Assembly (NCBI GenBank): GCA_948567375.1
Contig: OX419759.1
Span: forward strand, 44,792,593-44,856,592
Source of the DNA: Lunularia cruciata
Taxonomy: Eukaryota; Streptophyta; Marchantiopsida; Lunulariales; Lunulariaceae
Length of the DNA: 64,000 bases
Direction of reading: 5' to 3'
Positions 1-64,000 of the stretch are shown piece by piece. A program made the position numbers and the translations under genes. Below the pieces are notes generated by a model. It searched no databases. It worked only from the letters and a program-made list of their open reading frames with translations, and was not told where the DNA came from. Each line of letters begins with the position of its first letter. Within the stretch, counting starts at the first letter, position 1.

Positions 1-2163
1 TCTATCGCCGCTATGTTAGAGGATTTAGTGCCATTGCCAAGGCCTTGACGAAGCTGACCAAGCTTACACAGGAGTGGTGTTGGGGAGATGAGCAGGAGAG
101 AGCTTTTGTAGAGCTCAAGGAGAGGTTGACATCTACTCCTATTTTGAGGAGACCGATCAAGGAACGACCATTTCAGGTTCACACTGATTGGAGTATGTTG
201 GAGCTTGGAGCAATGCTCACCCAACATGATGATGAGGAGAAGGAGTTTATGGTGGCCTATGCTAGTCGCTCCAACAATTCAGCGGAGGCGAAGTATAGTT
301 CATATGAGGGAGAGTGCTTGGTAGCAGTTTGGGCAGTAGCACATTTCTGATGTTACCTGTTTGGTAACCTCTTCACTCTCATCACTGATCATCAGCTGCT
401 GAAGTGGTTGATGGAGTCCGATAAGCTTTCAGGGAAGCTTGCATGATGGGCTCTAATTTTATAGGAGTATGATTTCATGGTTGTTCATAGACCTAGAGTG
501 GTGAACCGTGATGCAGATGGGTTGAGTAGAAACCCATGTCCCAGCCAGCAGGATCAGACCGGAGCACGTTGGCATGGTGAGACAGATGAGGAGATGGTGC
601 CAGGTTGGCATGCATTGGCCTTTCTGTGTATATTTGCAAAGACTTTGGTGGTATCTCTCTCAGCGCATACAGGAGGAGTTATTGAGGTCACAGATCTAGA
701 GAGTGAAGATATTGGTACAGTTTAGCAAGACATTCATGATGATGTCTTAGTGATGGACTATCTTCGCACTGGTGCTATGGGTGGCATAGTTGGGGCCAAG
801 GAGAGAGACCGTGTTCTTCAGCGAGCCAGACGGTTCAGATTGGAGGGTAGACACCTTTTGCGTGTATGGGAGGATGGTAGAGTGCGAGTAGTACCACTTC
901 CAGCACAGAGACCACAGTTGGTCCATCATGCTCATGAGGAGCTAGGACATTTTGGAGTAAAGCGTACATATAGCTTACTCCAGAGTCATTATTGGTGGTG
1001 CGGTATGCAGACCGAGGTATAGCAGTTGGTTGCCAGATGTGTGGTTTGTGACCGAGTTAGAGCATCATTCAATGCTCCTACGCCATAGTTACATCCATTA
1101 CCTATCATGGGATTGGGTTACCGTTGGAGTTTGGACTTTGCCGGACCTTTACCACTGACTGTGAGACATCATTGGTATGTTTTGGTGATGGTGGAGCACT
1201 TCTCCAAGTGGATTGAGTTGGTGGCACTTCCTGACAAGTCTAGTGAGGGGACAACTTACTCGTTCCTGGATCGAGTTCTTAGTCATTTTGGTGCACCAGC
1301 TGAGGTTTTGACTGATCAGGGTACAAAGTTCTTGGGGGAGTTTTAGGTCTTGTGTGACAAGGCTTTGATTGATCATCGTACTACATCCCGAGATCACCTT
1401 GAGGCAGATGGCTTAGCAGAGAGAGTGGTTCAGACGGTGAAGAGAGGATTGCGGAAGTATGGTTTGCAAAGAGGCCACTTGGGAGATTGGGATCTCCAGT
1501 TACCTTGGTTGGCCATGGGCTATCGGTTCAGCCGGCAAGCCTACTTAGCATCCTTCTCTCCATACTTTCTATGGATAAAATCCAGATTTACCTATAGCCA
1601 TTCATCAAGATGCTACTATAGTTTTGGACTTGGATGACCCCAATGTATAGATGAGCGCATGTTCTCAGCGGGTAGAGATCTTTCGGAGAGTGATGCCGAT
1701 GGCCTTTGAGAACTTGGCGATTGCTCAGCATAGAGATACTTTACGCTATGCTACCATTCAAGGAGGAGGTTATAGACCCTCGATCCGTTGATTTCATCTA
1801 GGCGACTATGCATATCTATAGCAGACAGCACCGATGACACTTGATGTTTCTACACGTCGCACTATCTTGAGAGTGCGTGAGGTTTTGCCATCTAGAGTTC
1901 TTGTGTTAGAAGGACGTGATGGTGTTGTTTGGAAGGATCATGTGCGCAATTGTGCGCCATGCCACCTTCCAAACATTGATGGTACTATGGACCCAAGCTT
2001 GGCACTTGTACGTGCAGGCTTGAAGTGTATGTTATGTGGCTCTTTTGGTGGAGCTACTACTATGTTAGTGTGTGATAGCTGTTCTAGAGGATGGCATATG
2101 GCATGTATGACTCCTCCCCTCATGATGGTTCCTCAAGGACAGTGGTTATATCCTAGATGTACT
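1..2163 (+). pseudogene. Family A copy 1: 3' part of Ty3/gypsy pol (RNase H, integrase, PHD)
   Basis: Decayed pol of a Ty3/gypsy retrotransposon, cut by the window start. Read in one frame from 45 it gives RNase H (FQVHTDWSMLELGAML near 170-215, VAYASRS, ITDHQLLKW, and the end of the domain RDADGLSRNP near 510), then the integrase zinc-binding region (HEELGHFGVKRTY near 930, CVVCDRVR near 1040), then the catalytic core (YRWSLDFAGPL with the first Asp near 1135, LTDQGTKF with the second near 1315, DGLAERVV with the Glu near 1405). The frame is broken by TGA/TAG at 348, 444, 462, 723, 1020, 1086 and 1344. A small indel near 1565-1575 moves the rest to the next frame, with further stops at 1648, 1789 and 1819. 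The tail has a GPY/F-like stretch (GDYAYL, ILRVREVLP, NCAPCHLPNID) and a PHD finger ending at TGA 2161-2163. The element cannot be active. The RNase H and integrase calls are firm. Confidence 0.92.
2017..2163 (+). other. PHD-type zinc finger at the C-terminus of the family A polyprotein
   Basis: The residues after the GPY/F-like domain show the PHD pattern: CMLC, twelve residues, CDSC, SRGWH, MAC, then GQW followed by LYPRC. This is C4-H-C3 spacing with the hallmark Trp two residues before the last Cys pair. Seven of eight zinc ligands are present. The seventh Cys position reads Tyr (TAT, one G-to-A step from TGT). PHD fingers read histone H3 tails, mostly the K4 state. In chromoviruses a chromodomain usually sits at this place, so I infer a targeting module for integration. 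It is in the same frame as the preceding GPY/F-like domain, so it belongs to the element and not to a flanking gene. Confidence 0.82.
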
Positions 2164-2333
2164 TGACCTATAGCTACTTCATTCTTTATATGGTATAGAT
2201 TGCAGACAGGCGACTAACGATGGGGCTCCATAGCACCCAGCCTCCTGATCTTTGCCCATTAGAGGGTATACCATATACTTAGAGTAGATGGCTATCTGGA
2301 GTTAGAGGGACCTAACCGCCAGCTAGGGGGGCC

Positions 2334-2895
2334 ATTGTGGCACTTTAGAGTCTATGTATGACTTATATGTGAGTTGTGCTTCTATAGTGTATGATGTTGA
2401 CAGCGATGTATGTTGTGTAGCAATGTATATACGCACGATAGCTGTCACGCCATTTGTAGTTCCGCATCTAGTTGCTCGGACACTAGAGTTCTAGTGATAG
2501 TAGTTAGAGTTATTCTAGCAGTTTCTCAAGGACTACTTTCCGATAGTCTGATTTGGTGTTCGGGGTACTGACTTCACGGTGGGGCCCATTGTCACTTTGC
2601 ACCGTTCACACCGTCGAGTGTGCCATCAGCGGGACCGTTAGGGTTCCAGTGCTAGCTCGAGTCCAGGGGTATAGTTTCAAAGGTGAGCTCCAAAGAGCTC
2701 ACTTCTCTGATGTTGAGCCTTCAAGTTCTTGGCTATGGTGGACAGAGGCCGGCTAGCGTCACCTGGATTCTCTATGCTTGAGTGGGTATGGCTTGACTGT
2801 AATCAGTGCCCAGTTGTTGGCAATTTATAGAGTGACAGATCAAGTACTGATCTGAGTTGAGTTGAGTTGAGTTGAGAGTGTTAAGCAATCTGATT
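2334..2895 (+). repeat. LTR of family A (3' LTR of copy 1)
   Basis: It begins TGTGGCAC at 2337 just after a G-rich tract (AGGGGGGCC, 2322-2333) that fits a polypurine tract downstream of the PHD stop. The first 105 bp recur at 2896-3000, 562 bp further on. The remainder recurs in a more diverged form at 5396-5853. That spacing defines an LTR of roughly 550-560 bp. The exact 3' end is unclear; a CA end at 2886-2887 is possible. Confidence 0.7.
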
Positions 2896-3000
2896 ATTGT
2901 GGCACTTTAGAGTCTATGTATGACTTATGTGTGAGTTGTGCTTCTATAGTGTATGATGTCGACAGCGATGTATGTTGTGTAGCAATGTATATATGCACGA
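2896..3000 (+). repeat. Start of a second family A LTR, interrupted
   Basis: A copy of 2334-2438 with only a few differences over 105 bp. It stops where minus-strand family B sequence begins. The natural reading is the start of the 5' LTR of family A copy 2, whose continuation is at 5396-5853, split by the B fragment. Confidence 0.65.
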
Positions 3001-5395
3001 CAATTATTCAAGTCCTTCGTAGTAGGATATACATGAATCATTTTGCTCAGTTGGTCAGCAAAGACTACAATTGAGTCAAACCCTAAGGTGATCTTGGGCA
3101 ATTCACAAACCAGATCCATGCTTGCTTGTTCCCAAAATTGTGTAGGAGTAGGGACGGGTTGTATGAGTCTTGAGGGAGCTTGATTAGAAGGTTTATCTTG
3201 TTGATAGAGTAGGTATCTTTGAATATATTCCATCACATTGTTGCTCATCTTGGGCCAATAATAATGGCATTTATTGCATCTAAGGTCTTGTCCACTCCAA
3301 AATGACCTTCAATGGCAAAATCATGATATTTTGCTAGGATGGTGGTTCTTATATTTGTAGCATCCGGGATCCATAACTTACCATCACAAAAGGTGAATCT
3401 TTAGGAATTAGTGATGCCTTTAGATGAATGAGCTCCTACAATCTATGGGTCAATTTTTAAAGTAGCAAGAATCCTTGGCCAAAATTTTGGGTTCATCTTG
3501 AACTCTACGACCAGATTGTTTGCAATAAATATTAGGGTGAATGTATCTGCAAGTTGCCTCTTGCCTTCAACATATATAATCTTCATGTTGAACAATTACC
3601 TCTATTTTTCCCATGAAATCTATTGACAAGATATATCTTTTTATGTCTTGAGGTAAACTAAAGGTTTGTGGTCTATCTTCACTACAAATTCCTTCTCGCT
3701 AAGATAGTGCTTCCAATGCTTGGTTGCAAGGACAATGACTAGCTCTTCTCATTTGGTGGTGTGATAGTTACATTTTTCTAATAACAACTTTTAGGAGAAA
3801 TATGCAGCTAGGTGCCATCTTTCATGCCACTCTTGTTGTAGGATTGCTCCTATTGCTATGCTTGATGCATCTATAACCAACTTGATTGGACATTTTGGGT
3901 CGTACCATTTCAAGATTGGTGCATGTAGTAATGTGTCTTTCAATTCTTGAAAGGCCAATTCTTGTGTGGTTCCTCACATTCACTTCTTCCTCTTGCCAAG
4001 TAGTTTCATTAAAGGTTGTGTGACCTTGGAGAAGTACTTGACAAATAGATGATAGAATCCCATCAATCCCAAGAAACTCTTGAGTTGAGTCTAATCTTCT
4101 AGAGCACTCCATTTCTAAAGAACCTCTATTTTATCTATTAATACTTGTATAGCTAGTGCACTTACTATATGATCCAAGTAGTCTACTTCAGAATTGCCAA
4201 ACTTACACTTTGAGATTTGGCATACAACTTATTTTATTACAAAATATGGAGGACTTCTCATAGATGTTGCTTGTGCTCCATCATTATCTTATTGTAGACT
4301 AAGATATCATCTAAGAAAGTGATAATAGATTTATCTAAGTATAGAAAAAATATGTCATTCATCAAACTCATGAAAGTGGCTGGTGCATTGATGAGGCCAA
4401 ACGACAACACCAAGTACTCAAAGTGACCATACATTGTTCAAAAAGCTATTTTGTGTACATCTTCCTTTGCAATCCTAATTTGGTTGTAATTGCTCTGTAG
4501 ATCAAGTTTGGTGAAATGTTTTGCCTCATTGAGTTGATCAAATAGGTCATCCATGTGGGGTAAGGGATATTTTTCTTCACCATTTGTTGATTTAGGCCCG
4601 ATAGTCAATGCACATGCACATTGTACTATCCTTCTTCTTCATAAACAAGAAAAGGCCATATATGGTGATATGTTGGGTTAGATAAACCTTTATTTAGCAT
4701 ATCCTCAATTTGAGGCTTACACTCCTATAACTCATGAGGTGATAATCAAGATGGGGCCTTACAAGGAGATGTCTCCCCAAGAAATATCTTGATTTTATGA
4801 TCTACTCTCCTTTTTGGTGGGAATCCTAAGGGGAGGTCAGATTATCCAAGAAGACATCTTGAAACTCATTGACCAAACTTTCAATTTCTCAAGAACTTGT
4901 CTATCAAGTTGTACACTTTGGACTTCTTTTATTAGGCTCATGAAACATCTACTTATCTTATAGATAGTTGATATCCTTATAACATAGAGAGCTTGTTCTT
5001 GCTTGTATGATCTTTCTTTAACCGCAATGATATTCCATTGGCAAGTTCTCACTACTTTTTTTCTCCAATCAATTGTGGGGTTGTAGTGCTCTAACCATGA
5101 CATTGCCTAAGGTTGCATCATAATAAGTTAATCATATCACTTGCCAGTCAATCTCTTCTTGATACTCTCTTATAGACCCTTCTAGGTAACAACTCAATCC
5201 TCTTTGTCTGACCATTAGGTAACTCTACTTCTTAATTTTCATCCTTCTTTAGATCCATCTTCAACCTTATTGCAATAGATTGAGACCAGAAATTCTCTAT
5301 TGCTCCAAGGTCTATCAATACTCTCATCTGATTACCTTTTAGGACTCTATTTAGGACAATCAATTGTGATTTTGTCTACCTTATCCTTTGCACAC
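3001..5395 (-). pseudogene. Family B copy 1: chromovirus-like pol fragment (protease region, RT, RNase H, integrase)
   Basis: Reading leftwards on the minus strand: a protease-to-RT linker (MSWLEHYNPTIDW near 5060-5100), RT (about 4,200-4,850), RNase H (FQELKDTLLHAPIL and LVIDASSIAIGAILQQ near 3830-3960) and integrase (FWEQASMDLVCELP and IVVFADQLSKMIHV near 3010-3150). The frames are broken by many stops and indels. It ends inside the integrase core exactly where family A LTR sequence begins. The same segment recurs as copy 2 near 39,600-41,900, and the two agree closely at nucleotide level. No LTR is visible at either end, so this looks like a truncated fragment. Confidence 0.85.
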
Positions 5396-5853
5396 TTTGT
5401 CATAACATTTGTAACACGCAAGCTAGTTTGCTCGGATGCTAGAGTGGTAGTGGTGGTAGTCATAGGTATTTTGATAATTACTTATGGATTAATTTTTGGT
5501 GGTCCAATTTCATGTTAGGGCTACTAATCACATGGTGAGATCCACCGTCACTTGCACCATTTGCATTGTCAAATGTGCTATCAATGGTGCTACTAGGGCT
5601 AGAGACTTAGGTCAAGCAAAGGAGTATAATTCAAGGTGCAGCTCTAGAGAGCTCACTTCTTTGATGTTGAGCCTTTGAGTTCTTGGCTATGGTGAATAGA
5701 GGTTAGCAAGTGTCACTTGGAGTCTCTTAGCTGGAGTAGATATGACTTGTTTGTAATCAATGCCCAATTGTTGGCAGATTGTTGAGTGAAGGATTGAGTA
5801 CCTTTTTTATTTGAGTGTGATTCAAGTTGAAGAAGAATTGATTACATCAAAGA
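5396..5853 (+). repeat. Remaining part of the family A copy 2 5' LTR
   Basis: Aligns with 2442-2890 of the family A LTR (shared: ACATTTGTA, TTGCTCGGA.GCTAGAG, GAGAGCTCACTTCT.TGATGTTGAGCC, TTCTTGGCTATGGTG). Many of the differences are C-to-T or G-to-A. It is clearly more diverged from copy 1 than the 2896-3000 piece is. Confidence 0.65.
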
Positions 5854-6311
5854 AGTGAGAGTTAGGGGGAATTGAATGTAAGAATTAAGTGTGTTGGTGG
5901 TATCTCTAAGCTTAGCTAATGATTGGTACTTTGATCATGGTTCAAATTTCCTTGAGAATAATCATGTGCATAAGCTTTATGTGATTTGATGCAAATTTGG
6001 CAATATGACATACAATATGCGGAAGTGATAGCCATTTTCTTGAGAATGGAGTTAATTTGAGATAATGGGTATTCAATTTGAGCCCAAGCGGTGAAATCAA
6101 GTTGACTTTGGTGCAAGTTGAGCTTGAATTTCAAAAATTGAAGGTGAAGTTCGGAACCTAACTCCTCAAATTAGGGATTTGGAGATCCTCATCCTTCCAA
6201 TTTAGCTCGAGTGGAGGTTTAGCGGAGAATTTGGTGGTTAGCTAACTATAGAGGAGTTACATCAAATTTACATAAAATTTGGTGGAAGTCACTCAAACTA
6301 TTCTAGATTTG

Positions 6312-6745
6312 GCTCAAGCTGGATGAAGCTTGGCCAAATTTAGAGAAGGTTTGAATTGGCAATAAAAAAAGCTTCATTTGGCTAAATTTTGGCATTCAAT
6401 TTGGCTCAAGTTGGATAAAGCTTGGCTAGATTTGGAGAAATTTCAAATTGGCAAGAAGAAAGGCCTCATTTGGCTAAATTTTGGCATTTAATTTAGCTCA
6501 AATTAGGTGAAAATTGGGCAAATTCAAAGAGGATTCAAATTGGCAAGAAGAAAGGCCTCATTTGGCTAAATTTCAAATTTCCAATTGAGGAGTTACATCA
6601 AATTTACGTCAAATTTGGTGGAGGTTGCCTAGATTTGAAGGTCACTCAAACTGCCCCAATTTAGTTCAAGTAGGTGAAGCTTGACCAGATTTGGAGAGGT
6701 TTCAAATTAGCAAGAAGAAAGGCCTCATTTGGTTGTAAGAGGCCA
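6312..6745 (+). repeat. About 90-bp imperfect tandem repeat, four units
   Basis: Units start near 6312, 6400, 6493 and 6660. They share TTTGGCTCAAG.TGG, a GCTTGG...AGATTTGGAGA core, AATTGGCAAGAAGAAAGGCC and CTCATTTGGCTAAATTTT. The third unit carries an extra insert of about 75 bp. It sits in the leader of family A copy 2. Confidence 0.7.
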
Positions 6746-6814
6746 ACATGAGGCTAGCTAGTTTAGATGAGTTTTCTTGTTAATTGTTTGGCAAAATCTG
6801 CCCACCCTTCTAGA

Positions 6815-6890
6815 TTGTACACAATAGGATTTGAACCCCCGATCTTTAGTTCCTAGACTAGTGCTCTAGCCAACTAATCCACCTTCATTT
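6815..6890 (-). other. tRNA-like segment (possible SINE head or tRNA pseudogene)
   Basis: On the minus strand, GGTTCAAATCC (complement of 6827-6837) is a good Pol III B box. About 30 nt upstream lies TTAGTTGGCTAGAGC (complement of 6863-6877), which resembles the D-arm/A box with a few bases missing. The acceptor, T and anticodon stems do not pair well, so this is not a working tRNA. Confidence 0.35.
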
Positions 6891-7429
6891 GTTGTTTTAG
6901 TGATTGTTCCAAATGGGAGTAGAGTCAATCTAGTGTTGATCTATGAGATGGAGTGTTTTGTTTAGAATTCTTGTGATTGGACCTTCTCCATTCTTTACTT
7001 CCTATTTGTGCACCATGTTTGTATGAGGTGCCTTAACTTTAGAGTGTTGGTGCTTTGATGTGCTCTCAGTAATGTGACTAAAGTGATGATTAGTCAAACT
7101 ACTTGAGTTTTTCTCTAATGAGGTAGGAAATGATGACCTACATACCATGAGAGTGCATGTTGCGATGGTAGGTTAAAATTCACCCTTTCTTCTAATGTAG
7201 TTGTTATAATTAGAGCTATATTAGTGGGTGGTGTTCAATTGGTGGTGGCACTTGATGGTGATTCTTGGTGGGTTCTTGTGGTGGTTACAGTTGCAGTCCA
7301 AGTTACATTATCACGACGGATTTCTTTGGGAATTCCAATGGAGATAGTACTATAGTATGCAATGGTTTTACCCAAAGTGGCACTTGATATTAGCCTATAT
7401 CTCAAGTCTTAATGAGGAAGGAGATTGAC

Positions 7430-8250
7430 TCTAAGTTGGAATTTGATATAGGAGTTGATTCAATTGAGATTGCACTTGAAGTGTAGACTGACAAGCTGAG
7501 GAGCTTGCAAGAGTTCCAATGGAAGGCTAGAGAGAGCCTACACAAGGCATACACATGCATGAGATGGTTGATCAATTTCACTCAAGGAGTTATTGAGGCC
7601 CAAGCAATCCAATTCTGGTATGGGATCTTGGATAAGGAGTACGTGATGCTATATTATTACAAGCTACTTCACCTACTTTGTCAATGGTCTTTAGTTTGGC
7701 TGAGCATATTGAGCTCAACATGGTAGAAGAGAAAGTGGTGATATATAGATTTGGTAGTTTAGGGTTGACCTCATCCATAATTGTTACTTCTTCTAGAATG
7801 CACCATGCCATGTTGGCTTTAAAGGACAAAGTGGAAAGCCTAGATCCTATGGAGCAAGTGGAGTGCCTAGTATAGCTAGACCCTTACCTTCATTTTTAGA
7901 TCAGCAATAGCCAATGAGTAGTAATATTGCTTGTTAGACTTGTGGTGGACCTCACCACAAGAAAGAGTGCACTAAGGGCAATGGACACAATACTTCTAGT
8001 GCATCACAACCAACATAGAGGTAGTGTGACATTACCACAAATTTGGTCACATTAGTGACTGATGCTTTGATCTCCACCTAAAGTTAGAGAGTGGTAGGGT
8101 TGCTATGGTAGGTGGTAGAGGAGCTCCAAGTATGGTGTACAAGGTGGTAGAGGATTCACACTTGGTAGGGGTGCAATACCTACCTTTGCTTTTGATATAA
8201 CCATGGCTACTCGGATTGAGCAATTGGAGCAAAGATTGGCTAGCATGGCC
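7430..8250 (+). pseudogene. Family A copy 2: gag 5' part with zinc knuckles
   Basis: A gag-like stretch (AYTCMRWLINFTQGVIEAQAI near 7550-7610, FSLAEHIELNMVEEKVV near 7685-7740) is followed by two nucleic-acid-binding knuckles. The first reads TCGGPHHKKECTK near 7940-7980, its first Cys replaced by a stop. The second has HKFGHISD.CF near 8038-8075. Stops and frame changes are frequent. The frame is cut at 8250 by insertion of the family C element and resumes at 16,054, so one gag was split by a later insertion. Confidence 0.75.
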
Positions 8251-8929
8251 TGTAACACCCATTTGTGCATGTGTGTGGTATTGTGATATTTAGCTTGGTA
8301 TTACAAGTACTTAAGAGATATTATTTATATAGAGATAAAGGATGGTTCTATATTAGTCATGGTTAGCTAAAGTTAGTCATAGCTAAGATAGATGGGACCT
8401 TACTTTAGAGGAAGTAGAAAAGATGAGCACCACTATTTTGGATTTTAGTGTGTTGACTTGGTATTATTCCTAGGTGTTTGGCTTTGGGGAAAGAGTTGAG
8501 AACTCTTGGGCCCGCAAGCCTTTTTGTTTTGGATTCTTCTTTAGTCCAAGGATAGCCCATGTGAAGGAATCCTTGCTTTAGTGGTTGGGTCAAGATAAGG
8601 GGAATATGCCCATGTGAATGGATATTCCTTTCTACTTTTTGACTTTACTTGACTTTTAGTCTAGTAACTTGAGTTACTACGGTAATTAGTAACTTTGGTA
8701 CGTAACTATTTCACAAGTATATAAACAAGGAGTGAGGAGGTACTCATCATCCTTTCATTTGCAACTATCTCTCTCTCATTGAGTTCTCTAGTGAGCAATG
8801 TCTTGAGTCTTGGAGTGTTAGCCTTGGAGGAGTATGATGGAGTTGGGGTTCCTTGCCTTCTTAGTCCATGGTGCGCTACCATAATAGCCATCAGAGGTTC
8901 ATCCTGAGTGAGAGACAGGCCGGCTCACA
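8251..8929 (+). repeat. 5' LTR of family C element
   Basis: 679 bp, TGTAACACC...GGCTCACA. Repeated without visible change at 15,371-16,049 (offset 7,120). Diverged solo copies occur at 18,042-19,425 (two, reversed) and 48,396-49,849. It contains a TATA box and short pyrimidine-rich tracts. The short minus-strand reading frames inside it are not genes. Confidence 0.95.
8718..8725 (+). promoter_or_regulatory. TATA box in the family C 5' LTR
   Basis: TATATAAA in the middle-to-3' half of the LTR, where an LTR Pol II promoter is expected. The likely transcription start is about 25-35 bp downstream. The same box is at 15,838-15,845 in the 3' LTR. Confidence 0.6.
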
Positions 8930-8933
8930 TTTT

Positions 8934-8950
8934 TGGTTCCGTTGCCGGGA
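8934..8950 (+). promoter_or_regulatory. Primer-binding site of family C (tRNA-Asp type)
   Basis: TGGTTCCGTTGCCGGGA starts 4 nt after the LTR. It differs at few positions from the tRNA-Asp-complementary site TGGCGCCGTTGCCGGGG known from Athila/Tat-type plant elements. It would prime minus-strand DNA synthesis. Confidence 0.7.
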
Positions 8951-8970
8951 CCTCTCTAGAAGGCAAGATA

Positions 8971-9141
8971 ATGTTCCGCGTCCAATTCTACATTAGGCAG
9001 AAGGAGGCTATGAGAGCTCACTTGGAGAGAACATTAGGAGAGGAGAGGGCTGAACTTATGTTAGAGAACCAAGATCCATTTGTATACCCTGTAGTTCATT
9101 ATGATGTCTTTGAGGTGATTTTGTACATCTTGTACACATGA
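8971..9141 (+). CDS. Family C leader micro-ORF 1 (56 aa)
   Basis: A 56-residue frame starting MFRVQFYIRQKEAMR and ending YILYT, in the leader just after the primer-binding site. Its core (MR..L..TLG...E..LE...PFV.P.V.Y......YILY) matches a second micro-ORF at 10,266-10,430. That match makes chance less likely. No known domain is recognised. It could be the start of an ancestral gag or the first exon of a spliced accessory protein. Confidence 0.45.
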   Translation: MFRVQFYIRQKEAMRAHLERTLGEERAELMLENQDPFVYPVVHYDVFEVILYILYT

Positions 9142-9765
9142 GAGGAATTGGAGAGATTGTGTGAGGTGGATTGCAGATTTTGGGGATTAAGGTGATTTTG
9201 TGCAAAATCTCAAGTTTGAGATCTGGACTTGAGATTTCTACACATGATAGCTTGGGTTATCTTTCAGTTAGCACACTTGAAATTATTGAGAGAGCTTCTA
9301 TGCGCACTGGGCTAGAATTTTTGAAAGTTGATAGGGTAAAGTGCTCCCGCAACTGCATGCTCTCTGGAAAATTGTACAGAGTCTGCCATTTCTTCAATTT
9401 TTAGTGAATTGTCCTGAAAATTTCCAAGAAAATTCAGTGCATTGTATCCTACCTGGTGCCACAAAAATTAGAGAGAGATCATTTTTGCGCAGTGCGTTAT
9501 GAGTTTTTGAAGTGAGAGGGGTGGTTTTCAGACCAAATCTGAAATATGGGTGCTGAATAGAAAGGTTTCTAGGCCAAATGGCTCGATGAAAAGATCTAAA
9601 ATTTTGCAAGGAGAGACGCCCTAGAGTTGTGATCAAGTGTGGAAAATTTCAGAGGATTGTGACATATTCGTTGGGAGATTTGAGTGACATTGTGAGGAAG
9701 GGTCAATTCTGCAGAGTGGAGATCTCATGCATGAGAAGTTTGAGATCAACAAAAAGCATGTTTGA

Positions 9766-10263
9766 GTGTTTAGATTCATCTTTGGGAACATGGAGGGTCA
9801 TCAAGAGTGGAAATTGAGATTATGCAAGGTTCCCCAAGGATTTGAGGTGATTGTAGGGGTGGATTTGAGGAAAAGAGAGTTTACAATAGAATTTGAAGAG
9901 AGTGTTGAGAGGATCCAAAAACCTACACCACTTGGAGGAAAGAGTGAGTCTAAGTGCTTTCTATGTAGAGAGAAGGGACATAAGGCAAGTTCATGTCCAT
10001 TAACCTTTGAGAGCAAGAGATTGAGGGAAAGGAGAGGCTTACTTGACTTGGGTTTGCATGTTGGACCTTCTTCACCAAGATTGGGAGGGAGAAGATCTAA
10101 GACCAAGGAGTTGTGTGAGGTTTGTGGAGTTGAAGGACTTCCAAAAGGACATGAGTGTAGTGGAGTAAAAGCACTTTTGGAAACTTTGGTGAAGGATCTT
10201 GGAGAGAGTCTTAGTACAGCTACAGAAATACTACCACCTTCATCAGCTAGTTCTCAAGATTAG
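9766..10263 (+). CDS. Family C accessory ORF with zinc knuckle (165 aa)
   Basis: An open frame of 165 residues upstream of gag-pol. Near residues 65-80 it has KCFLCREKGHKASSCPL, a CX2CX4HX4C zinc knuckle of the retroviral nucleocapsid type. A second Cys/His cluster (LCEVCGVEGLPKGHEC) follows near residues 115-130. The N-terminal 60 residues resemble the end of an RNA-binding fold (KVPQGFEVIVGVDLRKREFTIEF), but I cannot assign it. It ends just before micro-ORF 2. The start could lie upstream if the leader is spliced. I infer a nucleic-acid-binding accessory protein of the element; true translation is unproven. Confidence 0.6.
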   Translation: MFRFIFGNMEGHQEWKLRLCKVPQGFEVIVGVDLRKREFTIEFEESVERIQKPTPLGGKSESKCFLCREKGHKASSCPLTFESKRLRERRGLLDLGLHVGPSSPRLGGRRSKTKELCEVCGVEGLPKGHECSGVKALLETLVKDLGESLSTATEILPPSSASSQD

Positions 10264-10265
10264 TG

Positions 10266-10430
10266 ATGGAGATAATCTTTCAACTTATGGATAAACTATC
10301 CATGAGAGTTAGATTAATATGCACTCTAGGATTTGATGTTGCTATAGAAATCTTGGAGCAACCTGAACCTTTTGTGTTCCCTAGAGTGGATTATTCTCAG
10401 ATGGTGTTAGTCATGTATATACTCTATTAG
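10266..10430 (+). CDS. Family C leader micro-ORF 2 (54 aa)
   Basis: A 54-residue frame, MEIIFQLMDKLSMRVRLI to YILY, starting 2 nt after the stop of the zinc-knuckle ORF. It aligns along about 43 residues with micro-ORF 1 at 8971-9141, with roughly 45 percent identity by eye. The two therefore look like ancient duplicates bracketing the zinc-knuckle ORF. Function unknown. Confidence 0.45.
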   Translation: MEIIFQLMDKLSMRVRLICTLGFDVAIEILEQPEPFVFPRVDYSQMVLVMYILY

Positions 10431-10440
10431 TAATAGAGTG

Positions 10441-10498
10441 AGAGAAAAAAAAAAAGAAAAAAAAATTTATGAGAAAAGAAAGATAGTGAGGGGTTAAG
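10441..10498 (+). other. A-rich leader before gag-pol start
   Basis: Purine tract (runs of A with single G) directly before the gag-pol ATG at 10,499. Purely compositional. Confidence 0.5.
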
Positions 10499-13400
10499 AT
10501 GGGGAAACTTCCGGTTTTCTTTGGCAAGGATGGAGAAGATGTGGAGGCCTTTGTGAGAGACTTCAAGAGAGCTTGCATAGGAAACAATGAGAGGAGGAAG
10601 AATGAGTGGGCCTCATTATTACCAGATTTCTTTGAGGATGCAGCACTTACATGGTATGAGTCAGAATACCAAAAGAGAGAGAGGAGAGAGAGGGAAGAGG
10701 AGTCTTGGGAGACTTTGACTTCAGCACTCATTGAGAACTTTCTTCCTGATGAGAGTTATGAGAGATTGATGAGTGAGGTTACATTTCTCAAGCAAGGAGA
10801 TGGAGAGAAAGTGAGGGTCTATGTGGAAAGAGTGGAAAAGTTGGAGTCCAGATTTCGCATAGTGTTGAGGAAGGGTGGGGATGATGTGGAGACTACAATG
10901 ATTGGCATAGGGGCCATGCTCACCAAGAATTTTGTGGGAGGATTGAGACCACAAATTAGAAGCAAGGTGAGATATGAGAAACCTTCTTCCAAGGTTGAAG
11001 CTATCAAGATCGCAATTCGTATGGAGGAGAGTTTGGAAGGGGATGAGAGTGATTTGGTGGTGAAGGAGGTTGTGCATCCTCCTCAAGGCTACAAGTATGG
11101 TGGAACTTCTGATACTTTGGTGACAAGGGTTGCACCACAAGTAGTAGTTGCTCCAATTCTTGCACCTCCACCAAAAGATCCACTCCAAACCATCACAGAA
11201 CAACTTGCGGATCTCAAGATCAATGTGGTGCAACTATGGGAGAAGAGAGAGGTGGATCAGAATGTAGGGAGAGGACCTAGGAGTTATGGAAACTATCCAT
11301 ATAGAGGAGGCCAACCAGCCAACAATTTCAATGAGAGAAATTGTTTTGGTTGTGGAGGAAGAGGCCATATCCAAAGGAATTGCCCAAATTCCACTTACCA
11401 TGGAGGAAGGGGTTATGAGGGAGCCAATAGAGGGAAAGAGGGAGGTAGTGAAACCCAAGTGGCTCCTAATCCCAACAAAGGTAAGGGGATAGCATCCATA
11501 GATGTGGTTGAGAGCAAGTATGAGAAGGGAGAGTGCTCAAACTCCAAGGGTCTTAATTTGGAGCTTTTGGCACAAGAGAAGAAGAGAGCTCGTTTTGCAG
11601 AGGATGTTCACTCTTCTCAAGGATTTACTTCAAGCAAGGATACTCCTATGTCTACTAGGAGCACTCGCACCTCAACACCATCAACAACAAAGACTCCAAG
11701 GAAGAAGTTGGGGATGGAGGACTTCTTGATCTCAAAGCAACAATGGAACTACAATGTGTTGGAGGATGTTGGTAGTCACAAGGCTAACATCACAGTGGGC
11801 CAATTAATTGCTTTGAACCCTACCTTGAGAAAGGAGCTTAGAGGTGGTTTGAGTTCTACAAGGAGCAAAAAGAAGAAGAAGGCAAAAGTTCCAGTATCAA
11901 TGGGGGTGGTGGATGCCAAGCCAGCACCATGGGAGGCTTGTGAATATGCCTCCAAGATTGATGTGAGAGTGAATGGTCACAACATCAAGGATGCATTGGT
12001 TGATGGAGGATCAGCAGTGAATGCCATGTCAGAAAGGTTGATGAAGTTGGGTATGATACCCTCAAGACCTTCAACATTTGTGGTGAGCATGGCAAACAAG
12101 CAACAAGTTCGACCAGTAGGGGTGATGGATAAGGTGGTAGTTTCAGTTATGGGAGTTCAAAATCTCATGACTTTCCAAGTCTTGAAGGATTCAAGCTATG
12201 ACTTACTTCTTGGGAGGCCATGGTTGAGAGCAGCACGCACAACTGATCGATGGCACAAAGGGTACTTGAGGATTGGGCCATCAAACCATAGAGTCACTGT
12301 TCCTGTGACTAACACCACCAACACTTCACATTCAGATACCCCATCTTCTAATTATTGGGAATCAGATTCTGAAGAAGGAGCTTCAGGTGTGGACACAAGC
12401 ATGGAAGAGGAGACTTCCACGGAGGAAGATGAATCTGAATCTGATTCAGATGTGTATCCCTTGTGTGCTATGGATTTTGCACCTAAGCCAGAGGTTTTGA
12501 AGGACCCAGATAAATCACCATTGACACTTGAGGAGGTAGAGAGAAGGTTATCTACCCTCAAGTATGGCCCAAATGTTACCAAGGAGGAGAAGGTGAGATT
12601 TGAGGAGATTTTCCGCAAGTTCATCCATGTGTTTGCTTTTAGTTACAAGGATTTGAAGGAAGTCACCTTGGAGGAGCACAAGACAGAGGTGGAGTCACAT
12701 GCAAGACCAATCCGCCAAAAGCAATGTCGCATTAGCCCACCAATATCTTTGGTTGTGAAGGAGGAGATTGATAAGCTCAAGGAGGCTGGATTTATCTTTG
12801 AGGTGGAGAATTCAGAATGGGTGTCTCCAATTGTCATTGTGAAGAAAAAGAATGGCAAGCTTCGGGTATGTGTGGATTACAAGAAGCTTAATGCTGTTAC
12901 CAAGAAGGACTACTACCCATTGCCATTCATTGATGAGATCTTGGAGGAGGTTGCAGGTCATGAGAGGTACAGTTTTGGAGATGGTTATAGTGGATATAAC
13001 CAAATAAAGATTGCACCAGAGCATCAACAACTCACCATATTCACCACACCTTGGGGAACTTACGCTTTCAAGGTCATGCCTTTTGGGCTTTGCAATGCTC
13101 CAGCCACATTCCAACGGTTCATGAACAAGGTATTTGAACCTTTCATTGGGAAATTTGTGAGAGATTTCATTGATGACTTTTGTGTCTATGGGAGCAAGGA
13201 GGAGCACTTTGAGCACCTAATCAAAGTCTTGCAACGCTTGGATGAGGCAAATGCATCACTCAACCCAGAGAAGTGCATTTTTGGATGTGAAGAAGGTCTA
13301 CTTTTGGGGCACATCATCTCCAAGGATGGAATAGCAGTTGATCCTGAGAAGGTGAGGAAAATCTCAGACCTTCCATTCCCTTCAAGCTTGACAAAGTTAC

Positions 13401-14203
13401 GCCAATTCTTGGGAATGGTTGGGTACTATAGGAGGTTCATCTTCTCATTTTCCAACAAGGCTTATGCATTGACCATCTACATGAAGAAGGGTGTAGATTA
13501 CATGGTGATTTTGGAAGACAAGGAGGCTCTCAAAGCTTTTGAGGAGCTCAAGCAATCCCTTGTTGTAGCTCCAATTCTTGCTAAACCTGATTGGAGTAAG
13601 CCTTTCATCCTCTACACTGATGCTTCTAATGTAGCTATAGGATGCACTCTTAGTCAATTAGACCAAGATGGGCATGATCATCCAATAGCTTATGCTAGTA
13701 GGCAGATGGTTTCAGCAGAGAAGAACTACTCTGTCACAGAGAGAGAAGGGTTGGCAGTGATCTTTGGTCTCAAGAAGTTTAGACACTACTTGATTGGAGG
13801 GAAAGCCACAATTGTCACGGATCACAAGGCTTTGAAGTACATCTTCAACAAGCCTAATGTTGAAGGGAGACTAGCAAGGTGGATGATACTCTTGTCTGAG
13901 TATGACTACACAATTGAGGATAGGCCAGGAAAGAAACATGCAAATGCTGATTTGTTATCTAGAGCCTATGATCATGATGGAGATGAGCCAGTAGATGATT
14001 CCTTCCCGGATGAGGAGCTCATGACAATCTCAGTCACTCAAGAGATTCCAATGGAGTACAAGGAGATTGTGGATTTTGTGACAAGAGGTAACTATCCAGA
14101 AGGGATGCATGCTAGGGAGAGGAAGGCCCTTGCAGCAAGATCTAGACCTTACACAATGGTGGAGGATATTCTTTTTCACCAAGGAGCAGATGGTCTACTT
14201 TGA
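10499..14203 (+). CDS. Family C gag-protease-RT-RNase H polyprotein (1,234 aa)
   Basis: A continuous 1,234-residue frame from the first ATG after the A-rich leader. Gag capsid-like region at residues 1-200 (FFEDAALTWYESE, FVGGLRPQIRSKV). Zinc knuckle CFGCGGRGHIQRNC at about 281-294. Aspartic protease with DALVDGGSAVNAMS, catalytic Asp about 502, and LLGRPWLR downstream. RT with WVSPIVIVKKKNGKLRVC, the fingers motif, and catalytic FIDD with Asp 892/893. The Phe form of this box is normal in Ty3/gypsy. RNase H with FILYTDASNVAIG (Asp 1041), TDHKALKYI and HANADLLSR. It ends at TGA 14,201-14,203. The integrase continues in the same frame, so the stop is either an inactivating CGA-to-TGA change (it falls in a CpG) or a readthrough point. 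Coding is otherwise intact. Confidence 0.95.
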   Translation: MGKLPVFFGKDGEDVEAFVRDFKRACIGNNERRKNEWASLLPDFFEDAALTWYESEYQKRERREREEESWETLTSALIENFLPDESYERLMSEVTFLKQGDGEKVRVYVERVEKLESRFRIVLRKGGDDVETTMIGIGAMLTKNFVGGLRPQIRSKVRYEKPSSKVEAIKIAIRMEESLEGDESDLVVKEVVHPPQGYKYGGTSDTLVTRVAPQVVVAPILAPPPKDPLQTITEQLADLKINVVQLWEKREVDQNVGRGPRSYGNYPYRGGQPANNFNERNCFGCGGRGHIQRNCPNSTYHGGRGYEGANRGKEGGSETQVAPNPNKGKGIASIDVVESKYEKGECSNSKGLNLELLAQEKKRARFAEDVHSSQGFTSSKDTPMSTRSTRTSTPSTTKTPRKKLGMEDFLISKQQWNYNVLEDVGSHKANITVGQLIALNPTLRKELRGGLSSTRSKKKKKAKVPVSMGVVDAKPAPWEACEYASKIDVRVNGHNIKDALVDGGSAVNAMSERLMKLGMIPSRPSTFVVSMANKQQVRPVGVMDKVVVSVMGVQNLMTFQVLKDSSYDLLLGRPWLRAARTTDRWHKGYLRIGPSNHRVTVPVTNTTNTSHSDTPSSNYWESDSEEGASGVDTSMEEETSTEEDESESDSDVYPLCAMDFAPKPEVLKDPDKSPLTLEEVERRLSTLKYGPNVTKEEKVRFEEIFRKFIHVFAFSYKDLKEVTLEEHKTEVESHARPIRQKQCRISPPISLVVKEEIDKLKEAGFIFEVENSEWVSPIVIVKKKNGKLRVCVDYKKLNAVTKKDYYPLPFIDEILEEVAGHERYSFGDGYSGYNQIKIAPEHQQLTIFTTPWGTYAFKVMPFGLCNAPATFQRFMNKVFEPFIGKFVRDFIDDFCVYGSKEEHFEHLIKVLQRLDEANASLNPEKCIFGCEEGLLLGHIISKDGIAVDPEKVRKISDLPFPSSLTKLRQFLGMVGYYRRFIFSFSNKAYALTIYMKKGVDYMVILEDKEALKAFEELKQSLVVAPILAKPDWSKPFILYTDASNVAIGCTLSQLDQDGHDHPIAYASRQMVSAEKNYSVTEREGLAVIFGLKKFRHYLIGGKATIVTDHKALKYIFNKPNVEGRLARWMILLSEYDYTIEDRPGKKHANADLLSRAYDHDGDEPVDDSFPDEELMTISVTQEIPMEYKEIVDFVTRGNYPEGMHARERKALAARSRPYTMVEDILFHQGADGLL

Positions 14204-15322
14204 AGAGCAGTGGGTAAGGAAGAGTCTATCCTACTTATAAAGGAGTTTCATGAAGGTTTAGTATGTGGAGGACACTTTGCAGGAAAGGTGACTGCTTTCA
14301 AGATTCTAGATGCAGGTTACCATTGGAGAGGGATTTTCAAGGATTGTCTTGATTATTGCAAAACTTGTCATGTTTGTCAAGCTTTTGCTAGAAAGTCTAC
14401 ATCCACTCCACCACTTGGATCAATTCCATTGCTAGGACCTTTTGAGAAGTGGGGAATTGATTTTGTAGGACCTCTCAATAGAACCCCAAGGAACAATCGG
14501 TACATTGTGGTAGTTACTGATTACCTTACCAAGTGGGTTGAGGCTAGACCATTGAGGGACAAGAATGAAGATGAAGTGGGTAGATTTCTTTATGAACGCA
14601 TTATCACTAGGTTTGGATGCCCTTTGGAGTTGGTTTCTGATAGAGGAGGAGAGTTTACAGGAAGCATTACTACAGCCATGCTACGACATTTCTCTATCAC
14701 ACATAGAGTAACTACATCCTATAAGCCAAATTCCAATGGCTTGGCAGAGAGAACCAATCAGACCTTGTGCATGATGTTGGCCAAAGATGCAGAAATGGAG
14801 GGGGCTAAACATCATTGGGACAAGAGGATTCATGCAGTTTTGTGGGAGTATAGGACAACCATGAAGACTTCCACTGGATATTCTCCATTCCAATTGGTGT
14901 ATGGTATTGAGTCTACCTTACCTATTCACTTTGATCTTCCTACCTTCCAAAGCATTCATAGGAGATTGAAGAAAGCACAAGGAAGTGATGCAGGGAAGTC
15001 AAGGAAGGATCAACTCATGGAGTTGGAAGAGGCAAGAGCAGTTGCTATGGTTCGAGTGGAGCAAGCCCAAAGGAAACAAAAGGAGAGCTATGACAAGAGG
15101 CAAGGCAAGAAGAAGGTGGAGCCTTTCAAAGAAGGTGATTGGGTAATGTTGTTTGATTCCATTCGATTCAAGAGAGTGCAAAAGAAGTTTTTGCCTAAGT
15201 ACTTTGGACCTTTCATAGTAGAGAAGGTGTGGGGAAATTACACCTATGATCTCAAGGAGTTGGGAGGAAGACACTTTGATAGGATTAACCATGATAAGTT
15301 GAAGATGTACCATAGAAGGTAG
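14204..15322 (+). CDS. Family C integrase
   Basis: Continues in the gag-pol frame immediately after the TGA. No ATG sits at its start, so separate initiation is doubtful. Counting from the GTG at 14,210: HHCC zinc-binding domain (His 14, His 22, Cys 53, Cys 56; HEGLVCGGHF and CKTCHVC). Catalytic core WGIDFVGPL (Asp 84), LVSDRGGEF (Asp 144) and NGLAERTNQ (Glu 180), which keeps the D,D(35)E spacing. GPY/F-like C-terminus LPKYFGPFIVEKV near residue 325. It inserts the element DNA into the host genome. No chromodomain or PHD finger follows: the frame ends at KMYHRR. Confidence 0.93.
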   Translation, partial: RAVGKEESILLIKEFHEGLVCGGHFAGKVTAFKILDAGYHWRGIFKDCLDYCKTCHVCQAFARKSTSTPPLGSIPLLGPFEKWGIDFVGPLNRTPRNNRYIVVVTDYLTKWVEARPLRDKNEDEVGRFLYERIITRFGCPLELVSDRGGEFTGSITTAMLRHFSITHRVTTSYKPNSNGLAERTNQTLCMMLAKDAEMEGAKHHWDKRIHAVLWEYRTTMKTSTGYSPFQLVYGIESTLPIHFDLPTFQSIHRRLKKAQGSDAGKSRKDQLMELEEARAVAMVRVEQAQRKQKESYDKRQGKKKVEPFKEGDWVMLFDSIRFKRVQKKFLPKYFGPFIVEKVWGNYTYDLKELGGRHFDRINHDKLKMYHRR

Positions 15323-15356
15323 AGAGACCTTCACTTTGAGGACAAAGTGAAAACTT

Positions 15357-15370
15357 AGTCCGGGGGTAAA
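15357..15370 (+). promoter_or_regulatory. Polypurine tract of family C
   Basis: A G-rich run (GTCCGGGGGTAAA) directly abuts the 3' LTR. It is the expected primer site for plus-strand DNA synthesis. Confidence 0.6.
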
Positions 15371-16049
15371 TGTAACACCCATTTGTGCATGTGTGTGGTA
15401 TTGTGATATTTAGCTTGGTATTACAAGTACTTAAGAGATATTATTTATATAGAGATAAAGGATGGTTCTATATTAGTCATGGTTAGCTAAAGTTAGTCAT
15501 AGCTAAGATAGATGGGACCTTACTTTAGAGGAAGTAGAAAAGATGAGCACCACTATTTTGGATTTTAGTGTGTTGACTTGGTATTATTCCTAGGTGTTTG
15601 GCTTTGGGGAAAGAGTTGAGAACTCTTGGGCCCGCAAGCCTTTTTGTTTTGGATTCTTCTTTAGTCCAAGGATAGCCCATGTGAAGGAATCCTTGCTTTA
15701 GTGGTTGGGTCAAGATAAGGGGAATATGCCCATGTGAATGGATATTCCTTTCTACTTTTTGACTTTACTTGACTTTTAGTCTAGTAACTTGAGTTACTAC
15801 GGTAATTAGTAACTTTGGTACGTAACTATTTCACAAGTATATAAACAAGGAGTGAGGAGGTACTCATCATCCTTTCATTTGCAACTATCTCTCTCTCATT
15901 GAGTTCTCTAGTGAGCAATGTCTTGAGTCTTGGAGTGTTAGCCTTGGAGGAGTATGATGGAGTTGGGGTTCCTTGCCTTCTTAGTCCATGGTGCGCTACC
16001 ATAATAGCCATCAGAGGTTCATCCTGAGTGAGAGACAGGCCGGCTCACA
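15371..16049 (+). repeat. 3' LTR of family C element
   Basis: 679 bp, read as identical to 8251-8929. Followed by GGCC, the 4-bp target duplication, and then by the resumed gag of family A copy 2. Confidence 0.95.
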
Positions 16050-16053
16050 GGCC

Positions 16054-17160
16054 ATACTCCAAGGAGATCAGATTTAGGTGTTGAGGCTTCCACCTCTTAT
16101 GTTGGTGATAGAGACATCTTGGACTTTATATGAGCGACTGATGTACATCCCGAAAAACTTGGTGATGCAGATGGGACCGGCAGCCCTGCTTTGAGAGAAT
16201 GTGTGGAGTAGCACAAGTAGATGCATGTGCCATAATGACTAAGAGTGCAGTACGTGGTCTAGAGCCTAGAGGAGCATTAGTGGAGTTAGACCCATAGAGA
16301 GGAGAGGCTGATAGAGATATTAGACTCCCTTAGTCTTTCACACTCTATGAGGCACTATAGAGGACATCCATGGCTCCTAGACATCCTAGTGTAGGGGTGG
16401 TAGGTGGGGATGGAGTGCATGATAGACTAGATGTTAGTCAACTACTTTCTACTACAAAAATTGAGTCAAGCATAATGTTGGGGGTGGCTTAATTGATTAT
16501 GCGCTTCCCTTTGTTCTTAGCCAAAGACATGTTTACATTAAGAGTTAATCTAGCTTTAGTGTCCTGCTTGGCTACCACACTTTGTGAGAGTAGGGATGAA
16601 GTGGTTCTTACTTCTAAAGCAAATATGGTTGATAATGGATCTAACTTGGTTAAGGAGCATGGGATCCATTTAACAACCAATGGTTTATGGCAAGTAGCAA
16701 TAGCTAGATTGGAGAAGTTACCAACTAGACTTGCCTTTGAGCAAGCGAGGTTAACACTTGGAATTGTCCTATTGGATAACCAAAGGGAGATTTTTGGTTT
16801 GGTAGGACCTTCAAGGAAGGTTTATACACCATAAAGAGTCTTATTAGACTCTGGTGTGCAACTCCTTATGTTGGAGAAGGCTACAATTGTTGGTTTGGAG
16901 GTACAAAAGATCAATGTGGAGAGGTGTCCATTTTAGATGTAGACATCTTTAGGGGTGGTTTTACATAATATCAAATATGGAGAGCTTATTATCTAGATTC
17001 CTACCCATTCATCTGATTGATAGCTTTGTGATGAGAGCTCAAGCCATTGTGATAGTAGCAAAGTCATATGATGTGCTGGTTGGTGGAGCAATGTTATATC
17101 TCACAGGTTTCAATATTGACTATTGGGAGGAGATAGCCTCTTATAGACCAAGTTGGTAGT
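16054..17160 (+). pseudogene. Family A copy 2: gag 3' part, protease and linker
   Basis: Resumes the gag frame interrupted at 8250 (AILQGDQI, then LPPLMLVIETSWTLYERLMYIP near 16,085-16,150). A longer open stretch at 16,360-16,835 leads into VLLDSGVQLLMLEKA near 16,845-16,885, a retropepsin active site with Asp-Ser-Gly. It is followed by SYDVLVGGAMLYLTGFNIDY near 17,068-17,130. Several TAG/TGA stops occur. The segment feeds directly into the methyltransferase-like region, which shows that both belong to one element. Confidence 0.8.
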
Positions 17161-17299
17161 CAAGTGAAGGAAAAATATGTTGCCTACCAGTACGCTTTAG
17201 TAGTGGTAATCTTGGCTCACTACAATCAAGGACTATGGTATCAATTTAAACTTTTAGTGATTCCATTACTTGGATGATTTATTGGCGAGGAACACCCAT

Positions 17300-18041
17300 G
17301 CAGAGGATACTCTAGTACTAAAGGAGATCACTTGGATTTGGAGTACAAGTGAGATCTTTCTATCTACCTTGGATGTTCATTGTGGAGTTTTGAGGAGGTA
17401 TTGCAATAACATGTAGATTAGTTGGTGCAATAAGCTTGGAGTACCACCAGGAGACTAGTGTGAGGATGAGCCTCCAAAGTCTATCATGTTATCACCTTTG
17501 GATACCACACCCATTGCTTGGTAGTATCTAGTAAAGGGAGTATGTCTATTGTTGTTGTTTGGTGGGATTAGCATAGGATAAGTTGCAATATTATAGGCAA
17601 GTATAGAGGTACTTGTATGTGGAGAGAGATGAGATTGTTATGCAAGTCTCTCTACATCATTGGGCCTATTGGTATCCTAAGTTATTATTGATGTCAATAG
17701 TTAGGGGTTACCAAAAGACCTATCAATAAACATTACTGGTTGGGAGTCCAGGACTTTGAGAGACATGGTCCCATTCATATAGTGATTTCTAGATGGCCAT
17801 GTTAGGGACATACCGGTGCTGGCTGAGATTAGGGTCTCTAGGCTTCCCATTCTGGTGTGTTTTAGGAGATGTTATATATACTATGACATCTCTAGGTTCA
17901 TCAATATGTTTTTCTAGCCTACATTTTGGAGAACATCCTTTTGATTGGATGATTCTTGCACCCAAGTGGTGGTGAGTACACATGGTAGGTACATTCTTGG
18001 ATGGGACCTATCATGTTGTTGGATGCAGCTAGAGTGGGATA
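17300..18041 (+). pseudogene. Family A copy 2: C5-cytosine DNA methyltransferase-like domain, N-terminal part
   Basis: Cytosine-5 methyltransferase signatures in the right order, spread over three frames by indels. Motif I (SAM binding): CLLLLFGGISIG at 17,543-17,578. Motif II-like acidic end: YVERDE at 17,616-17,633. Motif IV: IVISRWPC then stop then GH at 17,782-17,811, with the Cys as the catalytic nucleophile; the Gln expected after PC is now TAG. HSGVF near 17,845. Motif VI: AYILENILLIG near 17,917-17,949, with the ENV-type Glu. Motif VIII start: LLDAARVG at 18,016-18,039. It lies between the protease and the RT of family A. The open frame is lost, so the enzyme is dead here. The rest of the domain resumes at 19,426. 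I know retrotransposon-borne cytosine methyltransferases only from a few algae and dinoflagellates. Confidence 0.82.
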
Positions 18042-19425
18042 TGTGAGCTATGAGCCGGCTTGTCTCTCACTCAAGATGAACCTTTGATGGTTTTTATGGT
18101 AGCGCACCTTGGACTAAGAAGGCAAGGAACCCCAACTCCATCATACTCCTCCAAGGCTAACACTCCAAGACTCAAGACATTGCTCACTAGAGAATTCAAT
18201 GAGAGAGAGATAGTTGCAAATGAAATGATGATGAGTACCTCCTCACCCCTTGTTTATATACTTGTGAATTAGTTATGTACCAAAGTTACTAATTACCGTA
18301 GTAACTCAAGTTACTAGGCTAAAAGTCAAGTAAAGTCAAAAAGTAGAAAGGAATCCATTCACATGGGCATATTACACTAGCATGTGATCCTATCTTGACC
18401 CAACCACTAAGTCAAGGATTGCTTTACATGGGCTATCCTTGGACTATAGAAGAATCCAAAACAAAAAAGGCTTGCAGGCCCAAGAGTTCTCAACTCTTTC
18501 CTCAAAGCCAAACACTTAGGAATAATACCAAGTCAACACACTAGAAACCAAAATAATGGTGCTCATCTTTTCCACCTCCTCTAAAGTAAGGTCCCTTCTA
18601 TCTTAGCTATGACTAACTTTAGCTAATCATGACTAATGTAGAACCATCCTTTATCTCTATATAAATAATATCTCTCAAGTACTTGTAATGCCAAGCTAAA
18701 TATCACAATACCACACACATGCACAAATGGGTGTTATAGAGCAAGCTTATCTCTCACTCAAGATGAACCTCTGATAGCTATTATGGTCATGCACCATGGA
18801 CTAAGAAGGCAAAGAACCCCAATTCCATTATACTCCTCCAAGGTTAACACTCCAAGACTCAAACCATTGCTCACTAGAGAACTTAATTAGAGAGAGAGAG
18901 AGTTGCAAATGAAAAGATAATGTGTACTTCCTCACATCTAGTTTATATACTTGTGAAATAATCATGCACCAAAGTTACTAATTACTAGAGTAACTCAAAT
19001 GACTAGGCTAAAACTCAAAAAAATTCTAAATTCTAAAAGAATATCCATACTCATAAGAATATTCTCTTAAGCATGTGGTCTTATCTTGACCCAACCACTA
19101 AGTCAAGGATTCCTTCACATGGGCTATCCTAGTACTATAGAAGAATCTAAAACAAAAAGACTTGTGAGTCCAAGAGTTCTCAACTCTTTCCTCAAAGCCA
19201 AACACATAATAATACCAAGTCAATACATTAGAATCCAAAATAGTGGTGCTCATCTTTTCCAATTTCTCTAGAGTAAGGTCCCCTCTATTTTAGCTATGAC
19301 TAACTTTAGCTAATCATGACTAATATAGAACTATCCTTTATCTCTATATAAACAATATCTCTCAAGTACTTATAATATCAAACTAAATATCATAAAAGCA
19401 CATACATGCACAAATGGGTGTTGTA
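18042..19425 (-). repeat. Two family C solo LTRs, one inserted in the end of the other
   Basis: Both are reverse-orientation relatives of the 679-bp family C LTR. The inner one spans 18,049-18,738 (TATGAGCC to GTTATA) and is flanked by GAGC on both sides (18,045-18,048 and 18,739-18,742). The outer one is split: its first 7 bp (TGTGAGC) lie at 18,042-18,048 and it continues at 18,739-19,425 (ends GTTGTA). The outer copy is flanked by GATA/GATT (18,038-18,041 and 19,426-19,429), a 4-bp duplication with one change. The outer LTR sits inside the methyltransferase region of family A. Confidence 0.88.
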
Positions 19426-19870
19426 GATTGTAAGCTCATTATCTTCATCTTTGGTAGACAAACCTCTTACCCAGAGAGGTTCTACAACATGCTTATGATG
19501 GGGTTCAGCAACTAGATCACCTTACTATCGATGATATTTTTGATGTTGGACGTTAGTATCAAATAGTGGTAGCGGCTAATAGGTCACCTATGGAAATGGT
19601 AAACCTTTTTGGTCAGCCTAGAGTTGCTTTACCCACACTTATGAGTTTCCTAAGCTCCCATGCTTTTTGAGAAGGAGGTCTTGGACTTGTTTGGGACTCA
19701 TAGTTACAACAATTGGTGGAGCCTAACATCAATGAGAGGGAGTGGGCAATGAGTTTCCATAATGATATTACCATTGTTACAATAGTGTCAAAGGCATACA
19801 AGCATCAAGTGTTAGATCAAGCTATGGACCTAAATTGCTTGATCTAGATTGTGAACCTTGGCTTGCTAGA
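19426..19870 (+). pseudogene. Family A copy 2: methyltransferase-like domain, C-terminal part
   Basis: Continues the domain after the nested LTRs. TNLLPREVLQHAYDGVQQ near 19,480-19,535 would follow motif VIII. Next come VVAANRSPMEMVNL near 19,566-19,610 and QQLVEPNINEREWAMSF near 19,707-19,757, where the ERE..MSF core resembles motif IX/X. Then VLDQAMDLNCLI near 19,809-19,845, where DQAMDLN takes the place of the GN..-type motif X. Several stops (for example TAG 19,701-19,703). On its own this part is weaker evidence than the first half; its place and order make the case. Confidence 0.65.
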
Positions 19871-21060
19871 GCAATGTAGGATGTGCTTGATAGGTATCAT
19901 CACTTGAACACTTGTGAGCTTTGTGCCTATCAAGATGATTCAGGCACATGTTGGGAGTGATGGACCAAGTGGGTAGGGTACTCTTGGGACACCGAATGGC
20001 TACTAGTGAGAGTGGTCTATTTGGGGTCCATCTAGGTGAGCATGGTCTACTTGGGTTACACCCTTGGTCTACTTAGGATGTAGTTAGAGGACATATGGAG
20101 CTTGTAGCCAAATTAGAGGGAGTTTTCCACATTGAGATTGGGCACTCTAGTGGTTGGGGGCATGATAATACTACTCCCAAGGGCCCAATGTAATAGCAAA
20201 TCAATACATCTTTCACTCCTACATCAGTTACAGAGGATACTTGGGAGCTAGATCTTGGACCCAAGCTTACAAGAGGAGAAAGATGGAGAGTTTGGAGGTT
20301 CTTGAGGAGCTACACAATGTGTTTTTCTTTCAATATGAAAGATTTGTGTGCTCTAAAAGGACTTGGTATTAAAATTGAGCTTACTAATAATACACCAAGT
20401 TTTTGACGTCCCTATAGATATAGTGACATGGAGAGAATATTGATTCAGAGCCAAAGTAAAGACCTTTTTGAGGCTGATTTGGTGGAGATTTCACATAAAG
20501 TATATGAATCAACTACAATGATGTCAACCAAGGAGTATATGCATAAAAACTACATTGATAGGCAGATGTGTGGAGATTACCATCTTATAAACCAATAGAC
20601 TGGTGTTGATTGGTATGCCATGCCTACATTGGAGGAGATCGTTGATGCAATTGGGCATGCAAAGGTCGTTAGTACTTTGGATCTTTAAGTAAGATATCAT
20701 CAATTGCCAATCAAGGAGGAGGATAAGGGAGGAAGATAACTCTAAGACAAGATTTTGGACTATTGATCCTCACGGCAAGGATGTATAATATCAATGGAGG
20801 TTCTTACTATTTTGATTAAAGAATGTTCCTACTAAGTTGTGGGTTATGGATAGTATCCTAGTAGGATTGGATTTTTCTTGGTGCTATATTGATCACATTT
20901 TGGTCTATAGCACTATTATAGAGGAGCATGAGAGACATTTGTTGGAGGTTTTTGAGAGATTGAGATCTCTTGGACCCAAATTATATCTTGTGAAGTGTAG
21001 ATTCTTCCATTAGCAAGTTGATTCTATCTACATCACTATTCACCACTCCAAGTCTATGAA
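19871..21060 (+). pseudogene. Family A copy 2: reverse transcriptase
   Basis: Decayed RT. Upstream, MKDLCALKGLGIKIEL near 20,337-20,385 is the usual pre-RT segment. The palm is seen as CGDYHLIN, YAMPTLEEIVDAIGHAKVV and STLDL near 20,570-20,690, then YHQLPIKEEDK, and a catalytic-box remnant near 20,880-20,900 (CYIDHILVY, with the second Asp as His). Part of it ends near 21,010 (CRFFH). After this most of RNase H is missing and a palindromic stretch joins to the region past RNase H. 19,871-20,280 holds only weakly conserved linker. Confidence 0.78.
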
Positions 21061-21720
21061 TTATGAGACTTGACACCAATTGTGCAAATTTGCACAATTG
21101 GTGCCAAGAACTCAATTACATCTTGTGAATTGGTGCCAAGAACTCATGTCCTAGCCAATAGGATCAGATTGGAGCATATTTGCATGGTGAGACATATGAA
21201 GAGATGGTGCTAGGTTGGCATGCATCTAAATTTTTATGTATATTTTTTGAGGCTTTGGTGATATCTCTCTCAACATATTCAAGAGGAGTTATTGAGGTCA
21301 CAAATCTAGAAATAGAGATATTGGTACAGTCCAGTAAGACATTCATGATGATGTCTTAGTGATGGATTACCTTTACACTAGTGTTGTGGCTGGCACAATT
21401 GGTGCCAAGGAGAGAGACCGTGCTCTTTAGCAAGCCAAGCAGTTTAGATTGGAAGGCATGCACCTTCTTTTTGTATGGGAGGATGGTAGAGTGAAAGTAG
21501 TACCACTTCCATCTTAGAGATTGTAGTTGGTGCATCATGCTCATGAGGAGCCAAGACATTTTGGAATAAATCATACATATAGCTACTCCACAATCATTAT
21601 TGGTAATGGGGTATGCAAACCAATGTACAACAATTTTGCAGATGTGTGGTTTGTGAATGAGTTAGAGCATCATTTAATGCTCCTATGCCATAGTTACACC
21701 CATTAATTTATTAGGACCAA
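21061..21720 (+). pseudogene. Family A copy 2: post-RNase H linker and start of integrase
   Basis: 21,140-21,720 aligns at nucleotide level with 520-1,110 of copy 1 (shared: GATGGTGC.AGGTTGGCATGC, GAGTTATTGAGGTCACA, AAGGAGAGAGACCGTGCTCT). It covers the linker and the integrase zinc region (AHEEPRHFGI near 21,540-21,570). It ends at about 21,720, short of the catalytic core, so the integrase core and the PHD end are absent here. Confidence 0.8.
21074..21103. repeat. Perfect 30-bp palindrome
   Basis: CACCAATTGTGCAAA followed by its exact reverse complement. It sits at the joint where RNase H has been lost from family A copy 2. A 16-bp direct repeat (TTGGTGCCAAGAACTC) occurs at 21,099-21,114 and again near 21,132-21,147. 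Confidence 0.85.
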
Positions 21721-21739
21721 TGTCATTTTGTGGGTCATT

Positions 21740-23160
21740 TTGTCCAGGCACTCCATGTACTTGAGTAAGAAAATTCTAGAATTTTGGGCATTGAGCCATG
21801 GTATGCGCTTTGGAGTAGAATGTGCAACAAGTAGGCCTATTGAGACATTGGCTGGTATAGTGATTCTCATTAGAAATATGATTGTGTATATCACATCCAA
21901 GAGGTCCTTTGCCTCATCCACCTCAAAAAAGTTGATCCCATAAGTGTTGGTTGTAGTTGTTGTGCTACAAGACAACATCCACAATATGTACTCTTTCTTT
22001 GCAAGGCTCTTAGTACCTTCAAAATGTTGTGCAATTTGGCATTATATGTCCATACTTCTCACAATAGACACAATAATTGGGAATGTTTGGGATAGCATAC
22101 TAAACATTATTGTGTCTTCATCCAAGGCAACATGTACAAGAGATTTCTCCCCTAGCAACAATGTTCATTGGATTCCTCTCTTGAGACTACTATGTTAGGT
22201 GAAGATTTTCAAGTCATTCTAATTTCCCCAAGATGTCCTCCATCTTGATGTTATTTTGGGAACATTGGTAGCCATGTGCACTAATAGTCTCAATGGATCC
22301 AAGGGAGCTACAAGCACTAGTAAGTCTACGGGTATCAATTGGTGTCCCACGTATTGGACAATGTAGTTGCGGGAGTTACTCTATAGAAATAACTTGGCTG
22401 TTGGAATCCTTGAGTAGCAACATAAAGATTATGTATTACATTTCCTCTAAATCTAGATATTTTAGAAGAAGGGTCAGGCAAGGCCATGTCTTTCTTGTTA
22501 GCTTGAGCCCAACATTGTGCTTGAGCTAGTGTAATAGCTTTATTATTGACAAAGAATTTTTGAATATCCTTGGATCATGCATCCTTAAACTAGTTGAGAG
22601 CCATAGTAGGATCTAGGGTTGGTGTGATCATTGATGATATGCATTGAAATTTTTGAATAAATGCTTGCATGGTTTCATTATGTCCTTTGCAGAGCATGTT
22701 TATTTTATCCTTGAGCTATTCTTACCACCTTGGCGAGATATATTCTTGTCATTCCTCAACTTATATCAATGCATAACTTGCACTTATAGCCAAGGTTAGG
22801 CCATTAAACCAATGTTGTGTGACTCTAATGAAGCATTGGCCAATTTGTCATGCCATGGCAATATCATCCAAGATATTTTGTGCCATACATACATTCTCAA
22901 ATATCATAAGAATGATTCAAAATCTTCTTGCCTAGTAAACAATACTATTCCTAGAGTATACAAATGTTTCCTCCTCTTGAGGTCAATGTCATTATAGTCC
23001 TATTTTCAAGAATTGCAAGAGTTAGGAGAGGTGTCATTGCCGCTAAGGAGGCTTGTGTAGTTGCAAGTTGTGGTATTGGTGTAGACGAGTTACCATGGGC
23101 AGAAGTGCTTGCCATGAATGTTCCTTTTTGCAATTTAGCGAGACTACTTGTAGACACGAA
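21740..23160 (-). pseudogene. Gag relic of a chromovirus-like element
   Basis: On the minus strand, a gag start is plausible near 23,145 (MASTSAHGNSSTPIPQLA). Capsid-like residues EDFESFLRYLRMYVWHKI lie near 22,870-22,930, and a zinc knuckle CVYCEKYGHIMPNC is at 22,031-22,072. Multiple stops. It could be the gag of family B, whose pol fragments occur elsewhere, but no junction proves this. Confidence 0.65.
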
Positions 23161-23292
23161 AGGTTATGCTTCCTTGGGTTTAAAACAAAAAACTTGTAGA
23201 AACAAGAGGTAATGCTTCCTCCAAGCTTAAAACAACCTTGCTTGTAGACATGGAAGGTAATGCTTCTCTCAAACTCAAAACAACAAAATCCT
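23144..23292 (+). repeat. About 50-bp tandem repeat, three units
   Basis: Units near 23,148, 23,194 and 23,238 share CTTGTAGACA...GGTAATGCTTC and a run ending AAAACAA. They abut the gag relic on its 5' side and may be element leader. Confidence 0.6.
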
Positions 23293-25517
23293 TACAATAT
23301 GGAGTAGAATATGTCCCAAGCAAGTTGTAGATAATAGTGGAGAGGACATATGTATAGCAGGAAAAAACACCAAAAATGTCAATGGGTTAGCCTAGTCCCA
23401 TAGTGGAAGGTATGGGACACTATGTGAAAGAGAGGTTGACAAGGATTACAAGAATTAGCTCTCACAACCACAATTGGAAATGTTTATTGGTGGACCCAAT
23501 GATTATGCCAAGCAGTTGCATCTGCTTACAAGAATTGAGTCTTCTCAAAAACAAGGTTCTCCTAGAAAAAAATACATTGGTGTTCAAAGAATCACTAGTG
23601 GAATAAAAATCAAAGAACCCCTACAAAGAGGCACATGCCTACTTATATTTGGTTTTCTAACTCTAAAAATGAGTTTCTATCCCCTCTTAACAATACTCTA
23701 CTTGCGGTAGCAGCCTCTTTCAAGCACCACAACATAAATTCATAAAGACCGTTGTCCCTCGATTCAACTAAATATACATTCCATGACATAGCCAAAGCAC
23801 AATCTGAGCTATATTACTACTTATCTCTTACTACTATAAATTCCAAGAGAAACTGATCCCACACTTAAAACAAGTGGGCCCATAGTTACTTTTCCCATGC
23901 ATCTTGTAGGACATTAGAATTCCGCAGATGCATCTTCATCCCACACTTCTCTTTTGTACATTCCTTAGAAAGTATTTCCCATACTTTATACTTTGGACTT
24001 TTTGCACCTCAACAATGTATAATATTGTGCATAGAAGTTTTTATCACCATCATTTAATATTAGCACATTACAATATTTAAAAATAATGCTTTAAACACTT
24101 CATATGCCATGCATTTTATATAGTAAGGTGGTTGAGACTATCTTTGTTCGATTGATTTGATTGACAACTCATAAGCACTAGATATAGAGGTCAAAGAAAA
24201 AAGAACAAAACAAGAAAGAAAAATATATTATAATTCCCTCGAAGACACTACAGATAAATTATTTTGGTAAAAAATAAAAGATAATATCATACTATCATAA
24301 TCACGGATTATTATGGAGTGCTTATTTGCACAAAAAATTTGGTGTATACTTTTATTGTGATGTAGTAAATCTCTTTATTATGATGATCATATTTTTGGAT
24401 TGCACATGTCATATGTTGAAAGCTTATCTTGATTAGCAACCACAATATAAAATATGATTAATTTAAGTTCTTGGGATTAATATAACATAAATAATAAAAA
24501 TGGTAACTAACTAAATATGTCTTAATTAATTAATTATAATTTTATAATCTGAAATTAAATTTATTTCTTAGATCAGTTATAGTATATAGTAAAAATAGAA
24601 AATAAATGAATAAATCTTGATTACTTTGAATTATAATTTGATAGTTGATATATTCACTTGAATTCCTAGGCACAATGCCCAAGAAAAACTCTCCAATTAC
24701 AATCACCAAAACAAAACCTCTCTATTGATATCTGCTTCAAACGGTTTGGGTGTTATAGGGGATAAGCATTGTGTCCCAAAGAAAAAACTGTCTGTCTTTA
24801 TTTGTTTTATTTGAGGGAAAGCTGTATACTTAGGTAATACCCAGGAATCTTGAAAGCTTTTCTTAAGAATTAATAACTCTCCTTATAGAGCAATATGAGA
24901 GTTTATTGAACTGTCCATTCAAGTCAATGACACCTCGGTACTTTGGTTATACATGTTTCTCATATTTCCATTCATTTCAAACTCTCAGCTAGAATCTCAT
25001 GCCTATACAACAATACTCTTGTTTAAAACATCTCCTTGAATGCACCGTCTCTTTTAAGAAAAAACTTGAGCCGTCCCCCTGTTACAATAATCATACACTA
25101 TCATCTGGGGACATTCAAGAAAACTTGCAGATAAGGCTTTCTCGCATTCACAAGTTGATAGTGTATTCTACTCAAATGAACAAGTTTATTTGAAGATTTA
25201 ATGGTACTTTGAATGCTAATGTACCATAAGGAAAATCTAATATGTAAAATGAGTGCTTACTTTTACATAGGATTGTCCATGTCACTTTGCTACGTACATC
25301 TATCTACTTGGACATATTGGATTTCGTATATAAAAGCATAGTCCTTGTTACTTTCTGACTCCTATATACCAAGACGGATTGGATTTAGTAAACAATAACA
25401 TGCTCTGGTCTATCCCTTTGTGACGCCCATCTTCTTAGCTAGCTAGAAATTTAGATATAATATTCGTATCATCTTGCCAAACCCACGAATAAGCCTGTCA
25501 GGCCTCGATACTGTACT
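23293..25517. other. AT-rich intergenic stretch
   Basis: No gene recognised on either strand. The short frames at 23,403-23,710 and 24,999-25,193 have no domain. 24,040-24,700 is very AT-rich. It may include eroded element leader at the left end. Confidence 0.4.
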
Positions 25518-25720
25518 ATCAACCTATGTGATATGGGTAGTTGCTTTTCAGCAAGAGATGGAGCTTACCTTGTATCACATCTTAATAAAATGCCAACCTG
25601 TGGTCTGCAAGAAATGGGATATCAACCTATGTGATATGGGTAAGTGCTTTTCAGCAAGAAATGGAAGCTTACTTTGTGTCATTTCTTAATATAATGCCAA
25701 CCTGTGGTCAAGAAATGGGA
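25518..25720 (+). repeat. 103-bp tandem duplication
   Basis: 25,518-25,620 and 25,621-25,720 share ATCAACCTATGTGATATGGG, TTTTCAGCAAGA.ATGGA and ATGCCAACCTGTGGTC with a few substitutions. No coding potential. Confidence 0.85.
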
Positions 25721-25887
25721 ACTCTTCCTGTATCATCGTTGTAATCTAACGCAGTAACAAACGTCCGCTACAGTAATATTCATCACATCAGCAAAAATTA
25801 CACAACACTGGTACAACTGATGAAGAGAAATTGCAACTGACGGCCGGTACGGTGGTACCTCATCGCGTCTTGTGAAGATATATAGAC

Positions 25888-25960
25888 TCTATTGGGGCTT
25901 AGCCCCATTGTACGGCTCGATGGGGTCTTCCCATCCTTCGTGTTTTCTACGGTCGCCCTT
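25888..25960 (+). repeat. Dispersed hairpin repeat, copy 1
   Basis: TTGGGGCTTAGCCCCA (a hairpin) followed by TGGGGTCTTCCCATCCTTCG and CTACGGTCGCC. A second copy is at 34,030-34,150 and a third, reversed, near 36,770-36,857. Short and non-coding; possibly a MITE or SINE tail. Confidence 0.6.
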
Positions 25961-26050
25961 TTTCGCTTGTGATGAAGCCACGACAACAACCTCTCAAGAG
26001 AGGCGGATCTTAATAATGTCACCGAACCAAGCTTTAATTGCGATTATGGT

Positions 26051-26463
26051 ACGTGGGTAAATCCGAGCGCTGGTGATTGACGTGTCGAGCAAAGTAAAGC
26101 AAGTCAAGTAACTAGAATTCTATCCCGCCACGTAAGTAGTCTTCATGTTTGTCCTCATACGTGTCTCTGCTGAAGCAAACCTATCCGTATTCACTAGCCC
26201 GTGACTTTGCATGCAGGTGCATGACCACTTCTGATCCCACGTTTACGTGCAGCAGCCAAGTGGTTCCCCGAGATCTCACGTCCGCGATCGCTAGCCGGTC
26301 AGGAATCAGCTGGACATGGACAATTGCTCAACTCCCTCCGAGCTACTGGTGGTTTCCGGTGGAGGTTTGTGCTTAATAGCAGGAAAGTGCTGAGTTGCCG
26401 GTTTTGTGGAGAAGCTTACAAACAGATGGCGGTGGAACCCTCTTGTTGGATACCTTCATACGT
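26051..26463. promoter_or_regulatory. Cluster of ACGT cores upstream of the PARP gene
   Basis: ACGT occurs at 26,051, 26,080, 26,130, 26,159, 26,239, 26,245, 26,278 and 26,460, eight times in 413 bp against 1-2 expected. Contexts include TACGTGGG and GACGTGTC, typical of bZIP-bound ABRE/G-box-like sites. About 0.9-1.3 kb upstream of the first recognised coding exon; the transcription start is unknown. Inferred promoter. Confidence 0.4.
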
Positions 26464-27394
26464 GAATTCCATTCGATTTGCTTTGATCTATAGGATTTCA
26501 GGAAACACGAGAGAGAGGGAAAACGGTAATTTCACTTCGAATTCACAGAGTACAAAGTGCGAGCGCATAAGCGGACGTTTGTTCGAAGAATCTGAGATAT
26601 AAGTAGGAGGTTGAAGTGCAGTGTGGGCCAACTGAGACCTGATCGCTAATTTGTTTTACTGCCCAGCGAGAGCACTTATAGTTTTGAGATCTGTAGATTC
26701 TGTACACTTGTATGTACTTTGCGCACTAGAAGATTTATGTATGTGGAAATCGATAGCCTTGCGGCGGAAAGCTGTTAGACAGTTGAGTTATAATCCACTG
26801 TGCGTTCGTTTTTCCGGTGTTTGTCGGGTTGAGAGTTGAAAAGTTGTCGAAGAAAGTGAAGCAGTGTCGTGGGAGTGCAGTCCAAAGAATTCTGCATTGG
26901 CATATAGCGAAACGCTCGGCATCTTGATATGAAGTGAGATCTTTATCCTTGTGGAACCTTTAAAATAAGCTGGCAGCCACACGAGAAAGTGTGGGACATG
27001 GATTTGTAGTTGTCTGTACCAGTGTCAGGCTTTTGTTGGCTTTGAGCGGTTACGGTCTAGCTTCTTGCTGTTTGTCCGTGGAAGAACCTGTGCAGAACTT
27101 GTCAGGCAGCGTACATTGCAAAGAGAATTTCAAGGGATATAACTAGTGTGTACCTGGAGATGCGTTTATTCCATTAAAGATTTTAAGGAAAACTAAATAG
27201 ATATCAAAGATCTTACGTGTTTTGTGCGTCATTTTGGACTGTGTAAGACGGAGGGCACCGTTGACTCGAGCTCCTGTTCCCACAGCAGAGCCAGATGCTT
27301 CTAGTTTGAAATCTGGTAGCTGTATAATCAACACGGTTCGGAAGTTTATATCATGCAGAGAGCTGAGATCTTAATGCGTATTGTTATCGTGCAG
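26464..27394 (+). other. Presumed 5' UTR, first exon and first intron of the PARP gene
   Basis: No long reading frame. The first recognised coding exon opens at an acceptor (TATCGTGCAG, AG at 27,393-27,394) in a phase that needs two bases from an upstream exon. The start codon must therefore lie in an upstream exon that I could not locate. Confidence 0.4.
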
Positions 27395-30300
27395 GGACTC
27401 AACGAGGGTAGAGACTAGGGGAAAGGCCCGCAATGATCACCATAATGGTGCTAAGCAGGAGGATCATAAAGTGGGAGCGAAGAGGTTGAAGAAAGCGAGT
27501 GGTGAGGAAGTTACCAAGCGGTCCAAGAACTCAGAAGAGAAGGATCCTGAGAATGGAGCTGAGCATGAAGAGGGTGACGAGAAGAAACCGAAGGAGGAGA
27601 CAAATGAACAAAACCAAGAAGAGATGGACATGGACTCGGAAGACGAGAGCCGCGAGGCTACAGCGGAAGACCTGGCTGACTTGGTCAAAGAGCTGAAGAG
27701 GAACGCAACAGTGGACGAGCTGGTCTCTTTCCTTGAGGAGAACAATTTGGATGGTTCGGGTACAGAAGAGCAAATTTTCGAGCGGAGGTACATACCACAT
27801 GGTTTGTTTGGCGTTGATAGAGGCGCTAAATTGCTACACGCCACAGTCGGTGTGTGTTGTAGATAAACAAGTGTAACAGAGAGCAGCAGCAGCCATGTAT
27901 TTGAGTAGATATTCCGATCTAGGGTCATGAGAGATCACCTACTATAAACCCCCTGCCTTCTTGCTCGATTTTGCAGTGCGGACGCGATGATGTTTGGACC
28001 ATGTGAGAACTGTCCAGTTTGCGGAGGTGCGCTAGAATTTGCAGGTCAGATGTATCACTGCAGAGGATACATATCTGACTGGTCCAGGTGCAATTACAGC
28101 GTCAAGGACCATGCTCGTAAGAGCGAGAAATGCAAGGTTCCCAAGAGTCTGGACAATGAATTTGTCAAGAAGGTAACCATGAACCTGGAGTATCCGATAC
28201 CGAGATTCTGGAATTACAATCTTGAAATATCTGTGTTCGTGGACGTGATCTTAGATTGTTTCCTATGAGTGGTTAGTCTGATTATGGTGTTCATGAACGT
28301 ATGGATGTGTGACTATGGTGATCATGGATGTATGGATGGGAACAGTGGGTGGAATCACACGAACCTGTGCGGAGAAATCTTGTTCCCAAGGACAAGTTTC
28401 TTTCTGGACTGACCTTGGTATTGAATGGTCGAATGGCTCATTCGCAGGTAACTCTCAAATTCCCTCCAGTGAATTGCAATGTCCCAAGTATGAAGGTGCA
28501 CAGGTTTAAGCAAGTAGTAGGTTTCTTTCGGTCTAGAGTTAATTAGGAACTGATGAGATGCATCGACTTCAATCCGTTCGACAGTGTTGTGAATGGAATA
28601 CTAGACGCAACTCTAAGATGCTTCTCTTGATTAAAAATTTCAGGGAGAAATGAGGAAGGCCATTGAGAAGTATGGTGGAACTCTTGCGGGTGCAGTGAAG
28701 CCAGGTACTTGATGGTGGTGAAAACTCTCGGACGATTAACACTATTCTAAGAAGTTGAAATGAGAATGTCGTCGGTACTACCCAGTTAGTGGGTCAGTAG
28801 TGTAAATAAGGACGTTGAAAATGGCATTGCATTTGCAGGTGTGTCCGCTGTTTTGTGCAACGAACGTGACATTTCAGGCGGAGGTTCATCGAAGATGTCT
28901 GACGCTGTGTAAGTCAATCGAGCTCTTTTGATAGCTTGTCGCGTCTTCGGTTGTAGATGCTTTTGTGGTTCTTGCCGCACTGGAGGTTGTTAGCTCAGCG
29001 ACTAAACTGTCTTATGTGGTCTTCAGAGACATGGGCATTCCCATCTGCAATGAGAAATGGCTTGAAGACTCCATCGAGAAGTGTCAAGCATTACCTCTAC
29101 AGGCTTACAACATGTCCGGAGAGTTGATTCTCACAGGTGATGAAATCCCTTGGGATCAGCGGGCTCCTGAGGATGAAGCTGCGGTAGCACTAATGGCTGA
29201 GGTACTACACTCTCATCGAAGTTGATGATTTAGAATACAATGTGATGCAGACAAACTTTTGGGGCAACAAGTACGATCTTACATGTTCCTAAGTTCCGTC
29301 CATTTGTTGACTGTAGCTCAAGTTGGTCGGGAAGAGGGGAGTGTATGCCGATACAAATCTAGAGGAGCAAGGAGGAAAGATCTATGAGGCAGATGATATA
29401 ATCTACAACTGCGCCTTCTCTATGTGTGATATTACAGTCAACTTTAACCAGTGAGTATGAAGATCAATCTTCACTGTTTCACATGCCGTAAGGCCTTTCC
29501 GAGGTGTGTCCATGATCTTCTAACTTAAAACACTTTGCGTGTGTTCTGCAAAGGTACGCAATTCTGCAGCTTATTGAGGTACCCGCGAGCAACACGGACG
29601 AGGATGGTGGGAAGGAACCAAAGATTTATTTGTACTTGAAAGAAGGTCGTGTTGGGGATAAGAGGAGTACCCAGGAACGTCTGGACGTTCAAGAGTCGGC
29701 CAAAGTTGCAATTGAGGAGTTTGTGAAGCTCTTTGAAGATATTTGCGGGAACCCGTTCGAGGCTTGGGAACGCGAGAAATTCATCGAGAAGAAATGCGGG
29801 AAATACGTTCCATTGGATATGGTAAAGAGCAGAACCTGATGTCGTTCTGACTCGGCGTTTTTCTCATATTTTAAGGGATACTCATGAGTTACGTGTTCTT
29901 GAGGGTTCTGTTCAGCATAACTGTGAGTTTTTTGGTGAGAATTGACAGGCACCCGGTATTGATGCTCGAGCTGGAGGTCTGGGAGTTCGACAGTTGGGAA
30001 TTGCAGCAAGTCACTGTCAGTTGGACTCACGTATCGTAGAGTTTCTGAAGATATTGTTCAGTCAGTCTGTGTACAGGTAATCTCTTTCCAATTGTTACAA
30101 GATTGCAAGTGCGACTCGTTGAAGAAATTGTCCATATGTTAGTTTATGTACCTTAACTTGGCACTTTTTGTTGTTGCGATGTAGATTTGCCCTTACTGAG
30201 ATGGGTCTTGATGCCCCCGATCTGCCTACTGGGATCCTGACCGATTGGCATATTGAGTTCTGTAAGTTATTTTCTAAGCTACCATGGTCATCATAATGCC

Positions 30301-32249
30301 GAAGATGCCAAGGAACATGTCTGTGGCACTGGCAGTACATAATGAATCATCAGAAATTCTGGTGGACCTTATTAGAGTGCTGGGAAATTATGCGAGGGTG
30401 TCTTCTACATGACGTAAGTCTTAAATTGGATGGCTTAACTGGCAGGTACACAGATTTTGGTCGAATTCGCTGATTATCTGAAGAAGGGTGAAAAAGATGA
30501 CAAGAAGAAGTACAGGATGTGTTTGGACTTCAGCAATAAGTGGTTTTCTCTCCTGCACACCACTCGCCCTGTTGTCATTGAGAATCTCAACCAACTCGCC
30601 GAAGTGGTCAGTGAACTTAATTTTTGCTCCCTTTTGTGTTTCCAAGAGCGTGTTATGATACACACATCTCGAGCAATAATGGCGGGTTATCATCTTTAAG
30701 CACGGAAGTAACTAAAAATCGTTGCTTGAAAGAGAGAATTAATTCCCCTTGGGACTTTTGCTGCGGTTTCGAGCAGGGAGCTTCTACACTCGAATCTGTG
30801 CGCGATATTTCTGTTGCATCCAGGTTACTTGGAGATATGTCCGGTGATACTCTGGACGATCCCATTGCCAACCGTTACGCCGAAATGGGTTGTGAGATGA
30901 CAGCTCTGGATCGTGACGGAGACGATTTTAAAATGATTCTCAAGTACATGCAGACAACTATGGATCCTCTGAAAGAAGCTGACGGGGTGCGTATATCTAG
31001 AGATAACGTGTTTGACATTTTCGTATCCACTGGTTGATCAAGAATATGACACGATGGTCGTCCCCCGTATGATGCATATGATGATCTATCATTACATTGA
31101 TATTGCGTGCAGCAAAATATTCACTTTCTGCTTCTGTCGCAATTGGCAGGAATACAATTGTTTGCTGGAGGATGTTGTTATGCTGAACAGTAAGGCTGCA
31201 CCATCTCTCAAGGAGATTCAGAAGATGCCAAATAAAGTCCTGTTGTGGTGTGGTAAGACACAGTAAATTGTTAACGCTAAGGATGGTGCATGGCTCGTCA
31301 TTCTATTGAGCGAAACCTCAAAATCTGTGGGGTCAAGATTTAACGCTTCGTTTTGCAGGTACGAGGACCAGCAACCTGGTGGCCTGCCTGAAGAGAGGAA
31401 TGTTACCTGCCATATTTGATGCCCCGGGTGTTCCTGGTTACTCTGTAAGTGTGAAATTCCTCGTTCCACTTCAAGTAGCTTTTTGTTAATAGATCATTTC
31501 TTGTCGATAGTGTCCTAAGTGTTTACTTGACATGTGGATCATTGTTCGTATGCAGTTTGGTCGCGGGCTCTATTGCACTGATGCTGCATGTAAAGCAGCA
31601 AAGTATGGCTTCACCGCTGTCGATAGACCTGAGGGCTTTTTACTCCTATCCATTGTGGCTCTTGGCGAAGATCCTCTGGAGCTTCCAGCTCCTGAGAAGG
31701 TTAGTGTAGTTCTTTGCCGTTCTTGACGTTTGTGTCGAATCAGTTCCTGCATTAATTTTTGAGAAAGTAGGTGCATACTCGCAGGAGATTGGTATGATAT
31801 CTGCTTGTCATTGTATCGCTAGATTTTGTATGGAATAATTAAAGAAGGAAGTGAGTTCTAATCAGTAGTACAATAATGATAACACTGTTCCCATATTTGT
31901 AGGATGTCAATGAATATGAGAAACAAGGGAAATCGGTCAAGGTACTTGGCAAGCGGACACCAGACGAGAGCGAGTTTTTCAAGTGGAAAAATGACGTGAC
32001 CGTGCCGTGCGGAAAGCTGAAGGATAGCAAGGTGAAGGGAGCTGTTATTGACTACAACGAATACGTCGCCTACAACCCTAAGCAGGTGACAGAAATAGCA
32101 ACATAATCGTAACGTGCAGTTAGGATGTATTTAAGTGTCGATATTTTGGGTTCTATCACGCGAGTGTTTTTGATTTTCAAAATGTTCTGCAGGTTATGCC
32201 AGTTTTCCTCGTAAGAACCCCATTCGAAGGAGTAGTTATCTTTGAGTAG
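27395..32249 (+). CDS. PARP3: PARP3-like poly(ADP-ribose) polymerase family protein
   Basis: Seventeen coding exons with GT/AG borders and matching phases: 27395-27787, 27977-28172, 28346-28447, 28644-28704, 28839-28908, 29027-29201, 29317-29450, 29554-29821, 29949-30076, 30185-30261, 30446-30606, 30777-30986, 31150-31252, 31359-31444, 31556-31699, 31903-32085, 32193-32249; about 848 aa plus a short missing N-terminus. Order: acidic/basic N-terminus (VETRGK near the start, then KKPKEE), PADR1 zinc region (CENCPVCGG, YHCRGYISDWSRC), BRCT (KFLSGLTLVLNGRM to KWLEDSIEK), WGR (NCAFSMCD, YLKEGRVGD), helical PARP-regulatory domain (GGLGVRQLGIAASHCQLD) and ADP-ribosyl transferase (LLWCGTRTSN, FGRGLYCTDAA, DYNEYVAYNP). 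This is the plant PARP3 layout, a nuclear protein linked in other plants to DNA-damage response and seeds. The usual first catalytic His is Cys (WCG), while the Tyr and the Glu are kept. An alternative last exon follows at 32,372. Start codon unresolved. Confidence 0.93.
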
Positions 32250-32460
32250 GTGAATTCCGTAGATACAGGTACCTGTGTAGGTGAATCCCGTAGATACAGG
32301 TACCTGTAATGTATTGTCGATATTTTGGCTTCTATCACGCGAGTATTTCTGATTTTCAAAATGTTCTGCAGGTTATGCCAGTTTTCCTCGTAAGAACCCG
32401 ATTCGAAGGAGTAGTTACCTTTGAGTAGGTGAATTCCGTAGAAACAGGTACCTGTATTGT
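32138..32460 (+). repeat. 179-bp tandem duplication covering the last PARP exon
   Basis: The end of the last intron, the acceptor and the terminal exon recur 179 bp downstream. The second exon copy is 32,372-32,428 with its own AG (32,370-32,371) and TAG. Copy 1 encodes VMPVFLVRTPFEGVVIFE; copy 2 changes Pro to Arg and Ile to Thr. Between and after them lie 31-bp repeats (GTAGGTGAATTCCGTAGATA...) at 32,246-32,276, 32,277-32,307 and 32,425 onward. Confidence 0.9.
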
Positions 32461-35019
32461 ACACGTGTACAGTGATATTTGTACATGCCCTGCAGGACGA
32501 TATGAGAGGACAGAAATGGGCAGCTTTTATGATTGCACACTGATCAAAGTCCATATGCACGTGCAGCCAACTCTAGCCCACTCTTCTCATACAAAATCGT
32601 TGTTCTTAGGGGCCTAGTCACATCGCCAACAGCGAAGAGAGTGTGCGTTGATCATCACGCTGAGATGATGAGCAGTGGTAATAGATGTCTCAAAGTTTTA
32701 GATTCGTGTTGCGTACAGAAGTATCGGTGTACAAGGCTCGAAGACAGCAATCTCCCTAGTATAGGGAAGAGAGATAGAACGTTAGAATTACGAGGGGTAG
32801 AGGTTCAAGGGGAGGAAAGCTGTCGACACACTTATCGGATGCATATATGTGGCCAACACTTGCAAGTATTCCATGCTCTGAACATTGGGCAATGGGATGC
32901 TTCTTGTAGCACCTTATTTCGTCCTGGCAAATGCCAATTTTGTAGTATCATATGTACATGATCTGCGGATCCGTTTTGTAATGTGGATCTGTTTCGCTCA
33001 CTTGTCTTTCGGAATTTTGATAGGTGCTTTTGTTTCTGAAAACATCTGACCTGGGCTTCGTTGATTTTTGTTTGTTGTACACATCGCTCTTCTGCTCATG
33101 TTCTTTCTAGTGTCAAAGAGTGACACTTGGTGGAACATTGTCTCTCTTATTTTGTGAGATTGTGAGTATCTTCTCTTGCGGCATTTATGGCGAGGGATAA
33201 GGAGTTATGGAAGTCCATCTTATGTAAGATACCATGACATTGTAGCCTTTTCCTCCCATAGTTTATGGAGATCCTCTCATAGTTTATCTTTTTCTTCCAT
33301 AGTGTCCACTCTATTTCGTCTTTGCGCAGAAGTATAGTTGTGGGAGTGATTGCTATTCACCATGTATTGGGGGTCCAACACGGAGAGTCATAGCAAATCT
33401 TTGTGAAATGCTCTAACTTGTCAAAGTACATACACTACTCCTGGCAGTTGTACCAGGAAGAGGTGTGTGAAAGGGGGAAATTGTTGGACGAAAGGGAATT
33501 TGAATTTATGGTGAGAAAAAAGGATCTACGGTAAAATATTTTGTGGACGAAGAGTTATATATTCGGTGTCATTTCTCGCGTCGGAGACATTTGGCTTGTA
33601 CAATGGCATCTCAACTCATATTTCGTTCCTATGAGGGAAAGAAGAATATAGAAAATGGAAAGACCATTCGTACCAGACTAGTGGTCTGTGAAGAACTGAA
33701 TAAATCATGTAGACTTTAATGCCTATACTTGAAAAGTTAAATTATTTTGACTTTAATGCTTCTACTTGAAAATTTTGGTCTTGTTAACTGATGTTCTGCA
33801 ACTGTGACAAAGAAAAGTTTTAATATTGCCGAGAAGTCCCTTAACACCTATTATCTTCCAACCAATCCACGACTTAAAGAGCGAGCCGAACTGTGCAGTA
33901 TATATACCGCCCTTCATGGTGATAAATCATCTGACGAGCATCTTGTGAAGTACGTGTCCTTGGAGATGAAGAATTTAGGGCGTGGACAGTTTAAATCACC
34001 GAAAAGATTGTCCAATTTTTGCTGGTTGGGGCTATATTGGGGCTTTTTAGCCCCATTTTACATTTTTTTGTCTCTCCCTTGTGAGTCTTCCCATCTTCTT
34101 ATGGGGTCTTCCCATCCTTCGTTTTTTTCTACGCGGTCGCCTTACTTTTGCTGGTTTACCCTTCTGATTCGTAATGCCCTTGTAGATGTCCATAGCTGGA
34201 GGCTACAAACAATAATATGAGAAAATACTGCATGCGCCATTCGATATGTACTGATATGTACTGTCGTATTGTTCTCTGCCAGCCATAAATATTCTGGTCC
34301 AGTGTCTTGACATTTCAGTATCGGGTGACTTGAATCTGCCTCGTAATCTACCTCATGAGAGTGATGCCCAATTCAGGGCAGGTCCTTCTGAGCATTTGTC
34401 TGGAATCAGAGTCGTATCCAGATGCGCAACGGTTATTCCATCAGATCATGTCCCGCCCCAGGCCAAGAAAGGACTGCAGCAGTATTTCCAAGTTAGAGCA
34501 AGCAAGTGAAGTGTAAACGGATCTTGCTTGCTTTCACTGCGGATCACAAGTTTGGATACATTCCTCTCCATGTTCACCTTTTGACCTTTGCATTAAGTAA
34601 TCAATTCAGGGAGCGCTTTACATCTTTCAACTTGTCTTGAAGATTAGGTGAACACACACTCTGAGTTGCACTTCACCATGAGAAAAACTGGCCTTTGAGT
34701 AGCAATAGCACTTCCACTTGTAGATAACGCATATGCATTTCCGTGTACAGTTTCCTGTTACAGTCTTGGGAGTTGCAGCCCGATTATTTATGTCTAAATG
34801 GAGTCCTAGTAAGTTGTGCAAGAATGGGGGTTTGAGTGGTGGCGATAGTCGAGCTACGTTTGGCTGGATTAGAGACACCTTTCCGTCGCGTTACAGAGAA
34901 ATGGCACAACACATCCTGTTCTCCATAACGGCCTCCTCAGATGTCTCGATCATGCGGCGCATGCTCCTGCGACTTTTAGACGTGCGCAAATTGTCTTTGT
35001 GAGCAACAGTTGTTCAAAC
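32461..35019. other. Intergenic stretch after the PARP gene
   Basis: Probably PARP 3' UTR at the left. Frames at 32,533-32,961 and 33,804-34,220 have no recognisable domain and I do not call them. 34,030-34,150 holds hairpin repeat copy 2. Confidence 0.4.
34030..34150 (+). repeat. Dispersed hairpin repeat, copy 2
   Basis: TTGGGGCTTTTTAGCCCCA near 34,036-34,054, then TGGGGTCTTCCCATCCTTCG and CTACGCGGTCGCC. It matches copy 1 at 25,888-25,960 in the same order and orientation, with extra T-rich sequence between. Confidence 0.65.
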
Positions 35020-36650
35020 GACATAACTCGGATTAACTTCTACCGTCACACCTGTCGGCGGGTGACAACCTTCGCGAAACAAGTGTCGATGCAATCGTCG
35101 AGGCGGATTGGGGATTGGTTGCAGATCTTATATGGTTGCATTTTTGGAGACTGCTCCGTTGGAATAAGTCGAAATTGCAGGCACCTGTATGTCCAAAGAA
35201 TCTATGTCATGACAGTAAATAGAATCTCAACTCTACCAGTTACGGTGGCTAGTAAAGAGAGAAGGGCATCGTTCACTACTGATTAAAGATTGGCCGTGGA
35301 TTATCGTGTAGGGTTGTGTTGGATCTATGCTTCTCAATGCAACCGAGAAATGGTAGCCAAAAGGATGCACTAGTAAACAAAGGTTCCTTAAGAGGATTCG
35401 AGCAGATTGATGAGACCAAGATGAAAACTCGAATGTGTGAATGTCCTGGGGTAGTATTATGTTATTATATGGATATGGTAGTACGGGATTGAACTGCCAA
35501 GGTATGCCTGTTGCTACGATTTACAACTGAACATGACAGGAAGCATGACAGATATATCATCAAACTTTTGTCAAAGCAGGGTTCAAATTCTTTAGAGGCA
35601 CCATGAGGCATTCTGAGAACTAAAGATATAATTTACAAGTTTCAAGTATTCGGTGCTCCCACGCCAAGTATAACTTGACTGAAATGTACCCTATCCAGTC
35701 TAGACCAGGTCTCAAAGTGATGATCACCAGTGACGACTGCAAATTCATTTCCAGGATTAATTTACCTCTACTTCGATGAATTGGGATTGAGACTAGGAAT
35801 TACCAAGTCATGCAATACCAAGCCAACCCTCAATTTTACCGGAACAAGTAGCCTGGCTTTAAAGCAACTGGTCTGACGGAAGAATGTTACATACAGGTCG
35901 GTCTGGCCTAGGTTCTAAAGGCAGAGTCGACGGGGCTCCTCCAACTGCGGAAGCTGTGAATAGTGGCCTGTCCAAACGTACAGACGAATTTCCCGTGCTG
36001 GTTGCTATTTTCGCCAAAGTTGGACTTGATGCACAGGACACGATTATTCTCCCGGGTACACAAGCTTGTATGTAACTGACAGCTTTCACATGAGTTAGAT
36101 TAATGTTATGTTTAGCAACAGATCATACTAGGATGCCAAGCGTAGGGACGATTACGCCCAGCTGGTTGCTACTTTCGCCAAAGTTGGACTTGATGCACGT
36201 GCGTGATTATTCTATCAGGTACACAAGCTTATATATATATATATACTGGACAGATTCATGTGAGTGAGATTAGAGTTGTGTTTAGCCACAGATTATAGTA
36301 GGATGTGTATCCACATTGTCCAGGTTCCGCTCTAATAATTCGATCTCTGGCTAATGATATAAGGACAGTAGCCAGTGGGTAGGTATATCTCTACAGGTTT
36401 ACTTGTATTTCCGAGACCTGGTGAATATGGACTGAAAAACCAAACAGATTCTATAAGTTTAATCTTTGCCGATCGAAATGTTCTTGTATTGAACTCAGGT
36501 GAACATTCCATCGGAAACCATCACTGCGGAGCGTTTCTCGAGAGGCCCTACAACTTTGAGGGTGAGCTGGAACATCACAGACCCCTCATTAGACCCTGCT
36601 TTTGCTGCCCGTCTAAAGACCCGCTGCCCTGGAATCGGACGTGGCATTCA
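35020..36650 (+). pseudogene. Class III (secretory plant) peroxidase relic
   Basis: Three pieces in gene order. First piece, 35,025-35,185: NFYRHTCRRV matches the FY..TCP start of the mature enzyme. In a shifted frame EADWGLVADLIWLHF leads to GDCSVG, where the distal-His FHDC box should be; the His-Asp part is damaged. Second piece, 35,900-36,070: SKGRVDGAPPTAEAVNSGL and VLVAIFAKVGLDAQDTIILP match the stretch before the proximal His. Third piece, 36,498-36,640: an AG acceptor, then GEHSIGNHHCGAFLERPYNF (proximal haem His in the GxHTIG box), and after a frameshift DPSLDPAFAARLKTRCPG. The family makes secreted haem peroxidases of the cell wall. The frameshifts, the missing middle and the lack of a start make this a pseudogene. 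Part of the second piece is duplicated in tandem. Confidence 0.82.
35975..36315 (+). repeat. Tandem duplication of a peroxidase exon end and following intron
   Basis: About 165 bp in two units. Both include CTGGTTGCTA.TTTCGCCAAA, GTTGGACTTGATGCAC and GGTACACAAGCTT. The copy near 36,155-36,315 carries an added (TA)n run at 36,230-36,243 and an in-frame stop. Confidence 0.8.
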
Positions 36651-36769
36651 TGAGCGACCAAATCATTTCTGCGCGATTTCATTTAGGCTGTAGATCTGTA
36701 CGGATGGAGGAAGCACTCCGCTTTTGATGGAAAAAGGTGGTATTGATCCGAATAGAGAGAAGGTGTCTG

Positions 36770-36857
36770 CTTGGGTTAACACGAAAGAAGGGATAACCCC
36801 ATCAAGCTGCACAAGGAAAAGAGGTAGGGGTAAAATGGGGCTAAACCCCAATTTGAA
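36770..36857 (-). repeat. Dispersed hairpin repeat, copy 3 (reversed)
   Basis: On the minus strand it reads TTGGGGTTTAGCCCCATTTT, then GATGGGGTTATCCCTTCTTT. This is the same order as copies 1 and 2 but more diverged. It borders family D sequence. Confidence 0.5.
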
Positions 36858-36899
36858 TATGGCCAACAGGCCCAATAAAATACTCCAAACGAAAAGAAT

Positions 36900-37960
36900 A
36901 CATGTGATGCAAGCACACCAAAAAGCGCCTATAGAGAAGATGAGCCATAGACTATGAAAGGGGGGCACAGTCATAAAGAACTGAGCACTAAGGATAGAAA
37001 CCACCTGCAGAAATGCTAATAGGTGAGCAAAGTAGAAACCTACAACAGGACCGCATGATAGAGATCCTCCAAGGGTATGTATCACAACGGTGAGGAGAGT
37101 GCAGTCAATGGAACAAGAGCACCCACTACTTATGCTTGCCAATGAACTCAGAACCTATGACCTCTATAGAGATCCTATGCTGAAAATAAGAGGTAAGCGT
37201 GTCGGTGAGAAAGCCAATGCGCCTCTCCTCTGTAAAGAGCCCCGTGCTGCTTCTCAAAGGAGGCCATCAAGCTGATAATGAAGGTGGCCAAAAATCTCCA
37301 CTGCTAGAGGGATGAAGGTGTCAAAGGCAAGCAGTGGGGCATAATGGTCCTCCTTCCCCCTAGTGGCAATGATCACTATGGCTCTTCCATGGATGCTAGC
37401 TCATGCCAAGGACTCTGGTTTGAGTGGGTTTGTATCAACCACATCACGCAATATACATTAGCCATTCCTGGAAATGACAACATCTGTCAGTACCTTCTAT
37501 TAGGTGGGCATGGTAGGACCATTCATCGCTCAATCTGAACCTATGAGTGAGTAGAGTGTAGGATCTGTGCACCGTATCTCTAATGGCATCATGGACTTTG
37601 GTAGGCTCTCCTTTGATGACACATTGTATGATCTGGATGCACTCTACATCAAATGTAGACCCACACAGGCATTGGTATGGTATGGCCAAGAGTGCTAGAT
37701 ATGGTAGACCTAGCTGAATCCAAAGGGCCGTGGTGAACTCTTCCAACCTGAATTGAAATTCCTCAATCAAAGGAGAAGCATGAAGCCAAGCTAGTGTGCC
37801 CTTCCCATCATAAGAGACAATCCTAGCTCTATATGGTAATGACACTTCAATGAGGATGCTAGAAAGGGTGTGAGTGTGAATGCGCTCAATGAGCTCCACT
37901 TGAAACTTCCTCGAGTCTAGGGAAACAAAGTCCACAAGGAGAGAAAGTGATAGTCCCACA
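36900..37960 (-). pseudogene. Family D gag-like region, copy 1
   Basis: The minus-strand frame 37,444-37,959 (171 aa) reads LVDFVSLDSRKFQVELIERI, then WLHASPLIEEFQFRLEEF and FTTALWIQLGLPYLALLAIP. The last part recalls the DUF4283-type segment found in some plant gag and LINE ORF1 proteins; that assignment is tentative. The whole stretch recurs, more decayed, at 43,330-44,410. It lies just inside a family D LTR on its right, so it is probably the start of the D internal region. The zinc knuckle expected of gag was not found. Confidence 0.5.
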
Positions 37961-38059
37961 TCCTTGTGAATCCAATAGTATTGGATTGATCCAAATACGC
38001 ATGGTTATGATCTCTCAAGCAAGTCACCATAATAGTTTGTCCATCTTGAATGGCAATAA

Positions 38060-38615
38060 GGTAATGGAATGTTCCAAGGACATGAGAAACCCCAAGAGAG
38101 ACACATGAGAAGAAACACAAGGTTTCATTCCTCAATACTTCAATGCCCAAAATGAGCACCTTGTTTTTATTATATAGCAAAGAGGATCCACTCAAAGGAA
38201 GCTACACCCTTGGATCAAATACATGGATTTATGACATGTCAATGAGCTCCCCCTTAGATTAGATACATGGATTGGTGACAGGTGAATCCTTGTCCTATTT
38301 GATTGATCCAACAAGTTTGACTAAAGGGAATCTTTGGAGAATCTTCATGTAGGAAGCTCAAAACAGCATCGAGTGAGGTTCTCATTAAGACAAACAAGAG
38401 AGGAGAAAGCAATGTCATTTCTTTTGAAGAGGAGGAAATATTTTATTTTTTGTAATTCATCCATTTAGGCTTTCAAAATTAGCTCTGAATATTTTGGGTG
38501 TTTTTATCCTCTCCTCTATTAGTGGAAGTACTCTTTTGGTCACACCTCTTTTGATCTACTCATACCTAACAATATTACCAAACCAATTTCACCTCTGGAT
38601 AATTTGTCTCGCTAA
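38060..38615 (-). repeat. Family D LTR, copy 1
   Basis: Aligns with 52,796-53,370 (shared: TTATTATATAGCAAA.AGGATC, CTCAAAG.AAGCT.CACCCTTGGATCA, TTTGACTAAAGGGAATCTT, GAAGTACTCTTTTGGT). The reverse complement of the same LTR occurs at 48,818-49,582. With the gag-like region to its left, it would be a 5' LTR on the minus strand. Confidence 0.75.
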
Positions 38616-38699
38616 TGGTATTAGGAACTTCCTCCCTTTTAAGATGCAATGTCCTCATTGCAAAGTTGTTGCCCAAAAGATTGCACTAACACCGGTGCA

Positions 38700-41600
38700 T
38701 TGGTCAAGTTAGATGTGGGCTCTCATGTTTCCTCATACAATAGGTACCCTTTCTAATGTATGAGATATTCTACACAAGGATGGCATGTACCACAGATGCA
38801 TTTATGGAGAATGCATTTGACTTTGTATTCCTCCATGCCATCAATGAGTGTTGGACAAGGTAGAGCTTCTTTGTATGGAAGGAAAGTGAGGTGGTCATGG
38901 TGCATATCTATGTAGCAAGGAAACATGGAACATTGGATGGATTTTCATGTGTGGCAATAGCTCAAGGTGATAAGGCATTGTGTTGATTCAATGGAGGATG
39001 GGAAAAGGGCCAATAAAATGAGGTCTGAGCTTCCGAGTGCTAACTAACATGAGATTTGTTGTAGATAGCCACACTAGATTCACAACATTGAACTCAATTT
39101 TCCTATAATGTGCATCTACATATTGTTCCTATCAATTTTGGGCTATTTGCAACATGTACTTGGCGTTCTCGACACCTTATTGGATCCTAGAAACAAACGT
39201 GTTGATAACATCAGCTTTTGTAGCCATTGGATAGATCTTTACTAAGCTTAAAGGTGTGAAAGGATATTCTCAATACATGAAGAATGGTTGACCTATGTAG
39301 ATGCATTCATTGAATTGTTATAGTCAAATTCCACTAGTGGAAGCAAGGTTTCCCACCTTTCTTGCTCCTCCAAGGTGAAGCCTCAAAGCATCTCCTTGAT
39401 AATGCAATTGGTATGCTCTATTTGTCAATTGATTTATGGGTTATATGCTATGGACATGGAAAGTTTGGTTTTGAAGATGCCAAATAGTGTTCTCAAAAAA
39501 AAACTAATGAATTGAGTACCTTGATCAATAATGAGCACTCAAGACAAGCCATGGTGAGAAAAGACCATAGCTAAGTACAACTGAGCTAACTGTAGAGTAA
39601 TCACTTCCTTGTTTGTAGGACACACATGAATCATTTTTCTGAGTTGGTCTACAAAGACAACAATGGAGTCAAACCTAAGGTAGCCTTGGGCAATTCACAA
39701 ACTAGATCTATGCTAACCTGCTCCTAACATTGTGTAGGAGTAGAGAGGAGTTGAAGGAGTACTATGGTAACCTAATTAGAGGCATCCATTTTTTGATAGA
39801 GTAGGATGCTTTAAATATACTCCAATGCATTGTTGCTCATCTTGCCTAATAGTAATGACATTTGATTGCATCTAAGGTCTTGTCCACTCCAATGTAACCT
39901 ACAATGGGGGAATCATGATATTATGCTTGATGGTGGTTCTTAGGTTTAGATCATCCAAGATCCACAACTTACAATCATGAAAGGTGAGTCCTTGGATATT
40001 AGTTACACCTTTGGATGATTGAGCTCCTATAATTTGTGGGTCAATCTTCATAGCAATAAGAATCCTTGGCCAGAAAATTGGGTTCATCTTGACCTCTACA
40101 ACCAAATTGTTCACCATAAGCATTTGGGTGAATGCATTTACAAGTTGTTGCTTGCCTTCCACATATGTGATTTTCATGTGAACCATTGTCTCTACTCTGC
40201 CCAACAAAGCTATCAATGGGATATATCTTTTTGTGTCTCAACATAGACTAGTGGTTTCTGGTCTATCTCAACTACAAATGCTTGGTTGCAAGGACAATAA
40301 AAAACTCTTTGCATGTAGTGGTGTGATAATTGTGCTCTATAAGTAATAACTTTTGAGAGAAATATACAATTGTGTGCTATTCATCACTTTACTCTTGTTG
40401 TAGGATTTCTCTTATTGAAATGCTTGATGCATTGATAACCAACTTGATTGGAGATGTTGGGTCAGATTGGTGATATGCAGCAATGCATCTTTTTATTCTT
40501 GAAAGGCCAATTCCTATGCGATTCTCCAAATCCACTTCTTTCCCTTGCTAAGGAGTTCCATTAGGAGTTGTGTGACCATAGAGAAGTCCTTGAAAAAGTG
40601 ATAATATAACCCTATCAATCCCAAGAAACTCTTGAGTTGAATCTAATCTTCTAGAGCACCCCATTTTTGAATAATATCTATTTTATCTGGTAAAACTTGG
40701 ATACCTTTTGCACTTACTTTATGTTCCAGTAATCAACTTTAGACTTGTTAAACTCGTACTTTGAGATTTTGGTATACAATTGGTTCTATCACAAAATCTA
40801 TAAGACTTCTTGTAGATGTTGCGTGTGCTCCTTCATTGTCCTATTGTAGACTAAGCTATCATCAAGGAAAATGATAATAGACTTATCCAAGTATGGATGA
40901 AATATATCATTCATCAAACTCATGAAAGTGGTTAGTGTGTTGGTGAGGTCAAATAGTATCTCGTTCAAAGTGACCATATCTTGTTCAAAAAGTAACTTTG
41001 TGTACGTCTTCCTCTACAATCTTTATTTGGTTATAACCACTTCATAGATCAAGCTTGGTGAAGTGTTTTACCCCACCATTGAGTTGATCAAACAGATCAT
41101 CCATCTAAAGTAATAGGTATTTGTTCTTCACCATTTGTTGATTCAAGCCCTAATAGTCAATGTACATTTACATTGTATCATCTTTCTTCTTCACAAACAA
41201 GACAAGAGCCCCATATGGTGATACCCTAAGTTGGATAAACCCTTTCTACAACATATCCTTGATTTGAGCCTTGCACACCTCTAATTCATGAAGTGATAGT
41301 CGATATGGTGCCTTACAAAGAGGTGTCTTCTCATGAAGTAACTCAATTTTATAATCTACTCTCCTTTTTGGTGGTAATCCTAAAGATGATTCATATTGAA
41401 AGACATCTTGAAACTCATTGACCACATCTTTCAAATTCTTAATAATTTGAACATTGAGTTGTGCACTATGTACTTCTCTTATTAGACCCATGTAACATCT
41501 ATCTGTCTTATTGATAGCTATTGTCTCTATGACATAAAAAGGTAGTTTTTGGGCTTTGCAATCTTCCCTTATCTCCAATTATCTTCCATTGGCTAGTTTT

Positions 41601-42010
41601 CACTATTTTCTTTCTTCAATCTACCATGGAGTAGTGCTCCATCCATGGCATGCCTAAGATCATATTGTGATGAGCTAACTATATAACTTGCCACTCAATT
41701 TCTTCTTGATACGCTCTTACAAAGAGTATTACCTTTTTAGGTACCAATTCAATCCTCTTGTCTGACCATTAGGTAACTCTACTTCTTCATTTCCATCCCC
41801 AACCTTATTGCAATAGAGCAAGACAAAAAATTCTCTATTGATCCAAGATCTATCAATACTCTCACCTGATTATCTTTTAGGACTCCATTTACAATAATCA
41901 ATTGTGCATTTTTTGCTCAACCTTTGTGCACTTTTCCTCTTCCTCCCCTAATTTTACTCCTCACCATTGAACCAATAAGACCATGAGGTACATTTACTAG
42001 TGATATTCAT
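38700..42010 (-). pseudogene. Family B copy 2: chromovirus-like pol
   Basis: Minus strand, same family as 3,001-5,395 and more complete at the integrase end. Integrase lies across about 38,800-39,800, RNase H near 40,400-40,500, RT near 40,600-41,400 (a clear piece at 41,246-41,578: PPKRRVDYKIELLHEKTPLC, PYRLSLHELEVCKAQI) and the protease/linker near 41,600-41,900. Stops and small indels are frequent. Its right end merges into an ACAATTGTATA-rich stretch (42,120-42,215). Confidence 0.85.
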
Positions 42011-42119
42011 TTTTTGATGTGATTTCAACATCTTACTCCTTGATTTGTCTCTCCAAGTTGTTCAAAGATTCCTTGTAAGGAAACCAAGGGCTTCTAGGAA
42101 GGCAAGCACAACAATTGAT

Positions 42120-42215
42120 GGCTGTACAGTTTTATAATTGTATATACAATTGTATAGTTGTATGTACAATTATATTACAATTGATATATTACAATTTTAT
42201 ACAATTGATATACAG
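42120..42215. repeat. Simple repeat of ACAATTGTATA-like units
   Basis: Several imperfect short units, partly palindromic. No coding. Confidence 0.6.
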
Positions 42216-42489
42216 CAAAACTAGCAATGGTATATGCAACGACGTCAATGAACTCCACTCCAAAATGGTAAACAAGATATACTTTCACTTGCTCACATTG
42301 GATGTACATAACCTTGATGTGGAACAGATTCATGAATGAAAATTGTCCTTCATGAGCATCCATCTCATCCTCTCTCTAAAACACCCCCAATCTATCAATT
42401 GTCATACTTTTTCTTCCCTCAAAATTACTTAGTCTCAATAGCTCTTGTTCTTCCAAGAGGGATGGTGATCCACTCACTTGGATTAAAAT

Positions 42490-42690
42490 ACTTGCTCTCA
42501 TACCATTGTAATCTTCCAAGGATAAGAGAAACCCCAAGAGAGATACAAAAGAAGAAACAAAAGAGAAACATAAAGTTTCATTCCTCCTCAATATTCTTAT
42601 GCCCCAAAAGAACACTTTATCTTTATTTTATAACAAAGAGGATCCACTCAAAGGAAGCTACACCCTTGTTTGGAAGCATAAGTTATGCAC
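42490..42690 (-). repeat. Family D LTR end with tRNA-iMet-type primer site
   Basis: 42,506-42,690 matches the family D LTR edge (AAACCCCAAGAGAGA, GAACACTTTAT, AACAAAGAGGATCCACTCAA). Just to its left the minus strand reads TGGTATGAGAGCAAG, one base from the common TGGTATCAGAGC site that primes from initiator Met tRNA. This places it as a 5' LTR on the minus strand, with the internal part to the left lost. Confidence 0.65.
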
Positions 42691-43329
42691 TGATCATGTC
42701 ATTGAGTGTGCACTTATGCTCCATTAGACCGCATCTTAGTTAGTTACAAATAGTGCACATAGAGGAAAATCTTGGTTGAGATAAGCTTTGGTTTGACTTT
42801 GTAAGGTGGAGATTGACCAAATGGATTGCACTTTTGGTGTCCTTTACATTTATTCCACTATCATAGGACTAAATATAGACATATGGGGATAATATATTGG
42901 TTAAGGAGAGGAGGATCTTGCTTAATCTAGGTTCTTTATTGAGAGAGTGGTTGAATTAGTGAGATCAGAGTCCACAACTTTATGTTGTAGGGTGGAACCA
43001 ATGTACAAAATCCAAGGAGTAGCGAATTGGACCAATCAACAATTCAAGAAGTATTGCTACAAGGTTTGTGCAGGCTTTTGTTGAAAAAATCCTACTTATA
43101 ATGTTTCTAGTGCAACCAGCTTGAAGTAGATCTGAAGCAAAGAGGAATGAATTGGTTCCTCTTATGAGACAGTCCACTCAGTTGTATCTCTAGCTGTTGA
43201 ATCACAAATTAAGGGTGAGAGTGTTATTGTTAACTCTTAGCCTCCTTGTTGGAGTGGAAGATAAATAAAACACCCTGAAGGAAAGGAGGAAGGAGGACAA
43301 AGAACAAACAAGTGAGAAAGGAAAGAAAA
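42691..43329. other. Unassigned stretch between retroelement pieces
   Basis: No recognisable gene or repeat. Probably eroded retroelement sequence. Confidence 0.3.
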
Positions 43330-44410
43330 CTTCAAGGCACAAGAACCACAAGCAACCTAAAACAAAGGTTTACACCAATAGGGCACAAAAGGACACCTCA
43401 AGGAAAAAGAGCCGCAACAACAAGAACCAAAGAAAGTAAGGAGGGGCTGGTCTACTCTTGAATTGTGTGGTAGAGGTACTCCAATGGTATGCTTGGTAAG
43501 TGAGGAGGGAGGACCTTAAACATGCTTGATGTACCTACCATAGCTGCTCAGGCAAAGGCATAATTCTTGAGCATGTTGCAAAGTGACTAATACATGTTGC
43601 CAGTAATATGATGTGAGCATGGCTAGAGAGATAAAAATGCTCCTCTAGTCTACATAGAACCTTGTGTTGCATCTATGAGGAGATTGTCAAAATGATGATG
43701 TAGGCTCACAAAAATCTCAATTGCAAAGGAGACAAAGGTCTTTAAAATAGCTTAGGTGCATAGTAGTCATCCTTGTTCCTAGAAGAAATGGTTGTTGTTG
43801 CACTTGCATGTTTGCTTGCCCGTGTCAAGGACTCACTTATAAAAGGTTGGCCATCACCATGTTATGCAAGGTGTGGCAACCATGAAGTAACAATATCTAC
43901 TTGCACTCCAAGGATAAGTGTTCATAGTAGATCCAACTAGTGTTCAATTTGAACCTAGGCCCAAGCAACTTGTAAGATTTAAATGATTTATCATGAAGTG
44001 CATCATGGACTCTAGTGAGCTCCTCCTTATTGCACATCATAGAAAGTGTATCCTTTGCATGTCATAAGGGGAACCACATGTGCATTGGTCTGATAACCCT
44101 ATAAGACCTAGATGTGGGAGACCCCATCTCAATCATAGTGATATGGTAAACTTCCAAAAAGTGAAATGGAAGCCATCAATCAAGGGTTAAGCCTGGAACC
44201 AAGCTCCAAAGCGTTTTCTTTACAAGAGAGGATCCTATCAAGTAAAGGTACATCAATGAGGATGCTAGTAAGTGTGTGAGTGTGCATATGCTCCTTGAGA
44301 TCAATTGGAGCTTCCTAGAGTTTAGGGATACAAAGTCAATAAACTCATGACATGCATGTGGGGCCTGGCAATAAGTCATGGGCCAAACAAAAATATGCAT
44401 GGAAGGCAAA
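43330..44410 (-). pseudogene. Family D gag-like region, copy 2
   Basis: Nucleotide-level relative of 36,900-37,960. Shared pieces include ATCAATGAGGATGCTAG.A followed by GTGTGTGAGTGTG, GTCAAGGACTC and the antisense of FVSLNSRKLQ. More stops than copy 1. Confidence 0.6.
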
Positions 44411-44867
44411 AATACATCAACCCACTATTGTGATAGGTCTCAAGAGAAAAGGACAACCCTCATGTAAAAATTGGTCTGCTAAATGAGGCACCACTAGCGC
44501 TCATGCTCTGATATATGTTCTTGGTATTATGGTCTCTTGGGCTAAGGCCGCATCTGCCCATGACTATAGGGAGAGCTATTTGCTACTTATACCACTCATT
44601 TGATAGATATGGGAACATGCATGGTCCTAATAGACTGGAGAAATTATGGTAAACATCCATAAATGTGGCAACAATGCATCCTTAGGTCATAATGTCCATG
44701 TCAAATATGAAGCCTTAAGGAGGTAGCACTGACTAAGAATGGAATAGGACACTTGAGTATTTACCAATTGGAGGAGGAGGTGAGTATGGGATGTGGCATG
44801 TACTAAGGTATCCGTTATGAACAATAATCTTCTTATCCCACAAGAGAGCTTAAAACTCTCAAAACAC

Positions 44868-45180
44868 CTATAGGGAACTAGAATCTTGGTAGGATTTCAA
44901 AGAGAATGAGGACCACAATGCATAACCCTTGTAACACATTATGGCAAATAGAGACCCTCCCAATAGATCCTCTTCTTGTTTGCACTTGGTTGATATCAAT
45001 TGTGAGAACCGTCCTATAACAATATGATGTTTGTACAATATAGGTGCCTTGATATCATATAAAGTGCAAACAAAGGGGATCAAGGAGGGTATTTGATATG
45101 TACTTGAGCAAAGAGATCAAAGTAAGAGATTACAAGAGATGATATTAAAGTCATTGGAGATATGAACTTGGACCATCATT
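44868..45180 (-). pseudogene. LINE-like reverse transcriptase relic 1, downstream part
   Basis: On the minus strand, MMVQVHISNDFNIIS near 45,130-45,172 fits RT motif A (QVD..NAFN type, with the catalytic Asp as His). KQEEDLLGGSLFAI near 44,940-44,985 fits the motif B area (QGDPLGG.LFA type). It is cut at 45,180 by chromovirus E and continues upstream at 51,728-51,885. The exact RT class is uncertain; non-LTR is my best guess. Confidence 0.6.
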
Positions 45181-45682
45181 GTAAAAGATTAAGACCAAGG
45201 AGAGAAATAGGGGAATGGAAGACCGGAGTGGGAGATCACATTGGGACACTTGAATGAGTGAAACTCCAAATACCCAGCATGAGCTTGGGCTTTGGTGTTA
45301 ATAGGGAGAATATAAGGTTCTTGAGAAGCTTCTCAAAAAGCTTCCAAAAGCTGCCTTTTTGGAGTGCAAGCCAAGTTAACTGTGAATCTTCTCAAGAAGC
45401 TTCTTTCTAGAAACCGTCTACTTGGCATGCAAGCTAAGCTAAATGGAAGCTTCCCAAGAAGTTTCATTCTAGAAGCTACCTATTTAAGGGTGCAAGCTAA
45501 GCTAGTAGAGAAGCTTCCCAAGAAGCTTTCTCTTCAAAGTTACCACTTGGCATGCATATTATCCAATACTTGGGAGGTACCAAGTAGCTTCTTAAGTACT
45601 TCTAGAATATTTTATGCTAATTTGGCCTATTTTCTACTTTGTTAGCCTTGACTAACTTGTTGGTAAACTCCATATTGTTATA
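45181..45682 (-). repeat. LTR of chromovirus E (left)
   Basis: Begins TGTAAAAGATT right at the break in the RT relic and ends TTGTTATA, which aligns with the TTGCTACA end of the right LTR at 51,727. Shared inner block: CCACTTGGCATGCA, GGTACCAAGTAG, TAGCCTTGACTAACTTGTTG. It contains three units of an about 64-bp repeat (45,372-45,560; AAGCTTCCCAAGAAGCTTTC-like). Confidence 0.75.
45372..45560. repeat. About 64-bp tandem repeat in the E LTR
   Basis: Three units with AAGCTTC.CAAGAAG.TTC, TCTAGAA.C and TGCAAGCTAAGCTA. The AAGCTTC..GAAGCTT parts are themselves inverted repeats. Confidence 0.75.
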
Positions 45683-45989
45683 TATTCTCCCACCGCTAGT
45701 TGATGATATCCTTAGAAGCTTTAAACTCTTGGATGGTCATTTGTGCATTCTAGAGATGAGAAAGAGGCTCCCAGCGGCATTATGAAGGAGATACCCTTTC
45801 AAGAGGACTTTGTACTTTGTATATTGTTGGAAACCTCATTGAATGTGGCAAAGCGCAAGGATACAATCAACTTCATACTCCTCATGATCATTGATATGGA
45901 CAGGAGGAAGAAGATGTTGGACACAAGAGGAAACAGAAGATGGATTAAAAACAAAGGTTTTCAACTTGGAAACATGAAAGATAGAGTGG

Positions 45990-48395
45990 ATGTGCATATG
46001 ACAGGGCAAGGCAAGTCAATGAGCAATAAGAGAAATGATTTGTGTGACATCAAAAGTTCCTATCCAATTAGGAGCAAGTTTATAGACTTGGGTATCAAGT
46101 AGAAGGGGGATGTTACTAGAGGAGAGCATGACCCTATCACCAAGTTGAAAGGTGAGATCAGAACATGATGAGCCGCATATTATTTCTGATGATTTTGAAC
46201 AAGAAGGAGATGAGATTTGGCGTGTTGGAGGGATTGGGATATGGTGGTCAAGAAGGTGGAAGTATGAGGAACATGAGATGGAAAGAGCAAGAAAGGAATC
46301 TGGAACAAGTAGGTCTTGGCTAAAATTAAGGAAGAAAGGAGAGAATCTACTGTTTACTTGTTTGGAGTTATTGTATGCAAACTCAACAACTACAAGACAT
46401 TCATTCAAGTTGGTAGGGTGAACATTGATAAAGGCACAAAGAATATCCTCCAAGGTGCAATTTGAAAATTTGCTTTGTCCATCAATTTGAGGATGATAGA
46501 CCGTGGATAAAGCAAGCTTGGTGCCGAGTATTTGGAAGAGTGTTTGCCAAAATTTTCTAGTGAATTGAGGATCTCAGTTGGAGATGAGTACACAAGGCAT
46601 CCCATGATGCTTGAAGACATTGTCAAAGTAGATGTTTATCAATGGTGGAGCATCCATGGTATCAAAGGTTGGTGCCAAATGGATTTACTTACTAAGCTTA
46701 TCCACAAACATCACAATTTTTATGTGACCTTGCTTTGTCTTGGGCAAGGTCATTATGAGATCTAAACTCACATGTTCCTTTTGAGCAGAGAGTGGTTGAA
46801 GGAGTCCACTTGGTTTCTGGTTGTTGGTCTTGCTGCATTGGAACTCTCACAAGATTGGACTAACTCTCAAACATCTTGTGCCATGTTGGACACCACCATT
46901 GATGTTGGAAGGTACCCAAGGTCTTGTCCACACCTTTGTGACCAACAATTGGTTAGTCATGGGCTTCTTGAAGGCACACAAGTCGGAGATCATCCTTGGC
47001 TGGAACATAGATCCAAATCTCACAAAATAGAAGGCCTTCCTTGAAGAAGAAGGTGTTGTAATCCTTGTCACATGCTACAAAATGACCGTGTACCATCTAA
47101 AGGAAAGGATCTGGTTGTAAAGCTATCATAACTTAATTTAGACTTTGGAGTCAATTGACATTGTCATAATTGTTGCCATGATGAGAGTAACAAACTTCAA
47201 ATCAGGTCTTTGTGATAGGGCATTGGGATAAAATTTAACCAACTGGGTTTATACTCACGTTTGATGTCAAACTATTGTATTTGTTCTTCCCATCAATGAT
47301 GTCTACTCTTCTTGTGTTTCAAATGTAACATCTACAACAAAAGTTTGTGATTGGTTTGCATGATCACTTTTTTTCCCAAGAGATAATGCCTCCATACCTT
47401 GGTGGCATATACCATTGTTAGTTGTTCTTGATCTCAAGCAAAGTAATTCCTTTCTATGGTGTTTAGTCGGTGAGACACAAAGGCAATGGAATGTAATCCA
47501 TCTGTGAATTCTTGCTACAACATGGCTCCAATCACAAAGTTAATAGAATTGAACAATCACACGAGATAGTTGAGGGTCATATGGTTGAAGAATGGGTCTT
47601 GAAGATACCATATGTTTCAGCTTCTAAAATGCTTCTTTGTGCTTGGTGGTCCATGAAAGCTCAAGTTCTTCTCCAAGAGGTTGATCAATGGTGTGACCAC
47701 ATGAGCATAGTAGTGGATGAACCGTTGGTAAAAACTTGCCAATCCATTACATTTCTATACTTGTATAGCACCCTTTGAAGTAGGCCAATCAATAATGGCC
47801 TTGATTTTCTCCTCTTCTATCTTGATCCTCTCTGATGAGATCTTGTGACCCAAGAAGGTAACTTTGATCTACCAAAAGGTACACTTTGACTTCTTGCAGT
47901 AAAACTTCCACTAATGTAGTCTTCTTAGGACTACTCATACATGATTTTCATGTTATGCCTTTGACTTGCTATAAATTAAAATACCATTCAATAACACCAC
48001 CACGTACCAATCCAATAGCCCACTAGCATCCAATGCATCTGATCTATGAAGACTACTAGAGCATTAGTGAGCCCAAAAGGCAAAACTCTCCCCTCAAAGT
48101 ACCCATACCTTGAACAAAAGGTAATCTTTTGCCCATATTCTCTCAATAGGAATTTTCCAATAGCCTCTTTGGAGATCCAACTTGGAAAAGTATCATGCTC
48201 CACTCAATTGATTGAGCAAGTCATCAATTCACCGCAAGGGATATGCATTCTTCATTATTTGTTTATTGAGGCCACCATAATTAATACAAAAGCAAAGTCC
48301 TCTATCCTTCTTTGGAACAAATAGTACCAATGCTTCCCAAGAAGATATACTATGTCATATGAAATCCTTCTCCAACAACTCTATCATTGTTGTTC
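45990..48395 (-). pseudogene. Chromovirus E: integrase, RNase H and RT
   Basis: Reading leftwards on the minus strand. RT near 47,980-48,390 (EALVLFVPKK, CINYGGLNKQ-like pieces, then YGYFEGRVLPFGLTNALVVF in 47,988-48,203). RNase H near 47,250-47,700. Integrase near 46,020-47,060; its end 46,016-46,453 is open for 145 aa, with HPTNLNECLVVVEFAYNNSK, DLTFQLGDRVMLSS and LAPNWIGTFDV (GPY/F-like). No chromodomain is evident after it. The RT is cut at 48,395 by a solo C LTR and continues at 49,850. Several stops. Confidence 0.88.
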
Positions 48396-49849
48396 TATAA
48401 CACCCATTTGTGCATGTGTATGATATTGTGAGATTTAATTTGGTATTACAAGTACTTGAGAGATATTATTTATATAGAGATAAATGATGGTTCTACCTTA
48501 GTCATGATTAGCTAAAGTTAATCATAGCTAAGATAGAGAGGACCTTACTTTAGAGGAAGTGGAAAAGAAGAGCATCATTATTTTGGATTCTAGTGTATTG
48601 ACTTGGTATTATTTTTAGATGTTTGGCTATGAAGAAAGAATTGAGGACTCCCACAAGCCTTTTGTTTTGGATTCTTCTATAGTCCAAGGATAGCTCATGT
48701 GAAGGATTCATTGACTTAGTGGTTGGGTCAAGATAAGACCACATGCTTAGGAGAATATTCCCATGAGTATAGATATTCCATTAGCTTTTTGACTTTATTT
48801 GACTTTTATCCTAGTAATTGCAATATCAAGAGCTAGCCATATGATCTAGATGTGAAACTTGGTTTGGTAACATATGGAATGATGTTATATATGATGGTCA
48901 AAAAAGATCAGATAGGAGTATCACCAAAATAGTAATTCTATTAATAGTGCAAAAACCAAAATAGACTTGAAAACCTTAGAACCAAAAGCTAAACATGTGA
49001 TTTAAAGGTGAGAATTGGTTTGGTAACATCTGGAAGGATGTTACACATAAATCACTAAATAGATCAGAAAGAGGTATCACCAAAAGGGGACTTCTACCAA
49101 TAGAGTAAGAACCAAAATATGCTTGAAATCTTTCAAGGCAATTTTGGAGGCCTAAATAGATGAATTAGGCCTAAAAAATGTGCAGAATCCCCCCCCCCCC
49201 TTCCCTAAAAGAAGAGAGGTCAGCCTTCTCTCTTCCCTGGTTTTTCTTGTTGAGAGCTTTCCAATGGTACCTCACCCACAAGATTCTGAGATTCCTACAA
49301 GAAGATTCCCTAAAAGATTCCCTCCGGTCAAAGCATGTTTGACCAACCAGATAGGACCAGGACCAACTTGTCACCCATCCAAGTAAGTAATCCAAGGGTG
49401 GAGCTTGCTGGTATGTCACCTATTTGTGCGTCTAATCCTATGGTGGAGCTTCCTTGGAGGAGATCCTCTTTGTCTATATAATAAAGAGAATGTGCTCCTT
49501 TGGAGCATCGGAGGTTTGAGTGTAAAATTTTATGTTTCTCATGGTGTGTCTCTCTTTAGGTCTCCTATCCTTGGAGTATTATAGTAACTTGAGTTACTCC
49601 AATAATTAGTAACTTTGGTGCGTAACTATTTCACAAGCATATAAACTAGGGGTGAGGAGGTACTCAACATGTTTTCATTTGCAACTATCTCTCTCTCTCT
49701 CATTGAGTTCTCTAGTGAATAATTTATTGAGTCTTGGAGTGTTAACGTTGGAGGAGAATGATGGAATTGGAGTTCTTTGCATTCTTAGTCCATGGTGTGC
49801 TACCCTAATAGCCATCAGAGGTTCATCTTGAGTGAGAGACAAGCTCACA
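48396..49849 (+). repeat. Family C solo LTR interrupted by a family D solo LTR
   Basis: 48,396-48,817 and 49,583-49,849 align with the two parts of the 679-bp C LTR. It is flanked by GTTC (48,392-48,395) and GTTT (49,850-49,853), a 4-bp duplication with one C-to-T change, and lies in the pol of chromovirus E. Confidence 0.9.
48818..49582 (+). repeat. Family D solo LTR nested in the C LTR
   Basis: About 765 bp, in the reverse direction to the other D LTRs (TATATAATAAAGAGAA, GTGCTCCTTTGGAGCATCGG). GTAA flanks it on both sides (48,814-48,817 and 49,583-49,586). It contains a run of 12-13 C near 49,190-49,202. Confidence 0.85.
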
Positions 49850-51460
49850 GTTTGAAGTTCATCCAAGTTCTTTGGTGTGAGCAGATAGATTAGTACACTC
49901 ACTAGAGTACTTCTTGGCAATAACTCAATCTTGAAGGGAATACCACAATCAAAAGGTAATCTTTTTGGTAGATCATCCGGAAATACATCTAAAAATTTTG
50001 GACTATTTGATCAACCATTGCTTGATGAGGCTTTTGGTCCTCCTTAAATCCTCCATGCGCAATCAACTTGATCCACACCACAAAAATAGACTCATCTTCC
50101 TCCAAAGCTTATTCTATAGTTGCTTTATTGATAAACTTCTTATCTTGGGATTGACTATTCTTAGGTGTCTTACTCAAAGGCACCAACATCCTAATTTGCA
50201 ATTTCTACCTTGGTGTTGTACTTGAATTTGTCGTTGGTTCCAATCAAATTGAACTTTATGATATTCAAGCCAAGGTAGACCTAGAATGAAATCATAGTGC
50301 CACTACAAACCTCATACACTCTAAATACTCCTTCCCAATCTTGAATGTAACAAGATGTGAGGTACGGAAAGCCAAACTCTTTCTACTATCCGCCATCATC
50401 AATCTACTTCCAATTACTGGCTTGATAGGAATACTTAATTCCTTTGCTAATTGCATAAACATGCAATTCTTTGAACAACCAAAATCCTACAACCATGATA
50501 AAATATCATACCTTGCAAGTGAAGCAAACTTGCATAGGTCAAGCCTTCAATCTTGTTGAAACTAATCAAGTTCTCAATAGGTGGTTTGAAATCTCCTATT
50601 AAGATTCCTCCTTTCCTTGATCATTCTTCTCCACAAACTCCATTTGGGCAATTTTTTCAAGTTGCACATTCTTGAGTGGACATTCAACAATGCAATGTCC
50701 AATTTGGCAAGAATAAAAGAAATCACCATTTTATCATAATCTTTTTCAATCTACTATACCAAGTGGTCTTTGTTGGATAGCATCAATCTCCATTGCTGCC
50801 GGCTCCTCCACTCTCGTGTAATGTGTGTGTAGATTTTGTGAAGATTGAGATCAATAACAAGTTGTCACAACCAAGGAGTCAAAGCATTCAACCAATTGCA
50901 TGACTTCCTCCAAGTGTTTTGGCTCTTGTATAGTCACTTCCAATTTGGTTTGTGATCTTAAGCCCCTCACAAATCAATCCAGAGCTTCACCATCCAATAT
51001 ACCTTGAATTTGCATAATGGTACTTTGGACTTGTATGATATAGCTTCTATGACATAACCAATCTACTTCAACTCTACCAACTTATCTAATGTGGCTCATG
51101 TAGCATTTATCACTTGCAATTGCCCAATTATTGCATTCTTGAATTCCTCCCATGTCAAGATTGGTGCAACAAACTACCACTTAGCTTGCTCCACTTAAAA
51201 CGAGCACCAGATTTTTTTTGTTCCATCCAATTGACTTGAAGCTAAAAGAATTTGTTTCATTTCATCTTGAAGATTTGTAGCCTCAAAATAATACTCACAA
51301 TCAAATATAAAATTCTCTACTACGTTGGAAAGATTCTTTTCTTCAAATACCTTGGGTTTTGGAAATTGGATTTGCTCTTCTTCTTCTCACAATGGTGCTC
51401 TCTCTACATGCTCTTATGATTGATGGTCTTTTTCTTCCAACAATTGATCAAGGTGTCATA
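49850..51460 (-). pseudogene. Chromovirus E: protease and gag
   Basis: Continues E upstream of the RT. The protease region is near 49,900-50,560. A zinc-knuckle remnant FYSCQIGHCIVECPLKN lies near 50,680-50,735, with one Cys missing. The gag capsid region is near 50,760-51,350. Numerous stops. The gag start is not clear. Confidence 0.7.
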
Positions 51461-51462
51461 AC

Positions 51463-51727
51463 AATGAAGCTATCTACTTGGGGTGCAAGCTTCCAAAGAA
51501 GCTTGCACCTAACTTCTTGGGAAGCTAGGTGTTGTGTTAAGCTAAGCTAGTTGTGAAGTTCCCTAAGAAGCTTCCTCCTAGAAGTCACCACTTGGCATGC
51601 ACGTTACCCAATACTTAGAAGGTACCAAGTAGTTTCTTAGATATTTCTAGAATATTCTAGGCTAATTTGGCATATTTGCTACTTTATTAGCCTTGACTAA
51701 CTTGTTGGTAAACTCCATATTGCTACA
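51463..51727 (-). repeat. LTR of chromovirus E (right, partial)
   Basis: Aligns with the right two-thirds of 45,181-45,682, ending TTGCTACA. The left-most part of the LTR is not recognisable here. AAGCTTC repeats are present (GCTTCCAAAGAAGCTTGCAC). Confidence 0.7.
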
Positions 51728-51885
51728 ACTACCCAATTTTAATGAATGTCCGAGGGTGCTTGTAATAATCATCTCACAACCTCTTGGAGTAACCAAAGCA
51801 AACTTATGGTGAAACAAGAAGGAAGAAAAAAATTTAGTGCAACTTTAAGCAAATAGTGCAAGAAAATAGATGCAAAAAATGATTG
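51728..51885 (-). pseudogene. LINE-like RT relic 1, upstream part
   Basis: Minus-strand pieces just upstream of motif A. The segment aligns with 52,125-52,270 of relic 2 (AAACAAGAAGGAAGAAAAA, TTTAAGCAAATAGT.CAAGAAA). It would join directly to 45,180, which shows that E inserted there. Confidence 0.6.
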
Positions 51886-52270
51886 TTAAGCCATGTAATG
51901 CACTATGGCAAATAGAGTCCTCCTTAATAGACTTGACATGTGCTGTTGGTTGAGGTCAACTATGAGAAATCTTCTATAATAGTATGGTGATTGTAGAATA
52001 GAGGTGTCTTTGTACCATAGAAAAGGTAAACAAAGAGGCTTTGATTTGTTGTTGAACAAAGAATTTAGAAACTAGATGAAAGATGATATTGAAGGTATTG
52101 GATACATCAACTTGGACCACCATCCAATCTGGATGTATGTCCAAGGATGCTTGAATGCATGCAATAATTGTCTCACAACCCCTTGTAGTAGCCACAACAA
52201 ATTGAGGAGGAGACAAGAAGGAAGAAAAAGGCTAGCACAATTTTAAGCAAATAGTACAAGAAATCAGATG
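51886..52270 (-). pseudogene. LINE-like RT relic 2
   Basis: A minus-strand frame at 51,974-52,216 reads SPPQFVVATTRGCETIIACI, then ASLDIHPDWMVVQVDVSNTF with motif A. The motif B area follows downstream, out of frame. It is a second copy in tandem with relic 1, and its relative position suggests an old duplication. Confidence 0.65.
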
Positions 52271-52795
52271 CAAACAAACATTTCAAATGGAGCACATCCT
52301 TGAGGTCTCTTTGGCAAGAGTGATGAGACAATAAGCTCCAAATATACAAGCTACTCCAAGGGCACTTGACAAAAGGAAATGTGCCAATAGAATGCAAAGA
52401 GAAGAGGAAAAACTAAATATGGAGCATTTAAGGAGAAGCAAGCTTGTAGATGCTCAAAAACTAGCCCAGGTTGCCTACTTGTTGAGAAACATAGAGAGTG
52501 GAGAAGAGCATGGACAATGTAGAACTTTGTCAATTGTAACTCCTCATTTGGCTGATAATCATGGAGGAAGGAAGGTCACCATAGGAGGGTGAATGTAGGG
52601 TATGTAAAGCTGATAAAGTCTTAGAGGAGAAGAGCATTGGTTGGGAGGGCGAGAGCGCTTGGGCTGCTTATTTGTATTCCCTACCTGACCTAACATCAAG
52701 GATCAACTGAGGTGACAATGCTTTTAGAGGTGGGGCGTGGGGCTATGGAGACTCTACAATTTGTCAAGCTATTTCCTAGGCCCTAATGGTCTACT

Positions 52796-53370
52796 GTAAT
52801 ACTCTCAGAACAAGAGAACTCTCCAAGAAAGATACAAGAGAGAAAACACAAGCTCACACTCAATACTCCGATGCTCCAAAGGAGCACCTTCTCTTTATTA
52901 TATAGCAAATAGGATCCTCTCAAAGAAAGCTCCACCCTTGGATCAGATACATGGACTGGTGACCTGTCAATAAGCTCCACCCTTAGATTAGTTGCCTAGA
53001 TGGGTGACATGTTGGTCCTTGAACTATCTCATTGGTCAAACAGGTTTGACCAAAGGGAATCTTCTATAGGAAGCTCAAAATCACATGAGTGAGATACCAT
53101 TGGAAAGCTCTCAATGAGATAACCCATGGGGAGGAGAAAGCAAGCCTTCTTAATTCAAAGGGGGATGAATCTTTCCATTTTGAGGCCTAATTCATCCATT
53201 TGGGCCTCCAAAATTGGCTCTAAAGTTTTAAAGCTATTTTTGGCTTTTGCTCTATTGGTAGAAGTACTCTTTTGGTGACACTTCTATTTGATCTATCTAA
53301 ATCATCATACACAACATCTTTCTAGATATTGCCAAGCCAATTTTCACCTCTAGATAATATATCTACCTAT
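52796..53370 (-). repeat. Family D LTR, copy at 53 kb
   Basis: Begins TGTAATACTCTCAGAAC and aligns along its length with 38,060-38,615. The reverse complement of 48,818-49,582 matches too. Confidence 0.8.
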
Positions 53371-54560
53371 TGGTACTACATGTAATCTTCATAGAAGGCT
53401 TCTCAATCTCCCTTCAAGAACCTATGAATCCTAGATGTAGGCTCTTGATGGCCCAAAGCGCCTCCATGGGCTAGAAGGAGTATTTTCTACTTGGGAAAAA
53501 ATGCCAATAATGTCCAAGTGGAGGCATATCTCTTGTGGTCATCAACCAAGATAACAAACAATAAGAGAGAAAGTGTGGATCTTACAAGGATGTAAAGGCA
53601 TAAGAATCATAATATACATCCACAATCATGACAAACTTGGTGGGAATGCTTTGATAGGGTCCAGAGAGTGTGTAACCAAGTATATGAGTCAAGGGAGCCT
53701 ATAAAGATACTAGTAGAGTATGAGGGAAGGGGGGAGATAAAGGTGGCCTTTGCTCATGTATGCAAACATTGGGCTGATCCTCACCTATGGACAATCCAAA
53801 CAAGATTGAGTAGGACATTGATGGGATGGAATATATGGATGTGTTGAGGGCCTAGGTGGAGGAGACTGATTGTGTGTGAGTGGTTAAATGGTGCTAAATG
53901 GCACTTAACGGTTGCTAAATGGTGATGCATCTTCCATAGGGGAGTCTCTTCATGCCGGATGCTCCATTGGTATAGGAGAAGTATATGACATGGGGATCAA
54001 GGTGAAACCATCTAAATAAACCTAAGCAATTGTGGGAATGTTGAAAAAGGTGATGCAAGGGTCAACCCCTTGCTCACACATATGGGGAATGGGTTGCTAG
54101 ATGAGGAGTGATGCCACAGATAGTCCCTCTATGGTCCCGTGCCAATGACAAAAATGGTGGTATTTGGAAATAAGCTATTGAAAATATACACCTCCAAAAC
54201 AATACACATGAAAGGCCATGACAAGAAAGTGAGACATAATAGACAAAAGTACCAACACAAGAAAGAAAAACAAGAACTAATAGAAAGCAAAGAAACAAAG
54301 GTCTACAAGAGGAGGACATATTTGCAACCATCCAAGATCCAGATGTGACCGCTTGTTCTTGATAGTAAGGCTCCGACCCCCAAACACATGCACATGTTGA
54401 TGATGTATGTGCTTGCAGAGTTGAAAGAGAGCTGTCTTTCTATAGGCTCCACCATGTGCAATACACGATTCCTTCTATATGTCACCTAGCTGGTACAAGA
54501 ACCAATTTGATACAAGAACCTTGTGATATAGGAATTTTCTAGTATAAGAGTTGTCCGATA
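53371..54560 (-). other. Decayed retroelement interior, class uncertain
   Basis: Weak minus-strand coding traces (GPYQSIPTKFVMIVDVYYDS near 53,610-53,670) could be a Ty1/copia integrase core start. The frame at 54,074-54,331 is not recognised. Possibly the interior of the family D element whose LTR is at 52,796. Confidence 0.3.
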
Positions 54561-54799
54561 GAAGAACTCATCAATGCCACACTCGTTTACAGGAACTTGA
54601 CAATGGTGAAATCTCTAAGCAAGATTCTAGTACAACACTACTTTCAACTGTTTGATTGTATAGATATTGTAGTTATCTGGATACTATCGGACATGATTCA
54701 GATCATGACTCAGATTGTTGGGCAATGCATGCACCCACTTTAGGGGGAGCTCGATAGAGTTTTACTGCTACAGCATTTAGATAAATCAATCAATCTAAG

Positions 54800-55200
54800 G
54801 AGGATATGAGCTAATCCGTGCTCTGCCTCTCCCTCGATACCACGAAAGGTACCTGGTTCTCCCTTGATAAACGCGTTGTTGGCACACACTTGGATAAACG
54901 TGCTCCGAGTTTCCAAAATTTTCTAATGCGTTTAAAGAGGTGTAGCCAGTAGCAGATGTCACTATAACATCAGTTGCTTCGAATCCAGGAACACGTTCAA
55001 ACTGCTTATACAAGTAGATCTCAAGTTTCCTGGGGATATTACAACTGTGAGTGTGGTGGTACCTGTCTGAATTCCTGTCGATTGTTTTCTGTTCATCTTG
55101 ATAAACGACTGAACAAAGAACTAGTGAGAGTAGCAGACCCGAATCTAACCTCCAATGCTTGTGCGGTAAGCAAGCAGGATCACGAAGGACAACACTATTA
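54800..55200 (+). repeat. Segmental duplicate of the lipase downstream flank
   Basis: Aligns with 58,540-59,030. Shared pieces: GCGTTTAAAGAGGTG, GTAGCAGAT, CATACAAGTAGATCTCAAGTT-like, TCTGTTCATCTTGATAAACGA, GAGA.TAGCAGA. No coding frame. It pairs with the lipase exon relic at 57,083-57,330 as remains of a duplicated gene. Confidence 0.75.
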
Positions 55201-57082
55201 CAAACGGACCAAATGTAAGAGTTACTTGTAAGTTTAAGAGGTTCTTTTTTTTGTTTAATGGTTTTGACAGACTATTATTCGCGTACTATTGTAGTGACCA
55301 ATTATTGTTAAGAGGAGGACCCAAGCTAAAGCTCATCCGCATTAACTCCAAACAACAATTTACTTAGTAGCAGATGAGAAAATGATGGTGTGTTGATAGA
55401 TTATAATAGTACTAATAACATCTGTAGTAAATTCTACCGAACCCGAATACCCGCCCTAGGTTGGAGGAGGACCTAGCTCCAGAATCCTCCAAAATTACTT
55501 CTTTATAATGGCAAGATCAATTCTGACTTGTCAAACTCTATCTTGGGAAAGATAGAGTCATGTTGAGTTCGTTTGTGAGGCAATGAAGCAGATTGGCGTT
55601 CTTCTTAGTTCCTATTCTTTAGGTCCTCCGCAATGTTCCAAGTAAACTTAAAAACTGGGTTGATTCGCATATTTCATATATGATTCGGTAAAGTCGTTAT
55701 GATTTTGATTTTATAATTTTACGCGGTTTTAAGTAACCGGGATTTCCGTAGCGATCTTCTCAATCACTACATTTAACGCTCATTGCGAGATCGATTCCGA
55801 AGCAAGACATTGTCAAAAGCGGAATGTCAGCTTTTTCTGCTATATCCTGATCGTAAGCTAGAGTTATCCTTACATACTGTGTATCTTGATAGTAAACTCT
55901 AATCCTGACAGGATCCTAACTTCTTTATGCTTCCCCGGAATGCATAAAATCTAGACATTGTCAAGTGCATACGATAGCATTTCAGTTCGTAATTCATACT
56001 CATCAATAAGATCCATCTTATTACAACCTGGTCGTCCAAGTTAATTCTGCATGGGTATCAGTTCAAGATTTCGAGGGACCGAATTATTTAATAAATTGTT
56101 TGAATTTTAAATTTGACTTATTTTGAAGTCAAAGAAAGTCTCAACAGACCGGATCTCGAGTAGATATGGTGTAACTGAGATCAAAAACTACAAGCTGCGT
56201 GTTCTCCTCTATATGCTTCATCCTGGCATTTGCTCTTTGCTTGTTAGTTCCAATTTTCTGTACTTTGTATTTTAAATTTGTTTATTTACTAGCAACCGAT
56301 ATTAAGGTATCTCGTAGATTAGAAGTGCCTAAGCACATAAAAATAGCTGAAGAGTTCAGTTATTTCAATGTGGTTCTTAGTTTGATAATAAATCATATTA
56401 CAACTCGAGCTTATGTGTATATACATTCGTACTCTCATGCGATCCAGTTATATATTTGCAGCGAGGTGGTTTTGACCATATTGGTGATCAGCATATAGAT
56501 TGATGAATTGAGATAGCTTTATCATTGATGAAGCTAGCTTTGGCTGTATTTGGAGTCCATGAGTCAATACAGAACAAGGAGGTCAGTCTCTGGGTAGAGA
56601 AACGTGTTGTGAGCTAAACATGGCAACTACCATGGTGATATCCCGAAACTAAATCCGAGTCTTAGATAGTTTCCCAGATCAACTTTCGGATCGTGCATCC
56701 GAGAGATGCATATAGTCTTAATTCTGAATTCATAACTTGCGTACCTAGGATTCATTGTAACTTTATTTTAGCTAACGAAGTACCAGCTGATTGATGATAC
56801 ATATAGATGTAAATTTAGCTAGAACATTGACTGATATTATGTACAAATGCAGATTTAGCTTCGGTATTTAATGTCCGCTTTCCTTTCTAATGTGCTAATC
56901 ACATAAAATTTGTGTATTATACTTCACACCAAAAGAAGCATGAATTAGTCAGCAAGTAATTCACAATTATGAAATTAATTTCTAAAAACATTAAATTTCC
57001 ACCAATTCCACTCAGTATATAAAATGTGACCTACATAGAAACTAATTTATGAATAGTATCTTACTTACCTGATAAACTGTGG
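55201..57082. other. AT-rich stretch, no gene recognised
   Basis: The frame at 56,199-56,498 is hydrophobic but matches nothing I know, so I do not call it. By position the interior of the lost lipase copy would be here, but it is not recognisable. Confidence 0.35.
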
Positions 57083-57330
57083 CATTGAGCTAAAAGTTGG
57101 ATTACGTTCTTACAGTTCTGCTCATCCAAAGCATCCAAGTCTAACTAGAGTGATCTGTCATCGATAATCTTCGTAGTAAACTATTGGGATATTTGTGAAA
57201 AATATAACATTGAAGTATAAAAAGCAACACACTTTTAAACGCTAAATTACACCAGTTTGGAGCAATCATCTTGTGGAGTTTTGAGTTGAAGCATAGAGTT
57301 AGTTTCATTTGTTAAATAAAAAATAACTCA
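57083..57330 (-). pseudogene. First-exon relic of a class 3 lipase
   Basis: Aligns with 61,150-61,530, the first exon and upstream part of the lipase gene (shared: TTACTTACCT.ATAAA, AAGGTTGGAT.AC.TTCTTA-like, GTATTTGTGAAA, ACTCAAATCT..ATCTC). About 100 bp, coding for the AISGWTFLEAAAAT region, is deleted, and the start region is changed. No other exon of this copy is visible. Confidence 0.8.
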
Positions 57331-58500
57331 AATCTACATCTCTATTTTATTCACTAAAAATTTGTGTTTTCTGAATTAAGACAACCATTTATCTCAAAAT
57401 TAAAAAAAATATAATTTTTTATTATATTGGAAATTGAAATTAGATCCAATCTTCTATATATCATAATTAATAACTATATATTCATATTTAAGTGACATGA
57501 TTATTTATTATTATAAATATAATAATAATAAATTCTGAAAATACATATAGATTACATCAAATCTTGTATCTTGTATAAAATTTGCTATTAATATTATATT
57601 ACAAGTTACAAATACTATAACATTAAATTTTTCTTAAATTTTTTATGAAGTTAAGATAGTAACAAATAGGTTACATTCAGGTTGACTTGATAAGTTACAG
57701 ATGAACATATAATCAAAAATATAAAATAATTTAATTTAGTAATTTAATAACAAAATAATCATCTAAAATAAAATTTTAATTTGTTAAAAATTTATCTGAT
57801 ATGCTAAATGAAGTAGTACAGAAATAAATACCTTTATATTTTTATATTTTATTGGGCTGTATATTTTCTGTATTTTAGTAAAATATTATTTTCATTCAGT
57901 CAATATGAAGAAATAAATATTAATATCATTTTAATTTTAATGTGCTATGTATCAAGTTTATTACTGTAAAAATTTCTGAAAAGATGATATAAATTTTTTA
58001 TATGTATTCATTTATTTGTAAAATATTATATATTTTTCTATAAATATAATAGCAAAAATATTAAATACAATAATTAATTATTTTTAGAAGAAATTTTATT
58101 TAAGATTATAAATTTTATATTTTAATAAATCCAGAAAAAATATTTAAATAAAATTTGAAAAGTAATATTTTATATTTATTTTTTTAAAATGAAAAATAAA
58201 ATAAAAAGTATTGAATTTTTTAATTTAATGTGAAAAAAACTACTCTACTATATTTTATAATTATAAAACCTTTGAGGATTTTATATAATATGATGACTTA
58301 ATAGTACTATACTTAACTTGGAAACTAAACATGAATATAAATTTACATAATAAAGTACTTTGTCTAAAGTAATAAAAAAAAATCTGCAAGAGCTATAAAG
58401 CCTTTTATGTAAAGGCTTGTTATGTCAGCTAACTTGACGACTGTCCACTCATTTGTATATCCTAAAGTCACAAAACATAATGAGAAGGGTCACCATTGAA
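57331..58500. other. Very AT-rich intergenic stretch
   Basis: Long runs of A/T only; no gene or clear repeat. A matrix-attachment-like composition, but that is only compositional. Confidence 0.4.
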
Positions 58501-58539
58501 TCTGAGTGTGCAAAGTCAGGAGCTTGTTGAAAGCAAATA

Positions 58540-59030
58540 TATTCTGCTCTTATCTAGCTGAAAGGGACCTGTGCTCTCCCCATTATCTTAGACCCGTTGT
58601 TTGCACTCACTTTGATAACATGCTCAGAGATCTAAATTTTCCAATTGCGTTTAAAGAGGTGGTGCATGTAGCAGATTCCACTCTAACAGCAGTTGCTTAG
58701 GATCAGTTATTTCGGATCTTGGAACACTTACAAACTACTCATACAAGTAGATCTCAAGTTTTCTTGGTTTTTCTATGCAAATAGATCTCAAGTTGTATGG
58801 TTTTTTTAAATGTATTGAATCGGCTATTACAATAGTGCTACTGCATATGATTGTAATGGCTAAAATGAGCGTAGACGTATCTGTTTGGATCCCTATAGAC
58901 GTTTTCTCTGTTCATCTTGATAAACGATTGAATAAGGAATTTGTGAGAATAGCAGATGCAAATCCAACATGCAATATCAGGTGCGAGGAGTACGTCGGAT
59001 TGGGAGGGAAAGCACCATAAGAAACAAACC
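58540..59030 (+). repeat. Downstream flank of the lipase, duplicated at 54.8 kb
   Basis: The partner of 54,800-55,200. It lies about 0.6 kb past the lipase stop codon. Confidence 0.75.
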
Positions 59031-59611
59031 AATTGCAAGGGTACACTAGCAAGTTTGTGAGGTTTTATAATGTTTGTTTGAATGGAATCTACAGTGAAAT
59101 GAAGCTGGCAGATTGTTGTTAGCGTATTATTGTAGTGACAGACTATTTTTAGAGGAGGATTGAAAGCTCATGTTCAACCAAATACACTTCCAAGCAATGA
59201 TTTTCTGATCGTTGGTTGGAGATGAATGATGAGAAAATGATGTTGTAATGATAAACCAAGAAAGGTACTAACAACCTTTTATAAGAAATTTGACCTAACA
59301 TGAGTTACTAACCGAAAAGAGAACCTATCTCAAACATTCTCAAACAACATACACAAATCACTCACAAATAAATATGAAGTTAGACGATGTAAATATAGTA
59401 TGTAGACCTTATATCTTTACAAAACATAGTTTATTCATATATGCTGAACTTTCCACCCATATCAGTGGCCATTATCACTGGTAAAGATTTATAAACAGGC
59501 GATTTCAGTAAGGTCCATCCAAATCTTATCATATATATGATCATAAGCAAGAAGCTGCCTATAAAGAGGATTGGAATCATACCTAACTTGCTGAACTGGA
59601 TTAGAAGTTAC

Positions 59612-61457
59612 TCAAGGCAGGTGGGATTCACAAGTAGGTTTACGCCCGACATTGATAAGATCTATGATATGAGACAAACCATGTGTTACTTGAAAACACT
59701 CTGCACATTCTGGTGTGAATGGTGCATCTGCAGCAAGTATTACTTCAGATTCTCGGTACTGCTTAATTGAGATGATTGGATTCTTCAAGAAACGATATGG
59801 AGTTCTTGAGCGGAAAGAACAACATTGAAAGCAAATCGCACAACTGGGAGGTTGTGTAGTTGTATATAAACATGTCTTTCCTACTTGATCTTTCCATGTA
59901 ACTCGCATAATTTCATCCCACCTGAATCCAGCAGAAACATAAGCCAACAAACATGATAAGTTTTTCCAATCTCGGAGGATAAGAAACATAGGAACAAGAT
60001 TTAGTATTGAAGAAGATGAAGTTGGAAACTTACTGCTCGGCAATACTGAAAATCCGCTTCTCTTGGTCTGGAGCCAATTCAATATTGTCCCTTTTAAGGA
60101 CTTGCCTAATACCTGGAGTACTGCACAACAATCCAGAATTCTGATATGAATATTTTCTCTATGTTGATTAGTTAGTAACCTCTTCAAGAACATAATATAC
60201 CTATATACATTCGACATGGTTATATGTGGAGGGGAAAATGGACACAGAAATATAACATAAACTGTATTGAAATCAAAGTCTCATTGTCACTAAACCCCAT
60301 AACCCTGAACGTAATTCCAGTACAGACCCTAAAACGCAAAAGATCATTCTACAATGATCTTTTGAAGCTTAGAAAATATATAATCCAATGCTAATGTTAA
60401 AGTCTATACCTGAAAGCAACTACCGGTAACAACGGAGTAGTTTGTAATCTTGCTGCAGCCAGTGCAGCTAATCCTGCACCCAAACTGTGACCTACAACAC
60501 AACATCAAGCATGATTAGTTTTCCTGCGAAATACAGATGGTACAGCATGATTGACTGAAAATGAATATCTAAATCCACATAGCAATGTTGTGTTTCTAAA
60601 CTTCGTAATTAATTTTTTTTACATATACATACCAGTGAGAAGAAATGATGCATTTGGGTAATCATGCATATTCTGCAAACAATAAAACAGTCTTATATTA
60701 AATTAAATGACGAACATACACTAAGTAATAAACTACAAACAGGTGTAAATAATTATACTGAAAACAGTGTACCAAAATAAGTTTAAAAGATTTGTACACG
60801 AAATACCTTGGTGACAAAAGTGGTTGCTTGGGAGACGTAATCAAGAGTAGCTGAGCTATATTGACTACAGTCAGTTTTAGGTATCGGAACAGTTCCTGGT
60901 TTTGAGATAAAGATGTGTGTATCCGCACATAAATCAGCTTCGCTGTTTGCATCAGTTCCACGGAAGGCAACCACTATACGTGTTTTTGCATCATCCTTCA
61001 CATCAAGCAAAATATTAATTAATCAGCACACAATCCGTAATATAAAAACACTATCTAGAAGCAAGAGTGTTTCAAATTGCCACCAATCTCACCTATACGT
61101 CTATAATCTAATATAACATAGAAAACTAATGGATAAAAGTAGCTTACTTACCTCATAAATCGTGGCGTGCATTCCCTCTGTTGCTGCAGCTGCTTCTAGA
61201 AATGTCCAACCTGAAATAGCTGTCAGTTGTGGATATTGATACGAATTCTCCGTCATTTGAGCCAAAGGTTGGATCACATTCTTAAAAGTCTGATCGTCCA
61301 GAGTATCTAAACCTAAAACGATCTGCCATGGATAATCCTCTTGGCAAACTACTGCCGTATTTGTGAAACATATCACTTGAACGATGAAACACAATACACC
61401 TATAAATCTTGAGTTACACCAATCTGCAGTAATCATCTCGTAAAACCTAGACTTCAA
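59612..61457 (-). CDS. Class 3 (alpha/beta-hydrolase) lipase, probably secreted
   Basis: Six exons on the minus strand with GT/AG borders and matching phases: 61457-61152, 60995-60807, 60672-60633, 60491-60410, 60120-60034, 59921-59612; 337 aa. The N-terminus has a hydrophobic signal-like segment (FIGVLCFIVQVICF) followed by VVCQEDYPW. IVVAFRGTDANSEADL is the oxyanion-side AFRGT motif. TGHSLGAGLA is the GxSxG nucleophile elbow, assembled across the junction of exons 3 and 4. QWDEIMRVTWKDQVGKTCLY likely carries the catalytic Asp, and VTHGLSHIIDL the catalytic His. A cluster of Cys (PSCAICFQCCSF) points to disulfides outside the cell. It would hydrolyse ester bonds of lipids; the substrate is unknown. 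ATG 61,455-61,457 is the first possible start; a second Met at residue 8 gives a cleaner signal peptide. No defect seen. A first-exon relic lies at 57,083-57,330. Confidence 0.92.
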
Positions 61458-62758
61458 AGTACACTGGTGTTGGTTTCACTCCTTAGTGAAACAACTCAAA
61501 TCTGTATCTCCATTTTGTTCACTCGGAGTTTAAGTAGAGTCTTCTGATTTAAGAATAACCATTTGTTTCAAAATAAAATTCAAACTGATTTCAATAATAT
61601 ATATATTTTCAGTAGAGTCTTCTAATATAACTTATGTAAAATCAATAATTCATATGATAGATATAATATTTTTAGATATATATACTTATACTAAATCAGT
61701 CAAAAATAAATAAAATTTATATGAAAATAAAATTTTGTATAATATAAATTTATATATTATAATTTCTATATGATATTAATAGCCTTTTATCTTAATACAT
61801 AGTCTAAACTGAGTATATATATACACACACAAATGAAGATCTTTATAATCATTATGAACCTGATCTTTGATACAAAATTTACCAGCAAAACACAATTACA
61901 TAATTTGGGAATTTACATATAATTATCTTAGATGATAATATAGATAGTTTCTTACTTTTTAGAAATACTACTTGTCAATAACATAATTTTCAATCTAAAT
62001 TTTTACTATAAAAATAAAAATATTTTTTATATGTTGAAATCTATTCATATTATAATATTTAAAAGAAGAATATATCTACAAATAAAATTTTAAATATTAT
62101 ATTCTGGTTTTTCTACAAAGTTTAATTATAAATTAATTATTGTATTATAATACATGTGAATGTGTGAGTTAGATCTCTCTCTCTCTATATATATATATAG
62201 ATATATATATAATCTATACAAATAAAAAATGATGATTATATAGTATATTCTTCTCTATATAATAAGTATTATATATTATTATAAGTATTATTATAAGTAT
62301 TATGTATAATATTTATATTTATATAACATATAAAGATCATGTATATTAATAAATATTTAGTAAAGTAAAATTTACATATAATATACAGCTTTTACATAAC
62401 TTTAACCACATCACTGTCAATGTATAGCATGTCTTTATGAATTTTGAATATAATTATTAGCAAAAATTCTTATAAAGATGATATATATATATATATACCT
62501 TTATTGCACTATTATGTCTCAAACTATTACAATATTTTCCCATGTTATATGTTTCATATTAATGGTCTATCATATATTATGATCTTTTAGCTATATAAGT
62601 AAACTAGTATAAATTTATGTTTACTTATTTATGTAACATGAATATATACCTGTTCTCTAACATATAAACTAGACTTGATATTAACTTAAAGTATAAACTA
62701 GAATTTTATAATGCTAATGATTTTAATATGAATTGTAAATGTTTTACTAGTCATAATA

Positions 62759-62835
<77 letters not shown>

Positions 62836-64000
62836 TTTTTCAAGTATTAAGCATGTGAATACTTACTAATAAGTATACTAATGAATAAAGTTTACTTGTA
62901 TTTTATTTTATTTATGTATTTTATTACTCATGTAGATTATGAAAATACATTTAATTTAGTTTACTCCAAAGAGATTGATTATAGATTTGCTATATTATGT
63001 CAACTGTTACTTACATATAATATCATATAACATATGAAATCTATATTATATTTGTCACTTAAGTATATAAACATATACCAAAGTACTCCACATATCTGAA
63101 AGGTATAAAACTTATTTAATCTTTAGCTTACATATAACAAATTTTAATAGAGCTTAGTATCAAAAGGTGAGTAAAAATAAAGATATGCTCAATCTACTTA
63201 ATCTTAGTTTCTGAGTTAATCTAAGCTCTAAACCTTTATCCATTGAAAAGGTAATCACAACAATCTTGATGCGATCTATCTGTCTATAATTAAATTCAAA
63301 TAATTTGCCATATCAATCTCACAGATTGACATCTATGTTATATTAGAACAACATGCACATATAATGCTAAACCATTTAAATATTGAACCATTTAAGCCAT
63401 CCAACCACATTCACAAATGATTTCAAAATGCTTCAATCTATAAAGGCCCCATATCTACCATGAAATAAACACCAATATGCTTTGCAAAATGACATATACA
63501 CCAAACCGAGAAGCTCTAATGGAGAAAATTAAGTTGACATCTATAACATACTCTACAAGTTAAGTTTAATAGTACAAGGTAGTAAGTAAATCATATATCT
63601 TTCTTTGGGTTCTTGAGAACACAATCAATATTGATGTTGTTTTTTTGGATAGTTTTGCATGATCAAAATTCTTCATTGATGATGAACCTTAGAATTATTG
63701 ACAATTGTGATAAGAGGAATTAACATCTAAAATAGACTGTTTATATTAGGTTCAACAATTTCATTATTTCTATATCTTAGAAAATAAAATTAGTATCAAT
63801 AATCACCCTTAAGTTTGACTAGATATAACCAAAAATACTTGCAATGACATGGGAGATATTCAAAGAATCATGATGTATCCATAGACACATTTATAGATAG
63901 ATTAGCATCTAAAGGTACAACACTAATTCTTTTGATATATTGAAAGCTGATCATAGTTAATCATGTATAATATTTGTCTTTTGATTCTCAAGAGCATCAT
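61458..64000. other. AT-rich intergenic stretch upstream of the lipase
   Basis: The left end should hold the lipase promoter. No other gene recognised up to the window end. Short dinucleotide runs occur near 62,190 and 62,484. Confidence 0.4.
62762..62831. repeat. (TA)n microsatellite, about 70 bp
   Basis: Uninterrupted alternating TA over about 35 units; likely unstable in length and hard to assemble. Confidence 0.95.

Follow-up and report, generated by a model that had tools for sequence, protein, structure and literature searches.

The closest published element to the one described here is KnitGypsy-Dnmt3 of Klebsormidium nitens (de Mendoza et al. 2018, PMC5890265), and within the literature searched gypsy/DNMT3 elements of this kind are already published in one charophyte alga. 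According to the available text of that paper, KnitGypsy-Dnmt3 resembles our element in joining gypsy domains to an unrearranged Dnmt3-like domain in its polyprotein, in carrying DIRS-like repeats, in forming a divergent clade distinct from the host Dnmt3 and in being under purifying selection (Ka/Ks <0.2). Its domain gave no methylation in yeast, a result that the authors call inconclusive (PMC5890265). SymbioDIRS-Dnmt3 of Symbiodinium, described in the same text as an independent capture, likewise holds a Dnmt3 within a retrotransposon and has A-coding-B-A-B repeats; its domain methylates CG in yeast, and it carries a tyrosine recombinase whereas our element has an rve-type integrase (PMC5890265). 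Furthermore, DNMT3 has been reported in LTR Copia and DIRS elements of streptophytes and dinoflagellates, according to the part of that report available (PMC12344493).

We analysed a window of 64,000 nucleotides of the Lunularia cruciata genome, in which a sequence-only reading had placed a C5-cytosine DNA methyltransferase (DNMT) between the protease and the reverse transcriptase (RT) of a gypsy-type element, a placement borne out by a family profile, the Marchantia proteins P0121 and P0129 and all 20 genomic copies that we read. The element, copy 2 (about 5,429-21,705), is by its sequence a dead, twice-interrupted, 3′-truncated gypsy-type retrotransposon copy with the DNMT at this position. 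Features lie on the + strand unless marked otherwise. Copy 2 starts with the left terminal repeat A1 (5,429-5,801; 72.6% identity by DNA alignment), and a string search to the left of the copy found no PBS-like string. A gag-like region follows (7,302-8,249; 78-79% DNA identity to ORF1 of genomic copy L013, and colinear with P0121), named gag for its position and for the zinc knuckles of P0121, the Pfam gag match being weak. To its right lies a nested gypsy element without a DNMT match and foreign to the DNMT element (8,251-16,049; 100% identity between the LTRs, GGCC at either flank), and then the remainder of ORF1 ahead of the DNMT, with the aspartic protease (16,062-17,479; three stretches align to L013 at 78-85% DNA identity). 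The DNMT is itself interrupted by a second foreign insert (18,042-19,425, − strand) made of two adjacent LTR-like copies that are related to the LTRs of the 8,251-16,049 element (85-93% identity). Beyond the DNMT we found a decayed RT (20,557-21,021; 82.5% DNA identity to the L013 RT), of which the piece 20,816-21,010 matches PF00078 at E 3.8e-6 and 27.2 bits, below the cut-off of 29.6, and the start of the integrase (21,504-21,705; 84.0% to L013), where the family matches stop. The Marchantia polyprotein P0121 (Mp_4g09160), whose DNMT domain is open, is colinear with 7,295-8,256, 16,190-17,605, 17,607-18,039 and 19,434-19,961, and the P0129 alignment extends into the RT at 20,242-21,022. These alignments support the earlier proposal of a single element comprising both the left part and the RT. 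Rfam gave no match at the gathering score.

The DNMT of copy 2 is a single decayed DNMT3-type domain whose two parts flank the nested repeats: part 1 (17,495-18,040; motifs I-VIII) has 77.5% DNA identity to L013 and part 2 (19,434-19,873; end of VIII to X) 81.8%. A family profile built from 66 related DNMT domains and searched against the six-frame translation of the window gave four abutting blocks that cover profile positions 2 to 336 in order: 17,495-17,611 (profile 2-40, frame 2, E 1.5e-4, 3 in-frame stops), 17,586-17,717 (35-81, frame 3, E 9.7e-4, 1 stop), 17,743-18,039 (91-188, frame 1, E 6.9e-22, 9 stops) and 19,431-19,871 (190-336, frame 3, E 2e-46, 5 stops). Outside these blocks the window gives nothing better than E 3.6, and its reversed sequence nothing better than 0.72. 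The profile jump from 188 to 190 coincides with the nested repeats at 18,042-19,425, and aligning the L013 DNMT with the window DNA leaves 5 L013 bases unmatched between the two parts. All of the methyltransferase signature strings listed by the sequence-only reading are present and in order, with the nucleophile Cys codon at 17,800-17,802 as it had proposed, but they do not share an open frame: the domain is spread over three reading frames with 18 in-frame stops in all. A Pfam search of seven short window pieces from the DNMT region gave 0 matches, and a PDB search with one short piece gave none.

Next, we considered the family in the 566-Mb L. cruciata genome, where at least 111 scored matches span nearly the whole DNMT domain, at least 66 of them stop-free. 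Twenty copies, chosen by their DNMT match and for long open frames and so not typical copies, share the order protease, DNMT, RT, RNase H, integrase, PHD finger (20/20), which answers the suggestion that the domain be sought in other copies, within a set selected by that very match. Relatives occur in liverworts, including annotated Marchantia proteins, and in peat mosses; Pfam RVT_1, RT_RNaseH and rve matched among these relatives and in copy 1, a further copy in the window. The protease precedes the DNMT in one protein in 41 of 196 relatives, and the PHD finger is found in 20/20 copies and in 10 of the 11 relatives whose sequence continues for 250 aa or more beyond the integrase. Retrotrans_gag matches P0121 and P0133 below the cut-off (E 0.054 and 0.019), and P0121 has zinc-knuckle motifs. 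Among the relatives the DNMT also occupies a second position, before the integrase (form B) rather than before the RT (form A). Form B appears as one clade among form A rows in a quick tree and in an RT tree, whereas in a tree of 31 retro rows and 4 outside rows form A is one clade (97/99) with the form B rows unresolved outside it; the trees thus disagree on which position is older, and the domain may have moved or may have been captured twice. Viral contigs searched with P0001 and A1, and genome contigs searched with A1, gave pattern-type matches and no relatives. The genomic copies are depleted in CpG (o/e 0.42-0.47) but show no shortage of CAG/CTG (1.30-1.51); in copy 2 both are scarce (CpG 0.08-0.10, CAG/CTG 0.26-0.38). 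This depletion pattern is compatible with host silencing as well as with self-methylation.

The ends of the element can be read from copy 1, which is truncated by the left edge of the window. It retains the RNase H region (3-470; PF17919, E 6.9e-27; 94.6% to L013 over 81-470), the zinc-binding and core domains of the integrase (726-1,398; PF17921 1.5e-11, PF00665 3.8e-11; 97.0% over 895-1,398) and the C-terminal integrase region with the PHD finger (1,822-2,163; PF00628, E 1.1e-8, 35.5 bits against a cut-off of 24). These are followed by repeat B1 (2,334-2,438; 96.2% to B of L013, 97% to B2), the LTR-like terminal repeat A2 (2,443-2,895; 92.5% to A of L013) and repeat B2 (2,896-3,002; 95.3% to B of L013), which is the right end. 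The same B-A-B right end is present in 18/20 copies, and repeat A stands on the left in 7 of the 10 copies whose left flank was fetched, which is where the likeness to the DIRS-like repeats of KnitGypsy-Dnmt3 lies. Among these 10 copies, all six scored have 4-bp target duplications, and the element ends are A1 (TG..) and B2 (..CA). The order protease, RT, RNase H, rve integrase is that of Ty3/gypsy (Metaviridae), but two equal LTRs at both ends are absent; because its right end is B-A-B, we class it as a gypsy-type element with split repeats and not as an ordinary LTR gypsy. It is not a DIRS element either, since it has an rve-type integrase (profile in 20/20 copies, PF00665 in copy 1) where DIRS elements have a tyrosine recombinase.

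The domain has the features of DNMT3: motifs I, IV (PC), VI (ENV), VIII (HRxR) and X are unrearranged, and a DNMT3 fold is predicted. In a DRM motif X would precede motif I, whereas the profile blocks run from 2 to 336 in order; the host DRM L002 has the rearranged motif order. Profile comparison ranked DNMT3A best (E 1.4e-16), ahead of DRM (2.4e-11), DNMT2 (9e-8) and HaeIII (3.1e-5). The structure model, built from 70 sequences, has a pLDDT of 92.6, and 50/50 PDB entries listed for it are DNMT3 structures, DNMT3A matching at E 3.3e-19, rmsd 3.2 and TM 0.83; a first model from 26 sequences was poor (pLDDT 52) and was set aside. The host DNMT3 genes are intron-split and placed outside the retro-DNMTs: the 31 chosen retro rows separate with support 100/100 from two host DNMT3, the host DRM and human DNMT3A, in a tree with these 4 outside rows, three of them less than half filled, and no viral or bacterial rows. 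The same tree, undated, opposes the host's own DNMT3 as a recent source. We conclude that the domain is a DNMT3-type, presumably de novo, methyltransferase that was most likely captured once, long ago. As a separate observation, the 31-retro-row tree favours a single capture, with few outside rows.

The codon comparisons show that the DNMT domain is under purifying selection in the family. Across 19 copies its pN/pS, pooled over related pairs and uncorrected for CpG decay, is 0.38 (codon bootstrap 0.25-0.59, with 0/2000 replicates at ≥1). Changes shared between copies give 0.34 and singletons 0.81, the latter pointing to decay after insertion. The DNMT is less constrained than the RT (0.38 vs 0.21), and the two are co-inherited (Mantel r 0.81, 0/5000 permutations, 18 proteins). 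Catalytic residues, scored in the 66 full-length domains out of 196 relatives, are retained: the Cys in 64/64 ungapped sequences, the E of ENV in 64/66 and the R of HR in 64/66.

Next, we examined the boundary between the DNMT and RT frames. A UAG-CAR-YYA stop is found there in 20/20 copies, which are related and not independent trials, and copy 2 has a decayed counterpart at 20,191-20,199, in an ungapped part of the L012 alignment. The UAG leaves the DNMT in one frame with Gag and protease, upstream of RT-integrase, and the frame stays open on either side in 18/20 copies, the other two being shifted before the UAG. In 6 copies folding predicts a structure 3′ of the UAG (-25.5 to -27.3 kcal/mol, values without a shuffle baseline). 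UAG-CAR-YYA is the known type I readthrough signal of tobamoviruses, in which, according to the available text, it too occurs at a stop that the polymerase follows in the same frame (PMC3542737). In our element this candidate signal divides Gag-PR-DNMT from RT-IN-PHD.

Taken together, we consider it probable that a captured DNMT3 is kept under selection, dosed by readthrough and carried in the particle, where it methylates new DNA, with the PHD finger steering insertion. Judging from the motif, ribosomes would pass the UAG-CAR-YYA at a few percent; Gag-PR-DNMT would therefore greatly outnumber its RT-IN-PHD-extended form, and the DNMT would thereby be placed in the particle together with Gag. 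There it may methylate de novo the new cDNA of the element, or the DNA around the insertion, much as a DNMT3 fused to a gypsy element would be expected to do, on the model of KnitGypsy-Dnmt3. The PHD finger on the integrase would read histone tails and so steer insertion. The gain would most likely be a new copy that is already methylated on arrival; such a copy might resemble resident silenced chromatin, or escape editing, with little harm to the host.

That a piece of host DNA or of a host DNMT gene merely happens to separate two retroelement fragments of different origin might be suggested by the mosaic of nested elements in this region, but it is next to impossible given the same order in 20/20 copies elsewhere in the genome, the protease and DNMT joined in one protein in 41 of 196 relatives and the intron-split host DNMT3 genes outside the retro clade. 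We regard it as highly improbable that the domain descends from a C5 methylase of bacteria, phages or giant viruses and not from a eukaryotic DNMT3. Viral C5 methylases have the same fold (best viral match E 2.7e-17, Mimivirus TM 0.69); however, that best match has an rmsd of 16.2 and Mimivirus one of 5.5 (E 3.7e-14), compared with 3.2 for DNMT3A, and bacterial methylase profiles trail DNMT3A by about 11 orders of magnitude in E-value.

The same weighing extends to function. The DNMT could be a passenger, or could have ceased to methylate DNA and serve as a nucleic-acid binder, an RNA methylase or a part of the particle structure; the KnitGypsy domain without shown activity in yeast (PMC5890265, available text) and the weaker constraint relative to RT fit such a role, which we nevertheless hold to be distinctly unlikely in view of the catalytic Cys in 64/64 domains, the mostly retained ENV and HRxR, and a pN/pS below 1 in every codon bootstrap. 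The conserved UAG may simply be the end of ORF1, with RT-integrase arising through splicing, from an internal start or from an RNA of its own. The Marchantia models P0129, P0131 and P0137, which fuse DNMT and RT in one protein, point this way and might reflect an annotated intron, but the frame shared across the stop in 18/20 copies and the UAG-CAR-YYA in 20/20, where CARYYA would follow a stop by chance about once in 512 (uniform base frequencies), make this unlikely. Somewhat less improbable, though still rather unlikely, is that the DNMT acts on the host, being imported and spreading methylation over the genome or the target chromatin so that landing or expression is altered under guidance of the PHD finger. 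The PHD finger on the integrase part of 20/20 copies agrees with this, as do the host-wide effects discussed for Symbiodinium by de Mendoza et al.; yet the methylome of K. nitens is land-plant-like despite such elements (PMC5890265, available text), and, since the UAG separates the DNMT from the downstream PHD, rare readthrough would leave most DNMT molecules without a PHD.

The reading that we prefer, of a particle-borne DNMT3 acting on the DNA of the element, differs from KnitGypsy-Dnmt3, compared by description, in that the ORF there is called Pol (PMC5890265) whereas the DNMT here lies in the Gag-protease frame before the UAG. In the available text of PMC5890265 we found no mention of a PHD finger or of readthrough. 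The hosts also differ, Klebsormidium there and liverworts, peat mosses and L. cruciata here, and no Klebsormidium is named among the matches listed. In the open-licence literature searched we found neither gypsy-DNMT3 elements of bryophytes (liverwort, peat moss) nor, for such elements, a DNMT before the integrase, a PHD finger or a UAG-CAR-YYA stop. Chromoviruses are gypsy elements with a chromodomain on the integrase, and our element likewise bears a chromatin reader at the integrase end, a PHD finger in place of the chromodomain; no paper on PHD-bearing gypsy integrases was found in the literature searched. In a wider reading, which we hold to be less likely than not, one ancient DNMT3 capture might extend from algae to liverworts and mosses, with excess Gag-PR-DNMT made by readthrough, methylation before insertion, chromatin selected through the PHD finger, and a replication unlike that of ordinary LTR elements, as the split repeats would imply.

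Hosts rely on DNA methylation as a main weapon against retrotransposons. An element that retains its own predicted de novo methyltransferase under selection inverts this role, and raises the question of why a parasite should itself produce the modification by which hosts silence such intruders. Its abundance in a 566-Mb genome, together with annotated proteins in Marchantia polymorpha, a model species for which genetics and methylomes are available, makes it testable whether the element methylates its own cDNA and whether the element or its host benefits, and the Gag-frame position with a readthrough-type stop turns dosage and packaging into a measurable hypothesis. Further retrotransposon-borne DNMTs may be present among the plant genes annotated as hypothetical proteins or DNA methylases.

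The methyltransferase (DNMT) domain of the decayed gypsy-type element copy 2 (about 5,429-21,705) lies in two halves, 17,495-18,040 and 19,434-19,873. The motif strings listed by the sequence-only reading are indeed present where it placed them, but they are spread over three frames with stops between. Pfam searches with short pieces of the window found no DNMT match. Querying proteins with the second half, read in one frame with X at stops, identified P0001, one protein among 53 candidates (E 1.1e-18), which is a DNMT fragment without breaks that matches both flanks of the nested repeats (17,794-18,057, 45%; 19,434-19,802, 55%). Furthermore, a profile built from 66 DNMT domains placed four abutting blocks over the domain, with the next-best window match at E 3.6 and the best match in the reversed window at 0.72. 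P0001 has 189 relatives, of which 120 were listed, and P0006, a longer relative used as second query, yielded 76 relatives of polyprotein length.

The proposal that the left part and the reverse transcriptase (RT) belong to one element is borne out by Marchantia polyproteins, which are colinear along 7,295-8,256, 16,190-17,605, 17,607-18,039, 19,434-19,961 and 20,242-21,022; the broken element therefore spans both inserts. The first (8,251-16,049) is an element with identical LTRs, GGCC on both sides and a main ORF without DNMT match, and the second (18,042-19,425) is a pair of LTR-like repeats. Parts of copy 2 are 73-85% identical to the DNA of L013, a copy elsewhere in the genome, whose matches leave the RNase H of copy 2 unmatched and stop at 21,705, inside the integrase. 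Copy 2 is dead. Copy 1, from the same family and at the left edge of the window, has RNase H, integrase, a PHD finger (PF00628, E 1.1e-8) and the terminal repeats B1-A2-B2, at 92-97% identity to L013.

The 679-bp LTRs of the first insert are 100% identical and indicate youth, but its inner CpG o/e is just 0.14, and the element is thus CpG-poor already. The measured stretches all have CpG o/e of 0.07-0.19 except copy 1 (0.44) and 22-36 kb (0.68); the latter contains a PARP-like host gene (27,375-29,836), in which PF08063 detects a PADR1 zinc ribbon at 2.4e-14 and the matches to PADR1_N and WGR are weak. In copy 2, three tandem 92-bp units and a fourth past a gap (6,307-6,749) lie downstream of A1 and ahead of the gag-like region. 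Related gypsy-like fragments (76.5%) with minus-strand RT matches are found at 39,598-41,934 and, between copies 1 and 2, at 3,005-5,398. Positions 62,001-64,000 are strongly AT-rich (GC 0.218).

Next we searched the source assembly (565.8 Mb, 74 contigs). PF00145 gave at least 123 scored matches among 2,161 candidates, the first eight inspected being four element copies and four host genes. P0006 gave at least 111 among 13,360, and every one of these spans residues 3-366 of 368 or more, with 72-74% identity. The earlier reading had suggested seeking intact copies, and in 66 of these 111 the DNMT match is free of internal stops, a number that is likewise a lower bound for the genome. Twenty copies were read, picked for long open frames from the PF00145 matches, and all have the order protease-DNMT-RT-RNase H-integrase-PHD, as had been claimed for the DNMT's place between protease and RT; some carry frameshifts and stops. 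ORF1 reaches up to 1,428 aa and its stop comes about 106 codons past the DNMT; ORF2, of up to 1,037 aa, continues in that frame. A putative gag opens ORF1, judging from position, zinc knuckles in the Marchantia polyprotein P0121 and weak Pfam matches.

The right end reads B-A-B in 18 of the 20 copies and in copy 1 (A about 448 bp, B about 107 bp). A left A is present in seven of the ten copies with left flank retrieved. The element begins with TG and closes with CA, and all six scorable copies among these ten are flanked by a 4-bp target duplication. Left and right A are 97-99% identical in five of the seven copies and 89% in one; in the seventh, the left piece has just 68 bp at 98.5%, the other part being 97.4%. 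Because a plain two-LTR structure was not found, we class the element as gypsy-type with split repeats. At the B1/A2 junction, near 8,970 in the copies read (L009-L028), 12 of 20 carry a perfect 10-bp palindrome, which gives the impression of joined element ends.

Regarding the origin of the enzyme, a 26-member profile matched DNMT3A best (1.4e-16), followed by DNMT3B, DRM, DNMT2 and bacterial enzymes; among the 57 profile matches listed, no chain was named DNMT1, CMT or DNMT5. For the AlphaFold model of P0006 (pLDDT 92.6), all 50 structure matches shown were DNMT3, and the best viral structures superposed more poorly on this predicted fold than DNMT3. From motif order and our own reading we provisionally named host genes as intron-split DNMT3 (L001, L004), rearranged DRM (L002) and CMT-like (L003). 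A 35-row tree held 31 retro-DNMTs (26 of 66 relatives, 5 of 19 own copies) and four other rows, three of them under half filled (two host DNMT3, host DRM, human DNMT3A). The split between the two sets was supported at 100/100, and therefore speaks against the retro-DNMT being a recent copy of a present host gene.

We then pooled pN/pS across copies, with 15-20 of the 20 per domain. The DNMT value was 0.38 (0.25-0.59), compared with 0.30 for protease, 0.21 for RT, 0.26 for RNase H, 0.19 for PHD and 0.45 for integrase (upper bound 0.96). For the DNMT, singletons gave 0.81 and changes common to several copies 0.34, a pattern that points to constraint while the element moves and near-neutral decay once it has landed. 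In the 19 DNMT domains used, all 12 in-frame stops are of the transition class, as expected from methylated-cytosine decay. Among 18 proteins, distances in the DNMT follow those in RT (Mantel r 0.81), which points to joint inheritance.

Relatives listed include named hosts among liverworts (Marchantia polymorpha, M. paleacea, Riccia sorocarpa, Calypogeia fissa) and Sphagnum (S. troendelagicum, S. tenellum, S. fallax). The protease-DNMT-RT order occurs in Marchantia, Riccia, S. fallax and the window. In a second form the DNMT lies between RNase H and integrase, with RNase H ahead of the DNMT in 13 of 196 proteins. A DNMT tree groups this second form as a single clade (97), as does the RT tree (100/99), whereas in the 35-row tree it is the first form that is a single clade (97/99). 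From the letter make-up of the proteins, our guess is that algae hold the second form. Seven proteins (P0165, P0167, P0179, P0182, P0188, P0189, P0190) show RT-RNase H-DNMT-integrase; PHD follows integrase in three and is absent in four, three of which end at most 174 aa past the integrase.

The DNMT frame runs into TAG, then CAG, then CCA or CTA, in 18 of the 20 copies, and TAG-CAR-YYA stands at the same place in all 20, including two with an earlier frame shift; just three other such 9-mers occur on the same strand of the 200 kb. It matches the type I readthrough consensus described in PMC3542737. Of the relatives that have protease and a DNMT match at least about 300 aa long (32 proteins), 25 terminate 40-140 aa past the DNMT and show no RT match (one, P0133, continues into RNase H and integrase), three have RT within the same protein, and four end at other distances, one including the RT start. 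The stop is not universal among relatives; these protein ends would fit a widespread stop, but contig ends may also have cut some of the proteins.

Taken together, the family is of the kind of the Klebsormidium nitens element KnitGypsy-Dnmt3, in land plants. The two have DIRS-like repeats in common, as de Mendoza et al. (PMC5890265) describe them for KnitGypsy-Dnmt3. In the open-licence literature searched we did not find a DNMT in the Gag-protease frame ahead of a readthrough-type stop, or a PHD on the integrase. We infer enzyme activity, readthrough, packaging and benefit: most likely, Gag-protease-DNMT in excess within the particle would methylate the new DNA.
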